From an uncultured Verrucomicrobiota bacterium (lineage in GTDB: Bacteria > Verrucomicrobiota > Verrucomicrobiia > Opitutales > Opitutaceae): DNA of 49,214 bases. The position numbers and the translations under genes are program-made. The notes beneath the pieces are model-generated. The model worked only from the letters and a program-made list of their open reading frames with translations, did no database searches and had not been told where the DNA came from. Below, piece by piece: positions 1 through 49,214 of the stretch (position 1 is the stretch's first letter; every line of letters starts with the position of its first letter). The DNA is taken from contig CAJXQX010000024.1 of NCBI GenBank assembly GCA_913058185.1, positions 1-49,214 on the forward strand, written 5' to 3'.

Positions 1-206
1 CGGGGAGAGAGGTTGTCCTGGTTGCCTCGCGGAGCGACGTTGCGCACATCGAGGGTGGTTTCGAAGAAGGGGAAATCGGATTGCCGATGATCGGTGTAGA
101 ACGGCGAATCGGCCCGTCCCAGATGGGGTGGGATTTCCGCGTCGAGAAGGGGTGTTAGTGTCACCGCACACAATACGCAGGAGAGCCGAAGGAAAGATAA
201 CCGCAT
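1..206 (-). CDS. Exported protein, 5' end only (DUF6797-like)
   Basis: An open frame starts at the ATG read from 206 down and runs off the left edge, giving 68 residues. It opens with a clear Sec signal peptide (MRLSFLRLSCVLCAVTLT, then a small-residue cleavage region near LLDAE). The mature part contains DFPFFETTLDVR followed by a PRGNQDNLSP stretch. From memory this resembles the start of DUF6797 regions in secreted, cytochrome-c-associated proteins of Verrucomicrobiota and Planctomycetes, but the diagnostic core would lie outside the window. It is divergent from trpS. That a gene is here is well supported by the signal peptide and uninterrupted frame; the family name is tentative. Confidence 0.6.
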   Translation of the reverse strand, partial: MRLSFLRLSCVLCAVTLTPLLDAEIPPHLGRADSPFYTDHRQSDFPFFETTLDVRNVAPRGNQDNLSP

Positions 207-223
207 GAGGGACTAACCGTAGT

Positions 224-256
224 TTGAGCGCTTTCGAGGTGCCAAGCTCGTATAAT
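224..256 (+). promoter_or_regulatory. Probable promoter for trpS
   Basis: A perfect TATAAT lies at 251-256. No good -35 sits at 17 bases; the nearest TTGAGC (224-229) is 21 bases away, so the -35 is weak or absent. Transcription would start near 263, leaving about 90 bases of leader with a small hairpin (CCATCG, TT, CGATGG at 267-280). The upstream in-frame ATG at 255 overlaps this -10 box, which argues against it being the trpS start. Confidence 0.45.
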
Positions 257-353
257 GGGGAACGTTCCATCGTTCGATGGGGCCGAGGAAATCGGAAAAA
301 CGGGCTGGTTCTTCGCTACCGGGTGGTTCTCTAATGGTCTTTTCATTCTTCCT

Positions 354-1325
354 ATGGCATCCCGCACCCTCACTGGCATCACTCCTTCCGGCACCCTCCA
401 CGTGGGGAACTATTTTGGCGCCATGCGTCCAGCCATCGCGGCGCAGGATTCCGGCGAATGTTACTACTTCATCGCCGATTACCATTCATTGACCTCGGTA
501 TTTGATCCTGAAGTGCGGCGAGCGAACACCCTGGGAATCGCTTTGGATTGGTTAGCTTGCGGGCTCGATCCGGCTAAAAGTGTGTTTTGGCGGCAAAGTG
601 ATGTGCCCGAGGTTTGTGAACTTACCTGGCTGCTCGGCACGCTCACTCCGATGGGACTCTTGGAGCGCGCCCACAGTTTTAAGGATAAGACCGCCAAGGG
701 CATCGCGCCCAACTTCGGGCTCTTTTCCTATCCCGTCCTCATGGCGGCGGATATTCTACTCTATGACACGACGGTGGTGCCGGTGGGCAAGGATCAGAAA
801 CAGCACCTCGAGATGACGCGGGATATCGCGATCAAGTTTAACCAAGCCTACGGCGAAACCTTCGTCGTGCCCGAGCCGTCGATTTCAGAAGATGTCGCCG
901 TGATTCCTGGTCTCGATGGTCAGAAGATGAGCAAAAGCTACGGCAACACCCTCGAGATTTTTGGCGACGAGAAGAAGCTGCGCAAAAAAGTCATGTCGAT
1001 CGTGATGGACAGCCGCACGCGAGAAGAACCCAAACCGGATGCGGATCAATTACCGGCGACCCAGTTGCTCCAGTTTTTCACTCCGACCGATGTCTATGAA
1101 GACATTGTAGGTCAGCTCAAAGCGGGTGGCTACGGCTACGGTGATCTGAAGAAGGCCCTATTTGAACATTACTGGGAATTTTACCGCGAAGCCCGCGCCC
1201 GTCGCACCGAGCTGGCGGCAAACCTCGATCACGTTGAATCTGTCTTAAAAGATGGTGCCCTCAAAGCCCACACCGTAGCCCGGGATGTGATCGACCGTGC
1301 CCGTCGCAACTGCGGCATCGCTTGA
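354..1325 (+). CDS. trpS: Tryptophanyl-tRNA synthetase
   Basis: Class I aminoacyl-tRNA synthetase that charges tRNA-Trp with tryptophan using ATP in the cytoplasm. The 323-residue product begins MASRTLTGITPSGTLHVGNY, which contains the HIGH-type signature as TPSGTLHVGNYFG. It carries the second signature as GQKMSKSYGN near residue 191. The length matches bacterial TrpRS (about 325-340). The frame is open back to an ATG at 255, but those 33 extra residues have no family counterpart and that ATG lies in a TATAAT box, so 354 is chosen. The family assignment is secure; the start is likely but has no clear Shine-Dalgarno sequence. Confidence 0.95.
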   Translation: MASRTLTGITPSGTLHVGNYFGAMRPAIAAQDSGECYYFIADYHSLTSVFDPEVRRANTLGIALDWLACGLDPAKSVFWRQSDVPEVCELTWLLGTLTPMGLLERAHSFKDKTAKGIAPNFGLFSYPVLMAADILLYDTTVVPVGKDQKQHLEMTRDIAIKFNQAYGETFVVPEPSISEDVAVIPGLDGQKMSKSYGNTLEIFGDEKKLRKKVMSIVMDSRTREEPKPDADQLPATQLLQFFTPTDVYEDIVGQLKAGGYGYGDLKKALFEHYWEFYREARARRTELAANLDHVESVLKDGALKAHTVARDVIDRARRNCGIA

Positions 1326-1364
1326 CCCAAACTTTCCTCCTCAAAATCGTTACCTCAATCTAGT

Positions 1365-2072
1365 ATGAATACCCTCTGTCGACTCCTCGTTCTAAAATTA
1401 CTCTTTGCGTTGACCCTCTCGTGGTCTGCAGCGGCCGAAGCTGAATTCGTTTCTTTGTTTAACGGCAAGGATCTGACCGGCTGGAAATCCAATGAAGAAA
1501 CCCCGGGTTGCTTCTCCGTGGTAGACGGAAACCTCAAAGTTAGTGGCGGACGTGCCCATCTCTTTTACACGGGTAACGACGATGAACCTGAGATTAAGAA
1601 CTTTGTGCTGAAGCTCAAAGTAAAGACTCAACCCGGCGCTAACAGCGGCGTATATTTCCACACGCAATATCAGGCGGAAGGTTGGCCGTCAGTTGGATTT
1701 GAGAGCCAAGTGAACTCCACCCATTCGGATCCGAAGAAAACGGGTAGCCTATACGGGGTGGTAAACGTGTTGGCCTTGGCTGAAGGGAAGTCGGTTCCCC
1801 CGGGAAGCTTGGAGAATCACTTGGTCGACAAAGCCCCGAGCACGGATGGCGAGTGGTTTAATTATAATATCAGGGTCAATAATCGGAAGATTACGATTAG
1901 GGTGAATGGTGAGATCACCGCGCAATGGACGCAGCCGAAGAATTTCGATCCGAAGAAGGCGCTGAAGAACAACCCCGGTCGTAAGCTCGGTGCCGGCACG
2001 TTCGCCCTGCAAGCGCATGACCCGAAGAGCACGACCTTCTACAAGGACATCATGCTCAAAATCTTGCCCTAG
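1365..2072 (+). CDS. Secreted DUF1080 (3-keto-disaccharide hydrolase type) protein
   Basis: This 235-residue protein has a signal peptide (residues 1-25, ending SAAAEA) and a single DUF1080 beta-sandwich. The family's opening FVSLFNGKDLTGWK is at residues 28-41. Further conserved patches are the NSGVYFHTQYQ segment and the GSLYGVVNVLALAEGK segment. Such proteins are abundant in Verrucomicrobiota and Planctomycetes, and some hydrolyse 3-keto-glycosides. The substrate cannot be told from this sequence. It follows trpS by 39 bases and may be cotranscribed with it, although the functions are unrelated. Likely periplasmic or secreted. Confidence 0.88.
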   Translation: MNTLCRLLVLKLLFALTLSWSAAAEAEFVSLFNGKDLTGWKSNEETPGCFSVVDGNLKVSGGRAHLFYTGNDDEPEIKNFVLKLKVKTQPGANSGVYFHTQYQAEGWPSVGFESQVNSTHSDPKKTGSLYGVVNVLALAEGKSVPPGSLENHLVDKAPSTDGEWFNYNIRVNNRKITIRVNGEITAQWTQPKNFDPKKALKNNPGRKLGAGTFALQAHDPKSTTFYKDIMLKILP

Positions 2073-2123
2073 CTTGAACCTGAATGCCGCGATTGAATAA
2101 TCGCAGCGTCTCTGGTTGATCGC

Positions 2124-2624
2124 TTAGGCGTCGGCGACGACGGGGTGTCCTTCGCGGGCGATGTAGTCTTCCAGTCGGAAGAGATCATTCCCGGCCCGGC
2201 GGGTGATCTTCAGCAGGGTGTCCATGCTCGCCACCTCCTCAACCTGTTCCTCGAGGAACCACTGGAGGAAATTCTGCGTCACGCGGTCGTTGGTTTCCGC
2301 TGCCGCGTCGTAGATCGCTTTGATCTGATCGGTCACTTTGAACTCCTGATAATAGGTCAGCTGCACAACCCCTTCGACTGAACCGAAATCAGACTTGGGC
2401 GCGTCGAGCGCCGGAAAGTCGACGGTGCGATTTGTGTCGCTGAGGAACTTCACCATTTTCATGGCATGCGCGCGTTCTTCGTCAGCCTGCTGGGCGAAAT
2501 ATTTCGACATCTCGGGCAATGCCTCGGAGTCGCACCAGGTTGAAACGGCGATGTATTGGTAGAATGCCGAGAATTCGTGGCCGATCTGTTCGTTGATCAG
2601 TTGGGCGGATTTACCGTGGATCAT
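2124..2624 (-). CDS. ftn: Ferritin, non-heme iron storage protein
   Basis: Ferritin stores iron by oxidising Fe(II) at a di-iron ferroxidase centre inside a 24-mer shell. The 166-residue product starts MIHGKSAQLINEQIGHEFSA, the usual beginning of bacterial Ftn proteins. It keeps the helix patterns HEFSAFYQY (Glu ligand), ADEERAHAMKM (Glu and His ligands) and LEEQVEEVASM (Glu ligands). An in-frame upstream start at 2675 would add 17 residues with no ferritin counterpart, so the ATG at 2624 is preferred. Family assignment is firm; the gene symbol is by similarity to FtnA-type ferritins. Confidence 0.93.
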   Translation of the reverse strand: MIHGKSAQLINEQIGHEFSAFYQYIAVSTWCDSEALPEMSKYFAQQADEERAHAMKMVKFLSDTNRTVDFPALDAPKSDFGSVEGVVQLTYYQEFKVTDQIKAIYDAAAETNDRVTQNFLQWFLEEQVEEVASMDTLLKITRRAGNDLFRLEDYIAREGHPVVADA

Positions 2625-2707
2625 GATAAGCTCATTCGGAGTAGAAGTAAAATGCCCTTCGGTAAGGAAGGGCACGAACGGAAAAGAAGGAATGGCTCAG
2701 CGAGCGG

Positions 2708-3103
2708 TTACTTGCGTTTGAGGCGCAGGAAGAGTTTTCCGTCGCTGTAGTAATCGATGTAGTTAGCGGAAGACTGCATGCGGTCGGTCCACGTGTTGGC
2801 CGCGCGGCCGGAGTTCTCTTGGGCGACGAACACTTCTTCTTCATTGAACCACTTCCGGTAAGGGCCACCGACGTGCATGGAGTTCTTCATCGTGAGTTTA
2901 TTGTTCCGGTGATCGGGCTGAAGCTTGATGAGAATATCATTACCGGAGACGCGCACGTCTTGGATGATCTTCTCATCAAAAACGACGGCGGTGAACGGCC
3001 CAAACTCCTTCTTCTCACCGTGATGATCAGCCGACAAGATTGAAGCGGCACCGCCAAAAATGACAAATGAAGCCAAGAAACACAGGAATTTTGAGCGAAT
3101 CAT
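2708..3103 (-). CDS. Hypothetical exported protein
   Basis: The predicted product has 131 residues and begins MIRSKFLCFLASFVIFGGAA, a signal peptide likely cleaved before ADHHGEKK. I do not recognise the mature domain. It has a strand-rich segment (FTAVVFDEKIIQDVRVSGNDILIKL) followed by a tail rich in Asn, Lys, Trp and Tyr, ending KLFLRLKRK. An upstream start at 3139 is possible but would put 12 residues before the signal peptide. It lies 83 bases downstream of ferritin on the same strand order and could be cotranscribed with plsC or stand alone. Coding is supported by the signal peptide and codon use; function is unknown. Confidence 0.7.
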   Translation of the reverse strand: MIRSKFLCFLASFVIFGGAASILSADHHGEKKEFGPFTAVVFDEKIIQDVRVSGNDILIKLQPDHRNNKLTMKNSMHVGGPYRKWFNEEEVFVAQENSGRAANTWTDRMQSSANYIDYYSDGKLFLRLKRK

Positions 3104-3179
3104 GGAGGCGATCCTGATTGAGCCGTGGGCGTTCGGCAAGTCAGCTGCACGATGTTTAAGCCTCTCCCGAAGGTTAAAT

Positions 3180-3842
3180 CTAAATGATAGTGATGGGTGG
3201 TCGCTCTAGCTTGGCAATGGCGGCCATGATGCGTTCGCTGGCGACTTGGTAGCGTTGTTTTCCAGCGCTACGGTCTTCGATGTCTTCGATTTGTAACGGT
3301 TTTCCGTAGGTGACGCTTACCGGCACACCGGGTTTCGTGTAACCACCCCGGCCCCAGGCGAGGTGAGAATCGAAAATCCGCACCGGCACCACGGGGACTT
3401 TCGCCCGACAGGCGATCATCCCTACGCCTGCCTTCGGTTCCTGAAAGTTTCCGTCCTTGGAACGCGTGCCTTCGGGGAAAAGAATGAGGGCTTTACCTTC
3501 CTTGAGTGTCTTCAGCACGCGTTTGATCGCGGAGACATCGGAGCCACCGCCTTCGCGATCGACCGGGATGCAGCCGGCCTGGTCCATCCACCAGTTTGTG
3601 ATGCCACCTTTCCAGAGGGTTTTACGGGCAAAAAATGATATCTGGCGGGGCACGTTGCTGCCGATGGTGGGCGGGTCGAGGTGACTGGCGTGATTACCGG
3701 CGAGGAGGAATGGACCGGTGGTGGGAATGTTTTCCACGCCGGAAACGTCTCCGCGGAAAAACATCGAGTGCAGGGTCACGAATGCATAGTGGCAGAACCC
3801 ATATACTGGGCGCATCTCAAGTTGGGTAAACGGGCGCGTCAT
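3180..3842 (-). CDS. plsC: 1-acyl-sn-glycerol-3-phosphate acyltransferase
   Basis: PlsC-type acyltransferase that adds the second acyl chain to lysophosphatidic acid at the inner membrane. The 220-residue product has the catalytic block GNHASHLDPP (the NHxxxxD motif) near residue 50. The FPEGTRSKDGNF block near residue 123 binds the glycerol-phosphate. Length and spacing fit small bacterial AGPATs. Its ATG overlaps the cmk stop by four bases (ATGA), so it is translationally coupled as the last gene of tyrA-aroA-cmk-plsC. A cmk-plsC pair is a common bacterial arrangement. Acyl-donor preference cannot be read from sequence. Confidence 0.9.
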   Translation of the reverse strand: MTRPFTQLEMRPVYGFCHYAFVTLHSMFFRGDVSGVENIPTTGPFLLAGNHASHLDPPTIGSNVPRQISFFARKTLWKGGITNWWMDQAGCIPVDREGGGSDVSAIKRVLKTLKEGKALILFPEGTRSKDGNFQEPKAGVGMIACRAKVPVVPVRIFDSHLAWGRGGYTKPGVPVSVTYGKPLQIEDIEDRSAGKQRYQVASERIMAAIAKLERPPITII

Positions 3843-4516
3843 GTCGTTGGGGGTAAACGGTCGCGAAGTTTTTCACTGAGCAGATCGACGACCTGTTCGA
3901 GATTGAGGAACGTGCTGTCGATATCCGTCGCTCCATCCGGCGAAGCGAGGGGGGCGGTTTTGCGGGTGCGATCCAAGCGATCACGTTCAGTGATTGAGTC
4001 GGTTTGGCCTTCGGCAGCGCGGCGCCGGGCGCGTTCGATCGGGTCGGCGTGGAGGAAAAACCGAAAATCCGCATCAGGAAAAATCACGGAACCGATGTCG
4101 CGGCCCTCCATAATCAAGCCGCGGAAACCATGACTCCGCGCGACGTCGACTTGGCCTCGTTGGTAGGCGAGCAGAGCATCGCGCAGTTCGGGCACGGCGG
4201 CGAAGTGGGAGACGTTGGCATTCACCTCGGCGGTGCGAATTTCAGAGTCCGGCACCACGCGTCCATTTATCTTCATCTGCGCCCGGCGGCCATCGAGCTT
4301 AGTGTCGAAATCGATCTCTTGGCTGACGGTCGCGATGCCAGCGCAATCGTTGTTGGCGAGGCCTGCGCGGAGCAGTTCCGCCGTCATCGTGCGGTAGAAG
4401 GAGCCGGTATCGACGTGCAGTAAATTGAACTTCTCGCTTAAGGCACGTGAAGTGGAGGATTTGCCGGATGCGGCGCCGCCGTCGATGGCAACGATGATAA
4501 AAGACGGGTCGGTCAC
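3839..4516 (-). CDS. cmk: Cytidylate kinase
   Basis: Phosphorylates CMP and dCMP with ATP in the cytoplasm. The 225-residue product has the P-loop as AIDGGAASGKSS at residues 10-21, VDTGSFYRTMT for nucleotide binding and GRDIGSVIFPDADFRFFL in the central region. A lid-region Arg-rich segment (ERARRR, DRLDRTRKTAPL) and the terminal D-x-D-S-T element follow. The start codon is GTG and overlaps the aroA stop by four bases (GTGA); the stop overlaps the plsC start. The tight overlaps show one operon in the order tyrA, aroA, cmk, plsC. Confidence 0.95.
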   Translation of the reverse strand: MTDPSFIIVAIDGGAASGKSSTSRALSEKFNLLHVDTGSFYRTMTAELLRAGLANNDCAGIATVSQEIDFDTKLDGRRAQMKINGRVVPDSEIRTAEVNANVSHFAAVPELRDALLAYQRGQVDVARSHGFRGLIMEGRDIGSVIFPDADFRFFLHADPIERARRRAAEGQTDSITERDRLDRTRKTAPLASPDGATDIDSTFLNLEQVVDLLSEKLRDRLPPTT

Positions 4517-5808
4517 TTGGCGGAGAATTTTGTCCTCACGGTATCCAGCAACTCAAAAAAGTGAGGAAACGTCTTGGCGCAGACTTCAGGGTGATGAATT
4601 GAGAGCCACGAAGAGCCATCACCACGCAGGTCGTGACTGCCCAAAACCCCAAAACTCATGGCGAATCGGTGATCTCCGTAGGTTTCGATGACTTGGTCGG
4701 TCTTGAGCGGTTGGGGGGTGATGGTGAGGGTATCCTCGTCCTCGATCACTTCTTGACCGAGGCGTCGCAGCTCAGTGGCCATACCGGCAACGCGGTCGGT
4801 TTCTTGGGCGCGGGTGTGAGCAATCCCAGTGATCCGGGTGGGGCCATCTAACAAGGGTGCGATCGCGGCGAGCGTTAGAAAGGTGTCGGAGATCTCGCGA
4901 AAATTGTATTCGAAGGGTGTGCCGGATGGGTGGGAACCAACTTGCTGCAGGACCTCAACAAACGCGGCATCCCCCTGCAGGCCGTCACCGGGAGCCCGCA
5001 AATGGGGGAAAGTCATGGAGCCTTTCTCCATGTGGTTTAGCATGTGCCAGTAACTCGCGGCTGAGGCGTCGGGCTCGATGGCGTAGGTGCTGGGCGGCGT
5101 GTAGGCGATCGAATCGATGGTGAAGCGATCGTCTTGGGCGGGCGGGATTTGCGCCCCAAACTCGGCCATCAGGTGTCGGGTCATTTCCACGTAGGTCCAC
5201 CTTACGGAACCCGTGAGTTGAATCGAAACCGGCCCTTGGGCCTGAGGGGCGACCATGAGAAGGGCGGATAGTAACTGACTGCTGGCACTCGCATCGATCT
5301 CGATGTCGCCGCCGCGTAGACCGTGAGCGTGGATTTCGAGCGGGAAGAAGCCTTCCTCACCGGTGCAGCGCACCTCGGCCCCGAGTTCTCGCAGCGCATT
5401 GATGAGGTTGGTCATCGGGCGGTGGCGCATCTGCTCGATGCCATCTATCCGGTAAACCCCACGCGGGGCAGCGGCGCAGAAGGCGGTCAAAAATCGAGCG
5501 GCCGTGCCGGCGAGTCCGACGAAGATATCGACGGGTTCCTCGGTGCGGAAGAGATTGGCTTGGCCGGAAACCCGTAGTGTGAGTGCGGCGGCATCGGCGT
5601 CTACGGTGCAGCCGAGTCGGCGCAGCGCCTCGGCCATCAGTTCGGTGTCTTCGCTAAATAGCGCGCCTGTGAGGGTGACCGGCTCGGATCCCAAGGCGGC
5701 GAGCAGGAGGGCCCGGTTAGTGAGACTTTTCGAACCGGGTAACACGACTTCGCCACCGGGAGGGGTGGTGAAGGGGACGATGGGCAGGACTTCAGGCAAA
5801 GCGGTCAC
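4513..5808 (-). CDS. aroA: 3-phosphoshikimate 1-carboxyvinyltransferase (EPSP synthase)
   Basis: Joins phosphoenolpyruvate to shikimate-3-phosphate in the shikimate pathway. The 431-residue product has the shikimate-phosphate Lys in LPGSKSLTNRALLLAALG (residues 23-40), QMRHRPM in the middle, and the C-terminal HTRAQETDRV and YGDHRFAM motifs. The PEP-binding loop reads GLAGTAARFLTAF where most EPSP synthases have GNAGTxxR, so the usual Asn is Leu while the Gly, Thr and Arg are kept. The start is GTG, giving a sensible N terminus (MTALPEVLPIVPF). It lies 73 bases downstream of tyrA and overlaps cmk. Assignment is firm. Confidence 0.95.
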   Translation of the reverse strand: MTALPEVLPIVPFTTPPGGEVVLPGSKSLTNRALLLAALGSEPVTLTGALFSEDTELMAEALRRLGCTVDADAAALTLRVSGQANLFRTEEPVDIFVGLAGTAARFLTAFCAAAPRGVYRIDGIEQMRHRPMTNLINALRELGAEVRCTGEEGFFPLEIHAHGLRGGDIEIDASASSQLLSALLMVAPQAQGPVSIQLTGSVRWTYVEMTRHLMAEFGAQIPPAQDDRFTIDSIAYTPPSTYAIEPDASAASYWHMLNHMEKGSMTFPHLRAPGDGLQGDAAFVEVLQQVGSHPSGTPFEYNFREISDTFLTLAAIAPLLDGPTRITGIAHTRAQETDRVAGMATELRRLGQEVIEDEDTLTITPQPLKTDQVIETYGDHRFAMSFGVLGSHDLRGDGSSWLSIHHPEVCAKTFPHFFELLDTVRTKFSAK

Positions 5809-5881
5809 AATCTAAATATCGGAAGAAAGATCCGCTTTCGCCAAGGCTTCAGCGGACAGGAAACGAGAAAGATCCGCTGCA

Positions 5882-6739
5882 TCAGGGGCGGAGGCTATCG
5901 CGCCAAGATTTACCACGTTCGAGTCGGGTGCGGAGTTCCGGCCAATCCCGGTTGGCCAGAGCAGCGCGGAAATGGTGGAGGTCGTCTTCGAATCCTTGGA
6001 GCGCACGCAGAATCTCGTCGCGGTTTTGTTCGAGAATCTCGACCCACATAGTGGAGTCGCTGGCGGCGATGCGAGTGGTGTCTTTCAGGCCGTTGCCGGC
6101 GAGGTGACTCCATTTGGCGGGGCGTTGGTCGAGAAGAGTGCCGAGATTGGTGGCGACGATTTGGGGCAGGTGGCTGATGTGGGCGACGATTTCGTCGTGT
6201 TGGTCGGCGCTGACGGTCACGACCTCGGATCCGAGATCTCGCCAGAGGCGGACCACGGTTTCGACGGCTACGTCGTCGTCGTTTTCGGTGGGGGTGACAA
6301 AACAGGTGCGGCCATCGAAGAGTTTAGCATCACCATTTTCCCAGCCGGTTTTCTCGCTGCCGGCCATGGGATGGGAACCGATGAAGGTAGCAGCGGTGGA
6401 TGAAAGGGAGCTGGAGGCTTGTCGGCAGATATCGGCTTTAACGCTACCGACATCGGTTACGATGGTCCCCGCAGTGAGATGAGGCGCGATGCGCTCAACT
6501 AATTCGCCAATCCGGGTTACGGGTGAGGCAATCACGACGAGATTAGCGGCCTTCGCGGCGGATTCGGCAGAATCAACGACTTCGTCGCACCACGGTTGAT
6601 CAGCGAGGGCGAGGCGCACTTCGGGCCGACGGGCCCAGATGATCACCCGCCGAGCCGCTCCGCGCGCTTTGGCGGCGCGGGCTACGGACGCCCCCAGCAG
6701 GCCGGGAGCAAAGATGGCGAGTGTATCGATCACGATCAT
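5882..6739 (-). CDS. tyrA: Prephenate dehydrogenase
   Basis: NAD(P)-dependent enzyme that converts prephenate to 4-hydroxyphenylpyruvate for tyrosine synthesis. The 285-residue product starts MIVIDTLAIFAPGLLGASVA, a Rossmann fold whose glycine motif is GLLGAS. Other family marks are TDVGSVKADI, the catalytic-region GSHPMAGSEKTGWENG, and the HDEIVAHISHLPQ helix that carries the active-site His. A TTG six bases upstream is also in frame, but the ATG is preferred. There is no ACT domain, so feedback by tyrosine through an ACT module is not expected. It heads the tyrA-aroA-cmk-plsC operon and is divergent from the coiled-coil/FGE-like gene at 6844. Confidence 0.93.
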   Translation of the reverse strand: MIVIDTLAIFAPGLLGASVARAAKARGAARRVIIWARRPEVRLALADQPWCDEVVDSAESAAKAANLVVIASPVTRIGELVERIAPHLTAGTIVTDVGSVKADICRQASSSLSSTAATFIGSHPMAGSEKTGWENGDAKLFDGRTCFVTPTENDDDVAVETVVRLWRDLGSEVVTVSADQHDEIVAHISHLPQIVATNLGTLLDQRPAKWSHLAGNGLKDTTRIAASDSTMWVEILEQNRDEILRALQGFEDDLHHFRAALANRDWPELRTRLERGKSWRDSLRP

Positions 6740-6843
6740 GGTCAAATGGTATGCCGCCGCGAATGTCGAGCATACCCTAATTCGAGGCCGGGAGGCCTAG
6801 CGCGTTGATTTTTAAGCCCGCGGCCCTTTGGTGAGGGAGTCGC

Positions 6844-7794
6844 ATGCCTTACCAACAACGCAGAAGAAGACGCTATGTAGTCTGGGAGAAACTACGCCCG
6901 GTGATATTGGTTCTCTTCGGTTTGGCATCCCTAGCGGGACTTTGGTGGTGGTTGATTCAACTCGGCCCGAATCCTGTCGCGGCAAAAGGTGACGTGGTTT
7001 CAAATCACGCGGAGGATGTCGAAGTGGCGTCGATCCGGCGTGAGGTGGCAGCGTTACGTGGTGCGTTCGAGGCAGAGGGATCCTCTGCGGATGTGAAATT
7101 GCTCGAGGAGGCGATCACCAAACAGCGTGAGGTGGTCAATAAGTTGGAGGGCAATGCGGGCCAAGCCGAACTACGACGATTGAATGAGCTGGAGGAGGAA
7201 TTGGCTTCAGCGTTGGCGAAGGAATTAAATTTACGTATCGGGAAACTGGATGCGCAGGCGACGACGAGTCACGAAGCCGGGAATCTCGGTGCGGCGGAAG
7301 CGGCCTGGACGGAAGCGTTACGGTTGCAGACGAAGGTCAATCGCTCCGGGGCGACGTCGGCGATGAAGAATTTTATGCGCGAAGGTCGGTTGGCGCGGCA
7401 ACTCCAAGAACTGGTCGCCGAACCGCTCGCTCACGAAGTGAGGGAAGCTTTGGGGGCAGCCCGCTCGGCCGCAGCTGCGGAGGAGTTGTCCCATGCTCTC
7501 GCCGCGCTGACGACGGCTCAAGAGGTGCAGCTTCGCATCAATTCGGATTTCCCGCGTTCACGACATGCGGGGGTGGCAGCGCTGGATCTCGATCCCGATG
7601 CCGAACGCACTAAGAGTGATGAGATGGCCACCTTCGCGCCGAATGCGGCGGGATTTTTCGACTTGTTGGGAAATGTCGCGGAGTGGCTCTTACCTCGCCC
7701 GAATCAGACCGGAGGGTGGGCCCTGGTGTCCGGAGGGAGCTTCCTTGATCAGCCCGAGGTCTTGCGCAAGGTGCCTTCGATTGTGACCCAATGA
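6844..7794 (+). CDS. Membrane-anchored coiled-coil protein with FGE-like C terminus, cut by in-frame TGA
   Basis: The 316-residue product has an Arg-rich cytoplasmic start (MPYQQRRRRRYVV), one transmembrane helix at residues 20-40, and a long Ala/Glu-rich coiled-coil region (about 60-245). A short C-terminal piece resembles the end of formylglycine-generating-enzyme/sulfatase-modifying domains: FAPNAAGFFDLLGNVAEWL, then GGWALVSGGSF. The stop at 7792-7794 is TGA. The same frame continues SERARHIGFRVLVEMATE to a TAA at 7849-7851, and IGFRV is exactly how this domain normally ends. The gene therefore looks interrupted by a nonsense codon or sequencing error. The upstream GGGAG ribosome site supports the ATG. 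No enzymatic activity is claimed; most of the FGE fold is absent. Confidence 0.75.
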   Translation: MPYQQRRRRRYVVWEKLRPVILVLFGLASLAGLWWWLIQLGPNPVAAKGDVVSNHAEDVEVASIRREVAALRGAFEAEGSSADVKLLEEAITKQREVVNKLEGNAGQAELRRLNELEEELASALAKELNLRIGKLDAQATTSHEAGNLGAAEAAWTEALRLQTKVNRSGATSAMKNFMREGRLARQLQELVAEPLAHEVREALGAARSAAAAEELSHALAALTTAQEVQLRINSDFPRSRHAGVAALDLDPDAERTKSDEMATFAPNAAGFFDLLGNVAEWLLPRPNQTGGWALVSGGSFLDQPEVLRKVPSIVTQ

Positions 7795-7870
7795 AGCGAA
7801 CGCGCCCGCCACATTGGTTTCCGCGTGTTAGTGGAGATGGCGACGGAATAAGCCGTCGTGAGGCCGTCGG

Positions 7871-8284
7871 TTAAATGCCGCCGAGCTTAAGGATCAGATC
7901 GAACTCGGGCTTACGCAACGGGATGACCGATAGGCGGCTCTGCTTAATCAAAGCGATCTCGGAGAGCTTGGGCTCGGCTTTGACCTGTGCGAGCGAGACA
8001 GGCGAAGGGAGCTTTTTGCCGGCCTTCAGCTTCACTGCGACCCAGCGATCATCCTCCGTGCTCGGGTCGGGATAAGCAGTCTTTTGCACGGTAGCGATAC
8101 CCTGCACCTCTTTATCACTCACACTGGCGTAAAACAACACCTGATCGCCCTTGCACATGGCGGAGAGGTTGTTGCGAGCCTGGTAATTGCGGACCCCATC
8201 CCAGTCGGTGGTGCGATCTTTGGTAAAATCGCTCCAAGAGTATTTTTCGGGTTCCTGTTTAACGAGCCAGTATTGGGTTGTCAT
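7871..8284 (-). CDS. EVE domain-containing protein
   Basis: A 137-residue protein made of one EVE domain, the PUA-like fold that binds modified bases. It starts MTTQYWLVKQEPEKYSWSDF and has the family's WDGVRNYQARNNL and KGDQVLFYASVSDKEVQGIA segments, which line the base-binding pocket. Length equals the usual bacterial single-domain EVE protein. It reads convergently with the FGE-like gene and divergently from the PIN/TRAM gene. The biological role is not defined by sequence; EVE proteins are variously tied to modified DNA or RNA recognition. No nuclease or restriction partner sits next to it. Confidence 0.92.
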   Translation of the reverse strand: MTTQYWLVKQEPEKYSWSDFTKDRTTDWDGVRNYQARNNLSAMCKGDQVLFYASVSDKEVQGIATVQKTAYPDPSTEDDRWVAVKLKAGKKLPSPVSLAQVKAEPKLSEIALIKQSRLSVIPLRKPEFDLILKLGGI

Positions 8285-8396
8285 AAATCAGTGGTTTTAG
8301 TGAGCTGGCGCTAGCGAATTCAGCAACTCGCAATATATAATTTTTTGCAAATTAGGGGAACAATCCTTTCCTTAGCGCTCCTTATACAAACCCCAT

Positions 8397-9404
8397 ATGA
8401 ATAAAACACTCCTGCCGATCCGAATTGTTTTCATCGTGCTTTGTGCGTCGGCGGGGTGGTTGGTGGCTTACACGATTCGCGAATGGGATGAGTATCGCGT
8501 GGTCGGGTCGTTCGTCGGGCTGCTGATGGGTGTGTTGGTCGTGCTGGTCGATGTGATGCTCAAGGGATTCTCGTTGCGCGGGCTTTCAGCGCTGTCCTTT
8601 GGCTTGGGGGTAGGAGCGTTGATCGCCTATATGCTCGGCACATCGCCCCTCTTTGGGGAGGGGGATCCCCAGGTGATTTACCTGATGCGATTGGCGCTGT
8701 TTTTAATCGTAACTTACTTATGCACGGTCATCGCGCTGCGGGGTAAGGATGAGTTTAATTTGGTGATCCCATATGTGCGATTCGTGCCGCACGAGGTGGA
8801 CGTGCCAGTCGTGGTAGTCGATACGAGTGCACTGATCGATGGTCGGGTCGCCCGCATCTGCGAGTCGGGTTTCTTATCGGGTGCATTGGTCATTCCGCGG
8901 TTTGTGCTGGAGGAGTTACAGCGGGTAGCCGATTCACCGGATCCGAATCGCCAGTCGCGCGGACGGCGCGGTCTCGAGGTTTTGGGTGAGCTCCGCCAGC
9001 TGGGTCAGCTTGATTTGCGCGTGCACGAGAGTGAAGCGAAGTCGAGTGAAGTGAATGCAAAACTCGTGTTCTTGGCCCAATCGATGAAAGCCAAACTCCT
9101 CACGACCGATTACAATTTGGCGAAGATGGCGCAGTTCCATGGCGTGCCATGGCTGAACCTTAACAACTTGGTGCAGTCCGTCCGTCGCGACTTGATGGTG
9201 GAGGAAGAGATCGAAGTCGATTTACTGAAGTCGGGTCGCGAAGACCATCAAGGGGTGGGGTATCTAGATGATGGCTCGATGGTCGTGGTGGAAAACGCCT
9301 CAGCTTTTGTCGGCTCTCGGGTATCGGCGCTAATATCGAGTATTATCCCATCGGCGGGTGGGAAGATTGTTTTCGCGAAACTTATCGCCCCCGTAAAAAC
9401 CTAG
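8397..9404 (+). CDS. Membrane PIN/TRAM-domain RNase-like protein (YacL type)
   Basis: The 335-residue product has about four transmembrane helices in residues 5-120. A PIN nuclease domain follows, with acidic residues in VVVVDTSALIDGR, PRFVLEELQ and LLTTDYNLAKMA. The C-terminal TRAM RNA-binding domain spans about 265-330 (GREDHQGVGYLDDGSMVVVE through GGKIVFAKL). This order of membrane helices, PIN and TRAM is the YacL/PilT-N-like family, found widely in Firmicutes and Verrucomicrobiota. Activity is presumably endoribonucleolytic at the membrane, but no member-specific function can be given. A run-on A/T hairpin follows the stop. Confidence 0.9.
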   Translation: MNKTLLPIRIVFIVLCASAGWLVAYTIREWDEYRVVGSFVGLLMGVLVVLVDVMLKGFSLRGLSALSFGLGVGALIAYMLGTSPLFGEGDPQVIYLMRLALFLIVTYLCTVIALRGKDEFNLVIPYVRFVPHEVDVPVVVVDTSALIDGRVARICESGFLSGALVIPRFVLEELQRVADSPDPNRQSRGRRGLEVLGELRQLGQLDLRVHESEAKSSEVNAKLVFLAQSMKAKLLTTDYNLAKMAQFHGVPWLNLNNLVQSVRRDLMVEEEIEVDLLKSGREDHQGVGYLDDGSMVVVENASAFVGSRVSALISSIIPSAGGKIVFAKLIAPVKT

Positions 9405-9419
9405 TTTTTGGTTTTTTTA
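9395..9419 (+). terminator. Possible intrinsic terminator after PIN/TRAM gene
   Basis: AAAAACC at 9395-9401 pairs with GGTTTTT at 9410-9416 and runs into more T residues. The stem holds only two G-C pairs and overlaps the stop codon, so it is a weak terminator at best. Confidence 0.35.
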
Positions 9420-9452
9420 TTCGCCCCAAGCTAGATGCTGTAACCCCTCGCT

Positions 9453-10475
9453 ATGCTTAAAAAAGAGACTTCATTTCTTGCCATTGGATTGGTGCTGGGG
9501 GCGTTGGTGACGGCGACTTGTTTCGTATTTATACAACGGACTCATCGGCAGGGCGGAGAGGGTAATGTGGCCCATCGTGTGCTCAAGTTGGGCCATACGC
9601 TCGATCAGTCTCATCCGGTGCATGCGGGCATGGAGTTTATGGCAAAGCGGGTGGCCGAATTATCGGCGGGTGCGGTTGAGATCCAGATTTTCCCGAATGC
9701 GCAGTTGGGCTCGGAGTCGGAGTGCGTCGAGCAATTGCAACGTGGGGCCTTGGCCATGGCCAAAACTTCGGCGGCGGCGATGGAGGGATTCGTGCCGGAA
9801 ATGGCCGTCTTCGGTTTACCGTATTTGTTTCGAGATGCGGACCATTTTTGGGCGGTGCTGAATAGTGAGATTGGCCGTGAACTGCTGGAGGCGGGACAAG
9901 GTGTGGGCATCCATGGCTTGTGTTACTACGATTCGGGTAGCCGCAGTTTTTATATGATCGATAAACCGGTGCTGGAGCCTCAGCAACTCCGCGGCACCAA
10001 GGTTCGAGTGATGAAGAGCCGCATGGCGATGGACATGGTCTCGACGATGGGGGGCGCGCCGACGCCGATTGCGTTTGGTGAACTCTATACGGCGCTGCAG
10101 CAAGGAATGGTAGATGGGGCGGAAAATAATCCTCCTAGTCTACTCTCCAGTCGGCACTATGAAGTGGCGCGTCATTACTCCCTCGACGAACATTCTCGAG
10201 TGCCTGACATGGTGATTTTTAGCCAAACAGTTTGGGCTACGCTGAGCGCCCAAGAACGTGGCTGGCTGGAGCAAGCCGCGGCCGACTCGGTGGTCTTTCA
10301 ACGTGAGTTGTGGACGGTGAAGAGCGACGAAGCATTGGCCACGATCGAAGCGGCGGGAGTGACAATTTATCGCCCGGACAAGGCGCCTTTCGTCGCGGCG
10401 ACTGCGCCACTTTATGAGCAATATCGTGACACCATGATTGGCGATCTCGCTGAGCGAGTGCGTCGCGTGAAGTGA
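9453..10475 (+). CDS. dctP: TRAP transporter solute-binding protein, DctP family
   Basis: Extracytoplasmic binding protein that delivers an organic or sugar acid to a TRAP transporter. The 340-residue product has an N-terminal hydrophobic segment (residues 9-28, signal peptide or anchor, no convincing lipobox). The DctP pattern follows: LKLGHTLDQSHPVHAGMEFMAKRV, IQIFPNAQLGSESECVEQLQRG, and LRGTKVRVMKSRMAMDMVSTMG. The last segment supplies the conserved Arg that contacts the ligand carboxylate. GMVDGAENNPPSL follows. It heads a three-gene operon with dctQ and dctM. The next operon handles keto-deoxy sugar acids, so a hexuronate or related aldonate ligand is plausible (inference only). Confidence 0.93.
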   Translation: MLKKETSFLAIGLVLGALVTATCFVFIQRTHRQGGEGNVAHRVLKLGHTLDQSHPVHAGMEFMAKRVAELSAGAVEIQIFPNAQLGSESECVEQLQRGALAMAKTSAAAMEGFVPEMAVFGLPYLFRDADHFWAVLNSEIGRELLEAGQGVGIHGLCYYDSGSRSFYMIDKPVLEPQQLRGTKVRVMKSRMAMDMVSTMGGAPTPIAFGELYTALQQGMVDGAENNPPSLLSSRHYEVARHYSLDEHSRVPDMVIFSQTVWATLSAQERGWLEQAAADSVVFQRELWTVKSDEALATIEAAGVTIYRPDKAPFVAATAPLYEQYRDTMIGDLAERVRRVK

Positions 10476-11008
10476 TGGACGCGATGGGTGAAGGAAATGG
10501 AGTCCAGCGCGGACTTTGGTCGCGCATCGTTCGCGGACTAGAATGGCTCACGGTCGGGCTGTTTGTCGCCCTGATCCTCGACGTGTTGTGGGGCGTGGTA
10601 TCGCGTTATGTGTTAGGTTCTCAAAGTCGTTGGACTGAGGAGTTGGCAGTGTATCTGCTGGTATGGGTATCGCTGCTGGGGGCCGCATTGGTCTTTCGCG
10701 ATCGCGGTCATTTGGGCGTGGACTATTTTGTGGGTAAACTCGATCCGGCGGCGCGGAGATTGAGTTCGTTGATCGCGGAAGGCGCGGTCATGGTTTTTGC
10801 GGGGTTTGTGCTGATTTTTGGTGGTGGCATGATGGTGATGGAGACACTGCGGTCGGGCCAGGTCACCGCCGCGATGGGGTGGCCGGTGGGTTATCTCTAT
10901 ATGGTGGTGCCACTCAGTGGGCTGTTCGTTTTGGCGTTCTCGATTGAGCATCTAGTCACGGGTAAAACCACGGCGTTTTCGGATAATGAATTGGAGGATC
11001 AAACGTGA
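10475..11008 (+). CDS. dctQ: TRAP transporter small membrane subunit, DctQ family
   Basis: Small four-helix membrane subunit that docks the binding protein to the DctM channel. The 177-residue product starts MDAMGEGNGVQ from an ATG overlapping the dctP stop (TGATG); a GTG one codon upstream (10472) is the alternative. Four hydrophobic helices are visible, with the family pattern FVALILDVLWGVVSRYVLGSQSRWTEELAVYLLVWVSLLGAA and the RDRGHLGVDYF segment between helices 2 and 3. Its stop overlaps the dctM GTG start by four bases, so the three TRAP genes are coupled. Confidence 0.92.
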   Translation: MDAMGEGNGVQRGLWSRIVRGLEWLTVGLFVALILDVLWGVVSRYVLGSQSRWTEELAVYLLVWVSLLGAALVFRDRGHLGVDYFVGKLDPAARRLSSLIAEGAVMVFAGFVLIFGGGMMVMETLRSGQVTAAMGWPVGYLYMVVPLSGLFVLAFSIEHLVTGKTTAFSDNELEDQT

Positions 11009-12306
11009 ACGTGGAAGTGTTGATCCTATTAGTGTTTTTTGTGGGGCTCTTGGTTCTCAATACACCGGTGGCGGTGTGTATCGGGTTGGCGGCGACTGCG
11101 ACTATCTTGAGTTTCGGTGATGGTTCGGCCGCTTATGTGATGGCCCAGCGCACTTCAGCGGGCATCGCGAGTTTCCCGTTGCTGGCGATTCCGTTTTTTG
11201 TGCTCGCGGGGGTGTTGATGGGAGAGGGCGGAATGGCTCGACGGTTGACGAATTTTGCGGCGGCTCTGGTGGGGCGTTTACCAGGTGGGTTAGCGTTTGT
11301 GAATACGCTGGCGTGTATGATGTTTGGCGCGGTTTCGGGATCGGCGGCGGCGGCGGTGTCTTCGATCGGCAGTTCGATTATTCCTGAGATGGAGCGGAAG
11401 GGTTACACTCGGGAGTTTGCCGTCGCGCTAACGGCAACCTCGGCAACGACGGGACTCCTTATTCCACCAAGTAACATTATGATCGTTTACGCGGTGGTAG
11501 CGGGAAATGTATCGGTCGCGGCGTTGTTTCTCGCCGGAGTCTTACCGGGGATCGTGGTCGGTCTCCTGATCATGGGGGTAAGTCTGGGACTGACTTTGCG
11601 TTCGGGTGCCATGCAAGCGACCGATGTCGGGATCGAGTTGCCTTCGCTCGGGTCGGCCTTGCTGGGCGCAGTGCCAAGTCTCGTGCTGGTATTGCTCGTG
11701 CTGGGTGGAATCTTGGGCGGTGTGTTCTCCGCGACCGAGGCATCTGCGATTGCTGTAGCGTATGCCTTACTGCTCGGAGTCGTGGTTTATCGAGAGATCC
11801 CGTTGGCTCGATTACCCGATATTGTTTTGCGGGCGGCGAAAACGACGGCGGTGGTCATGTTGCTGGTGGGAGCCAGTCAGGCGATGAGTTGGGTGCTGGC
11901 TTACGAGCGGGTGCCGCAGATGGTGAGTGATGCGATGCTCAGTCTTTCTAGTAATCCGTTGATGATTCTCTTGTTGATCAATGTGCTGTTGCTGGTGGTG
12001 GGCACGTTCATGGACATGACGCCGGCGGTTTTGATTTTCACGCCGATCTTCTTACCGGTGGTGACCGCGCTGGGCATGGATCCGGTTCAATTCGGCATCG
12101 TCTTGATCGCAAATCTTTGTATCGGACTGTGCACGCCGCCAGTGGGGGCATGTTTGTTTGTGAGCTGCAGCGTGGGTAAAACAAGTATCGCCCGGGTGGT
12201 GCCGCCGATGATCCCGTTCTTCTTTGCGATGCTCATCGGGCTGATGTTAATCACCTTCTGGCCGGCATTATCGACCGCACTACCGCGGTGGTTGGAGTTA
12301 ATGTAA
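11005..12306 (+). CDS. dctM: TRAP transporter large permease, DctM family
   Basis: Large membrane subunit of about 12 helices that carries the substrate with sodium. The 433-residue product starts at a GTG overlapping dctQ. It shows the DctM signatures IPFFVLAGVLMGEGGMARRL, MFGAVSGSAAAAVSSIGSSIIPEM and TTGLLIPPSNIMIVYAVV, and the C-terminal NLCIGLCTPPVGACLFVSCSV repeat of the same element. The internal duplicated GLxxPPS/CTPPVG loops mark the two pseudo-symmetric halves. Length is typical (about 425-435). It ends just before a strong hairpin terminator, closing the dctPQM operon. Confidence 0.94.
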   Translation: MNVEVLILLVFFVGLLVLNTPVAVCIGLAATATILSFGDGSAAYVMAQRTSAGIASFPLLAIPFFVLAGVLMGEGGMARRLTNFAAALVGRLPGGLAFVNTLACMMFGAVSGSAAAAVSSIGSSIIPEMERKGYTREFAVALTATSATTGLLIPPSNIMIVYAVVAGNVSVAALFLAGVLPGIVVGLLIMGVSLGLTLRSGAMQATDVGIELPSLGSALLGAVPSLVLVLLVLGGILGGVFSATEASAIAVAYALLLGVVVYREIPLARLPDIVLRAAKTTAVVMLLVGASQAMSWVLAYERVPQMVSDAMLSLSSNPLMILLLINVLLLVVGTFMDMTPAVLIFTPIFLPVVTALGMDPVQFGIVLIANLCIGLCTPPVGACLFVSCSVGKTSIARVVPPMIPFFFAMLIGLMLITFWPALSTALPRWLELM

Positions 12307-12341
12307 GCGATTTCGACGACCTTCGCTTCTGGAAAAAAAGT

Positions 12342-12382
12342 TGGCCGGCCACCTACCCCTAAGTGACCGGCCATTTGTTTTC
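12342..12382 (+). terminator. Intrinsic terminator of dctPQM
   Basis: Left arm TGGCCGGCCAC (12342-12352) and right arm GTGACCGGCCA (12363-12373) form an 11-bp stem with one mismatch and a 10-base loop, followed by TTTGTTTT. Seven A residues precede the left arm. Confidence 0.85.
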
Positions 12383-12397
12383 TGAGTTACCTCAAAT

Positions 12398-12493
12398 GTT
12401 CCTGTTAAACGGGAACGAGATAAATCTCTGTCATGTTTTACGGTTTGTCAAATACAGGAGAAAGAATAACTGCGTATCGTTAACTACGTAGTT
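12398..12493. promoter_or_regulatory. Candidate operators upstream of the KDG operon
   Basis: The 288 bases between the dctM terminator and the next gene hold no coding frame but two dyads. One is GTTCCTGTT, A, AACGGGAAC at 12398-12416 (one mismatch, 9-1-9). The other is the perfect 12-base palindrome AACTACGTAGTT at 12482-12493. Both have the size of repressor sites for LacI or GntR regulators. No cognate regulator adjoins, and no clear -35/-10 pair could be assigned. Confidence 0.35.
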
Positions 12494-12661
12494 TCCACAC
12501 CTCTCTGATGCGGCGCTTTAGACGAATACGGGGAAGCAGTGGGACGGAAATATCTTCGCAATATGTCAATCAACTTGCGGATTAATGCCTCAATGCTCGT
12601 GCCCATTTTTCGCTAGGGTAATCGTCCCGTACTTCCTGCGCTTAACCCTTTTAATCTTACC

Positions 12662-13648
12662 ATGCCTCGAGTTCTCGTCACCACCACGTCCTTTCAAGAC
12701 ACCCTTGGATCCCACCACGAATTACTGGCTGGCACCGGTTGGGAGATTATCACCGCCCGCGGCCCTTTGAATGAAGCGGATACCTTGGCGGCAGTCGGCG
12801 AAATCGACGCCTATATCTGTGGCGATGACCTGATCACCGATGCGGTGCTGGAGAAAGCTCAGCCGCGATTGAAGGTGATTTCCAAATATGGCATTGGCGT
12901 CGATAAGATCGATGTGGACTCCTGCAATCGTCGTGGAATCCCGCTCCTTTTTACTCCGGGTGTAAACCACACCACCGTGGCGGAACACGTATTCCTCCTC
13001 CTTCTCTGTTTGCAAAAACATCTCTTGTTTCACGCCGACGCGGTGCGGGCCGGGGAATGGAAGCGTAAAACCGGTCATGAGCTGTGGGACAAAACCATCG
13101 GCATTTTGGGACTCGGGCGAATCGGTAAGGAAGTCGCGATCCGGGCTCACGCGTTTGGCATGAAGATCATCGCCTACGATGTTTATTGGGATGAGGCCTT
13201 CGCTGATTCGCATAATGTCACGAGAGCCGAATCGATGGACGACATATTCGCCGTGGCAGATTACATTTCTCTGCACACAAATCTGACCCCAGAGACCCGC
13301 GACCTCGTGCGGACCGAGACCATCGCCAAGATGAAGGACGGCGTGCAAATCATCAACTGCGCCCGCGGCGAGATCGTGCACACCGCCGATATCGTTACCG
13401 CGCTTAAGTCCGGCAAGGTGGCAGGCTACGGCACCGATGTGCTTGATGAAGAGCCACCGCCGCCCGATCACCCCCTGTTGAGTCTACCGAATGTGGTGGT
13501 GACGCCCCACGTGGGTTCGCGCACCTCCGAGAGTGTGCAACGTCAGGCCAATAAGGCGGTGCAGAACCTGATCAACGTTGCGGCCGGCGAGGCGCCTCTC
13601 GCTCAGGTGAACCGCGATATTCCTTACCTCAACGGTAAGTTAGCTTAA
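12662..13648 (+). CDS. D-isomer-specific 2-hydroxyacid dehydrogenase (phosphoglycerate-dehydrogenase-like)
   Basis: NAD-dependent dehydrogenase of the formate/glycerate dehydrogenase fold. The 328-residue product has KYGIGVDKIDVD in the substrate domain and the dinucleotide motif GILGLGRIGKEVA near residue 145. The catalytic triad is visible as Arg in NCARGEIV, Glu in DVLDEEPPPPDHP and His in VTPHVGSRTSE. There is no C-terminal ACT domain, so it is unlikely to be the serine-pathway SerA. As first gene of an operon with an Ldh-family oxidoreductase, KDG kinase and KDPG aldolase, it probably acts on a sugar-acid intermediate. The substrate is unassigned. Confidence 0.9.
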   Translation: MPRVLVTTTSFQDTLGSHHELLAGTGWEIITARGPLNEADTLAAVGEIDAYICGDDLITDAVLEKAQPRLKVISKYGIGVDKIDVDSCNRRGIPLLFTPGVNHTTVAEHVFLLLLCLQKHLLFHADAVRAGEWKRKTGHELWDKTIGILGLGRIGKEVAIRAHAFGMKIIAYDVYWDEAFADSHNVTRAESMDDIFAVADYISLHTNLTPETRDLVRTETIAKMKDGVQIINCARGEIVHTADIVTALKSGKVAGYGTDVLDEEPPPPDHPLLSLPNVVVTPHVGSRTSESVQRQANKAVQNLINVAAGEAPLAQVNRDIPYLNGKLA

Positions 13649-13659
13649 TCCATTTTCTC

Positions 13660-14757
13660 ATGTCCGATACATTTTACGTAGTTTCTGAATCCGAACATAA
13701 CGCGCTGGTCGAAGCGGCTTACCAGCATCGCGGCTTTAGCGCCGAAGAGGCCACCGGTGGGGCGAAACTTTGTGCTGAGGCCTCTCGCCACGGCATTCGT
13801 ACGCATAACGCGTTGAAGGCGTTGCATCTGGATCATCTGTTTGGTTCGGGCTCCCAAGGCTGTGTGCCGAACGTGGAGATTGAAGAGAAGCCGACCCGCT
13901 TTGCCGCCAGCAAGGTCTGGAACGCCAATCGCAAACTCGGCCAGGCCACGGCTTATGCGGCGATGGAAGAGGCTATTCGGTTGGCCGACGAATTTGGCGT
14001 AGGAATGGTCTCCGTGGATAACGCATTTCACTATCTGTGGGGCGGGGGATACGTCATGGAAGCCGCCAAGCGCGGTTACGTGGCCTACACTAATTGCACC
14101 GCGGCATTGGCGGAAGTGGTGCCGTTTGGCGGCAAGTTTCCTACACTCGGCACCAATCCACATTCATGGGGTTTGCCGACGACCGATGCCGTCGGTTTTC
14201 CGATTGTGATCGATTGGGCGACTTCCGTGGTCGCGATGGGACGGGTGCAGCAGTTTGCACGGGAAGGGTTGGAGCTCCCACCCAATGCAGCGGTCGACGC
14301 CGATGGCAAACCGACCACTGACCCCAACAAAGCCAAGGCGTTAATTCCCTTCGGTGCCCACAAAGGATACGGTCTTTCGCTCATCAATGAGCTCATTGGC
14401 GCTTACATCGGTGGCTCCTTGCCGACGCTCCGTAACCGTTGGACTCAACAGCCTGAGGAAAAGCACACCTGTTGCTTCTTCTTTCAAGTCTGGCACCCCG
14501 ACGCGATGTCAGGTGGGGATTTCGCTCTAGGCCGCTCTCAGTCCGAGAATGTGAAAGCCGTCGTAGGGGATCTACTCGGACACGGTAACGAGACGTGTAT
14601 CCTTCCAGGACAATTTGAAGCCCAAGCGGCCCGGCTTAGCGCTGAACATGGCGGACTTTTATTCAGTGCCGCCGAAGTCGATGGCTTCAATGAAATCGCC
14701 ACCGAAGTCGGCCGCAGCCCGTGGTCCATCGCTTCGCTCAAGTCCGTCGAAGTTTAA
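13660..14757 (+). CDS. Ldh-family (malate/L-lactate, YiaK-type) oxidoreductase
   Basis: NAD(P)H-dependent 2-oxoacid/2-hydroxyacid reductase of the fold used by YiaK, ComC and malate/L-sulfolactate dehydrogenases, not the Rossmann type. The 365-residue product has the conserved SRHGIRTHNALKALHLDHL near the start, the catalytic-His region DNAFHYLWGGGYVMEAA, TNPHSWGLPT, and IPFGAHKGYGLSLINELIGAYIGG. It follows the hydroxyacid dehydrogenase by 11 bases. In Escherichia coli a YiaK reductase is encoded with the YiaMNO TRAP transporter for 2,3-diketo-L-gulonate. The dctPQM operon just upstream makes a comparable role possible, but the substrate is not shown by sequence. Confidence 0.9.
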   Translation: MSDTFYVVSESEHNALVEAAYQHRGFSAEEATGGAKLCAEASRHGIRTHNALKALHLDHLFGSGSQGCVPNVEIEEKPTRFAASKVWNANRKLGQATAYAAMEEAIRLADEFGVGMVSVDNAFHYLWGGGYVMEAAKRGYVAYTNCTAALAEVVPFGGKFPTLGTNPHSWGLPTTDAVGFPIVIDWATSVVAMGRVQQFAREGLELPPNAAVDADGKPTTDPNKAKALIPFGAHKGYGLSLINELIGAYIGGSLPTLRNRWTQQPEEKHTCCFFFQVWHPDAMSGGDFALGRSQSENVKAVVGDLLGHGNETCILPGQFEAQAARLSAEHGGLLFSAAEVDGFNEIATEVGRSPWSIASLKSVEV

Positions 14758-14782
14758 ATAAAACACTCATCTCCTTAATATC

Positions 14783-15880
14783 ATGTCACTAGAATTACGT
14801 CCCAAAGCTGAATGCCAATTTGACCAAGTCTCGCTCGGCGAGGTCATGCTCCGTCTCGATCCGGGTGAAGGTCGTATCCGCACGACTCGTTCGTTCAAAG
14901 CGTGGGAGGGCGGCGGAGAATACAATACCTCGCGCGGGCTCAGAAAGTGTTTCGGTTACAATACCGGCGTGGTGACCGCATTTGTCGACAACGAGGTCGG
15001 CTATCTGGTTGAAGACTTCATCATGCAAGGCGGAGTCGCGACCGACTTCATCCAATGGCGCGAAGATGACGGCATTGGCCGCAATGTGCGTAATGGCGTC
15101 AACTTTACGGAGCGCGGCTTTGGTATCCGTGGCGCGGTCGGCGTGCCAGATCGTGGCAACACGGCCGCTTCGCAGCTCAAGCCTGGCGATGTTGATTGGG
15201 ACCACATTTTTGGGGAACTCGGAGTCCGTTGGTTTCACACCGGTGGTATCTATGCCGCGCTAGGTGAGACGACTCCTGACGTTGTGATCGAAGCCGTGCA
15301 GTCGGCTCAGAAATACGGCACAATCGTCTCCTACGATCTCAACTACCGTCCCTCACTTTGGAAGAGCATCGGTGGTCATGCTCGTTGCCAAGAGGTCAAC
15401 CGCGAGATCGCGAAGTATGTCGATGTGATGATCGGCAACGAAGAGGATTTCACTGCTTCCCTCGGATTTGAAGTCGAAGGCGTGGATGAAAATATCAGCG
15501 AAATTGAGACCGGTGCGTTCAAGCGCATGATCGAGACCGCCGTGGCTGAATTCCCGAACTTTAAAGCTGCGGCCACGACCCTTCGCCGCGTGATCACCGC
15601 GACCAAAAATGACTGGAGTGCGATTCTCTGGCACGATGGTGAATTCTACGAGAGCCGCAAATATCCAGAGCTCGAGATCCTCGATCGTGTGGGCGGTGGA
15701 GATAGCTTCGCTTCCGGCGTGCAGTTCGGATTTATGGAATTTAACGATCCAAAGAAGGCTGTCGAATACGGCGCCGCTCACGGTGCGTTCGCCTCGACCA
15801 CTCCAGGTGACACTTCCATGGCAACCCGCAAAGAAGTCGAAAAACAGATCAGCGGCGGCGGCGCCCGCGTCGTCCGCTAA
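14783..15880 (+). CDS. kdgK: PfkB-family sugar kinase, probable 2-keto-3-deoxygluconate kinase
   Basis: Ribokinase-fold kinase that would phosphorylate KDG to KDPG. The 365-residue product has an N-terminal SLGEVMLRLDPGEGRIRTTRSF, the sugar-binding WEGGGEYNTSRGLRKCFG, and the catalytic C-terminal signature DRVGGGDSFASGVQFG around residue 295, containing the base Asp. At 365 residues it is longer than typical KdgK (about 310-340). The very next gene is KDPG aldolase, 25 bases downstream, which makes KDG the best-supported substrate. Family is certain; substrate is inferred from context. Confidence 0.9.
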   Translation: MSLELRPKAECQFDQVSLGEVMLRLDPGEGRIRTTRSFKAWEGGGEYNTSRGLRKCFGYNTGVVTAFVDNEVGYLVEDFIMQGGVATDFIQWREDDGIGRNVRNGVNFTERGFGIRGAVGVPDRGNTAASQLKPGDVDWDHIFGELGVRWFHTGGIYAALGETTPDVVIEAVQSAQKYGTIVSYDLNYRPSLWKSIGGHARCQEVNREIAKYVDVMIGNEEDFTASLGFEVEGVDENISEIETGAFKRMIETAVAEFPNFKAAATTLRRVITATKNDWSAILWHDGEFYESRKYPELEILDRVGGGDSFASGVQFGFMEFNDPKKAVEYGAAHGAFASTTPGDTSMATRKEVEKQISGGGARVVR

Positions 15881-15905
15881 TTTTGGTTAGATAATTCCTC
15901 CTCCT

Positions 15906-16556
15906 ATGTTCGCTGAAGAAACTCGTAATCGTCTTAGTGCTGCTGGCGTCGTGCCGGTGGTTGTCATCAATGATGCCGCCAATGCGGTCCCGCTCGCCCA
16001 TGCGCTTCTCGCCGGTGGGGTGAAAGTCATTGAATTGACTCTGCGCACGGCTGCGGGCCTCGATGCGATCAAAGCAATAGCATCCGAAGTGCCCGATATG
16101 TTGGTTGGCGCTGGCACGGTCCTTTCGCCGGAGCAGGTCCGTGAGGTCAAAGCCGCGGGCGCGGCCTTCGCGGTCGCTCCGGGAACCAATCGCACCATCC
16201 TCGCTGCCGCGCAGGAGGTGGACTTGCCATTCGCGCCGGGCGTCATGACGCCCTCCGATATCGAGACGGCGTTGAGCATGGACTGCCGGATGTTGAAGTT
16301 CTTCCCGGCCGAGAGCGCGGGTGGGGTGACTCACCTCAAAGCGATGGCCGCTCCGTATGGTCACCTCGGGGTGAAGTTCATGCCCACCGGTGGAATCAAA
16401 GCGGCCCAACTCGCCGACTACCTTGCCGTGCCTACGGTCGCCGCAGTCGGTGGCTCCTGGCTCGCGACTGGGGCCCAGATCGACGCCGGTCAGTGGGATA
16501 CGATCACCGCTCAATCGGCCGCCGCGATGGAGATCGTAAATGCGGCGCAGGACTGA
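15906..16556 (+). CDS. eda: KDPG/KHG aldolase
   Basis: Splits 2-keto-3-deoxy-6-phosphogluconate into pyruvate and glyceraldehyde-3-phosphate. The 216-residue TIM-barrel has VPVVVINDAANAVPLAHALLAGG, the catalytic Glu in IELTLRTAAGLDAI, VGAGTVLSPEQV, the Schiff-base Lys in RMLKFFPAESAGG near residue 132, and the phosphate site KFMPTGGI. All active-site residues are present and the length is standard. It is last in the four-gene operon and completes the pathway begun by uxaC and the SDR reductase about 3 kb away. Confidence 0.95.
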   Translation: MFAEETRNRLSAAGVVPVVVINDAANAVPLAHALLAGGVKVIELTLRTAAGLDAIKAIASEVPDMLVGAGTVLSPEQVREVKAAGAAFAVAPGTNRTILAAAQEVDLPFAPGVMTPSDIETALSMDCRMLKFFPAESAGGVTHLKAMAAPYGHLGVKFMPTGGIKAAQLADYLAVPTVAAVGGSWLATGAQIDAGQWDTITAQSAAAMEIVNAAQD

Positions 16557-16616
16557 CCCCGTTTAGGAGCTTCCCGATAGGTTGCTACCCAAGGCAGTTA
16601 CCTGCTTCTTGATAGC

Positions 16617-16712
16617 ATGAACGATATTCAAGGTCAGAGGGTTTTTGTATCTGGTTCGGCTAAGGGCATAGGTCAGGCCATCGCCGTGGCTGACCGCTAT
16701 TTTCTTTCTTAG
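16617..16712 (+). pseudogene. Short-chain dehydrogenase remnant (N-terminal stub)
   Basis: An ATG at 16617 opens a 31-codon frame reading MNDIQGQRVFVSGSAKGIGQ AIAVADRYFLS and then TAG. The first 23 residues are a textbook SDR start: a lead-in, strand beta-1, then the cofactor loop SGSAKGIG and helix. Past residue 25 the similarity stops and no further SDR motif is found in any frame up to 16782. It is therefore a leftover of a larger gene, too short to work as an enzyme. It sits between eda and the M28 peptidase and suggests a past deletion. Confidence 0.6.
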
Positions 16713-16782
16713 GCCGTTTCCAATCGCAGCCATGGGTTGATTTTTACTGCCTCAGGGGACTGGGTGATCACGCTTTCATTCC

Positions 16783-18084
16783 ATGGTGGCCATTGATCCC
16801 GGAAAGCTTACTCAACATTTGCGGCATTTGACGGAGACGATTGGAGTGCGTTTGGCGGGTATGCCCGGTGAGGCTGCTGCCGCCGATTACGTGCTCGGAG
16901 AATTTGAATCCTTGGGTATATCGGCATGGCGGGAAGCGTTCCCGATTAATGCCCGGGATGTGCAGTCGCAGGAATTACAAGTTTACTACGATAACGCGTG
17001 GCATGCTACAGGCTGTTCGTTGTTCGCGAATACACCGGGCACCCAGGGCGAGTGGGTCGAAGCGCCCTTGGTCTTTTTTGATGGTCCGACCGGGTATCAG
17101 CGAGAGGATCTATCACCGCTGATGGCTGGTAATATTGTTTTGCACCTCGGCTGTCATATTGAGTCTCAGGAAAATTACCGCAGACTGATGGCAGCGAAAC
17201 CCATGGGGCTGTTGATGGCTGATGATCGTTTCCCGGGAAACGCAGTTTTGGCTGATGCGATTTTTCCGAACTACGCGAAAAATTGTGGCGCCGTGACTTC
17301 ACTCAATATCGCTTTTCTCGATGCCTGGAAGTGGCGAGAACGGGGAGCAACGAAAGCGCGTTTCCGGGTCGTGGGTGGTCCGCGGCTCTCGCAGTCTGCC
17401 AATGTCGTAGCCGAATTACCCGGGAGTGATCCTGCCGCGGGAATCGTTTTTATTGGTGCGCACCATGATACTCAGGCCGATTCAGTGGGAGCCGATGACA
17501 ATGGCTCGGCGGTAGCGGGCATCATGGAGCTCGCGCGCGCCTTGGCCCCGTTAAAGCACCGCCGCACGATTCGTTTGATATCTTTTGGGGCCGAGGAACA
17601 GCTATCGGTGGGAAGCGCCGTCTATGTGCGTCGACACCGTGAGGAATTGATCCAGCGAGGCGGGGTGATATTCAATCTGGATAGTTATGGATCATTACTC
17701 GGTTGGAATACCCTGTCGGGAAGTGGATCGGTGGAATTGGATACTCAGCTGGCACTCTGTTTCAAAAAAGAAGGACAGTATTTCCGTCGAGAACAGGGAG
17801 TCATGCCGTATGCGGATCATTTCCCTTTCAACGCCGCTGGGATTCCGGGACTGACCTTGATGCGTTTGAACTGTGCGACAGGACGTTTTTTTCATCACCG
17901 GGCGGACGATGATATGAGTCGGTTGGATTACACCCTCATGGCATCGTCATTGAATGCGGTCGCGGCTTTCGTGGGTGATACCGCCCAGGCGGATGAGTTG
18001 CCTTTTGAATTGGCCGTGCGATCAGAAGATAAAACTGCTATTTCGCACTGTTGGGAGGATCTGTTTGGAGGATGGTCGGAGTGA
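16783..18084 (+). CDS. M28-family zinc peptidase
   Basis: Aminopeptidase-type di-zinc hydrolase of 433 residues without an obvious signal peptide. The zinc ligands are visible as His in FIGAHHDTQ, Asp in GADDNGSAVAGI, Glu-Glu in SFGAEEQLSVGS, Asp in FNLDSYGSL and His in GRFFHHRADD. The N-terminal third (ETIGVRLAGMPGEAAAADYV) and the inserted PA-like region (about 80-190) match the layout of M28 peptidases with an apical domain. It lies alone between the SDR stub and the truncated channel. The substrate is unknown; a cytoplasmic peptidase is the simplest reading. Confidence 0.9.
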   Translation: MVAIDPGKLTQHLRHLTETIGVRLAGMPGEAAAADYVLGEFESLGISAWREAFPINARDVQSQELQVYYDNAWHATGCSLFANTPGTQGEWVEAPLVFFDGPTGYQREDLSPLMAGNIVLHLGCHIESQENYRRLMAAKPMGLLMADDRFPGNAVLADAIFPNYAKNCGAVTSLNIAFLDAWKWRERGATKARFRVVGGPRLSQSANVVAELPGSDPAAGIVFIGAHHDTQADSVGADDNGSAVAGIMELARALAPLKHRRTIRLISFGAEEQLSVGSAVYVRRHREELIQRGGVIFNLDSYGSLLGWNTLSGSGSVELDTQLALCFKKEGQYFRREQGVMPYADHFPFNAAGIPGLTLMRLNCATGRFFHHRADDDMSRLDYTLMASSLNAVAAFVGDTAQADELPFELAVRSEDKTAISHCWEDLFGGWSE

Positions 18085-18128
18085 GCTGCCGGGTTTTATC
18101 AAGGATTATGGCCCGAGGATGGGCTAAT

Positions 18129-18149
18129 GACCTGATCAATGATTAGGTC
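18129..18149. promoter_or_regulatory. 21-base dyad between the M28 and channel genes
   Basis: GACCTGATCA (18129-18138), A, TGATTAGGTC (18140-18149): ten-base arms with a single mismatch and a one-base centre. No T-run follows, so an operator is more likely than a terminator. The same 10-1-10 geometry, with different sequence, occurs upstream of uxaC. Confidence 0.35.
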
Positions 18150-18236
18150 GACATCACTTAAAAGGGGGAGCCCGGTTGCCTAGCTTCCGCTTTTGACGTG
18201 GAGGGCGTTTGAGGTCTAAGACCCTGAGGCAGCATT

Positions 18237-18749
18237 ATGGAAAGCCTCTCCGAAAGAGCAAAAGAACATCAGGGTGACTCTTTGAGAGAGAAGATCTGGA
18301 GGATTATCTTTCTTTCAGATTCGGGCACCGCGCGGACCTTTGATATCACGTTACTGTTCCTGATCGCCGGTAGTGTTCTGGTGGTGATGTTGGAAAGTGT
18401 AGAATCCGTTGCCGCGCATTATGCGACGCTTCTTCACGGATTTGAGTGGGCCTTTACGATTCTTTTCACCGTCGAATATGCCGTTCGAATCTGGGTGGTT
18501 CGGAGGAATAAAAAGTATATTTTCAGCTTCTTCGGGATAGTTGATCTACTCTCGATCCTTCCCACCTTCATTGACTTTCTCATCGCTGGTTCGGGGCACT
18601 TTATAATCGTCCGCATTCTACGGATGTTGCGGATGTTCCGAATTCTGAAAATGGCCGAACACATGGGGGATGCTTACGTATTGGTTAACGCATTAAAAAC
18701 GAGTAGATCTAAGATCGCCGTCTGCAGCATTCCGCGGGCTCTCGCTTGA
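18237..18749 (+). pseudogene. Voltage-gated ion channel, truncated after S4
   Basis: The 170-residue frame encodes the voltage-sensor half of a Kv-type ion transport protein. It shows S1 (FDITLLFLIAGSVLVVMLES), S2 (FEWAFTILFTVEYAVRIWVV), S3 (FFGIVDLLSILPTFIDFLI) and the Arg-rich S4 (IIVRILRMLRMFRILKMA). It then reads ALKTSRSKIAV, exactly where intact channels enter S5, and diverges into CSIPRALA and a stop. The pore helix, selectivity filter (TVGYGD type) and S6 are missing; intact relatives are about 260-280 residues. Immediately downstream, in another frame, lies the tail of an unrelated gene, so this is a deletion product and probably non-functional as a channel. Confidence 0.75.
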
Positions 18750-19110
18750 TTTGATCTGGGATTTGTCGCAAGAGCGGTTTGTTGCGCCCTTGGAATTCGA
18801 TGCCCGATTCCGTTTGGACCAGGGGGAAGTGGATGTAGTCGAATATGAAAATGATCAGATCACCCTTTCTGTTCGGGCTCCCGCAGCCGGCACGCTTTTA
18901 GTTGCGGAGCCTTGGTATCCGGGATGGACCGCAGAGATTGACGGTCAGTCGACCCATGTTGAGCAGGCCAACGGCTGGTTGCGGGCGATTGATGTGCCCG
19001 CGGGTGCGCAGGAAGTTGTCCTGCAGTTTCGTCAAAACGGGCTGCGATGGGGCGCGATTTTGTCGCTTATCGCGTGGGGATTTGTCGGCTGGTTTTGGCG
19101 CCGTCCTTGA
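18721..19110 (+). pseudogene. YfhO-type membrane protein, C-terminal remnant
   Basis: In the frame from about 18721, SAAFRGLSLDLIWDLSQERF is followed by the typical end of YfhO-family proteins. ITLSVRAPAAGTLLVAEPWYPGWTAEIDG is the beta domain of these large membrane glycosyltransferase-like proteins. VPAGAQEVVLQFRQNGLRWG and one transmembrane helix (residues near AILSLIAWGFVGWFW) finish it. Intact members have 700-900 residues and about 12 helices; only roughly 125 residues remain, and a TAA interrupts the frame at 18694. The first possible start, TTG at 18751, has no ribosome site. The 5' end was lost in the deletion that truncated the channel gene. Confidence 0.7.
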
Positions 19111-19111
19111 G

Positions 19112-20530
19112 CTATTGGGCGTAAGCCGGATCCAGCTCTAAACCGAAATAGTCGCGGGCATTACCGAAACAGATGTTTCGGACCATGGGGCCAACGAGAT
19201 CGAAGTCGTTGGGGAGTTCGCCATTTTCCATTTCGCGGCCAAGAAGATTACACAAGATGCGTCGGAAATACTCATGACGCGGGAATGACATGAAGCTACG
19301 CGAATCCGTGAGCATACCGACGAAGCGACTGAGTAATCCGAGATTCGAGAGTGCATTTATTTGCCATTCCATGGCTTCCTTTTGGTCGAGGAACCACCAG
19401 CCGGTGCCGAACTGCATTTTCCCGGGCGTGATGCCGTCCTGGAAATTTCCGAGCATCGTGGCGATGGCGTAGTTGTCGACAGGGTTCAGGTTGTAGACGA
19501 CCATCCTGGGCAATTCTTCGGTTTCGGCGAGGGAAGATAAATAACGTCTCAGACCCTCGCCATTCTTTGCATCGCTGATGCTGTCGAAACCGCTGTCGGG
19601 ACCGAGTTCATTGAACATGCGGGTGTTGTTGTTGCGGGAGGCACCAAGGTGAAGCTGCTTGGTCCATCCTCGGCGAGCGTCCCACCGACCAAACTCTAGC
19701 AGGAGGAGCGAACTGAAACCGATTTGTTCATCGGTGTCGGGCGATGAACCGTCGCGGACTTTTTGGAAGATGGTGCGCGCTTCCGCGAGGGAGCAAGGGT
19801 GTGCCGCCAACGAGGTGAGTCCGTGGTCAGATATGCGGCCACCAATCGCGTGAAATTCGCCGTGTCGTTTTTCGAGGGCCGTGAGAAGATCGTCGAATCG
19901 GGTGATTTCGATGCCGGCCGTTTCCGCTAGTTTTTCACAGTAGGCGTTGAATGCAGCAGGGTCTTGAATTGCGTAGGCTTTGTCGGGCCGGAAAGTCGGA
20001 TAGACGCGCGTTTTTAGATCAGAAGCGGCAATCTTGGCATGCAGGTCGAGTGAGTCGGCGGGGTCATCGGTGGTGCAGGCGACAGCGACATTTTGGGCAT
20101 CCAAAATCTGATGCACCGATTGGGTCGGGATTTGGGCATTGGCTTCGTCCCAGATCGATTGAGCGGTGGATGGGTTGAGTAAACGATCGATGCCGAAGTA
20201 GCGACTCAGTTCGAGGTGCGTCCAGTGATAAAGCGGATTGCGTAGCGTGTTTGGAACGGTGGCTGCCCACGCTTGGAACTTTTCTTCAGGGGATGCGTCA
20301 CCGGTCAGGTATTTTTCGGCTACCCCGTCGGCCCGCATAGCCCGCCACTTGTAGTGATCTCCGCCCAACCACATCTCGGAGAGATCGGAGAAGGTGTGAT
20401 TCTCCGCGATGTCAGCCGGCGACAGATGGTTGTGATAATCGAAGAGAGCTTCCGATTTGGCAAACTCGTGATAGAGGCGCTGCGCTGCATCCGAGTGCAG
20501 CAAGAAGTCGTCGTGAATGAATGTGCTCAT
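19112..20530 (-). CDS. uxaC: Glucuronate/uronate isomerase
   Basis: Interconverts D-glucuronate with D-fructuronate and D-galacturonate with D-tagaturonate, the first step of hexuronate breakdown. The 472-residue product begins MSTFIHDDFLLHSDAAQRLY and has the metal motif DYHNHLSP near residue 30. NTLRNPLYHWTHLELSRYFGI, LHLGASRNNNTRM, MQFGTGWWF and LTDSRSFMSFPRHEYFRRILC are all characteristic of UxaC. An upstream in-frame start at 20572 would add 14 non-conserved residues. It is downstream of the SDR reductase and upstream-flanked by a strong palindrome. Its 3' end nearly touches the YfhO remnant, converging from the other strand. Confidence 0.95.
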   Translation of the reverse strand: MSTFIHDDFLLHSDAAQRLYHEFAKSEALFDYHNHLSPADIAENHTFSDLSEMWLGGDHYKWRAMRADGVAEKYLTGDASPEEKFQAWAATVPNTLRNPLYHWTHLELSRYFGIDRLLNPSTAQSIWDEANAQIPTQSVHQILDAQNVAVACTTDDPADSLDLHAKIAASDLKTRVYPTFRPDKAYAIQDPAAFNAYCEKLAETAGIEITRFDDLLTALEKRHGEFHAIGGRISDHGLTSLAAHPCSLAEARTIFQKVRDGSSPDTDEQIGFSSLLLLEFGRWDARRGWTKQLHLGASRNNNTRMFNELGPDSGFDSISDAKNGEGLRRYLSSLAETEELPRMVVYNLNPVDNYAIATMLGNFQDGITPGKMQFGTGWWFLDQKEAMEWQINALSNLGLLSRFVGMLTDSRSFMSFPRHEYFRRILCNLLGREMENGELPNDFDLVGPMVRNICFGNARDYFGLELDPAYAQ

Positions 20531-20556
20531 GTCAGTAAGGGGCCGGGCCAAAGAGG

Positions 20557-20586
20557 GTGACAGGTTTGTCACGTATTACGTGACAA
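20557..20586. promoter_or_regulatory. Overlapping palindromes upstream of uxaC
   Basis: A perfect 10-1-10 palindrome has arms TTGTCACGTA (20566-20575) and TACGTGACAA (20577-20586). It overlaps a second dyad, GTGACA-N4-TGTCAC (20557-20572), so three GTGACA half-sites are phased within 30 bases. It lies 27-56 bases before the uxaC start and after the SDR stop. No T-run follows on either strand, which favours an operator or internal promoter over a terminator. Confidence 0.55.
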
Positions 20587-20617
20587 TGGTGGTGGAGACG
20601 GGACCGAGCCCGGAGGG

Positions 20618-21403
20618 TCAAATTGTCATCGCGCCGAAGCCGCCATCGACTTCGATTTCAGTGCCGGTGACGAAACTGCTAGCGGCTGAACTCGCGAGGA
20701 AAAGGGTGGCTCCAATTAACTCGTTGGAATTGCCGAATCGTTTCATAGGCGTGTGGCCCATGATCTGTTCGATGCGGTCCGGGGTGAGAACTTTACGGTT
20801 CTGCTCGGCAGGAAAGAAACCGGGGACGAGGAGATTGACGCGCACGCCTTTCGTGGCCCACTCGCGGGCGATATTTTTGGAAAGGTTGTGCACCGCGGCT
20901 TTCGATGCGGAGTAAGTGAATACGCGGGAAAGTGGGAGACGGGCTGAGGCGGAACCCATGTTGATAATTGACCCACCATCGGCGGATCCGAGCATCGTCT
21001 CGCCGAATACCTGACTAGCGAACAACACCCCTTTGAGGTTCGCGTTCATGATCTTGTCGAATTCCTCCTCCGGAATCTCAAGCACCGGGGTGGGCGAATT
21101 GACGCCGGCACCGTTGACTAAGATATCAACGCGGCCGGATTTTGCGATCACCGCATCGCGAAGGGCGGTGAGTTCGGCTTTGCTGGTGGCGTCGGCGGCG
21201 TGAAACCAAGCTTTGCCGCCGGCGGCTTCGATTTGGGCGAGACGAGCGCCAGCCTTGGCTTCATTGCGGCCGACCAGCACGACTTCTGCACCGGCTTGGG
21301 CCAAACCCAATGCCATGGTGCCGCATAGTTCGCCGGTGCCGCCGATGACGACGGCAACTTTGCCAGTTAGAGAGAAAAGAGAATCGAGATAGCCGGAATT
21401 CAT
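20618..21403 (-). CDS. SDR oxidoreductase, probable D-mannonate oxidoreductase (fructuronate reductase)
   Basis: Classical short-chain dehydrogenase of 261 residues. The cofactor site reads [20 protein letters not shown] (residues 17-36), where the usual TGxxxGIG is replaced by [16 protein letters not shown] follows, and the catalytic Ser and Tyr-x-x-x-Lys are visible in [23 protein letters not shown]. The [14 protein letters not shown] loop and VDGGFGA tail are typical. The divergence of the glycine motif matches SDR-type mannonate oxidoreductases as I remember them, which reduce D-fructuronate to D-mannonate. Pairing with uxaC, 87 bases downstream, supports that role. Confidence 0.85.
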
Positions 21404-21451
21404 AGTGGACGATCAGACTACCAGTGGGTTGATGCACTCCGTAGGCAATAT

Positions 21452-21479
21452 AACGCATAAGCGTTTACATTTTACGCAT
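21452..21479. promoter_or_regulatory. Candidate regulator-binding repeats between SDR and XylR-like gene
   Basis: ACGCAT occurs at 21453-21458 and again at 21474-21479, 21 bases apart (two helical turns). The first copy is also half of AACGC-N4-GCGTT (21452-21465). Direct repeats of this spacing suit an AraC/XylR-type activator, whose gene starts at 21500 and is divergent from the SDR-uxaC pair. Confidence 0.4.
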
Positions 21480-21499
21480 TGATGAGCTGTCTTTTGCCA

Positions 21500-22651
21500 A
21501 TGACAGAAATTCCCCGGAGACGCGTCGGTATAATGCTTTCGATTGAAACCGAGCATTGGCACGGCGTATTGCAGGGATTGGCCGACGGGTTTCGGGATGC
21601 GCCGGACGTGCAGGTCGTGAAGATTGCGCGGCCCGATCAATTTAATGTGCCGGCGCTGCGCAAATTGAACCTAGATGGGCTGATCACCCGGGTGTCTTCG
21701 CGCAGAGACGAGGCGTCGTTGCTCGAGTCCGGTCTGCCCGTGGTGAACGTTTCGGGGAGGTTTCAAGCCACTCAAGTGGACAATGTTTTTAATGACGATG
21801 AGCGCGTGGGACAGATGGCGGCGGCTTTTTACCAACGGCGCGGGTTTAAGAATTTTGGATTTTGCGGGGTCGAGCGGCACCGATCTTCACGGCTACGCCA
21901 GCGGGGTTTTCGGCACGAGTTGAAGCAGGCGGGTTATACGCTGAGCGAAGTCGTCTTACCGGAGCTGCCGGAGGGAGACGCGCCGTCGACTTCGGCCACC
22001 GCAACGCTGGCGAAGTGGTTGCTTGAATTACCCAAGCCGGTGGCCGTCTTCGGATTTAATGATGCGGTGGCCCGGGCGGTGGCGGAAGCGTGTGAAGAAA
22101 CCGAGATCAAACTTCCCGATGACGTCGCGGTGCTCGGGGTGGACAATGACGACATCCAACTCGGCTTCTCGGCCATCGCGCTTTCGAGTATCGAATTGAG
22201 CCGCCGCCGCATCGGCAAGTATGCGGCGCAGTGCATGCTGGCGCGATTGGCGGAGCCGGAGCAGCCCCTCGCGATGCGAACGGTGCCGCCGCTGAAGATC
22301 GTAGCTCGAGGCTCAACCGATAAATTGGCGGTGAACGATGGCGTGGTGGCCGAAGCGCTCGACTACATCACGGAACACTTGGCCAACCCGATTTCGGTTG
22401 ATGACATTGCACGTGAAGTGGGTGTCTCACGGCGATCACTCGAGGTGCGTTTTCGGTCGGCGTTGCAGACCTCGGTTTACGCTGAAGTTCAGCGGCAGCA
22501 GCTGGACCGTGCACGGGTTTTGCTATTGGAAACGCCGAAGATGACGATCGCCGAAGTGGCCTACGCCTGTGGATTTCAGGATGCGCGACACCTCAATGTG
22601 GTTTGTCGTAAGAAGCTGGATTGCACGCCCGGATCGTTGAGGCGGGGGTAG
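21500..22651 (+). CDS. XylR-like AraC-family transcriptional regulator
   Basis: Ligand-responsive regulator combining a LacI/periplasmic-binding-like sensor with an AraC DNA-binding domain, the architecture of Escherichia coli XylR. From the preferred ATG the product has 383 residues. The sensor (about 10-270) has VDNVFNDDERVGQMAAAFYQRRGFKNFGFCG and DDVAVLGVDNDDIQLGFSAIALSSIEL. The C-terminal two-helix-turn-helix region (about 280-383) has LANPISVDDIAREVGVSRRSLEVRF and MTIAEVAYACGFQDARHLNVVCRKKLDCTPGSLR. TTG and ATG codons at 21479 and 21482 are alternative starts. It is divergent from the SDR-uxaC genes, so it most likely controls hexuronate use. Confidence 0.92.
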   Translation: MTEIPRRRVGIMLSIETEHWHGVLQGLADGFRDAPDVQVVKIARPDQFNVPALRKLNLDGLITRVSSRRDEASLLESGLPVVNVSGRFQATQVDNVFNDDERVGQMAAAFYQRRGFKNFGFCGVERHRSSRLRQRGFRHELKQAGYTLSEVVLPELPEGDAPSTSATATLAKWLLELPKPVAVFGFNDAVARAVAEACEETEIKLPDDVAVLGVDNDDIQLGFSAIALSSIELSRRRIGKYAAQCMLARLAEPEQPLAMRTVPPLKIVARGSTDKLAVNDGVVAEALDYITEHLANPISVDDIAREVGVSRRSLEVRFRSALQTSVYAEVQRQQLDRARVLLLETPKMTIAEVAYACGFQDARHLNVVCRKKLDCTPGSLRRG

Positions 22652-22876
22652 GGGCAGGAGGAGGTGGTGGGCCGTAGAGCTCACTGCAGGGTGAGTGTTG
22701 GTTAATTTGGGTCGAGGTTTCGCCTGCCTTCCAAACCACGCCGATCCTCCATAGCGAGTAATTGAAGTTCGACCGATTTCCGTCCGTTGTCGTCAAGGCT
22801 ATGGCGAAGGTGGTTGTGTGGGAATAACTTGAAGTATGAGCGGTTAACGCCCGCCGTCGCCGAGGCAATGGCGGGT
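22652..22876. other. Intergenic stretch without a supported gene
   Basis: Between the regulator gene and the hairpin element I see no supported gene. A minus-strand frame (22702-22911, 69 codons) is open and ends in a charged MEDRRGLEGRRNLDPN tail, but it begins inside the hairpin element and has no ribosome site. It may instead be part of a dispersed intergenic repeat. Confidence 0.3.
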
Positions 22877-22963
22877 AGCCTTCGGCAATCTATAGCTGGC
22901 CTGCCAGCCATAGCTTTAGTCGTTCCGCTGGGCGGAACGACCGCGCTTTGCGCGGCGAAGGCT
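22877..22963. repeat. Three-hairpin branched element abutting tRNA-Ala
   Basis: An outer stem AGCCTTCG (22877-22884) / CGAAGGCT (22956-22963) encloses three successive hairpins. The first is CTATAGCTGG/CCAGCCATAG (22890-22913, one mismatch, loop CCTG). The second is GTCGTTCCGC/GCGGAACGAC (22919-22941, perfect, loop TGG). The third is CCGCGC/GCGCGG (22941-22955, perfect, loop TTT). The right outer arm ends on the last base of the tRNA-Ala CCA. No T-run follows. It looks like a REP/BIME-type repeat or a structured RNA tail. Confidence 0.55.
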
Positions 22964-23038
22964 GGTGGAACTGAGGGGAATCAAACCCCTGACCTCTTCA
23001 TTGCGAACGAAGCGCTCTATCAACTGAGCTACAGCCCC
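22963..23038 (-). tRNA. tRNA-Ala, anticodon CGC
   Basis: A full 76-base cloverleaf with encoded CCA. The 7-bp acceptor stem includes the G3:U70 wobble that identifies alanine tRNAs; the anticodon loop is TTCGCAA, giving CGC (codon GCG). The D-loop is AGTTGATA and the T-loop TTTGATT, so the usual G19-C56 tertiary pair is replaced by A19-U56. Position 8 is T, and the T-stem is AGGGG/CCCCT. Confidence 0.95.
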
Positions 23039-23242
23039 ATGTCCAATCTTGGATGGGGGAGGTTTGCTCTGCTATGGCGTCGGAGTAAACTTCATTTTTT
23101 TGCGCAACCGACTGCTCGGTATGTCACATGATCGAAAAATCATCGCCTGAATCGAGTTGGCCTCCCTTTTGCTGTTGCAGACCTTGCAATTCCTGACCCA
23201 AAGCAGGTCTGAGTCGAAAACCGATTCACTATATCAACTACT

Positions 23243-23899
23243 ATGAGCAAGAGCACTAAGTCCAAATCGTCCGCCGCCCCACGGGTTAAAAAGACTGCCG
23301 CCCCTAAAAAGGCAGCAGTTAAAAAGGCGGCGGCCGCGAAAAAACCGGCCGCTCCAGCGAAAAAGAAATCCGTCTCAGCTAAGGCTGCGGCGCCTGTTAA
23401 GAAAACAGTCAAGAAGGTTAAGAAAGTAGCAGCCAAGAAGCCGGCCGTGAAAAAGCCAGTCGCCAAGAAGCCAGCCGTAAAAAAGACGGCCGCCAAAAAG
23501 CCAATCCTGAAGAAGGTGGCTACTGAAAAATCGGCTCCAGTTAAGAAGGCGGCGGTGAAGAAAGTCGTTGCTGTCACCAAAAAAGCAGCTCCGGCCAAGA
23601 AGGCCTTAGCCAAGAAGAAAGCGGTCAAAAAGAAGACGGTTGCGAAGAAGACGGTGATCACCGCCAAAATCGACATCGCCTTCGGTAACACGCTTTACAT
23701 CCGCGGTGAGGGCCCTGGCCTATCCTGGGACTCAGGCGTGCCTCTGAACAGCATCGGAACCGACACGTGGAGCATCACAGTGCCGAGCGCGAAGGCCCAG
23801 ATGATCTTCAAATTCCTCGTGAATGACATCAGTTGGAATGTCGGTGAAGACTACGTTGTCGATCCCGGTAGCGAAGTCGTATTGGCCCCGAGCTTCTAA
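23243..23899 (+). CDS. Histone H1-like Lys/Ala/Pro-rich protein with a carbohydrate-binding-like C-terminal domain
   Basis: The 218-residue product has two parts. Residues 1-140 are almost only Lys, Ala, Pro and Val in tandem repeats of the AKKPAVKK kind, like eukaryotic H1 tails and bacterial Hc1/AlgP proteins, and should bind DNA or another polyanion. Residues 143-218 form a compact strand-rich domain (IAFGNTLYIRGEGPGLSWDS, then DTWSITVPSA and FKFLVNDISWNVGEDYVVDPG). This resembles starch-binding CBM20/CBM48-like sandwiches, with the Trp-rich RGEGPGLSW lead. The repeat DNA is biased and prone to length change. A UUCG-loop terminator follows. Coding is certain; function is inferred. Confidence 0.85.
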   Translation: MSKSTKSKSSAAPRVKKTAAPKKAAVKKAAAAKKPAAPAKKKSVSAKAAAPVKKTVKKVKKVAAKKPAVKKPVAKKPAVKKTAAKKPILKKVATEKSAPVKKAAVKKVVAVTKKAAPAKKALAKKKAVKKKTVAKKTVITAKIDIAFGNTLYIRGEGPGLSWDSGVPLNSIGTDTWSITVPSAKAQMIFKFLVNDISWNVGEDYVVDPGSEVVLAPSF

Positions 23900-23924
23900 G
23901 CGCAGTCAATCAGTCCAAAACTTC

Positions 23925-23952
23925 AACGTCCCGTTCGCGGGGCGTTTTTTTT
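23925..23952 (+). terminator. Intrinsic terminator after the histone-like gene
   Basis: ACGTCCCG (23926-23933), TTCG tetraloop, CGGGGCGT (23938-23945), then eight T residues (23945-23952). The extra A at 23925 pairs with T23946. Strong rho-independent terminator. Confidence 0.9.
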
Positions 23953-23961
23953 GCCCAGGTC

Positions 23962-24648
23962 TCAATGACGATCGCCATTGAGTTCCGCCATGATGGTCGA
24001 AAGTTCGGCAAGTGCAGTCGTGCGATCTTTCGGCAGATCTTCGGGCAAAACCTGGCGCGCGTTGAGTGTCACAGATGAAAATGGCAGAGGAATAATGAAT
24101 CGATCCCAACTCCGGAGCTGTTTGACGCGGGAGAATTCGAAACCGATTAGAATAATAGGGATCTTGGCCCGTCGAGCGACGATCAATCCACCCGGTTTAA
24201 ATTCGTAAATCGGGCCGCGCGGGCCGTCCGGGGTGATCCCGAGGTCACCGCCTTCTTTCGCGACTTTGATCATCGCGTTGGCGGCCTCACGCGCCCCCCA
24301 GTGATTGGAGCCGCGAATCGCCTTGATCCCGGCCATAGCCAGAAACCCCGCCAACCAAGCGCCGTCCTTGCTCGCGCTGATGATACAATGAAGAGATCCG
24401 TTGCTCCGAAACCTACGGATGAGTTCAACCCCCATAAATAATCGGTTGTGCCACATGGCGAGGGCAGCCGGAACGTCCCGACGACCGAGCACCGCGCGCG
24501 ATTCCGGAGATGTTTTAATGCGGATCGTGCGTCCCCAGAGCTTGAGCATATTTCCCAACAGCCACAGTGACACCCGTTGCCTACCGGTGATATCGACAGC
24601 AGCGGCACGATTTTCGGAAGGGGAGGACACGGCGCGGTTCTTGGGCAT
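23962..24648 (-). CDS. DUF374-family lysophospholipid acyltransferase-like protein
   Basis: Acyltransferase of the LPLAT superfamily, DUF374 branch, usually placed in lipid A or envelope lipid acylation at the inner membrane. The 228-residue product has the reactive motif MWHNRLFMG near residue 66 (HxxxxF variant of HxxxxD). ISASKDGAWLAGFLAMAG, GSNHWGAREAANAM and GGDLGITPDGPRGPIYEFKPG follow and are all DUF374 hallmarks. The first in-frame start is TTG at 24651; the ATG one codon later is chosen. The acyl acceptor is not determinable. It is divergent from the small gene at 24723. Confidence 0.88.
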   Translation of the reverse strand: MPKNRAVSSPSENRAAAVDITGRQRVSLWLLGNMLKLWGRTIRIKTSPESRAVLGRRDVPAALAMWHNRLFMGVELIRRFRSNGSLHCIISASKDGAWLAGFLAMAGIKAIRGSNHWGAREAANAMIKVAKEGGDLGITPDGPRGPIYEFKPGGLIVARRAKIPIILIGFEFSRVKQLRSWDRFIIPLPFSSVTLNARQVLPEDLPKDRTTALAELSTIMAELNGDRH

Positions 24649-24722
24649 CAAACCCGGCCCGCCAAGCCTTCTTTCGGTGGGGGAGGTTTGACGTGGCTTG
24701 ATCAGGGCTTCTGCTCAGGCCG

Positions 24723-25247
24723 ATGTCTTTGCCCGTTTGTCCTCATTTGCCAACGCCCCGCGCCGGGATGGATTGGCGCGTCTATCAGCGGCATGGGGAT
24801 ACCAGAGGGGCGGGTTTCTACGGAACCTGTCTGGAGTATGGGCATGCGTTATGGCACCGGCAACTGCCGGCCCGGGCGTTATTGTGTCTCGATCGGGCGA
24901 TGGGAGCGGATCTGGGAGAGCCTGACGCCGTTCTGAGTTCCTGGCCGATGCCTTACGCTGCGATGGCGTGGATCATGCGGGAAGTGCCGCGAGACCTGTT
25001 TTGTGGGAATCCTCGGGTACATTTTCAGCATTACGCGGATCGCATGAATCCTCCGCGCGAAGAATTACGACGATGGCGGGCTTGGGCTTGCTGGGCTTTG
25101 GCCTGCCGGGTGCGGCCTGAACTCCCGGGTGACCCCAAGCATGATGTGGTCGAACCCACCGCAGTAGAGATCGCCGAACAAATTGAAATTCTGGGTTCAT
25201 CCCAGGAAGTTGAAATGTGGCGCCAAGTCCTCGCTGGGAGGTTCTGA
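24723..25247 (+). CDS. Conserved-looking hypothetical protein
   Basis: A 174-residue, Trp-, Arg- and Pro-rich soluble protein that I do not recognise. It begins MSLPVCPHLPTPRAGMDWRV and has an aromatic-rich centre (LEYGHALWHRQLPARALLCLDRAM, then WPMPYAAMAWIMREVP). A helical end (REELRRWRAWACWALACRV, IAEQIEILGSSQEVEMWRQV) follows. There is no signal peptide or transmembrane helix. Codon positions look coding, and the frame fills the space between a divergent acyltransferase and the tRNA-Asp terminator. The helical second half could be a TPR-like or all-alpha domain, but no motif supports a function. Confidence 0.7.
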   Translation: MSLPVCPHLPTPRAGMDWRVYQRHGDTRGAGFYGTCLEYGHALWHRQLPARALLCLDRAMGADLGEPDAVLSSWPMPYAAMAWIMREVPRDLFCGNPRVHFQHYADRMNPPREELRRWRAWACWALACRVRPELPGDPKHDVVEPTAVEIAEQIEILGSSQEVEMWRQVLAGRF

Positions 25248-25288
25248 TCTTTTTGTCAGTCTTCGTATCATCGCCCCATTCGGGGCCC

Positions 25289-25318
25289 AAAAAAGCCTCC
25301 GGGATTTACCGGAGGCTT
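25289..25318 (-). terminator. Intrinsic terminator of tRNA-Asp
   Basis: On the minus strand, AAGCCTCCGG and CCGGAGGCTT form a perfect 10-bp stem (25309-25318 with 25293-25302) around a six-base loop, running into six T residues (A25289-A25294 on the plus strand). It starts four bases past the tRNA-Asp CCA end. Confidence 0.9.
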
Positions 25319-25322
25319 AAAA

Positions 25323-25399
25323 TGGCGGGATGGACGGGACTCGAACCCGCGGCCTTCTGCGTGACAGGCAGACGCTCTAACCAACTGAGCTACCACCCC
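25323..25399 (-). tRNA. tRNA-Asp, anticodon GTC
   Basis: A 77-base cloverleaf with encoded CCA. The acceptor stem is GGGGTGG/CCATCCC with discriminator G73, an aspartate feature. The D-loop keeps GG, the anticodon loop is CTGTCAC (GTC), and the T-loop is the standard TTCGAGT. A terminator follows immediately. Confidence 0.97.
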
Positions 25400-25649
25400 T
25401 GAAAGGGAAAGAGGCGAGACCGTAGAATTGGATTGAGGCAAGTCAAGCGCTCTTAGTTTTCTTTTTGTTCCGGGCGACGATTTGGGGCCTCATCGAGAAG
25501 CCAAAGCGTCCGCAGGAATGGCTTAAATAGACGGTCCGGTCCAATGCGTCTTAGGAAAATTCGGTCCAGAAGAAGCCCAATAGCGATCATGTCCGGCCGC
25601 GCTGAGGCAAACCAACTGATTCAGGCCATTTTCTCCGAGTAGGAGCGGT

Positions 25650-26741
25650 CTAGAAATCCCACTCAATTCCCGACTGGATGGTGAGACGGCCCTTTTCGGC
25701 AGGGCTATATATACCATAGAAGGGGGGCAGGGAATCTAGAATCGTGGAGGGGATCGGTCCCAAGGTGTTATCGTAAATGTAATTCCCGGTAATGGTGAAC
25801 GCGATCGACTTTGAAAGCGCCGCGCGCAGTTTTATCTCAGCATCAGCCTTCCAAACTTCGGTTTCTTCAAACCCGATCCGGTATTTGAGACGTTGTTCAA
25901 TGGATACGCGCTCATTGAAGTGATATTCGAAACGCTCAAAGAAACCTCCGGAAACGATCCAATCGCCGTCGTAGGCAGTGCCTTTTTCGGATTCTGACAG
26001 AGCGATACCAGGCCCGAAATCAAGCATGATCCCGGGTTTGTCGATGAGTTTGAAACCATAGCCGAAAAGCGTTTCGAGCTCGTGATCAATCAGAGCGATC
26101 TCATCCACATTGTAGCTGATGCTGCCGAAATAGTAGCGATTGGGATTCTTAAGAATGTTCAGGTAGCTGGCCTCGGCACCGTAGGCGTCTACGACTGTCC
26201 CCGCCGGTTCATACTCGGCCTGATTATAATTAGCGCGCGCTTCGATCACCGAGTTTTTAGTGGCCCGGATATAGAGGCCGGAAACCCCATAATTATACGT
26301 GACTCCCTGAAGCCCCAATCCAGCACCGGTATCGGGAAATCCCGGAGGGACGGTGCCTAATGCCCCCTGCTTGAAATTGGCCGTGCTGTAATTGCCGTTA
26401 AACGAAAGAGACCTTTTAACATAGGGTTTATCGGGGTCCTTGGCCGTCTCCGCTCGGGCCACTGTAACGGGGTCCGGAGCGGTGACCTGTTCCATCGCCG
26501 CACTCTTGGCGGCATGAGCGGAATCATCCTCCGCGGATTGAGTCTCGCGACTGGTGTTATCGATGTCGGATCGGGCGATGGTGATTTCGCCGATAAGGTC
26601 GGCCTTGATCGTAACTTGGCTTCCGTTGTCTTGGAGAACTTCACCCTTTAAAATTGTGCCATTTTTGAGCCGAATCGTGGAGGCGGAAACGGAAGCACCG
26701 ATGCAGATGAGGTAAACCAGAAGGAGGGGGCGAAATTGCAT
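25650..26741 (-). CDS. DUF481 outer-membrane beta-barrel protein
   Basis: The 363-residue product starts MQFRPLLLVYLICIGASVSA, a signal peptide. An Lsm-like strand segment follows (STIRLKNGTILKGEVLQDNG, then VTIKADLIGEITIARSDI). A low-complexity Ala/Glu linker runs from about 65 to 105. The remainder is a DUF481 barrel of alternating strands from SLSFNGNYSTANFKQG onward. It ends IQSGIEWDF, with the terminal Phe expected of BAM substrates. An upstream start at 26777 would put 12 residues before the signal peptide. It is divergent from the transporter/HEAT operon. The function is unknown, as for the family. Confidence 0.88.
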   Translation of the reverse strand: MQFRPLLLVYLICIGASVSASTIRLKNGTILKGEVLQDNGSQVTIKADLIGEITIARSDIDNTSRETQSAEDDSAHAAKSAAMEQVTAPDPVTVARAETAKDPDKPYVKRSLSFNGNYSTANFKQGALGTVPPGFPDTGAGLGLQGVTYNYGVSGLYIRATKNSVIEARANYNQAEYEPAGTVVDAYGAEASYLNILKNPNRYYFGSISYNVDEIALIDHELETLFGYGFKLIDKPGIMLDFGPGIALSESEKGTAYDGDWIVSGGFFERFEYHFNERVSIEQRLKYRIGFEETEVWKADAEIKLRAALSKSIAFTITGNYIYDNTLGPIPSTILDSLPPFYGIYSPAEKGRLTIQSGIEWDF

Positions 26742-26976
26742 AGCGTCGACGAATGTCGGCGCGGTTGCTTTGAGCAACGCAAAAAATTCGATTCTGGGTG
26801 GCGGCGCGAGAAGGGCTTGTGGGGGGGAGGAGAAATTGGGACATCCGCTTGAGCTCGGCCGTTATACTCAAACTTATGCTCGCCTTGCCGGAGTGAGCGG
26901 AAAGAGAGTCGGTCGGTGATGAATCAGTGTTGCCAAGGGCAAAACAATCCTGCCGGTCGAGCGTGAAATATACGCC

Positions 26977-29900
26977 ATGAGCAATAAATATCGCTACAAA
27001 TCCGGCGATCCATGGCGGGTGGTTCCTTTTATGCTGTTGGGGGCGGTATTGCAGGGAGGTTTGGCGATTGGGGTCAGTGCGGCGGATTCCCTCTTTATAT
27101 CGAATATAGGGGCTGACCAATTACCCGTCATTTACGCCTGCATGCCGCTGCTGATGTTGGCCTACATCAGTGCCTATACTCGGATCCTCAATCGATGGGG
27201 AATCGACCGGTTGTTTGTAGCGACCATCGGAGTTTTGGTGGTGGGTGGATTTGGATTCTCCTACCTGCTGCGCACCGAAGATCCGTCGGATTCGATCTAT
27301 TACATCGCGATGTTTTACAGCTCGCTGTGGTATATCGCGCTGTATTCTTTGTTGTGGAACTTCATCGATGGTTTTTTTGACCTGAGTGAAGCGAAACGAT
27401 TATTCGGTCTGATTGCCGGAGGGGCTGCGGTGGGCGCGATTGGGGGAGGGTTTTTGGTCTCGAGTCTGAGTGAAGTCATGGGTGTGGCGTGGCTGTTTGG
27501 CGTTTGGGCCACGACTGTTTTAATGGCCCTGCCGATCGTGTGGTGGATCGTGCGCAATGTGCCCCGAATTGTGGGTGATGATGGCGGCGAACAGACCGAT
27601 GAGGACGTTAGTCTCAAAGATACGCTGAAAACGGTGCTGGGTTCGCGTTATGTCACGGTCCTGACGCTGGTGATTTTCACGGTGTCAGTGGCGGCCACCC
27701 TATGTGAATTTCGCTACTACACTATTTTTGAAGAGCACTATCCGGAAGAGAAAGCGTTGGCGGGTCTGTTTGGCCAGCTTTATGCTGGGGTGAATGTCGT
27801 CAACTTGGTGGTTACCCTGTTTTTGTTTCGGGTGATGGTGCGTTGGTTCGGGGTACGCAACGTGGCGATCATCCAGCCGGTGGTGTTTCTCGCCGTATTC
27901 GGTGTTTTGTTGCTAAATGGGGGGTTCGCGGCGGCCCTGTTTGGCTTCGTCGCTTTTCAAGGAGTGATGACTTCGATCGAATACAATAATCAGAATTTAT
28001 TGTTCAATGTGCTGCCCGAGCAGGGTAAGGAGGCGACCAGAACGTTTATTGAGGGGATCTGCGACCCCGTCGCCACGGCCAGTGCGGGCATCTTTCTGTT
28101 GGGCGCGCAGCATGTATTTTCCGATGCGGGCCTGTCGGGAGTTGGCTTTGGGGTTTCGTTCATCTGTTTGATTCTGGTGCTGGTCTTACGGGTGGAATTC
28201 GTTAAGTCCATGACGCTCAACGTGCGTCGCAGTTGGTTGGATTTCAGCCGCACGGAACGTATCCGATCCTTTGTCCGGAAGTCGGATTTGGTGTTCTTGC
28301 AGGAAAGGGCGGACGCCCCCACGGCCCATGAGCGAGAGCGGTTGGCCGCGATGGAGAGGCTGTGGCAGCTCGATCCCGTCGACACGTTGGTGCGTTTATT
28401 GGATTTCTATCCGCGCATGACTCCCGCCATCCACGATGACGCGGGTGAGTTGCTCGGCCGGATTTTGCTCACCGATAACCCCAAGGTGATTGACCGTTGT
28501 TTGACATGGGCGGAAGAGAACGGAGCGAACTGCGACCCACTGGTCCTGGAGTATTTCGGCCAACAGCGGTTGGTACCGGTCGAGATCGGTCGGGCTCGGG
28601 TGCGTTCAAGTAACCCGCGGGATCGAGCGGCGGGCGCAGTGGTATTATGGGAAAGCGGTCGAGTCGTTGATGCGCAGACCGCGCTCCGGGTGATTGATGA
28701 CTTGTTGGAAGGAGATACGAATGAAGCGGAGTCCGGATGGCATGCGCTGAGTATGATCGGAGAAATTCGATTCATCCCCCGATTGCTGCCGAACCTGCGT
28801 AGCCCGGATCCGGTTTTACGACTGCGGGCACTCCACGCCCTACAACCGCTCATGGGGCCGGATACTTCGGGGGTGCAGCGAGATCTGCTGCGCCTGATGG
28901 CGGGAAACAAGCGACTGGAAGAGCGACTCTTGGTGATCGAAGCGGTCAAGAGCATCGGAGACTCTGCCATCATTGAACCCCTGCTCCGCTTGACGAGTGA
29001 CACGGAGCCGCATGAACGGCGGAGCTTGGAGCATATGTTGACCAGTTTTGGGCCACGGGGCGTTCCAGCTGCGGTCAAAGTCTTGCGCGGAACCCATTAT
29101 CCTCTGGACTCCCGTTCGATTGCGGCGAAGGCCTTGGCCCGCGTGGCGTTTTCGCAGCTGGAGCAGATGGTGCCTGAACTGATTGATGACATTGTGCGAC
29201 GGGCCTATGTGGTGGTCGCCTACCGTCACGTGCTGAAGCTCAATGCCGATCGTGGACCGGGCACCAAAGCGTTGGGGTTGGTTTACCAAGATCTGCCGCG
29301 GTTGATGCTCGAACTTGTGTTGGAGTTGCTGAGTGTGATTGGCCGGTTGTCCGGCTATGAATCGGTCTTGGCGGCTTTGCGGGCGGAGACCGGTCGGGGG
29401 CGCGGTTATGCCTTGGAAAGCCTCGAACAGGCCTGCGGTCGCCAGTTGTTCGACCGGTTGTTGCCGATCTTGGATGAACGACCAGACCAGGAAATTTTGG
29501 CGATGGGGTTGAAGCTCGGGGTCGCCCCGGACATTTCAGTCGAAGCTATTGTCGAGCAATCATTGGGGTCCGCGTTTGCGATGGAAGCCTCCGCAGCACT
29601 GCAAGCAAAGGTTGAGGCTGATCCGGAACGGGTTCAGGAAATCTGCTTAAGTTCGCTGGTCGCCCAGCCCCATCCGATGGTGCGAATGACCGCCCGATCC
29701 CTGATGCGGCGGTCGGACCCCAGCCTGCCGAATGAATCCACGGTGGTGGAGCAAGTGTTCGAATTGGTACAGCACGTGTTCTTTCGCAACTGGGGGGTAC
29801 GCTCTCTTGAGGCGGTGGCCGAACAACTGGAGGAGCGTTGGCACGAGAAGGGAGAAGTGGTGGTGAATTTAGGGCGTAAAATGGATCGCTTTGGCGTGGC

Positions 29901-30132
29901 CTTGGAAGGGAGCTTCGAGGAAGCGAATACCAAGGAAACGGTTTCACTGCCATCGCCGGCGAATTTTGGCCGGGAGTCCTTGGGCGAAGGGCGCCTAGAT
30001 CAGAGACGCTCAGTGGTGGTGAGGGACCGCGCCCGGATTCTGTGGATGCCGGCCAGTGCTTTGCGCTCCTGTCTTCAAGCTCAACCTCGACTGGCGATTG
30101 ATTTGATGATTTGGAAACTGGCTCAACCATGA
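26977..30132 (+). CDS. NTT/MFS-like transporter fused to HEAT repeats and a CNB-like domain
   Basis: A 1051-residue protein with three regions. Residues 15-420 contain about 12 hydrophobic helices with the feel of nucleotide-transporter-like MFS proteins (AADSLFISNIGADQLPVIYACMPLLMLAYIS; AKRLFGLIAGGAAVGAIGGGFLV). Residues 440-900 are helical pairs typical of HEAT/PBS-lyase repeats (SGWHALSMIGEIRFIPRLLPNL; VLRLRALHALQPLMG; RLLVIEAVKSIGDSAIIEPLL). Residues 915-1051 match a cyclic-nucleotide-binding-like fold (VFFRNWGVRSLEAVAEQLEE, KGEVVVNLGRKMDRFGVALEG, FGRESLGEG, then a capping helix). It heads a four-gene operon; its stop overlaps the next start (ATGA). Whether it transports or only senses is unknown. 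Confidence 0.85.
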   Translation: MSNKYRYKSGDPWRVVPFMLLGAVLQGGLAIGVSAADSLFISNIGADQLPVIYACMPLLMLAYISAYTRILNRWGIDRLFVATIGVLVVGGFGFSYLLRTEDPSDSIYYIAMFYSSLWYIALYSLLWNFIDGFFDLSEAKRLFGLIAGGAAVGAIGGGFLVSSLSEVMGVAWLFGVWATTVLMALPIVWWIVRNVPRIVGDDGGEQTDEDVSLKDTLKTVLGSRYVTVLTLVIFTVSVAATLCEFRYYTIFEEHYPEEKALAGLFGQLYAGVNVVNLVVTLFLFRVMVRWFGVRNVAIIQPVVFLAVFGVLLLNGGFAAALFGFVAFQGVMTSIEYNNQNLLFNVLPEQGKEATRTFIEGICDPVATASAGIFLLGAQHVFSDAGLSGVGFGVSFICLILVLVLRVEFVKSMTLNVRRSWLDFSRTERIRSFVRKSDLVFLQERADAPTAHERERLAAMERLWQLDPVDTLVRLLDFYPRMTPAIHDDAGELLGRILLTDNPKVIDRCLTWAEENGANCDPLVLEYFGQQRLVPVEIGRARVRSSNPRDRAAGAVVLWESGRVVDAQTALRVIDDLLEGDTNEAESGWHALSMIGEIRFIPRLLPNLRSPDPVLRLRALHALQPLMGPDTSGVQRDLLRLMAGNKRLEERLLVIEAVKSIGDSAIIEPLLRLTSDTEPHERRSLEHMLTSFGPRGVPAAVKVLRGTHYPLDSRSIAAKALARVAFSQLEQMVPELIDDIVRRAYVVVAYRHVLKLNADRGPGTKALGLVYQDLPRLMLELVLELLSVIGRLSGYESVLAALRAETGRGRGYALESLEQACGRQLFDRLLPILDERPDQEILAMGLKLGVAPDISVEAIVEQSLGSAFAMEASAALQAKVEADPERVQEICLSSLVAQPHPMVRMTARSLMRRSDPSLPNESTVVEQVFELVQHVFFRNWGVRSLEAVAEQLEERWHEKGEVVVNLGRKMDRFGVALEGSFEEANTKETVSLPSPANFGRESLGEGRLDQRRSVVVRDRARILWMPASALRSCLQAQPRLAIDLMIWKLAQP

Positions 30133-32069
30133 AGCGACCTACCTTTCAGTTCAAAATTCGTACGTGGCTGCAACTCGGATTGCTACCGGCTTTGACAGGT
30201 ATCGCGATTTGGATTGGCTGGGGCCTTTATGACGATTTGCGCCGGATCATTCTGGAGCGTTTTGATCGGCAGCTGACGTCTCCCAGCGTGGTTGTGGCAG
30301 CTTTCATTGATGTGGAGGAGCATCAATGGTTGGCCGAAAACAGGAACGTGCGGGCCCTAACCTATGTGCCCGGGGAAGATGTCTTTTTCGCCTTGGCGGA
30401 TTACGACGGCGTTACGAAAATGGTGCAATTCTCGCCGGAGGATGGTCGTCTTCCGGCCGCTGGGATTACGCTCAACCCTGCGATAGTAGACCTAGCTTTT
30501 GATATCACGACCGGGAGTTTGATGGGTTTGACCGAAGCGGGTGGTCAGCTGGTGCGGGTAAACCCGAATACGGGTGGCAGCCAGACGTTGATCGATGCGC
30601 CCAACGGAGTGCATGAGATTGCTAGCGCGGGTGAAGGCGGGGTATGGATCAAAGCCAATGATGTGCGTCTTTGGCAGGTTGGACTGGGAACGGATGCGCC
30701 GGGATTACCGATTCCGGAAATTTATGATCCCCCCCGTCTCGTCGGAACGAATCCGGCGGGTGACGCGCTCCTTTGGATCAATGCGCCTGACGACGAGTTG
30801 GTCTGGCAGAATATTGAGGACGGAGAAATCAAGAGGGTGCCATGGACCGGGGAGATCGATCTGCCGCAGGAATTGGGGTATGATGTTACCCGCGAACGTT
30901 GGGTGGCAGCTCAGGAGAAATTGTGGGTGGTCGATTTGGCGGCGAACACGGAAGTCCCCGATTCTTTTGTGGCCGCTTATGGCCGTGAGGATTCGGATGA
31001 GTATCGGCGCTTGATGGCGCCTCTGATCCGTATTCACGCCCGTTTAGGGCTAACCTATCTTTACACTCAGGTCGTCGAACCACCGGACCGCATTCGTTAT
31101 GTGGCGGATACGCTGGAAAGTGGCACCTATTCACCATTACTTTCAACCGACGTGTTACCGGCCGCGGAGGTGGAAGGCATCACCCGACTCAAGGCGGAGG
31201 GTTCACTTCATTTCACCGATCTCCAACAGTGGGATCAATGGGGTTGGTTGAAATCGGCTTTCGCGCCGATCTTCGACGAAGAAGATCAAGTAGTCGCGAT
31301 GACGGGGACAGATTTCAACGCGAGTCTGATCGAGCTCAGTTTAAGACGTTCTTTACTGGCGGTTTTCTTAATCGGCGGTTTCACCCTGGTCATCGCTTCG
31401 GGTTGGTCCTTGATTATATCGCGCTGGCTGCAACGTCCGATTGAGAATCTAAAATCAGGCGCCCTCGATGTGGCCGCGGGCGATTTCCAATCGCTGACGG
31501 TCTCCGGATCGCGGGAAGTGGACGCTTTAACCAAGGTGTTTAACGAAGCGAGTGCGATGATGGAGAGATCGGTTGAAAATTTGACAGACGAAGTGAATTT
31601 ATTGCTCCGACGGCGGGACCGAGCCGAGGTTCAGCGGGTGTTTGTCGACTCCTTGTCGCCTCCGTGCGTTTTTGAGGACGACCTTGCCGTCGTGGTGGAG
31701 CACTACACGGCTGGGGTGGGTGGGGCGATTGCACTAAAAGGTGATCGTCGACTGATATGGTGGGAAGAAACGGTGTCAGGTGAGCAGTCGCAGAAATCAC
31801 TGGTACGATTGGGTGGGGTCGCGGGGCAGGTCCGTACTCGGTTCGGCTCTCTCATCGCCCCCACCGACTCGCCCGGGCGGTGGCCCGACCATTTACGAGC
31901 GGTGCTTGCCTTGGATTTACAGAAACGGACTGCGATGGGGTGGGTGAAAAATCCCGCGGATCCGTTGCCGGTCTCGCGGGACGCAGAACGGTTCACCGTC
32001 GGCTGGTCTGATAGCGGGCCCGTTTTGGTATTGTCTCACTATGAACTGCAGGAGGCCGCTCCGTTATGA
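30129..32069 (+). CDS. Membrane sensor with HAMP domain and degenerate PP2C-like C terminus
   Basis: The 646-residue product begins MKRPTFQFKIRTWLQLGLLP with a first transmembrane helix (about 12-32). A periplasmic region of about 370 residues contains propeller-like repeats (LTYVPGEDVFFALADYDGV; VDLAFDITTGSLMGLTEAGG). The second helix (RSLLAVFLIGGFTLVIASGWSLI) is followed by a HAMP unit (RPIENLKSGALDVAAGDFQSL) and a coiled stretch. The last 140 residues have no kinase or cyclase motif. The segment AEVQRVFVDSLSPP ... VEHYTAGVGGAI resembles the start of SpoIIE/PP2C phosphatases with the metal Asp of GGD changed to Ala. It is the second gene of the operon, coupled by ATGA overlaps at both ends. 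Confidence 0.78.
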   Translation: MKRPTFQFKIRTWLQLGLLPALTGIAIWIGWGLYDDLRRIILERFDRQLTSPSVVVAAFIDVEEHQWLAENRNVRALTYVPGEDVFFALADYDGVTKMVQFSPEDGRLPAAGITLNPAIVDLAFDITTGSLMGLTEAGGQLVRVNPNTGGSQTLIDAPNGVHEIASAGEGGVWIKANDVRLWQVGLGTDAPGLPIPEIYDPPRLVGTNPAGDALLWINAPDDELVWQNIEDGEIKRVPWTGEIDLPQELGYDVTRERWVAAQEKLWVVDLAANTEVPDSFVAAYGREDSDEYRRLMAPLIRIHARLGLTYLYTQVVEPPDRIRYVADTLESGTYSPLLSTDVLPAAEVEGITRLKAEGSLHFTDLQQWDQWGWLKSAFAPIFDEEDQVVAMTGTDFNASLIELSLRRSLLAVFLIGGFTLVIASGWSLIISRWLQRPIENLKSGALDVAAGDFQSLTVSGSREVDALTKVFNEASAMMERSVENLTDEVNLLLRRRDRAEVQRVFVDSLSPPCVFEDDLAVVVEHYTAGVGGAIALKGDRRLIWWEETVSGEQSQKSLVRLGGVAGQVRTRFGSLIAPTDSPGRWPDHLRAVLALDLQKRTAMGWVKNPADPLPVSRDAERFTVGWSDSGPVLVLSHYELQEAAPL

Positions 32070-32461
32070 GTCCGGTGGAAATCATGTTTGCCCTCCAGCA
32101 GACGCCGCCGTTTGACAGCCTCACGGACAGCGAGTTGGAAATTGCAGCGACCGTAGCCGTGGAACTTCGCTTCGCAGCTGGGGCTTTGGTGTTGGGTCCG
32201 GGAGAGCCCTTTCATCGTTTGCTGATCAAGCTGGAGGGTTCGTGGCAATTAAATGATCAAGAACTGCCGGGCTTACTGGGGATTGAGTCCTTGTTGGCGG
32301 GGGCTGAGGGGCCCGGTGAAATTAGGGCGGGTGCGGCGGGCGCCAGATGCCTGACCTTCACCCGTGGACACTTTTTTACGTTAATCAATGAGTGCCCAAC
32401 GCTGTTGCTCTCTCTCCTTTCAAGTGCGGATCAAGTCAAGGAGGAGCGAGGCTTTTTATGA
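32066..32461 (+). CDS. Small stand-alone CNB-like (cyclic-nucleotide-binding fold) protein
   Basis: A 131-residue protein with the rhythm of a CNB/cNMP domain. A lead helix (LQQTPPFDSLTDSELEIAA) is followed by VAVELRFAAGALVLGPGEPFHRLLIKLEG, which aligns with the barrel entry of such domains. LPGLLGIESLLAGAEG stands where the phosphate-binding cassette would be. CLTFTRGHFFTLINECPTLLLSLL is the usual closing strand and helix. The Arg of a functional cassette is not evident, so nucleotide binding is doubtful. There is no DNA-binding domain, unlike Crp. The start overlaps the previous stop and the stop overlaps the next start (ATGA twice). Confidence 0.75.
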   Translation: MSPVEIMFALQQTPPFDSLTDSELEIAATVAVELRFAAGALVLGPGEPFHRLLIKLEGSWQLNDQELPGLLGIESLLAGAEGPGEIRAGAAGARCLTFTRGHFFTLINECPTLLLSLLSSADQVKEERGFL

Positions 32462-33822
32462 AATTTCAGACGCAGGCTTTGTTAGGTGTGGTGCCGCTGT
32501 TTCTCATGATCGGCTTGGCGGGAGCTGCAGCCTCGTTGCTGCTCAAGTCATTCGATTGGCGCAAAGGCCCGGAGGAGCAAGCCCGAGGTATGGCGGTGAG
32601 TATCGCTGAATACCTAGCGGGGGACGGTTGGCCAACCAAGCACCCCGCTGCGCAACTCCGTTTACTTGAAGCCGAGGAGGATCTTGAACGCTGGGAGTTC
32701 CTGAAGGGAATTTGGATATGGGATGCGGAGGGGAAAATGATCCATCAATGGCCAATTCCGCAAGCGGAAGCGATGTCGGCCGATGGGCCTAGACCAACGC
32801 TGGACTTTAAGCAGGCCACGGCGGCCAACGCGTTTTCGATTGGTCGACTCGGTTCCAATTCCCACCCCAATGGCGTTGTGCGGGGAGGGGCCGTGGTTTG
32901 GGCAGAAGGTGGAAGTCGTCTTGGCTGGGTCGAGTGTGAACTCGAAGCAGTGGGCTGGTTGGAGGCGATTGGCTGGTTGGACGAATGGAATAATCAGAAG
33001 ACCGGCGTGCTCGAACTCATGGTGATCATCCTCATTCTTGGCGTTTTGATTGCGCTCCTCTTTTCCCGATTGGTGATGGGGGATATCAAGCGACTGATCA
33101 GCTCAGCTGAAAGGGTCGGCGGCGGTGATTATTTGCCGCCGCCGGGAATGCATGTGATGGAGTTGCAGGACCTCAGCGAGACCTTCTCCGTGGTCGACAG
33201 CCTAACCGACGAGAATCGCCGCAAATTTCAACGCTCCCTGATCGAGAACGAAATGTTCCGGACCAGTGATGTTTTGGTCGAAGAGTTTCAGAGCCTAGCC
33301 ATGCCTGATCTTGATCGAGTGGTGGCTGGTAAACGGGTCGTTAGCCGGCTTTTTGACAAAGTAGAAGGCTCTCGTTGGCATGGTCTTGGGGGAGATGACC
33401 AACAAGGATGGCTGTGGTTTGGCTCTATGGCTGGACCCAATGGCATCGAAAAGGCAGCGCAAGCCTTGGCGGTGGCCTCGGAGTTTGAGTCCCTTCTCAT
33501 CGAGCATGCGACTCCCATTGAGACGGCCCTTTTGGAATTGGGTCCGCTGTATCAATTGCAGCAAGCGCAGATTGTGACGTGGACTGCCAAGGCGAAAGAT
33601 TTTGAAGTGTGGACTTGGTCGCAAGATTCCGCCCAAGCGTCCCGCCGATTAGTACCGGCTGGAAAGCGTTATCTCGGCTGCGATCTCGGCGGAGAGATAG
33701 CGACCACCATCGATCTGGTTTGGGATGGGTCCGCCGCGCGGGATATGGATACCGCCTTGGCGGAGTTGGTGCAGTTTCTGGGCAATACGAATGCGGTGGT
33801 CGCCGCCATCGAAGCGGGTTAG
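32458..33822 (+). CDS. Second HAMP membrane sensor with pseudo-PP2C-like C terminus
   Basis: From the ATG at 32458, preceded by GGAGGAGCG-type Shine-Dalgarno bases, the product has 454 residues. It has helix 1 (LLGVVPLFLMIGLAGAAASLLL), a periplasmic sensor of about 150 residues with several Trp, and helix 2 (LELMVIILILGVLIALLFSRLV). A HAMP region follows (GDIKRLISSAERVGGGDYLPPPGMHVMELQDLSETF). The final 170 residues align by eye to SpoIIE-type phosphatases: WLWFGSMAGPNGIEKAAQALAVASEFESLL stands where active enzymes have a DVxGHG metal motif, so the catalytic residues are lost. It looks paralogous to the gene at 30129. Last gene of the operon. Confidence 0.75.
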   Translation: MKFQTQALLGVVPLFLMIGLAGAAASLLLKSFDWRKGPEEQARGMAVSIAEYLAGDGWPTKHPAAQLRLLEAEEDLERWEFLKGIWIWDAEGKMIHQWPIPQAEAMSADGPRPTLDFKQATAANAFSIGRLGSNSHPNGVVRGGAVVWAEGGSRLGWVECELEAVGWLEAIGWLDEWNNQKTGVLELMVIILILGVLIALLFSRLVMGDIKRLISSAERVGGGDYLPPPGMHVMELQDLSETFSVVDSLTDENRRKFQRSLIENEMFRTSDVLVEEFQSLAMPDLDRVVAGKRVVSRLFDKVEGSRWHGLGGDDQQGWLWFGSMAGPNGIEKAAQALAVASEFESLLIEHATPIETALLELGPLYQLQQAQIVTWTAKAKDFEVWTWSQDSAQASRRLVPAGKRYLGCDLGGEIATTIDLVWDGSAARDMDTALAELVQFLGNTNAVVAAIEAG

Positions 33823-33852
33823 CTGCTGCCTCCAAGCCGATTTGTGACCGGT

Positions 33853-35124
33853 TTAGTTAGGGGCCAAGGTCTGGCATTTCTCCGCGGTGATCCGAAGACA
33901 CTTCCGTAAGATCGTCATGCCCTCGCCGAGGGTTTCACCGTCAATGGTCAGCGGCGGCAGAAGCTTGAGCACGTTACTCTCGGATCCGCAGGTTTCAATA
34001 ATCAGTCCCTGTTGGAAGGCTTCCTGCGCGACCTGTTTGCACTGGATTGAGTCTTTGAATTCAAATCCGTGAATCATGCCGATTCCCCGGTTGGTTGTGG
34101 CCATTTCCGGGAATTCATTTTCCAGGTCCTGGAGATGTTGCCCGAGCAGTTCGCCTTTGCGGCTGACTTCCTGAGAGAAGTCATCGTTTTGCCAGCGCTG
34201 CAATGCACGGTCCGCCGCGACAAAAGCAAGATTGTTACCGCGGAAAGTTCCGGTGTGTTCACCGGGTTTCCATTGATCACATTCGGGGCGAATGAGCAGC
34301 ACCGACATGGGCAGCCCCACCCCGCTGATCGATTTTGAAAGGGCGATCATATCAGGTTTGATTCCGGCGCGCTCAAAACTGAAGAAAGTTCCGGTCCGGC
34401 CGCATCCGACCTGAATGTCATCAACGATCAAGAGAATGCCATGCGCTTGGCAAAGTCCCGCGATACCTTGGAGCCAAGTATCGCGAGCAATGTTGACGCC
34501 GCCTTCGGCTTGCACGGTTTCGAGCACGATCGCGGCAGGCAAATCCACGCCACTTGATTGGTCCTCCAAAACTTTGGTTAAGTAGGCCAGCGTATCGACG
34601 TCCGGTCCCAAGTAGCCGTCGAATGGCATGAAGGCCACATCCAGTCTTTGAATCCAGGACTCATGCCGGAAGTGGCGATTGGCGGTGATCGCCATCGCGC
34701 CGGCACTCAAACCATGGTAACCGTTGGTGAATGCGATCACGTTGCGGCGGCCCGTCACTCGGCGGGCTAGTTTCAGGGCCGCCTCAATGGCGTTGGCGCC
34801 GGTCGGGGCCGTAAATTGGACTTTGTAGTCCATGGCCCGTGGTTCCAGCACGATGGATTCGAAACTCTCCAAAAATCTTTGTTTGGCCACCGTGGCCATG
34901 TCCAAGCTGTGCAAAACTCCTCCCTCCTGCAGGTACGCGATCAGGGCGGCAGTCATTTCGGGCGGGTTATGCCCGTAGTTTAGCGCCCCTGCTCCGGCAA
35001 AGAAGTCGATGTAGGGCCGGCCTTCGCGGTCAAAAAGGCGGGCTCCCTCGGCTCGTTCAAATACGGTGGGAAAGGAGCGACAGTAGGAGCGGATTTCAGA
35101 TTCGCGCCGTTGAAAAATATTCAT
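33853..35124 (-). CDS. ectB: Diaminobutyrate--2-oxoglutarate aminotransferase (EctB/Dat type)
   Basis: PLP-dependent class III aminotransferase that makes L-2,4-diaminobutyrate from aspartate semialdehyde. The 423-residue product has FAGAGALNYGHNPP, TGANAIEAALKLARRVTGRRN and GYHGLSAGAMAIT. The metal/PLP Asp is in LLIVDDIQVGCGRTGTFFSFE. The PLP Lys is in IALSKSISGVGLPMSVLL, and PGEHTGTFRGNNLAFVAA is very specific for EctB. An upstream start at 35262 would overlap the NRPS end and lacks homology. No ectA or ectC is adjacent. It is the last gene of the NRPS operon, 43 bases after the thioesterase module, so it probably supplies diaminobutyrate to the synthetase rather than ectoine. Confidence 0.92.
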   Translation of the reverse strand: MNIFQRRESEIRSYCRSFPTVFERAEGARLFDREGRPYIDFFAGAGALNYGHNPPEMTAALIAYLQEGGVLHSLDMATVAKQRFLESFESIVLEPRAMDYKVQFTAPTGANAIEAALKLARRVTGRRNVIAFTNGYHGLSAGAMAITANRHFRHESWIQRLDVAFMPFDGYLGPDVDTLAYLTKVLEDQSSGVDLPAAIVLETVQAEGGVNIARDTWLQGIAGLCQAHGILLIVDDIQVGCGRTGTFFSFERAGIKPDMIALSKSISGVGLPMSVLLIRPECDQWKPGEHTGTFRGNNLAFVAADRALQRWQNDDFSQEVSRKGELLGQHLQDLENEFPEMATTNRGIGMIHGFEFKDSIQCKQVAQEAFQQGLIIETCGSESNVLKLLPPLTIDGETLGEGMTILRKCLRITAEKCQTLAPN

Positions 35125-35167
35125 ATGATTAAGGTTTACCGAATTCGTCGATGGATGGCAGAAGGGA

Positions 35168-38100
35168 CTACCAAGTAATTCCAGCCAAAATGTCACGCAG
35201 CTTATGCGCGTTGGTTTCCAACTGGGGAGGGTACAACAGTTCGTTATGGGAGCCACGAGCAACGTGAATATGATAATTGCCGCGAGTCACTTCCCGCCAG
35301 CCATGGGTGCGGGTGAGCACTTCCCCCGCAGGATCACGGAAATCACGGGAGTCGCGGCAGACGATTCCATGAATATCAGCCGCAATCTGATGGGTATCGA
35401 GGGTTTGACTCATATGCTGGTAATAAGCGGCGATGACGCGCGCCGCTTTTTCGCGCAGAAGGGGGGTGGAAACGTAGGGTTTCATACTCTCGTGATCGAG
35501 GAACGCTCGGGTAACGTTGGCGCATTCCCCGGGTGGAAACTCGATCGGTCGCACCACTTGGGCGGAATCGAACATCACCACGGCCCCAACGGTGCGGCCC
35601 TGGTGCTCCAGTATAGCTGCGAGGTGGTAGGCGAGATTTCCGCCGGCGGAATAGCCGCCCAGCACCAGCGAACCCGACGGGGCGGCGGCGGTGATCAGTT
35701 CCGCGTAGGTCGTGAGACGATCGTTGGCCGGGAGAAAATTTAAGCCGTGGACGGCGTAGTGTGGAAGGGCTTGGGCCAGTTGCAGATAACCCAAAGCGTC
35801 ACCCGTTCCCGGGGGGAGCAAAAAGAGGTTGGGCCGGTCCGGGGCATCGGATGGATTGAGCAGGACCATAGTCTCATCAATACCGTCATATCCGAATCGA
35901 GCGGCATTGACCAATAGTTCGGCCTGGGCCCGCACTGTCGTGGCTTTGAATAGGGCGGTGAGAGGTAGGGGCACCTCGAACGTGTCGCGCAGTCGGGCGG
36001 CCAGCTTGGTGACTTTGAGGCTATGCCCTCCGACCGAGAAAAAGTTGTCGGTGACCCCCAAGTGGGGTAACTCAAGCACATCTTGCCACAGCGTGAGGAT
36101 AGTGCGTTCGGTCTCGGAATCGGGCGCTATGCGTTCAATCCCTCCGCCGCGGGAATCGGCAATTGCGGGAGGAGGGAGCGCCGCTCGATCCACTTTGCCA
36201 TTGGCGGTAAATGGCAGGACATTCAGCGCGATGAAATGAGTAGGCACCATGAACTCCGGCAGTTCCGTGGTCAGATGCTGTCGCAGACTGTCGGCCTCCG
36301 CGTTGCCGGTGGTGTAGGCCACCAACGTGAGGGAGCTGTCGCCGAGATCCTGGGCCAAGACCACCGCATCCGCTACGTTAGGGTGGTCCCGTAATCGTAC
36401 TTCGATCTCGCCGGGTTCAATGCGAAAGCCGCGAATCTTGACCTGCTGGTCTTTGCGACCGAGGTATTCGATCGTTCCATCGTCCCGCCAACGACCGAGG
36501 TCTCCGGAGCGGTAGAGCCTGATTTCCATGCCCGCACTCACGGTTTGCCGAAAGAATTTTTCCGCCGTTAGAGCGTCGTCGCTCAAATAGCCCCGCGCCA
36601 GTCCATCGCCTCCGGTGCAAATCTCCCCGGCCACCCCCGAGGGGACCAACGCGTGATGGCCGTCGAGAATGTAGACCGAGGTGTTGGCAATCGGTCGACC
36701 AATCGGAATATTGTCCGGGTAGTCGCTCGTGATGCGATGACAGCAGGTGAAGGTGGTATTCTCAGTGGGGCCATACCCGTTGATCACGGTGAGATTGGGA
36801 TGGGCCGCCCGGATTCGGTTAATGTGAATTGCCGAGAGCTTTTCTCCGCCCACCAGTAAAGTGCGTAGTCCGGTGAAAAGGGCCGGGGCCGTATCAACGA
36901 GTTGGTTGCACAAACTGGAGGTGAGCCAAACGGTGGTGATTCCGTAAGTGGTGAGCAGGGGTTTGAGTGCTGCGGGATCGAGTACGGTTTTCTCGGGCGG
37001 TCGGCACAGGCTGCCGCCGTTGAGCAGCGCTCCCCAGATTTCGAAGGTCGAGGCATCGAAGGCCAAGGCACCGGTCATCAAAATGCGGTCGTTGGATGTA
37101 AGGGAAATGTAGTTGGTGGCCTTGACCAAGCGCAGGATCGAACGGTGTTCGATCAGGACGCCTTTCGGTCGCCCCGTGGTGCCCGAAGTATAGATGACAT
37201 AGGCAAGTCCCCGGGATTGGGAACGCTCGGCCAGGGGGGTACTCGGTTGATCGGCCAGAGCTCTCGCATCGAGTTGGAGTTTTCGCGGGGGGCGTGGGGG
37301 CTTGGCGGATTTGCTTTTATCAATGCGCAGCACGGTATCGTAACCAAACCGAGAGAGTTCACTCTCCGTGTGGCCGAGCATGGTGGAAAACTCAACCGAT
37401 GCGATCTCTGGCCAAGTAGATTGCAGATCCAACCAGAAATCCCGGGACACGAACAGGTCCTCGGAACGGTCGGTTTTGGTACGCACTCCGGAGCTGGGGT
37501 GAGCGTGTTGGTAGGCGCGCAGCTCCGCTTCGAAAACATCTTTTTGGTCCTGATCCCAGACATTACCCAAAAATAATGTGCCTTGGGCGCCGAGCTGATC
37601 GATCGCCTGACGCAACACGTCACGCAAATAGTTAAGGCCACTAAAGCACTGCAGCACGCTATTGATGATCACAACATCGTAGGGTGGCTCGGGAGCCTGC
37701 CGGAGTTTGTGAGCAGGCAGGTGTTGCAGGGTGATATTGGTCAGGCCGAGGCGCTGGCGTTCTTGTTCCGTCCAGCTCAGAATCTGGGCGGAAAGGTCGG
37801 TCCCATGATAGTGCCCGACCAACGGGGCCAGTCGGAACATGCTGATGCCGGAGGCACATCCGATCTCCAGGACTCGGTCGGTGGGCTGCAACATCGGACC
37901 GAGTTTGCGGCGAATATTTTCACCATATTCGTCCATCACCTTACGGCTCAGTAGTTCGCCGGTGAAGCTACTGCGCCAACCACCACCTGAGATATCGTCT
38001 TCCGTTTGCTCACCCACCATGTCCCAAATTTCTTCCCGCATGAACTCGCCGATTCCCTCGGATTCGACGGCGACGTTTTCACTGTCCGGGCAAAGTAATA

Positions 38101-38575
38101 GGCTCAAATCAGAACACTCCCAATGCAGGCGATTGAGGGTTCGAATATGGCGCCGACTTCCAATCAGACAGCGCGCGCGCGTTTCCCGTAGCATCAGCAC
38201 GGAGCGGGCGGATGGCATGTTCGCGTCGAGTGGGAGATAGGCTCCCCCGGCTTCGAGGATCCCCAGCAATGCCGTCGCCACATCATATGCCTGATCGACC
38301 ATGACCCCGACCAGACCCTCGCGTTCTAGGCCGTTAGTCACCAGCAGATGGGCGATGCGATGAGCTCGAGCAGCTACTTCCGCATAGCTACGGGAACCTT
38401 CGGGTCCAACAATGGCTAGCGCGTCAGGCGTAGCTTCTGCTTGGCGTTGGAATTCCGCGTGCACCGTGCGGTCGCACGGATAGGCGGTTTGATTGGCGTT
38501 GAAGCCCGCGATCAAGTTGGCCAGATCGGCACTGGGTTGCTCATCGTCGAGCAGATTAAAATCACCGATTTTCAT
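35168..38575 (-). CDS. NRPS, terminal module: A (interrupted by methyltransferase)-T-TE
   Basis: A 1135-residue synthetase with no condensation domain of its own; it uses the C domain ending the upstream protein. The adenylation domain runs A1-A2 (LLGILEAGGAYLPLD), then is split by a SAM methyltransferase (about 178-417; DRVLEIGCASGISMFRLAPL). It resumes at A3 (AYVIYTSGTTGRPKGV, residue 463). The eight-to-ten residue code reads DAFWLGGTF by eye, close to valine-type codes. The carrier Ser is in FFSVGGHSLKVTK (about 849). The thioesterase (about 910-1135) has nucleophile GYSAGG, Asp in VVMFDSAQ and His in ARGSHNELL. Start overlaps the upstream stop (ATGA). It releases the finished peptide. Confidence 0.93.
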   Translation of the reverse strand: MKIGDFNLLDDEQPSADLANLIAGFNANQTAYPCDRTVHAEFQRQAEATPDALAIVGPEGSRSYAEVAARAHRIAHLLVTNGLEREGLVGVMVDQAYDVATALLGILEAGGAYLPLDANMPSARSVLMLRETRARCLIGSRRHIRTLNRLHWECSDLSLLLCPDSENVAVESEGIGEFMREEIWDMVGEQTEDDISGGGWRSSFTGELLSRKVMDEYGENIRRKLGPMLQPTDRVLEIGCASGISMFRLAPLVGHYHGTDLSAQILSWTEQERQRLGLTNITLQHLPAHKLRQAPEPPYDVVIINSVLQCFSGLNYLRDVLRQAIDQLGAQGTLFLGNVWDQDQKDVFEAELRAYQHAHPSSGVRTKTDRSEDLFVSRDFWLDLQSTWPEIASVEFSTMLGHTESELSRFGYDTVLRIDKSKSAKPPRPPRKLQLDARALADQPSTPLAERSQSRGLAYVIYTSGTTGRPKGVLIEHRSILRLVKATNYISLTSNDRILMTGALAFDASTFEIWGALLNGGSLCRPPEKTVLDPAALKPLLTTYGITTVWLTSSLCNQLVDTAPALFTGLRTLLVGGEKLSAIHINRIRAAHPNLTVINGYGPTENTTFTCCHRITSDYPDNIPIGRPIANTSVYILDGHHALVPSGVAGEICTGGDGLARGYLSDDALTAEKFFRQTVSAGMEIRLYRSGDLGRWRDDGTIEYLGRKDQQVKIRGFRIEPGEIEVRLRDHPNVADAVVLAQDLGDSSLTLVAYTTGNAEADSLRQHLTTELPEFMVPTHFIALNVLPFTANGKVDRAALPPPAIADSRGGGIERIAPDSETERTILTLWQDVLELPHLGVTDNFFSVGGHSLKVTKLAARLRDTFEVPLPLTALFKATTVRAQAELLVNAARFGYDGIDETMVLLNPSDAPDRPNLFLLPPGTGDALGYLQLAQALPHYAVHGLNFLPANDRLTTYAELITAAAPSGSLVLGGYSAGGNLAYHLAAILEHQGRTVGAVVMFDSAQVVRPIEFPPGECANVTRAFLDHESMKPYVSTPLLREKAARVIAAYYQHMSQTLDTHQIAADIHGIVCRDSRDFRDPAGEVLTRTHGWREVTRGNYHIHVARGSHNELLYPPQLETNAHKLRDILAGITW

Positions 38576-41500
38576 GCGGGAGGAGAAATCATGCAGGCAA
38601 AGCGATCCAAGAGATCGAGGTAACGTTGGATAGTGGCGACCTTAAACAGTCCGGTGTCGTATTCCAAGGTCAGGCTGATGTCACGACCATCATCTTCGGC
38701 AAAAAGAGTGAGATCGAATTTGGAGGTATGGAAGGTATGTTCAAACGGGGTAATCTTCGGACTGTTGGCAGCGGCTTCCCCGGGAGCGGTTGCCCCGATA
38801 TCAATGTGAACATCGGAGAAATTCTGAAAGGCGTAGACGATATTGAGTAGTGGTTGGCGATTGGCGGCCCGATCGGGGTTGAGCTGTTGGACCATGAGGT
38901 CGAAGGGGTAGTCTTGGTGTTCAACCGCAGCGTCGGCGGCGGAAACCACCTGATCGAGGAGCGTTTCAAAATCCATGCTGTCATCGAGACGAACCCTGAC
39001 CGGTAACAAGTTAACGAAAAACCCGATCAAATTTTCGAGATCCGGATGATTCCGGTTGGCGATACTCATACCGATACAGAAATCGTCCTGTTTGGTGATT
39101 TGGAAGAGCAGGAGATCGAAAACTGCGAGCAGCGCGTTGGCCACGGTGGTACGACGATTTTGAGCCACCGCCCTGAGGGCGGCCACGGCTTTCGGACTCA
39201 ATGGCTTCACCAAATGGTCCCCGCGAAAATCGCGATCTCCTTTTGGCGTGAAATCGTAGGGAAGCCTCAGGGCCGATGGCGCGCCCTGCAGCGCACTGCG
39301 CCAATACGATTCCTCAGCCGTCCAGCCCCGGTTCTTTTGCCAGGCGGCAAAATCCTTGTAGTGCAACCGCAAGGGCGGAAGGGGATCCGAGGCACCGGTT
39401 GATGCAGCCTCGTAAAGGGCAAAAATCTCCCGATAAAGCACGTTGCCTGACCAACCATCCCCCACGATGTGATGGATGGTTTGCAGATAGATCCAGCGAT
39501 CCGGAGCGAGCTTGATCAAAACGGTGCGGAGCAGGGGCGGAGAGCGCAGGTCGAATGGTTTCGCTGCTTCCGTGTCTGCCATTTCGCGCGCGCGGTCCTC
39601 CGCATCGGGTTGAGCGGAGAGATCGATGCTCACCATCTGATAGTCCACATCGGTGAGGATGGTCTGAACGGGGTCGCCGCCGAACTCGTTAAATGCCGTG
39701 CGCAGGGCTTCATGACGGGCGACGACGCCGGTAATCGCCTTGGCCAAGGCTGCCGGATCCAGATGGCCGGAAACTCGGTAGGCCTCGGGCATGTTGTAGG
39801 CGGACTCGCCGCCAAGTTGATGCAGCAACCAGAGGCGTTGCTGGGCGAAGGACAGCGGATAGTGAGGTGCCGGAGTGGCGGTCGGAATGCCGCTCAGGCC
39901 CGAGGCTGATGATGAGTCTTGGCCCGCCGCCACGATGCGCGCGAGTCCCTCCACTCTGGCATCATCGAAGAATGCTCGCATCGGCACTTTAACCGCCAAT
40001 TCACGGTGGATGCGGGAAAGCAATTGCATGGCCTTGAGACTGTGTCCTCCGCAGGCAAAAAAATCATCGGTCACGCTGCTTTGAGGTATTTGCAGCACCG
40101 CCTGCCACAGTTCCAGAATTGAGGCTTCAAGGGGAGTGCGTGGAGCGACGACCGCCTGGCCGTTATTTTCCTGCACCGATTCAGGATCGGGCAGGGCACG
40201 TCGGTCTACCTTCCCATTGGGCGAAAGCGGAATGCGTTCGACGGTGACCCAGTGGGTGGGAACCATGGCCGCAGACAGTGTGGTCCTAAGGTGTTCTCGC
40301 CAGCAGGAGGCATCCGTCTGCTTCGGGGAGGAGGGAACGATGTAAGCGACCAATTCCAAATTCCCGCGAAGGGTGCGAGTGTCAACCACCGCATCGACCA
40401 CGTCGGGACATTCGCGCAGGCTGGTTTCAATTTCACCCGGCTCAATCCTCACTCCCCGGATCTTCACTTGCCGATCCCCCCGGCCCAAAAACTCGAGGGT
40501 GCCATCGGAGCGCCAACGTGCGAGATCTCCGGTGCGGTAGAGGCGTTGCCGACCATCACCGGGATCCATGGTTGGGAAGCGTTCGGCCGTCAGTTCAGGA
40601 CGTTGGTGGTAGCCTCGGGCGACGCCTTCACCGCCAATGAAAAGTTCGCCCGGCACGCCGATCCCCGCGGCCCGACCCTGCGGATCCAACACGTAAACCC
40701 GTTGATTGGCTAGAGGTTTTCCAATCGGAGTGGATTCGTTCCCTTCTTCGGTTCCGGGGTCGGACTCTTCGTAAAAACAAGTGTCGATGGTGGCTTCGGT
40801 AACGCCGTAGCTATTGAGGATACGCCGGTTCCCGCCAAATCGTTTGACCAACTGTCGATAGTCTTCGGCCCTCAGGGTGTCAGATCCAAGAATCAAGAGC
40901 TCCAAATCGGGCAAACTCAAACCGGCGGCATGAACGTGTTCCATCAATGGAAGGATCAATCCCGGGGTGCTCTCAAACTGGGTGATCCGGTATTTTTGCA
41001 ACATCTCCACCAGTCCCTCTGGATCTACCCGGGTGTCGGCGTCACAGATAATCAGGGAGCCGCCATTGGTCAGCGCGCGGATGAAATCACCCATGAAAAC
41101 GTCGAAGGACAAGCTAGCCATCTGCAGGATGCAGGGGGGAGTGGCTGCGTTTCCGATACCGTAGCCCACTCGCCACGCGATGGCGGCATTGACCAGGGAG
41201 TGGTGTTCAACCGCGACCCCCTTGGGTCGACCGGTTGAACCGGAAGTGTAGATCGTGTAAGCGAGGTGATGGGGCTTCAAGTCCACCTGGAGGGCGAGGG
41301 CGGTGGGTCTCGCCGACAGTTCGGCCAATGAGAGCACCCCCCAGTTATTGCCGATAGCCGCCGTCAGCTCCCGTGAAGAGCCCGTGGTGACCACCAGCCC
41401 GGCGCCGCTGTCATCCAACATTCCGCGTAGTCGTTCAGCCGGATATAGCGGATCGAGGGGAAGGTAAGCTGCCCCCGACTTGAGCACCCCCAACACGGCC

Positions 41501-44500
41501 GCGATCATGGCGGGGTTACGATCGGCATAAATTCCCACGACGAATTCGGGACCAGCACCCCGGATTTGCAATGCGCTGGCCAGCTGGTCTGCCCGGCGGT
41601 GCAGTTCGGCATAAGTCAGGGATTCCTCATTTTGCACCACGGCAATTTTCCCAGCGTGACGCGCGAGGCCTTCATTTAAGAGATCGACCAACGTGGCATG
41701 GGCGGGCAGAGGTTGGGCGTTCTGATTGAACTCGGAGGTGACCCGATTTTGCTCGGTGGCCGATACGTCATCAATGTGATGCAGCGGTTCGCTCGGGGTG
41801 GCCGCCAGGCCGTTGAGCAGAGTTTGAAAACGATCCGCCAGCCGAGCGATTTGCTCATCCCCGAACACCGACCGCTCATGTCCGAATCGCAGCGTGATGG
41901 ATTCACTGGGATCGATGGTGAGATCAAATTCGTAGTGAGTGCGGTCATGCGCTTCCACGTGTTCGATGACTAACTCGTGACCAGGGTTCGATGCCGTGGT
42001 GCGATCCAGCGGATAGTTCTCAAAAACCAAGAGATGATCAAACAGCTCTCGCCCGAGGGGGGTAAGGGTTTGGATTTCCGGCAGGGGCAGATGGTGATGA
42101 GGTTCGGCGGCCAGCGCGTCGGCTTGCGTGTTCGAGATGAGATCCGAAAACGAAGTATTTTCGTCGCAGTGAATTCGCACCGGCACGGCACAGATGAACA
42201 GACCGACCATTCGCTCCACGCCGGATAAGCTGGCGGGTCGACCGGATACGATGGCGCCGAAAACCACATCATCCGTGCGGTTCAGGCGTCTCAGCAATAC
42301 CCCCCAGGCGGCTTGGAGCACGGTAGCCAGCGTGGCCCCGGAATCGGCGGCGAGGGTACGCAACGCGTTACTCAGTTCCACGCCGAGGACAGTGGTGTAT
42401 TCAGCATGGGAGGAAGGCCCTTGGTTGAGGGGATCATGGGGGACGCTGGATGTCGCCTCGTAGCCGGCTAGGTAATCAGTCCAGAAGGTGCGAGCTGCGG
42501 CGGGAGGAGTTTGTTCCAGCCAGCGCACGTAGTCACGGTAGGGCACGCTGGGTTCGAGCTGGGCTTCACCGGTGTAAAGGGCGAATAAATCCCGATGCAC
42601 CAGTCCGAGACTCCAGCCGTCCAACAACACATGGTGGTAGCTCCAGCCGATCTGGTTGAGGTCATCGGCCAGTTGCCACACGGTAACGCGCCACAAGGGG
42701 TCGTGGGCGAGGTCGAACGGCCGGGCCAGGTCGGCCGCCCGGTGGTCGGCAATACGGGTCTGCTGTTCAGTCTCACCAAGGTGGCGCAGATCGACGATTT
42801 CGACCGGCGGGGACCGGTGTCGCCAAACAATTTGGAGCGGCTCCGGTACATCCTCATGCAGGAATGAGGTGCGCAAAATAGTGTGGCGTTGAGCGAGTTG
42901 AATCCAGGCTTCGCGAAATGCGGGAGCATCCATGGGGCCCCGCAGCCGGTAGGCCATTTGGACGAAATACGCACTCGAGGTTTCGTCGAAGACCGATTGG
43001 AAGAGCAGGCCTGCCTGCATCGGCGAAAGCCGGGCCACGTCCTCCACTTCGGTGGCCGCCCAACCTTCTCGCTGCAACATCGCCTCGTATTCGGATAGTC
43101 GAAAAATCTTGGACGTGAAATCAGCGGGGGTCGCCTCCACCCCGGTTCGATTGCCGCAGATCTCAATGAGCCTGGCGAGTTCGTGGATCCAATCGTCCAG
43201 CAATCCCTGGATGGCTCCTTCGTCATAGCGATGGCGACCAAAGGTCAGAGACAATCCCATGGCCCCACCGGTAACGGCCGCGCCGGCGTCGATTTCTTGC
43301 AGCCGGATCACATCCGGCCCAATAGGCGTGCCGGAAGATTCTTCCGCAAAGGCGAGCATGGTTTCAGGAGCATCGTCGAATCGGCCGAGATAATTGAACG
43401 AAAGAGGGGCGTGAACGATCCGATCAAATTCGGGTCCCTCCATGAGGAATGCCCGGGGACCGAAGGTGGTACCGTGGTGGGGAATAACCCGGCGGGCTTC
43501 TTTCAGCGCTTTGAGCTGGGTGATGGGATCGTCGGAAACCAGGACTAAACGAAAGGGGTGGAGGCTGGTGAACCAGCCCACGGTATCTTCCGGGGCCGGC
43601 ACGCCGGGGCGGCTCTCGCGCCCATGGCCCTCCATCATCACCTGAGTGTTGGCGCCGTGGTGCCAGCGCTGGAGCGCGCGGCCCAGGGCGAGTAACAGCA
43701 GATCTTCGACGTCGGTTTGGAAGGCATGCTGCGCCCGGGTGAGCAGATTCTGGGTGAGGTCGGAAGAAAGTCGGGCGTCGAGTGTGGTGGTGTCACCGAA
43801 TCGATTTGGTGAATCAGAAATCGGGGTCGGCCACGCCCCGGGGTCTTCTGTCAGAAATGGGTCCCAATAGTCGCCGTCGTGGTCGGCCGGGACTAGGGAT
43901 TCGACCCACTGGCTGATGGGGAGAGGGCGGGGGCCCAGATCGATGGACCGACCGGCTTCCGTTTGCGCCAGAGCGGTGGATAGATCCTCGACCAGCAAGC
44001 GCCAAGATACTCCGTCGACGACCAGATGGTGAGCGACGATCAGCAGGCGCTGGGTCGACGGTAATTGATAGAGTACGACTCGAACCAGCGGACCTACCTT
44101 TAAATCGAATTCGGAGTGTACCCGCTCAGTGTGACTGAGCCTATCCGATTCGTTCTCCACTGTAACGACTTCGAGGGGGATGTCATGGTGGGCGGGCAAG
44201 ATTTCGAGGCCAGTTCCTCGCTCGACGGTGCGTAAGGCGTCATGGTGTCGCCATAAAGCGGAGACCGCGGTTTGAAGAGAGGTCACCTTTTGCGGGGAGC
44301 GGGGGTGCAGTAACACGGCCTGATTGAAGTGCTGGCGACCCGTCTCAAAATGGCGCAGGAACCACGCTTGAGCCGGAGTGGCCGGCACGGCCCCTTGGAG
44401 TGTCGGATAAGCCGGGGACGGCTTCGATCCGGCGGTGCGGTCCAGCTGGGCGGCTAATGCTGTGACGGTGGGAAATTGAAAGAGGTCCGCCACCTTCACC

Positions 44501-47500
44501 TGCCAGCCGATTCGCCGGAGGCGGCTGGCCACTTGAATGGCCCCAATCGAGTCACCGCCGCTGGCAAAATAGTTCGCGTCGGTACTGATCTCGGGAATTG
44601 CGAGCACGCCACACCAGATTTCGGCGACCTGTTGTTCGGTGGGGGTGCGGGGGGCCATGTCTCCGGCTCCGCTGGCGGTCGCCCTAGGGGCTGGGAGCTG
44701 GTCGCGGTCGATCTTGCCGTTGGCGGTCAGAGGCAACGCCGGCAGCGTGACAATGGTGCTCGGAACCAAATACTCGGGCACCTGAGTTCGCAGGATGTCC
44801 TGAAGGTCTGCGGCCTCCAATTGAGGCGCCGCATATCCGATGAGTCGTTTGCCCTTGGGGCCTTCCTGCACCAAGGCCGCTGCAGCGGTCACCTCCGGGA
44901 GGGCGGCGAGGGCTGCTTCTACTTCGGTTAGTTCGATTCGGTGTCCGCGGATTTTCACCTGCCGGTCAACCCGCCCGCGGAATTCCAACGTCCCGTCGAA
45001 ACGCCACCGCACATGGTCTCCGGTGCGATAAAGTTTTTGTCCCGGCCGGGCCGGATCGTCGATGAACACTTGGGCTGTGAGTTCTGGTTGCCCGATGTAG
45101 CCGTGAGCGAGTCCATCGCCACCGGTGTAGAGTTCGCCGGAAACTCCGGGTGGCACGGGAATCTGCTGCTCATCCAGAATGAGCACCCGGGTGTGGGCAA
45201 TGGGTTTGCCGATGGAAATAGATCCCGCCGAAAGGTCGGCCGAGGTGATACGATGACAACAGGTGAAAGTCGTGTTTTCGGTCGGGCCGTAGCCATTGAT
45301 CAAGCGAGTCCGGGGCAGTTCCGCCAACGCCCGGGCAACATGGGGCACGCTCAGCGCATCTCCGCCGGCGAGCAGTTGTTTGATGCCGCGCAGATCCGCC
45401 AATTGCTCATCGACCATGAGATTGAACAAACCGGAGGTGAGCCAGAGCGTGGTGACCGCCTCGGTGCGCAGAACATGACCGAGGTGTTCCAAGGCCAAGT
45501 GTCCAGGTGGCATGATCACTAGCCGGCCGCCATGCAGCAACGGGCCCCACAGCTCCAACGTCGAGGCATCGAATGCGATCGGGGCCAGGAGGAGGAAAAC
45601 TTCGTCCGGGCCAAAGTCAGCAAAGTCGCCGCCGTGCACCAGTCGCAGCACCGCGCGATGAGGCACCGCTACCCCTTTAGGCCTCCCGGTGGATCCCGAG
45701 GTGAAACTAATGTAGGCAAGATCGTTCGGCTGGGGGGCGAGCGTTGGAGGCGTGGCAGGTGCGGCCAACCGCGCCTCGTCCATTGCGGACAGGCTAAGAA
45801 CTTTGACCCCTGAAGCTAGGGGGGGGAGGGGCGTTGCTCCGATGAGGAGTAACGGACAAGCCGCAGCTGTAACCATCTGGTCGATACGCTCGGCGGGATA
45901 GGCGGGATCCACCGCCAGATACGCGCCTCCGGCCTTGAGCACCCCCAGTAGGGTCACCACCAGATCCACGGATCGTTCCAAGCCCACCCCCACCGGCACG
46001 TTTGCGCCGACGCCGTGGTCTTGTAATACGTGGGCAAGTTGGTTCGCCCGACGGTCGAGCTCCCGGTAGGTCAGTTTCGTTTCGCCCAGCGAAAGCGCGA
46101 TCTTATCGGGATAGGCAGCTGCTGCGGCGGTGAAGACGACGGGGATCGAAGACTGAGGGTAAGCGGGCGTCGGTCCTGCTCCCCAATCCGCCAAAGTGGT
46201 GGTTTCCTCAAGCGACATCCTTGGTAGCTGATCAAGGGCGATGTCCGGTGCACCAACAAATTGGGTGAGGCCGAATAGGAACTGATCGACGAACCGTTGG
46301 GCAGTTGCGGGGGTAAACAGGGTCGTAGCGAATTCGAGAGCGCCTGCGACCTCTGTTCCCGACATTTGCAAGGATAGGGTGAGGTCGAATTTAGCCACGG
46401 CCGTTGGGACTTCGATAGCTTCGATGCCGAGTTCGCCCAGCGACAGATCATGCGCGGGTCCAGAGTCGGCCGTGAGCATCACCTGGAATAAGGGATTCCG
46501 ACTCCCATCGCGCTCCGGCATCACCGCCCGAACAATATCCTCGAAGGGGAGGTCTTGATGGGCAAAGCCGTCCAAAGCGGTTTGGCGGGCTGCCTGAAGC
46601 AAATCGCGGAAAGTCATGTCGGACTGGAGCCGTCCGCGCAGCGCCAAGGTATTGACGAAAAATCCCATGAGTGGCTCCAGCTCGGCCGCTCCTCGATTAG
46701 CGACGGGGGCTCCCAATATGACGTCGGATTGTCGGGTTAAACGACTCAACCAGCCGTGTCCGGCAGCAAGCATGGTGACGAAAAAAGTCGACTCGGTCGC
46801 CGCCATCAACGTCCGCAACCCTTGGGCGATTTCAGCGGGCACCTGAAAGCGAATTGTGTCGCCGGTATAGTCTGGTTTGACGGGCCGGGAGAAATCGGTG
46901 GGCAAGTCAAGTTCGGGCGGGTTCGCCAGTTTTTCGCGCCAATAGTTTAGCTGGCTGACGCGTACTCCGGCGTCGAGTTGTTGCCGCTGCCAAGCGGCAA
47001 AGTCGCCATACTGAATGGGCAACGCAGGCAAAGTTGGTTCCGTTCCGGTGGCAATCGCGGCGTAGGTCACGCCAAGTTCCCTCACCAAGTTTTCCATCGA
47101 CCATGCGTCGGACACGATGTGGTGCATCACCAGAATGACGCCGTGTTCGGTCGGTCCCAAGGGTAGCAGGGTCAGTCGCAGCAGCGGTGCCACGGAGAGA
47201 TCGAACGGGCGCGCGCTGGCGGCCAGGCAATGTTGCGGCAGTTGTTCTTCGGTGGTGGGTATAACCTCAATCGGGATGATCGCATCTGCATGCAGCACGG
47301 CCCGGGCCGTGCCATCCTCCTGGGGGAACGTGGTGCGGAGCACTTCATGACGTTGCACAATGACCGCCAAAGCGGCGGTGAGGTGGGCTTGGTCAAGCGG
47401 ACCGTGAAGTCTTACCGCCGCGGAAATATTATAGGCCGTCTGCGTTGGTTCCAGTTGCTGCAAGAACCACAGCCGCTGTTGGGCGAAAGACAGCTCCAGC

Positions 47501-47625
47501 GGATGCGCTTTTGACCGTAAAGGGATGCCCGGGGTATCGCCAGAGGGGGGGGCGTCATTGAGTAATAACGCGAGCAGCTCGTCATCACTGGGGTCCGCTG
47601 CGGAGTCTGTTGGAGAGTCGGCCAT
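38572..47625 (-). CDS. NRPS, two modules plus trailing C: C-A-T-E-C-A-T-C
   Basis: A 3017-residue synthetase. C1 (about 45-460) has HHIVSDAW. A1 (about 490-960) has FTSGSTGRPKG and a by-eye code DALWLGGTF, valine-like. T1 has FASGGDSI, the form that precedes epimerases. The E domain (about 1065-1490) has HHLVVDGVSW, EGHGRE, TVGWFTS and FNYLGRF, so residue one should be D. C2 (about 1530-1960) has SPMQAGLL and HHVLLDGW, the D-L type. A2 (about 1990-2480) has TSGSTGRPKG and code DVGEIGSID, an ornithine-type code close to the diaminobutyrate code. T2 has FACGGHSL. C3 (about 2590-3017, HHIVGDGW) passes the chain to the next protein. Its ATG directly follows the upstream TGA. Confidence 0.95.
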   Translation of the reverse strand: MADSPTDSAADPSDDELLALLLNDAPPSGDTPGIPLRSKAHPLELSFAQQRLWFLQQLEPTQTAYNISAAVRLHGPLDQAHLTAALAVIVQRHEVLRTTFPQEDGTARAVLHADAIIPIEVIPTTEEQLPQHCLAASARPFDLSVAPLLRLTLLPLGPTEHGVILVMHHIVSDAWSMENLVRELGVTYAAIATGTEPTLPALPIQYGDFAAWQRQQLDAGVRVSQLNYWREKLANPPELDLPTDFSRPVKPDYTGDTIRFQVPAEIAQGLRTLMAATESTFFVTMLAAGHGWLSRLTRQSDVILGAPVANRGAAELEPLMGFFVNTLALRGRLQSDMTFRDLLQAARQTALDGFAHQDLPFEDIVRAVMPERDGSRNPLFQVMLTADSGPAHDLSLGELGIEAIEVPTAVAKFDLTLSLQMSGTEVAGALEFATTLFTPATAQRFVDQFLFGLTQFVGAPDIALDQLPRMSLEETTTLADWGAGPTPAYPQSSIPVVFTAAAAAYPDKIALSLGETKLTYRELDRRANQLAHVLQDHGVGANVPVGVGLERSVDLVVTLLGVLKAGGAYLAVDPAYPAERIDQMVTAAACPLLLIGATPLPPLASGVKVLSLSAMDEARLAAPATPPTLAPQPNDLAYISFTSGSTGRPKGVAVPHRAVLRLVHGGDFADFGPDEVFLLLAPIAFDASTLELWGPLLHGGRLVIMPPGHLALEHLGHVLRTEAVTTLWLTSGLFNLMVDEQLADLRGIKQLLAGGDALSVPHVARALAELPRTRLINGYGPTENTTFTCCHRITSADLSAGSISIGKPIAHTRVLILDEQQIPVPPGVSGELYTGGDGLAHGYIGQPELTAQVFIDDPARPGQKLYRTGDHVRWRFDGTLEFRGRVDRQVKIRGHRIELTEVEAALAALPEVTAAAALVQEGPKGKRLIGYAAPQLEAADLQDILRTQVPEYLVPSTIVTLPALPLTANGKIDRDQLPAPRATASGAGDMAPRTPTEQQVAEIWCGVLAIPEISTDANYFASGGDSIGAIQVASRLRRIGWQVKVADLFQFPTVTALAAQLDRTAGSKPSPAYPTLQGAVPATPAQAWFLRHFETGRQHFNQAVLLHPRSPQKVTSLQTAVSALWRHHDALRTVERGTGLEILPAHHDIPLEVVTVENESDRLSHTERVHSEFDLKVGPLVRVVLYQLPSTQRLLIVAHHLVVDGVSWRLLVEDLSTALAQTEAGRSIDLGPRPLPISQWVESLVPADHDGDYWDPFLTEDPGAWPTPISDSPNRFGDTTTLDARLSSDLTQNLLTRAQHAFQTDVEDLLLLALGRALQRWHHGANTQVMMEGHGRESRPGVPAPEDTVGWFTSLHPFRLVLVSDDPITQLKALKEARRVIPHHGTTFGPRAFLMEGPEFDRIVHAPLSFNYLGRFDDAPETMLAFAEESSGTPIGPDVIRLQEIDAGAAVTGGAMGLSLTFGRHRYDEGAIQGLLDDWIHELARLIEICGNRTGVEATPADFTSKIFRLSEYEAMLQREGWAATEVEDVARLSPMQAGLLFQSVFDETSSAYFVQMAYRLRGPMDAPAFREAWIQLAQRHTILRTSFLHEDVPEPLQIVWRHRSPPVEIVDLRHLGETEQQTRIADHRAADLARPFDLAHDPLWRVTVWQLADDLNQIGWSYHHVLLDGWSLGLVHRDLFALYTGEAQLEPSVPYRDYVRWLEQTPPAAARTFWTDYLAGYEATSSVPHDPLNQGPSSHAEYTTVLGVELSNALRTLAADSGATLATVLQAAWGVLLRRLNRTDDVVFGAIVSGRPASLSGVERMVGLFICAVPVRIHCDENTSFSDLISNTQADALAAEPHHHLPLPEIQTLTPLGRELFDHLLVFENYPLDRTTASNPGHELVIEHVEAHDRTHYEFDLTIDPSESITLRFGHERSVFGDEQIARLADRFQTLLNGLAATPSEPLHHIDDVSATEQNRVTSEFNQNAQPLPAHATLVDLLNEGLARHAGKIAVVQNEESLTYAELHRRADQLASALQIRGAGPEFVVGIYADRNPAMIAAVLGVLKSGAAYLPLDPLYPAERLRGMLDDSGAGLVVTTGSSRELTAAIGNNWGVLSLAELSARPTALALQVDLKPHHLAYTIYTSGSTGRPKGVAVEHHSLVNAAIAWRVGYGIGNAATPPCILQMASLSFDVFMGDFIRALTNGGSLIICDADTRVDPEGLVEMLQKYRITQFESTPGLILPLMEHVHAAGLSLPDLELLILGSDTLRAEDYRQLVKRFGGNRRILNSYGVTEATIDTCFYEESDPGTEEGNESTPIGKPLANQRVYVLDPQGRAAGIGVPGELFIGGEGVARGYHQRPELTAERFPTMDPGDGRQRLYRTGDLARWRSDGTLEFLGRGDRQVKIRGVRIEPGEIETSLRECPDVVDAVVDTRTLRGNLELVAYIVPSSPKQTDASCWREHLRTTLSAAMVPTHWVTVERIPLSPNGKVDRRALPDPESVQENNGQAVVAPRTPLEASILELWQAVLQIPQSSVTDDFFACGGHSLKAMQLLSRIHRELAVKVPMRAFFDDARVEGLARIVAAGQDSSSASGLSGIPTATPAPHYPLSFAQQRLWLLHQLGGESAYNMPEAYRVSGHLDPAALAKAITGVVARHEALRTAFNEFGGDPVQTILTDVDYQMVSIDLSAQPDAEDRAREMADTEAAKPFDLRSPPLLRTVLIKLAPDRWIYLQTIHHIVGDGWSGNVLYREIFALYEAASTGASDPLPPLRLHYKDFAAWQKNRGWTAEESYWRSALQGAPSALRLPYDFTPKGDRDFRGDHLVKPLSPKAVAALRAVAQNRRTTVANALLAVFDLLLFQITKQDDFCIGMSIANRNHPDLENLIGFFVNLLPVRVRLDDSMDFETLLDQVVSAADAAVEHQDYPFDLMVQQLNPDRAANRQPLLNIVYAFQNFSDVHIDIGATAPGEAAANSPKITPFEHTFHTSKFDLTLFAEDDGRDISLTLEYDTGLFKVATIQRYLDLLDRFACMISPPA

Positions 47626-49168
47626 TCAGCGGGTCTCACGAGGGTTGGAGCGAGCAGCCAGCAAGGCCTTTTTTTCCGCGGGTGTCATGGCGGCAAGTTT
47701 GGCGCGAGCGGTGGCGATCTGGTTGACCCGCGCGCTGGTGGCTGGGTCTTGACGCAGGATCTGGCCGAGTTCTTCAACCGACGCGTGGGTGAAGAAATCA
47801 GAAATGGAAAGATCCACCCGCAACGCTTCGCGGATCCGCGTCACCGCTCTCAACGCGAGGAGTGAATTGCCGCCCAGACGAAAGAATCTATCGTGGATCC
47901 CGACGCGTTTGATCCCGAGGACCTCGGCGAATAAGGAACTCAAGAGTTGTTCAACCTCGTCACGCGGCGCCACGAAGGATTCGGCGGTGTCCGCGACATC
48001 CGGAGCGGGGAGAGACCGGCGATCGATCTTGCCCGCCGGCGTCAGCGGCCACGTGGCTATGGCGACCCAGGCATCTGGGATCATATAGGAGGGGAGCCGG
48101 GTGGTCAGGAACTCGCGGATCGGGGTTGCGGAAATGGCGGATGATTGAAGTCGGTAGTAAGCGGTGAGCAGCGGATGATCCGGCCTGTCCTGCCGGAGTA
48201 TAACGACGGCTTCGTGGACCTCTGGATGCGTTTGGAGGGCCTGAGCCACTTCTTCGGTTTCGATCCGATGGCCCCGGAGTTTGATTTGTCCGTCGCGCCG
48301 GCCAACGAAGACCACGCGTCCGTCGGGCAACCACCTGCCGATATCACCGGTGCGATACAATCGGTCGTGGGGGAGATCCGAAAACGAATGGGCCACGAAC
48401 GCCTGACGGGTGAGGAGATCGCGCTGCCAGTAGCCCTCAGCCAGCCCAAGCCCGCCGATGCAGATTTCACCGTCGACGCCGATCGGCACGGGTTGAGTGT
48501 TGCTATCAGTAATAAAGAGTTGGGTTCCCGCAAGGGGACGTCCGATGGGGATACCGTTCCCGACGGACGGGGGTGATTTTGCCTGCACCGCTTCCATCGT
48601 ATTCCAGACGGCAGCTTCGGTGGGGCCGTAACCATTGAGATAGGTCAGTCGGTCGGCGTAGTGACACGCATCTGCTGGGACGGCGGATTCGCCGGCTGTG
48701 AGTAGCACGCGCAAGCTCAAGTCAGCATGGTCCAAGGCCCGCAAGAATGAGGGAGGCAATACGGCGAAAGTGACACCATACTCTCTCAAAAACGGCGGGA
48801 GGCGCGCGGGGTCAGTCAGAATTTCAGGCGGGGCCAAAACCAAAGCGGCGCCCGATAATAAAGTGCCCAGAATCTCGAATACCGAGGCGTCAAAAGAACT
48901 GTTGGCGAACTGCAGAGTACGTTCACCCGGTTTCAATTTCAGTAGATCATGCTGGTTCTTGGCCGTGTTGGCGTAGGCCTGATGACTGACCAACACCCCT
49001 TTCGGCTGGCCGGTGGAACCGGAGGTGTAGATCAGGTAGGCAGGAGCCGGGGGGGCGGGGAAGGGCGGTAGGGCGGACGCCGATCCGGCCCGGGACGAGC
49101 TCTCTGCCCACTCGACCAGCGGCGGACCAGCCGGACAGCGATCTCGCAGTTCCGAACTGGTTATAATG
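47626..49168 (-). CDS. NRPS, partial: A (C-terminal part)-T, cut by contig end
   Basis: About 513 native residues of an upstream synthetase. The adenylation domain begins just before A3 (YLIYTSGSTGQPKGV) and includes SSFDASVFEILG, LNGYGPTEAAVW, YRTGDIGRW and the C-terminal Lys in PAGKIDRRSLPAP. The by-eye code DAFVLAGVW suggests a hydrophobic or aromatic substrate without a firm match. The carrier Ser is in FFRLGGNSLLALR, followed by a charged linker (ARAKLAAMTPAEKKALLAAR) that may dock with NRPS2. Any apparent start further upstream (MGSEMCIRDS) is translated adapter and not protein. A C domain and more modules probably lie beyond the contig. Confidence 0.9.
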
Positions 49169-49214
49169 CTGTCTCTTATACACATCTCCGAGCCCACGAG
49201 ACCGAGGCTGATCT
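49169..49214. other. Illumina Nextera adapter contamination at contig end
   Basis: CTGTCTCTTATACACATCT (49169-49187) is the Tn5 mosaic end. CCGAGCCCACGAGAC (49188-49202) is the Nextera read-2 adapter. CGAGGCTG (49203-49210) sits exactly where the eight-base i7 index belongs, and ATCT (49211-49214) starts the P7 sequence. None of it is genomic. Confidence 0.99.

Follow-up and report, generated by a model that had tools for sequence, protein, structure and literature searches.

A conserved four-gene operon joining an NTT-HEAT protein to HAMP-type receptors, and its possible role beside a partner-switching module

The window considered here is a stretch of 49,214 nucleotides from an uncultured Verrucomicrobiota bacterium of the Opitutaceae (GenBank assembly GCA_913058185.1, contig CAJXQX010000024.1). 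Four adjoining genes, called g1 to g4 below, lie on its forward strand (Table 1). An operon had been predicted at 26977-33822 with ATGA overlaps at all three junctions, and the open reading frames and overlaps are as claimed. Predicted promoters and terminators were found in numbers near or below the shuffle mean.

Table 1 Genes, junctions and domains of the operon (nucleotide positions refer to the window)
Feature	Position	Strand	Description	Basis
g1	26977-30132	+	ORF of 1051 aa	
g2	30129-32069	+	ORF of 646 aa	
g3	32066-32461	+	ORF of 131 aa; small cNBD-fold protein without canonical phosphate-binding cassette	
g4	32458-33822	+	ORF of 454 aa	
g1/g2 overlap	30129-30132	+	ATGA, 4 bases	
g2/g3 overlap	32066-32069	+	ATGA, 4 bases	
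g3/g4 overlap	32458-32461	+	ATGA, 4 bases	
g1 domains		+	NTT/MFS-type (~aa 1-420), HEAT repeats, C-terminal cNBD-like (~aa 930-1045)	Pfam, profile vs PDB
g2 domains		+	TM, beta-propeller (aa 70-284), putative Cache-type (~282-397), TM, HAMP, C-terminus (~aa 500-646)	Pfam, AlphaFold2
g4 domains		+	TM, periplasmic domain, TM, HAMP-like, predicted pseudo-PP2C (aa 270-454)	AlphaFold2, fold search

The arrangement recurs well beyond this genome. A survey of gene order showed the four genes together and in the order g1-g2-g3-g4 in 40 of 43 loci from several phyla, the other three being cut by contig ends; the scan was pattern-limited, and its alphaproteobacterial loci are mutually related. The loci span the Opitutaceae, another Verrucomicrobiota lineage, the Alphaproteobacteria, one Campylobacteraceae MAG and one cyanobacterial MAG, and the split between Alphaproteobacteria and the rest has a support of 0.993-1.0 in all four gene trees. 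A 4-base ATGA/GTGA/TTGA overlap joins g2 to g3 in 46 of 50 locus rows and g3 to g4 in 48 of 50 (41/45 and 43/45 without the duplicates that arose from five contigs entered twice). For g1 and g2 the figure is 11 of 49 rows with the duplicates counted; in 24 of 32 alphaproteobacterial loci an 11-base overlap is found instead, a figure that depends on the choice of start. Since the same overlaps recur across phyla, they are not due to chance. The first class searches (236 genomes, E 1e-3) gave a g2 match in 30 genomes and a g1 match in 28, the weaker ones with partial query coverage. When weaker hits covering the profile in part were left out, full-length g4 was found in 10 of 200 genomes of the family (one with an internal stop), in 4 of 288 of the phylum (14 matched at E 1e-10) and, among the 289 genomes sampled from the class of locus L113, in L113's own genome alone (4 matched).

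The membrane domain of g1 was recognized by the Pfam family TLC/NTT (3.6e-10, 39.7 bits against a cut-off of 21) and, under the cut-off of 33.4, by MFS_1 (1.9e-7, 30.8 bits). HEAT_2 scored 27.6 bits (3.7e-6), just short of its cut-off of 27.7. In a search of the PDB, the g1 profile matched a HEAT design at 4.2e-24, ADP/ATP carrier chains at 2.9e-7 and, over positions 948-1028, the cNBD of a PKA regulatory subunit (E 6.7e-9); g1 alone had no cNBD match in Pfam. These TLC, HEAT_2 and PDB profile matches bear out the NTT/MFS, HEAT and CNB-like parts that the original prediction had seen in g1, to which it also ascribed 12 helices. Its description of g1 as a transporter core is an assumption.

As for g3, the window protein had no match in Pfam. 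Its profile matched cNBD chains in the PDB (best E 3.2e-9), which agrees with the CNB-like nature first proposed. The Glu of the phosphate-binding cassette is missing from g3 in 44 of 44 sequences, the register being taken from the alignment of the g3 profile to the PDB cNBD chains.

Both g2 and g4 had been thought to end in a PP2C-like domain, and the two fared differently. The C-terminus of g4 is a PP2C fold, a prediction made with high confidence from its AlphaFold2 model, in which residues 271-454 have a pLDDT of 85-97. A fold search with this predicted model placed it closest to partner-switching phosphatases: RsbU/RsbW of Rv1364c (Z 15.2, rmsd 3.0 over 175 residues), RsbX (Z 14.7) and SiaA (Z 14.4). 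The predicted loss of metal residues in g4 likewise holds across the family. No column reached 80% acidic residues among 34 g4 proteins, compared with 23 columns among 34 PP2C homologues, and the strict PP2C metal motifs were absent from 42 of 44 g4 sequences, with one motif in each of the other two. Pfam found no SpoIIE domain in the window protein or in five relatives scanned, and the window g4 had no Pfam match at all. HAMP was detected in the L102 orthologue (4.7e-7, above the cut-off) and, below the cut-off, in that of L133 (4.7e-4); it was not found by Pfam in g4 of the window, L096, L098 or L113. The full-length g4 profile aligned with the linked PP2C proteins described below at an hhalign probability of 97.1. 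The attempt to derive the C-terminal domains of g2 and g4 from PP2C by sequence failed; for g4, the domain-only hhalign probability was 5.8 and hmmsearch stayed at shuffle level. As sequence-level proof was not obtained, g4 is assigned to PP2C by its fold.

In g2, HAMP is clear (Pfam 4.6e-7, 30.5 bits, cut-off 25), as the original prediction had it. The beta-propeller reached Z 16.3 in the fold search of the AlphaFold2 model, and the best 50 PDB matches listed for the whole model were mostly beta-propellers over range 70-284; residues ~282-397 may be read from the model as a Cache-type domain. The full-length g2 profile aligned with the linked HAMP-PP2C proteins at an hhalign probability of 99.4. 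Its C-terminal part was modelled with low confidence (pLDDT about 30-80), and this domain alone matched PP2C at an hhalign probability of 2.1, with hmmsearch scores no better than shuffles. The PP2C-like ending stands for g4, as a predicted fold, and is putative for g2.

RsbU/V/W, SiaABCD and Rv1364c are partner-switching systems, in which a SpoIIE-type phosphatase, an RsbW kinase and a STAS antagonist work together. Genes of this kind accompany the operon in its relatives. A PP2C gene was found in 33 of the 40 g1-g4 loci, and 30 of the 40 carry the full set of a SpoIIE-type PP2C, an RsbW-type kinase, a STAS antagonist and a PLP decarboxylase. Twenty-nine of these 30 are alphaproteobacterial and therefore not independent. 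At L113, the switch genes matched the Pfam families SpoIIE (1.8e-48), STAS (1.1e-15) and HATPase_c_2 (4.5e-23); HAMP in its PP2C protein scored 19.2 bits, under the cut-off of 25. A genome from a different Verrucomicrobiota family likewise has an NTT-HEAT gene next to a STAS gene and a gene for a HAMP-SpoIIE-HATPase protein. All four metal motifs (strict pattern) are present in 25 of the 33 linked PP2C proteins; six are without the first only, and two are without two or three. All 30 linked STAS genes keep a Ser at what we take to be the RsbV phospho-Ser position. The RsbW-type call rests on profiles, since the strict N-box was found in only 2 of 30 candidates and the G-box pattern in 22, counts that some predicted starts placed too late may have affected. 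A cyclase-like gene, presumably akin to class III cyclases by its motif, is present in 29 alphaproteobacterial loci. It gave nothing significant in Pfam, NCBIfam or PDB sequence searches and was set aside as part of the mechanism. Cyclase-domain fragments adjoin g4 in L034.

In the window itself, no PP2C, RsbW-type kinase or STAS gene lies beside the operon between positions 20 and 40 kb. The best RsbW-type (HATPase_c_2) match in the window genome is 7.1e-7, compared with 2.0e-22 in EW11. Its SpoIIE matches sit on other contigs, and a genome of the same genus without a g4 match (G085) also carries SpoIIE. Switch genes were also missing in the examined flanks of G226, of the Campylobacteraceae locus L133 and of the Opitutaceae loci L094, L096 and L097.

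Because the phosphatase, kinase, antagonist and decarboxylase genes accompany it in 30 of 40 loci, the operon may be read as the part of a partner-switching module that senses at the membrane, a reading to which we give an even chance. The constant gene order, the Ser of the STAS genes, the largely intact metal motifs of the linked PP2C proteins, the g4 fold and the full-length alignments of g2 and g4 with PP2C speak for it. The switch genes missing from the window and several other loci, the shuffle-level scores of the C-terminal domains, the few N-box matches, the low HAMP score at L113 and the kinship of the alphaproteobacterial loci speak against it. In this scheme g2 and g4 would be receptors, each with a periplasmic sensor and HAMP, related to the active HAMP-SpoIIE phosphatase, with a dead PP2C domain ending g4 and perhaps g2 too. 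The HEAT arm of the NTT-type membrane protein g1 probably scaffolds both, and the cNBD-fold domains of g1 and g3 would be protein-protein or ligand modules. Complex formation, the scaffold role of g1, the tuning mechanism and the ligands are what we infer. In the full module, phosphate would be added to the STAS protein by the RsbW-type kinase and removed by the active PP2C. Depending on what g1, g2 and g4 sense, the pseudo-phosphatase receptors would tune the switch, either as partners of the active phosphatase or by retaining phospho-STAS. Since the window and G226 have no local switch genes, the receptor half would there act on a partner encoded elsewhere, or have been re-used. A bolder and rather doubtful extension is a cross-phylum class of partner switch. 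Its transporter-like HEAT scaffold would carry two dead-phosphatase receptors, which would either compete for STAS with a single live phosphatase receptor or pair with it, several signals being compared before switching; NTT-HEAT proteins generally, those of Chlamydia among them, would in that case serve in signalling as receptors rather than carry nucleotides.

A transport-centred explanation is possible, if unlikely. Here g1 would be a working carrier of a nucleotide-like or other solute, g2-g4 its sensory regulators, and the switch optional in some lineages. The loci without local switch genes (window, G226, L133) are consistent with this, as are the TLC/NTT and ADP/ATP carrier matches of g1 and the many polar or charged residues of the NTT domain that are invariant across 14 sequences (including D131, K140, R141, E244, N337, N338, R355 and E359). 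However, g1 matches solved NTT carriers weakly and in part (E 1.3e-4), and two HAMP-type receptors, one with a phosphatase fold, would presumably be unusual as transporter regulators.

Alternatively, the operon could belong to a thiotemplate natural-product cluster, g1 exporting or sensing the product and g2-g4 regulating its synthesis. In the window and in G226 the operon borders on NRPS genes. Its surroundings include NRPS-like genes in L096 and L098 and, in L089, genes for an AMP-ligase/KS protein and a PPTase; six Opitutaceae loci (L031, L089, L095, L096, L097 and L100) have decarboxylase and methyltransferase genes immediately upstream. This is improbable, however: the NRPS and transaminase proteins of the window are unmatched (E 1e-10) in the alphaproteobacterial, EW11 and Campylobacteraceae loci, and the window genome has no copy of the linked PLP decarboxylase. 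Least credible of all is cAMP-controlled ATP uptake, as Major et al. (2017) suggested for NTT-HEAT-cNBD proteins, which the architecture of g1 (PMC5381601) and the cyclase-like genes and fragments mentioned above would fit, but which leaves g2 and g4 unexplained and is at odds with the missing cassette Glu of the free cNBD and with a cyclase-like gene that has no significant Pfam match.

Several published systems can be compared with the preferred reading, the membrane-sensing half of a partner switch. The NTT-HEAT-cNBD architecture of g1 has already been described, and in that survey, too, a separate cNBD gene directly follows NTT-HEAT; the function of these proteins is given there as unknown (Major, Embley and Williams 2017, PMC5381601). 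SpoIIE does not occur in the main text of the survey, and the passages of it consulted here show no HAMP receptor or partner-switch neighbours. A literature search of titles and abstract openings, in which subscription journals were mostly uncovered, listed no paper joining NTT-HEAT proteins with partner switching. CT589 of Chlamydia trachomatis is a membrane-spanning RsbU paralogue whose metal ligands are lost, and either binding of RsbU or sequestration of RsbV has been proposed for it (Thompson 2015, PMC4552016; review PMC5177608). By analogy, it is the nearest precedent for a dead phosphatase receptor. It is a single receptor, likened to g2 and g4 by its description, and the passages on it consulted here mention no NTT-HEAT/cNBD operon. 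Given CT589 and the switch genes at 30 of 40 loci, the layout does have a relative among described systems, contrary to the original prediction. RssB of P. aeruginosa and E. coli, a sigma-control protein with a PP2C-fold C-terminal domain, was also among the structural matches; unlike the HAMP receptor g4, it is a cytosolic response regulator. The PP2C domain of E. coli RssB has lost its activity.

NTT-HEAT(-cNBD) proteins occur widely. Their recurrent genetic linkage to a phosphatase-kinase-antagonist set and to HAMP-type receptors, of which one or both are pseudo-phosphatases, offers a testable hypothesis for their role. It also suggests that receptors with a dead phosphatase domain take part in partner switching outside Chlamydia as well. 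The window copy differs from the known partner switches in having no adjoining switch genes. The likeness to them lies in the three components shared by 30 of 40 relatives' loci and in the predicted fold of g4, closest to their phosphatases; to these the operon family would add an NTT-HEAT scaffold, a cNBD protein and a PLP decarboxylase, as well as two receptors that contain no active phosphatase.

The operon was proposed to consist of four genes, g1 to g4, joined by ATGA overlaps at every junction, and its coordinates were confirmed exactly (see the table). The first product had been described as an NTT/MFS-like protein fused to HEAT repeats and a CNB-like domain. This architecture was recovered: Pfam matched TLC/NTT (3.6e-10), with MFS_1 and HEAT_2 each just below the cut-off, and a profile built from g1 together with three of its orthologues matched a C-terminal cNBD (E 6.7e-9) and, partially, ADP/ATP carriers (2.9e-7). 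The NTT part is strongly conserved across 14 sequences, in which numerous polar or charged positions are invariant. The g3 protein, proposed to be a free CNB-like domain, indeed matched cNBD chains (E 3.2e-9). Canonical cAMP binding by g3 seems unlikely because the phosphate-binding cassette Glu was found in none of its 44 sequences.

Coordinates of the features of the operon, its flanks and related loci
Feature	Location	Strand	Basis or remark
g1, NTT-HEAT-cNBD protein	window 26977-30132	+	ORF check
g2, HAMP-type membrane sensor	window 30129-32069	+	ORF check
g3, free cNBD-fold protein	window 32066-32461	+	ORF check
g4, HAMP-like membrane sensor	window 32458-33822	+	ORF check
DUF481 gene, upstream of operon, opposite strand	window 25653-26777	-	Pfam 7e-20
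Diaminobutyrate transaminase (EctB-like), then multimodular NRPS genes	window 33853-49197	-	convergent with g4
Short stand-alone frame, homologous only to the g4 pseudo-PP2C domain	G000:C12:32315-32761 (L090:7310-7717 -)		E 1.6e-21
Adenylate/guanylate cyclase catalytic domain near g4, genome G164	L034:3443-4107		Guanylate_cyc 1.9e-8 and 2.3e-16, over two frames
Conserved protein of ~265 aa near the locus	L103:7438-8226		likewise in 28 other alphaproteobacterial loci
NTT-HEAT gene, then STAS, DJ-1/PfpI protein and HAMP-SpoIIE-HATPase fusion	L092:1792-7864	-	genome G151

Downstream, about 30 bases separate g4 from the transaminase gene. Transaminase and NRPS genes likewise follow the operon in the related genome G226 (locus L031), and the transaminase with an NRPS piece in the relative G324 (L084). 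Relatives of the DUF481 gene lie near g1-g4, on varying sides, in several Opitutaceae loci (L031, L034, L084, L096, L097).

A scan for g1 in a contig collection with one genome per species (84,980 species) yielded 43 loci. The hosts are Verrucomicrobiota (Opitutaceae and another lineage), Sphingomonadales, Caulobacteraceae/Phenylobacterium, one Campylobacteraceae MAG and one Leptolyngbya MAG. As anticipated, the gene order is conserved: g1-g2-g3-g4 occurs in 40 of the 43 loci, and the contig ends in the remaining three. The alphaproteobacterial set is split from the rest in all four gene trees (g3 44, g4 42, g2 29 and g1 14 sequences; support 0.993 to 1.0), which is consistent with inheritance of the four genes as a unit. 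Few of the sampled genomes carry the module, full-length g4 being found in 10/200 genomes of the family, 4/288 of the phylum and 1/289 of a class sample around the alphaproteobacterial locus L113. The Leptolyngbya (L102) and Campylobacteraceae (L133) copies cluster with Verrucomicrobiota in the g3 and g4 trees, reflecting either gene transfer or binning error. In G324 (L084 / L094), of the same genus as the window's genome, two frames make up g1, and a stop codon interrupts g4. This suggests either decay of the operon in that genome or assembly errors.

The neighbourhood of these loci points to partner switching. Profiles of g1-g4 were grown across loci, and STAS, RsbW, PP2C and decarboxylase genes were sought with one-sequence profiles from G226 or the Opitutaceae relative EW11 (E 1e-3). 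A SpoIIE-type phosphatase gene adjoins g1-g4 in 33/40 loci, divergent in Alphaproteobacteria and downstream in EW11 (Opitutaceae) and in L098. Phosphatase, STAS, RsbW-type kinase and PLP decarboxylase genes occur together in 30/40 (29 alphaproteobacterial loci and EW11). At L113, Pfam matched SpoIIE (1.8e-48), STAS (1.1e-15), HATPase_c_2 (4.5e-23) and Orn_Arg_deC_N (7.7e-36); the HAMP match and that of the decarboxylase to LysA (236.5 bits, cut-off 297.9) were under the cut-off. Because the alphaproteobacterial loci are related to one another, independent support comes from EW11, where the set recurs, and from L098 as regards PP2C and decarboxylase. Ten g1-g4 loci have no full set: in L093, L102, L116 and L134 the contig stops on one or both sides of the operon, L098 has a short downstream flank, and L094, L096, L097, L112 and L133 gave no match in several kb of flank on at least one side. 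The locus in G151, from another Verrucomicrobiota family, is a separate sign of a link between NTT-HEAT and STAS/SpoIIE genes; g2-g4 were not found beside its NTT-HEAT gene in the 9.5 kb examined.

Other genes accompany some loci. A SET-domain gene lies between the kinase and decarboxylase genes in L103, and HemK-like and methyltransferase genes follow the decarboxylase in six Opitutaceae loci. Of the ~265-aa proteins in 29 alphaproteobacterial loci, two were scanned against Pfam and neither matched significantly; a motif suggests a resemblance to class III nucleotide cyclases.

The original prediction also held that g4 ends in a PP2C-like domain with lost metal residues, and both parts stand, the first at the level of the predicted fold. 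In the predicted model (mean pLDDT 82.9; C-domain ten-residue blocks 85-97), residues 270-454 adopt the PP2C fold. The partner-switching phosphatases, which the domain resembles, top its fold matches: Rv1364c RsbU/RsbW (Z 15.2, rmsd 3.0, 175 residues), followed by RsbX (14.7), SiaA (14.4) and RssB (14.2), rows at most 1 Z apart being counted as tied. No column of this domain is acidic in 80% of 34 g4 proteins. An identical analysis of 34 PP2C proteins (33 from g1-g4 loci and one from L092) gave 23 such columns, among them fully conserved Asp where it is expected. All four metal motifs occur in 25/33 PP2C proteins, only the first is missing (strict pattern) in six, and two lack two or three; 42/44 g4 proteins have none and the remaining two have one. 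Loss of the metal ligands is thus a property of the g4 family, not damage in one genome. The PP2C origin of g4 is not visible by sequence comparison alone.

In the g2 model (mean pLDDT 79.7), a membrane helix precedes a beta-propeller (residues 70-284), whose match to a glutaminyl cyclase with this fold scores Z 16.3. Next come a Cache-type domain, another membrane helix and HAMP; the C-terminus is predicted poorly. The Cache-type label was read from the order of the elements, and the dCache matches of orthologues in Pfam are weak (E 0.0054 in L104, 0.053 in L113). The membrane segments, sensor and HAMP of the linked phosphatase have similar counterparts in g2 and g4 (hhalign 99.4 and 97.1, respectively). 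In the simplest and probable reading, a live output and at most two dead ones would act on one STAS protein, and the HEAT arm of g1 would keep this receptor set together. A dead receptor might either pair with the live one or hold phospho-STAS.

Only the receptor half is present in the window's genome. The genome's best RsbW-type match (7.1e-7, vs 2.0e-22 in EW11) is taken for a putative histidine kinase, its SpoIIE matches lie on contigs other than the operon's, and no close homologue of the linked decarboxylase was found in it (best 28% identical). Among kinase candidates of relatives, the strict N-box pattern fitted poorly (2/30). The receptor half here either relies on a distant phosphatase or has been put to another use, such as control of g1 or of the adjacent NRPS genes. 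A missed switch gene is possible but not likely, because the assembly has 159 contigs and 99.18% completeness. The short stand-alone pseudo-PP2C frame sits in this same genome.

A 2017 paper (PMC5381601) already described proteins with the architecture of g1, as well as a cNBD gene immediately behind NTT-HEAT, and suggested cAMP-tuned ATP uptake for such proteins. Our literature search found no paper linking NTT-HEAT/cNBD genes to HAMP pseudo-phosphatases or partner switching; the operon is therefore filed with partner-switching systems as a variant. The loci of relatives hold the gene set of such a system, whereas the defining switch genes were sought beside the window's operon and not found. 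CT589 of Chlamydia is an RsbU paralogue without metal ligands, for which the same two options were proposed as for the dead receptors here (PMC5177608, PMC4552016).
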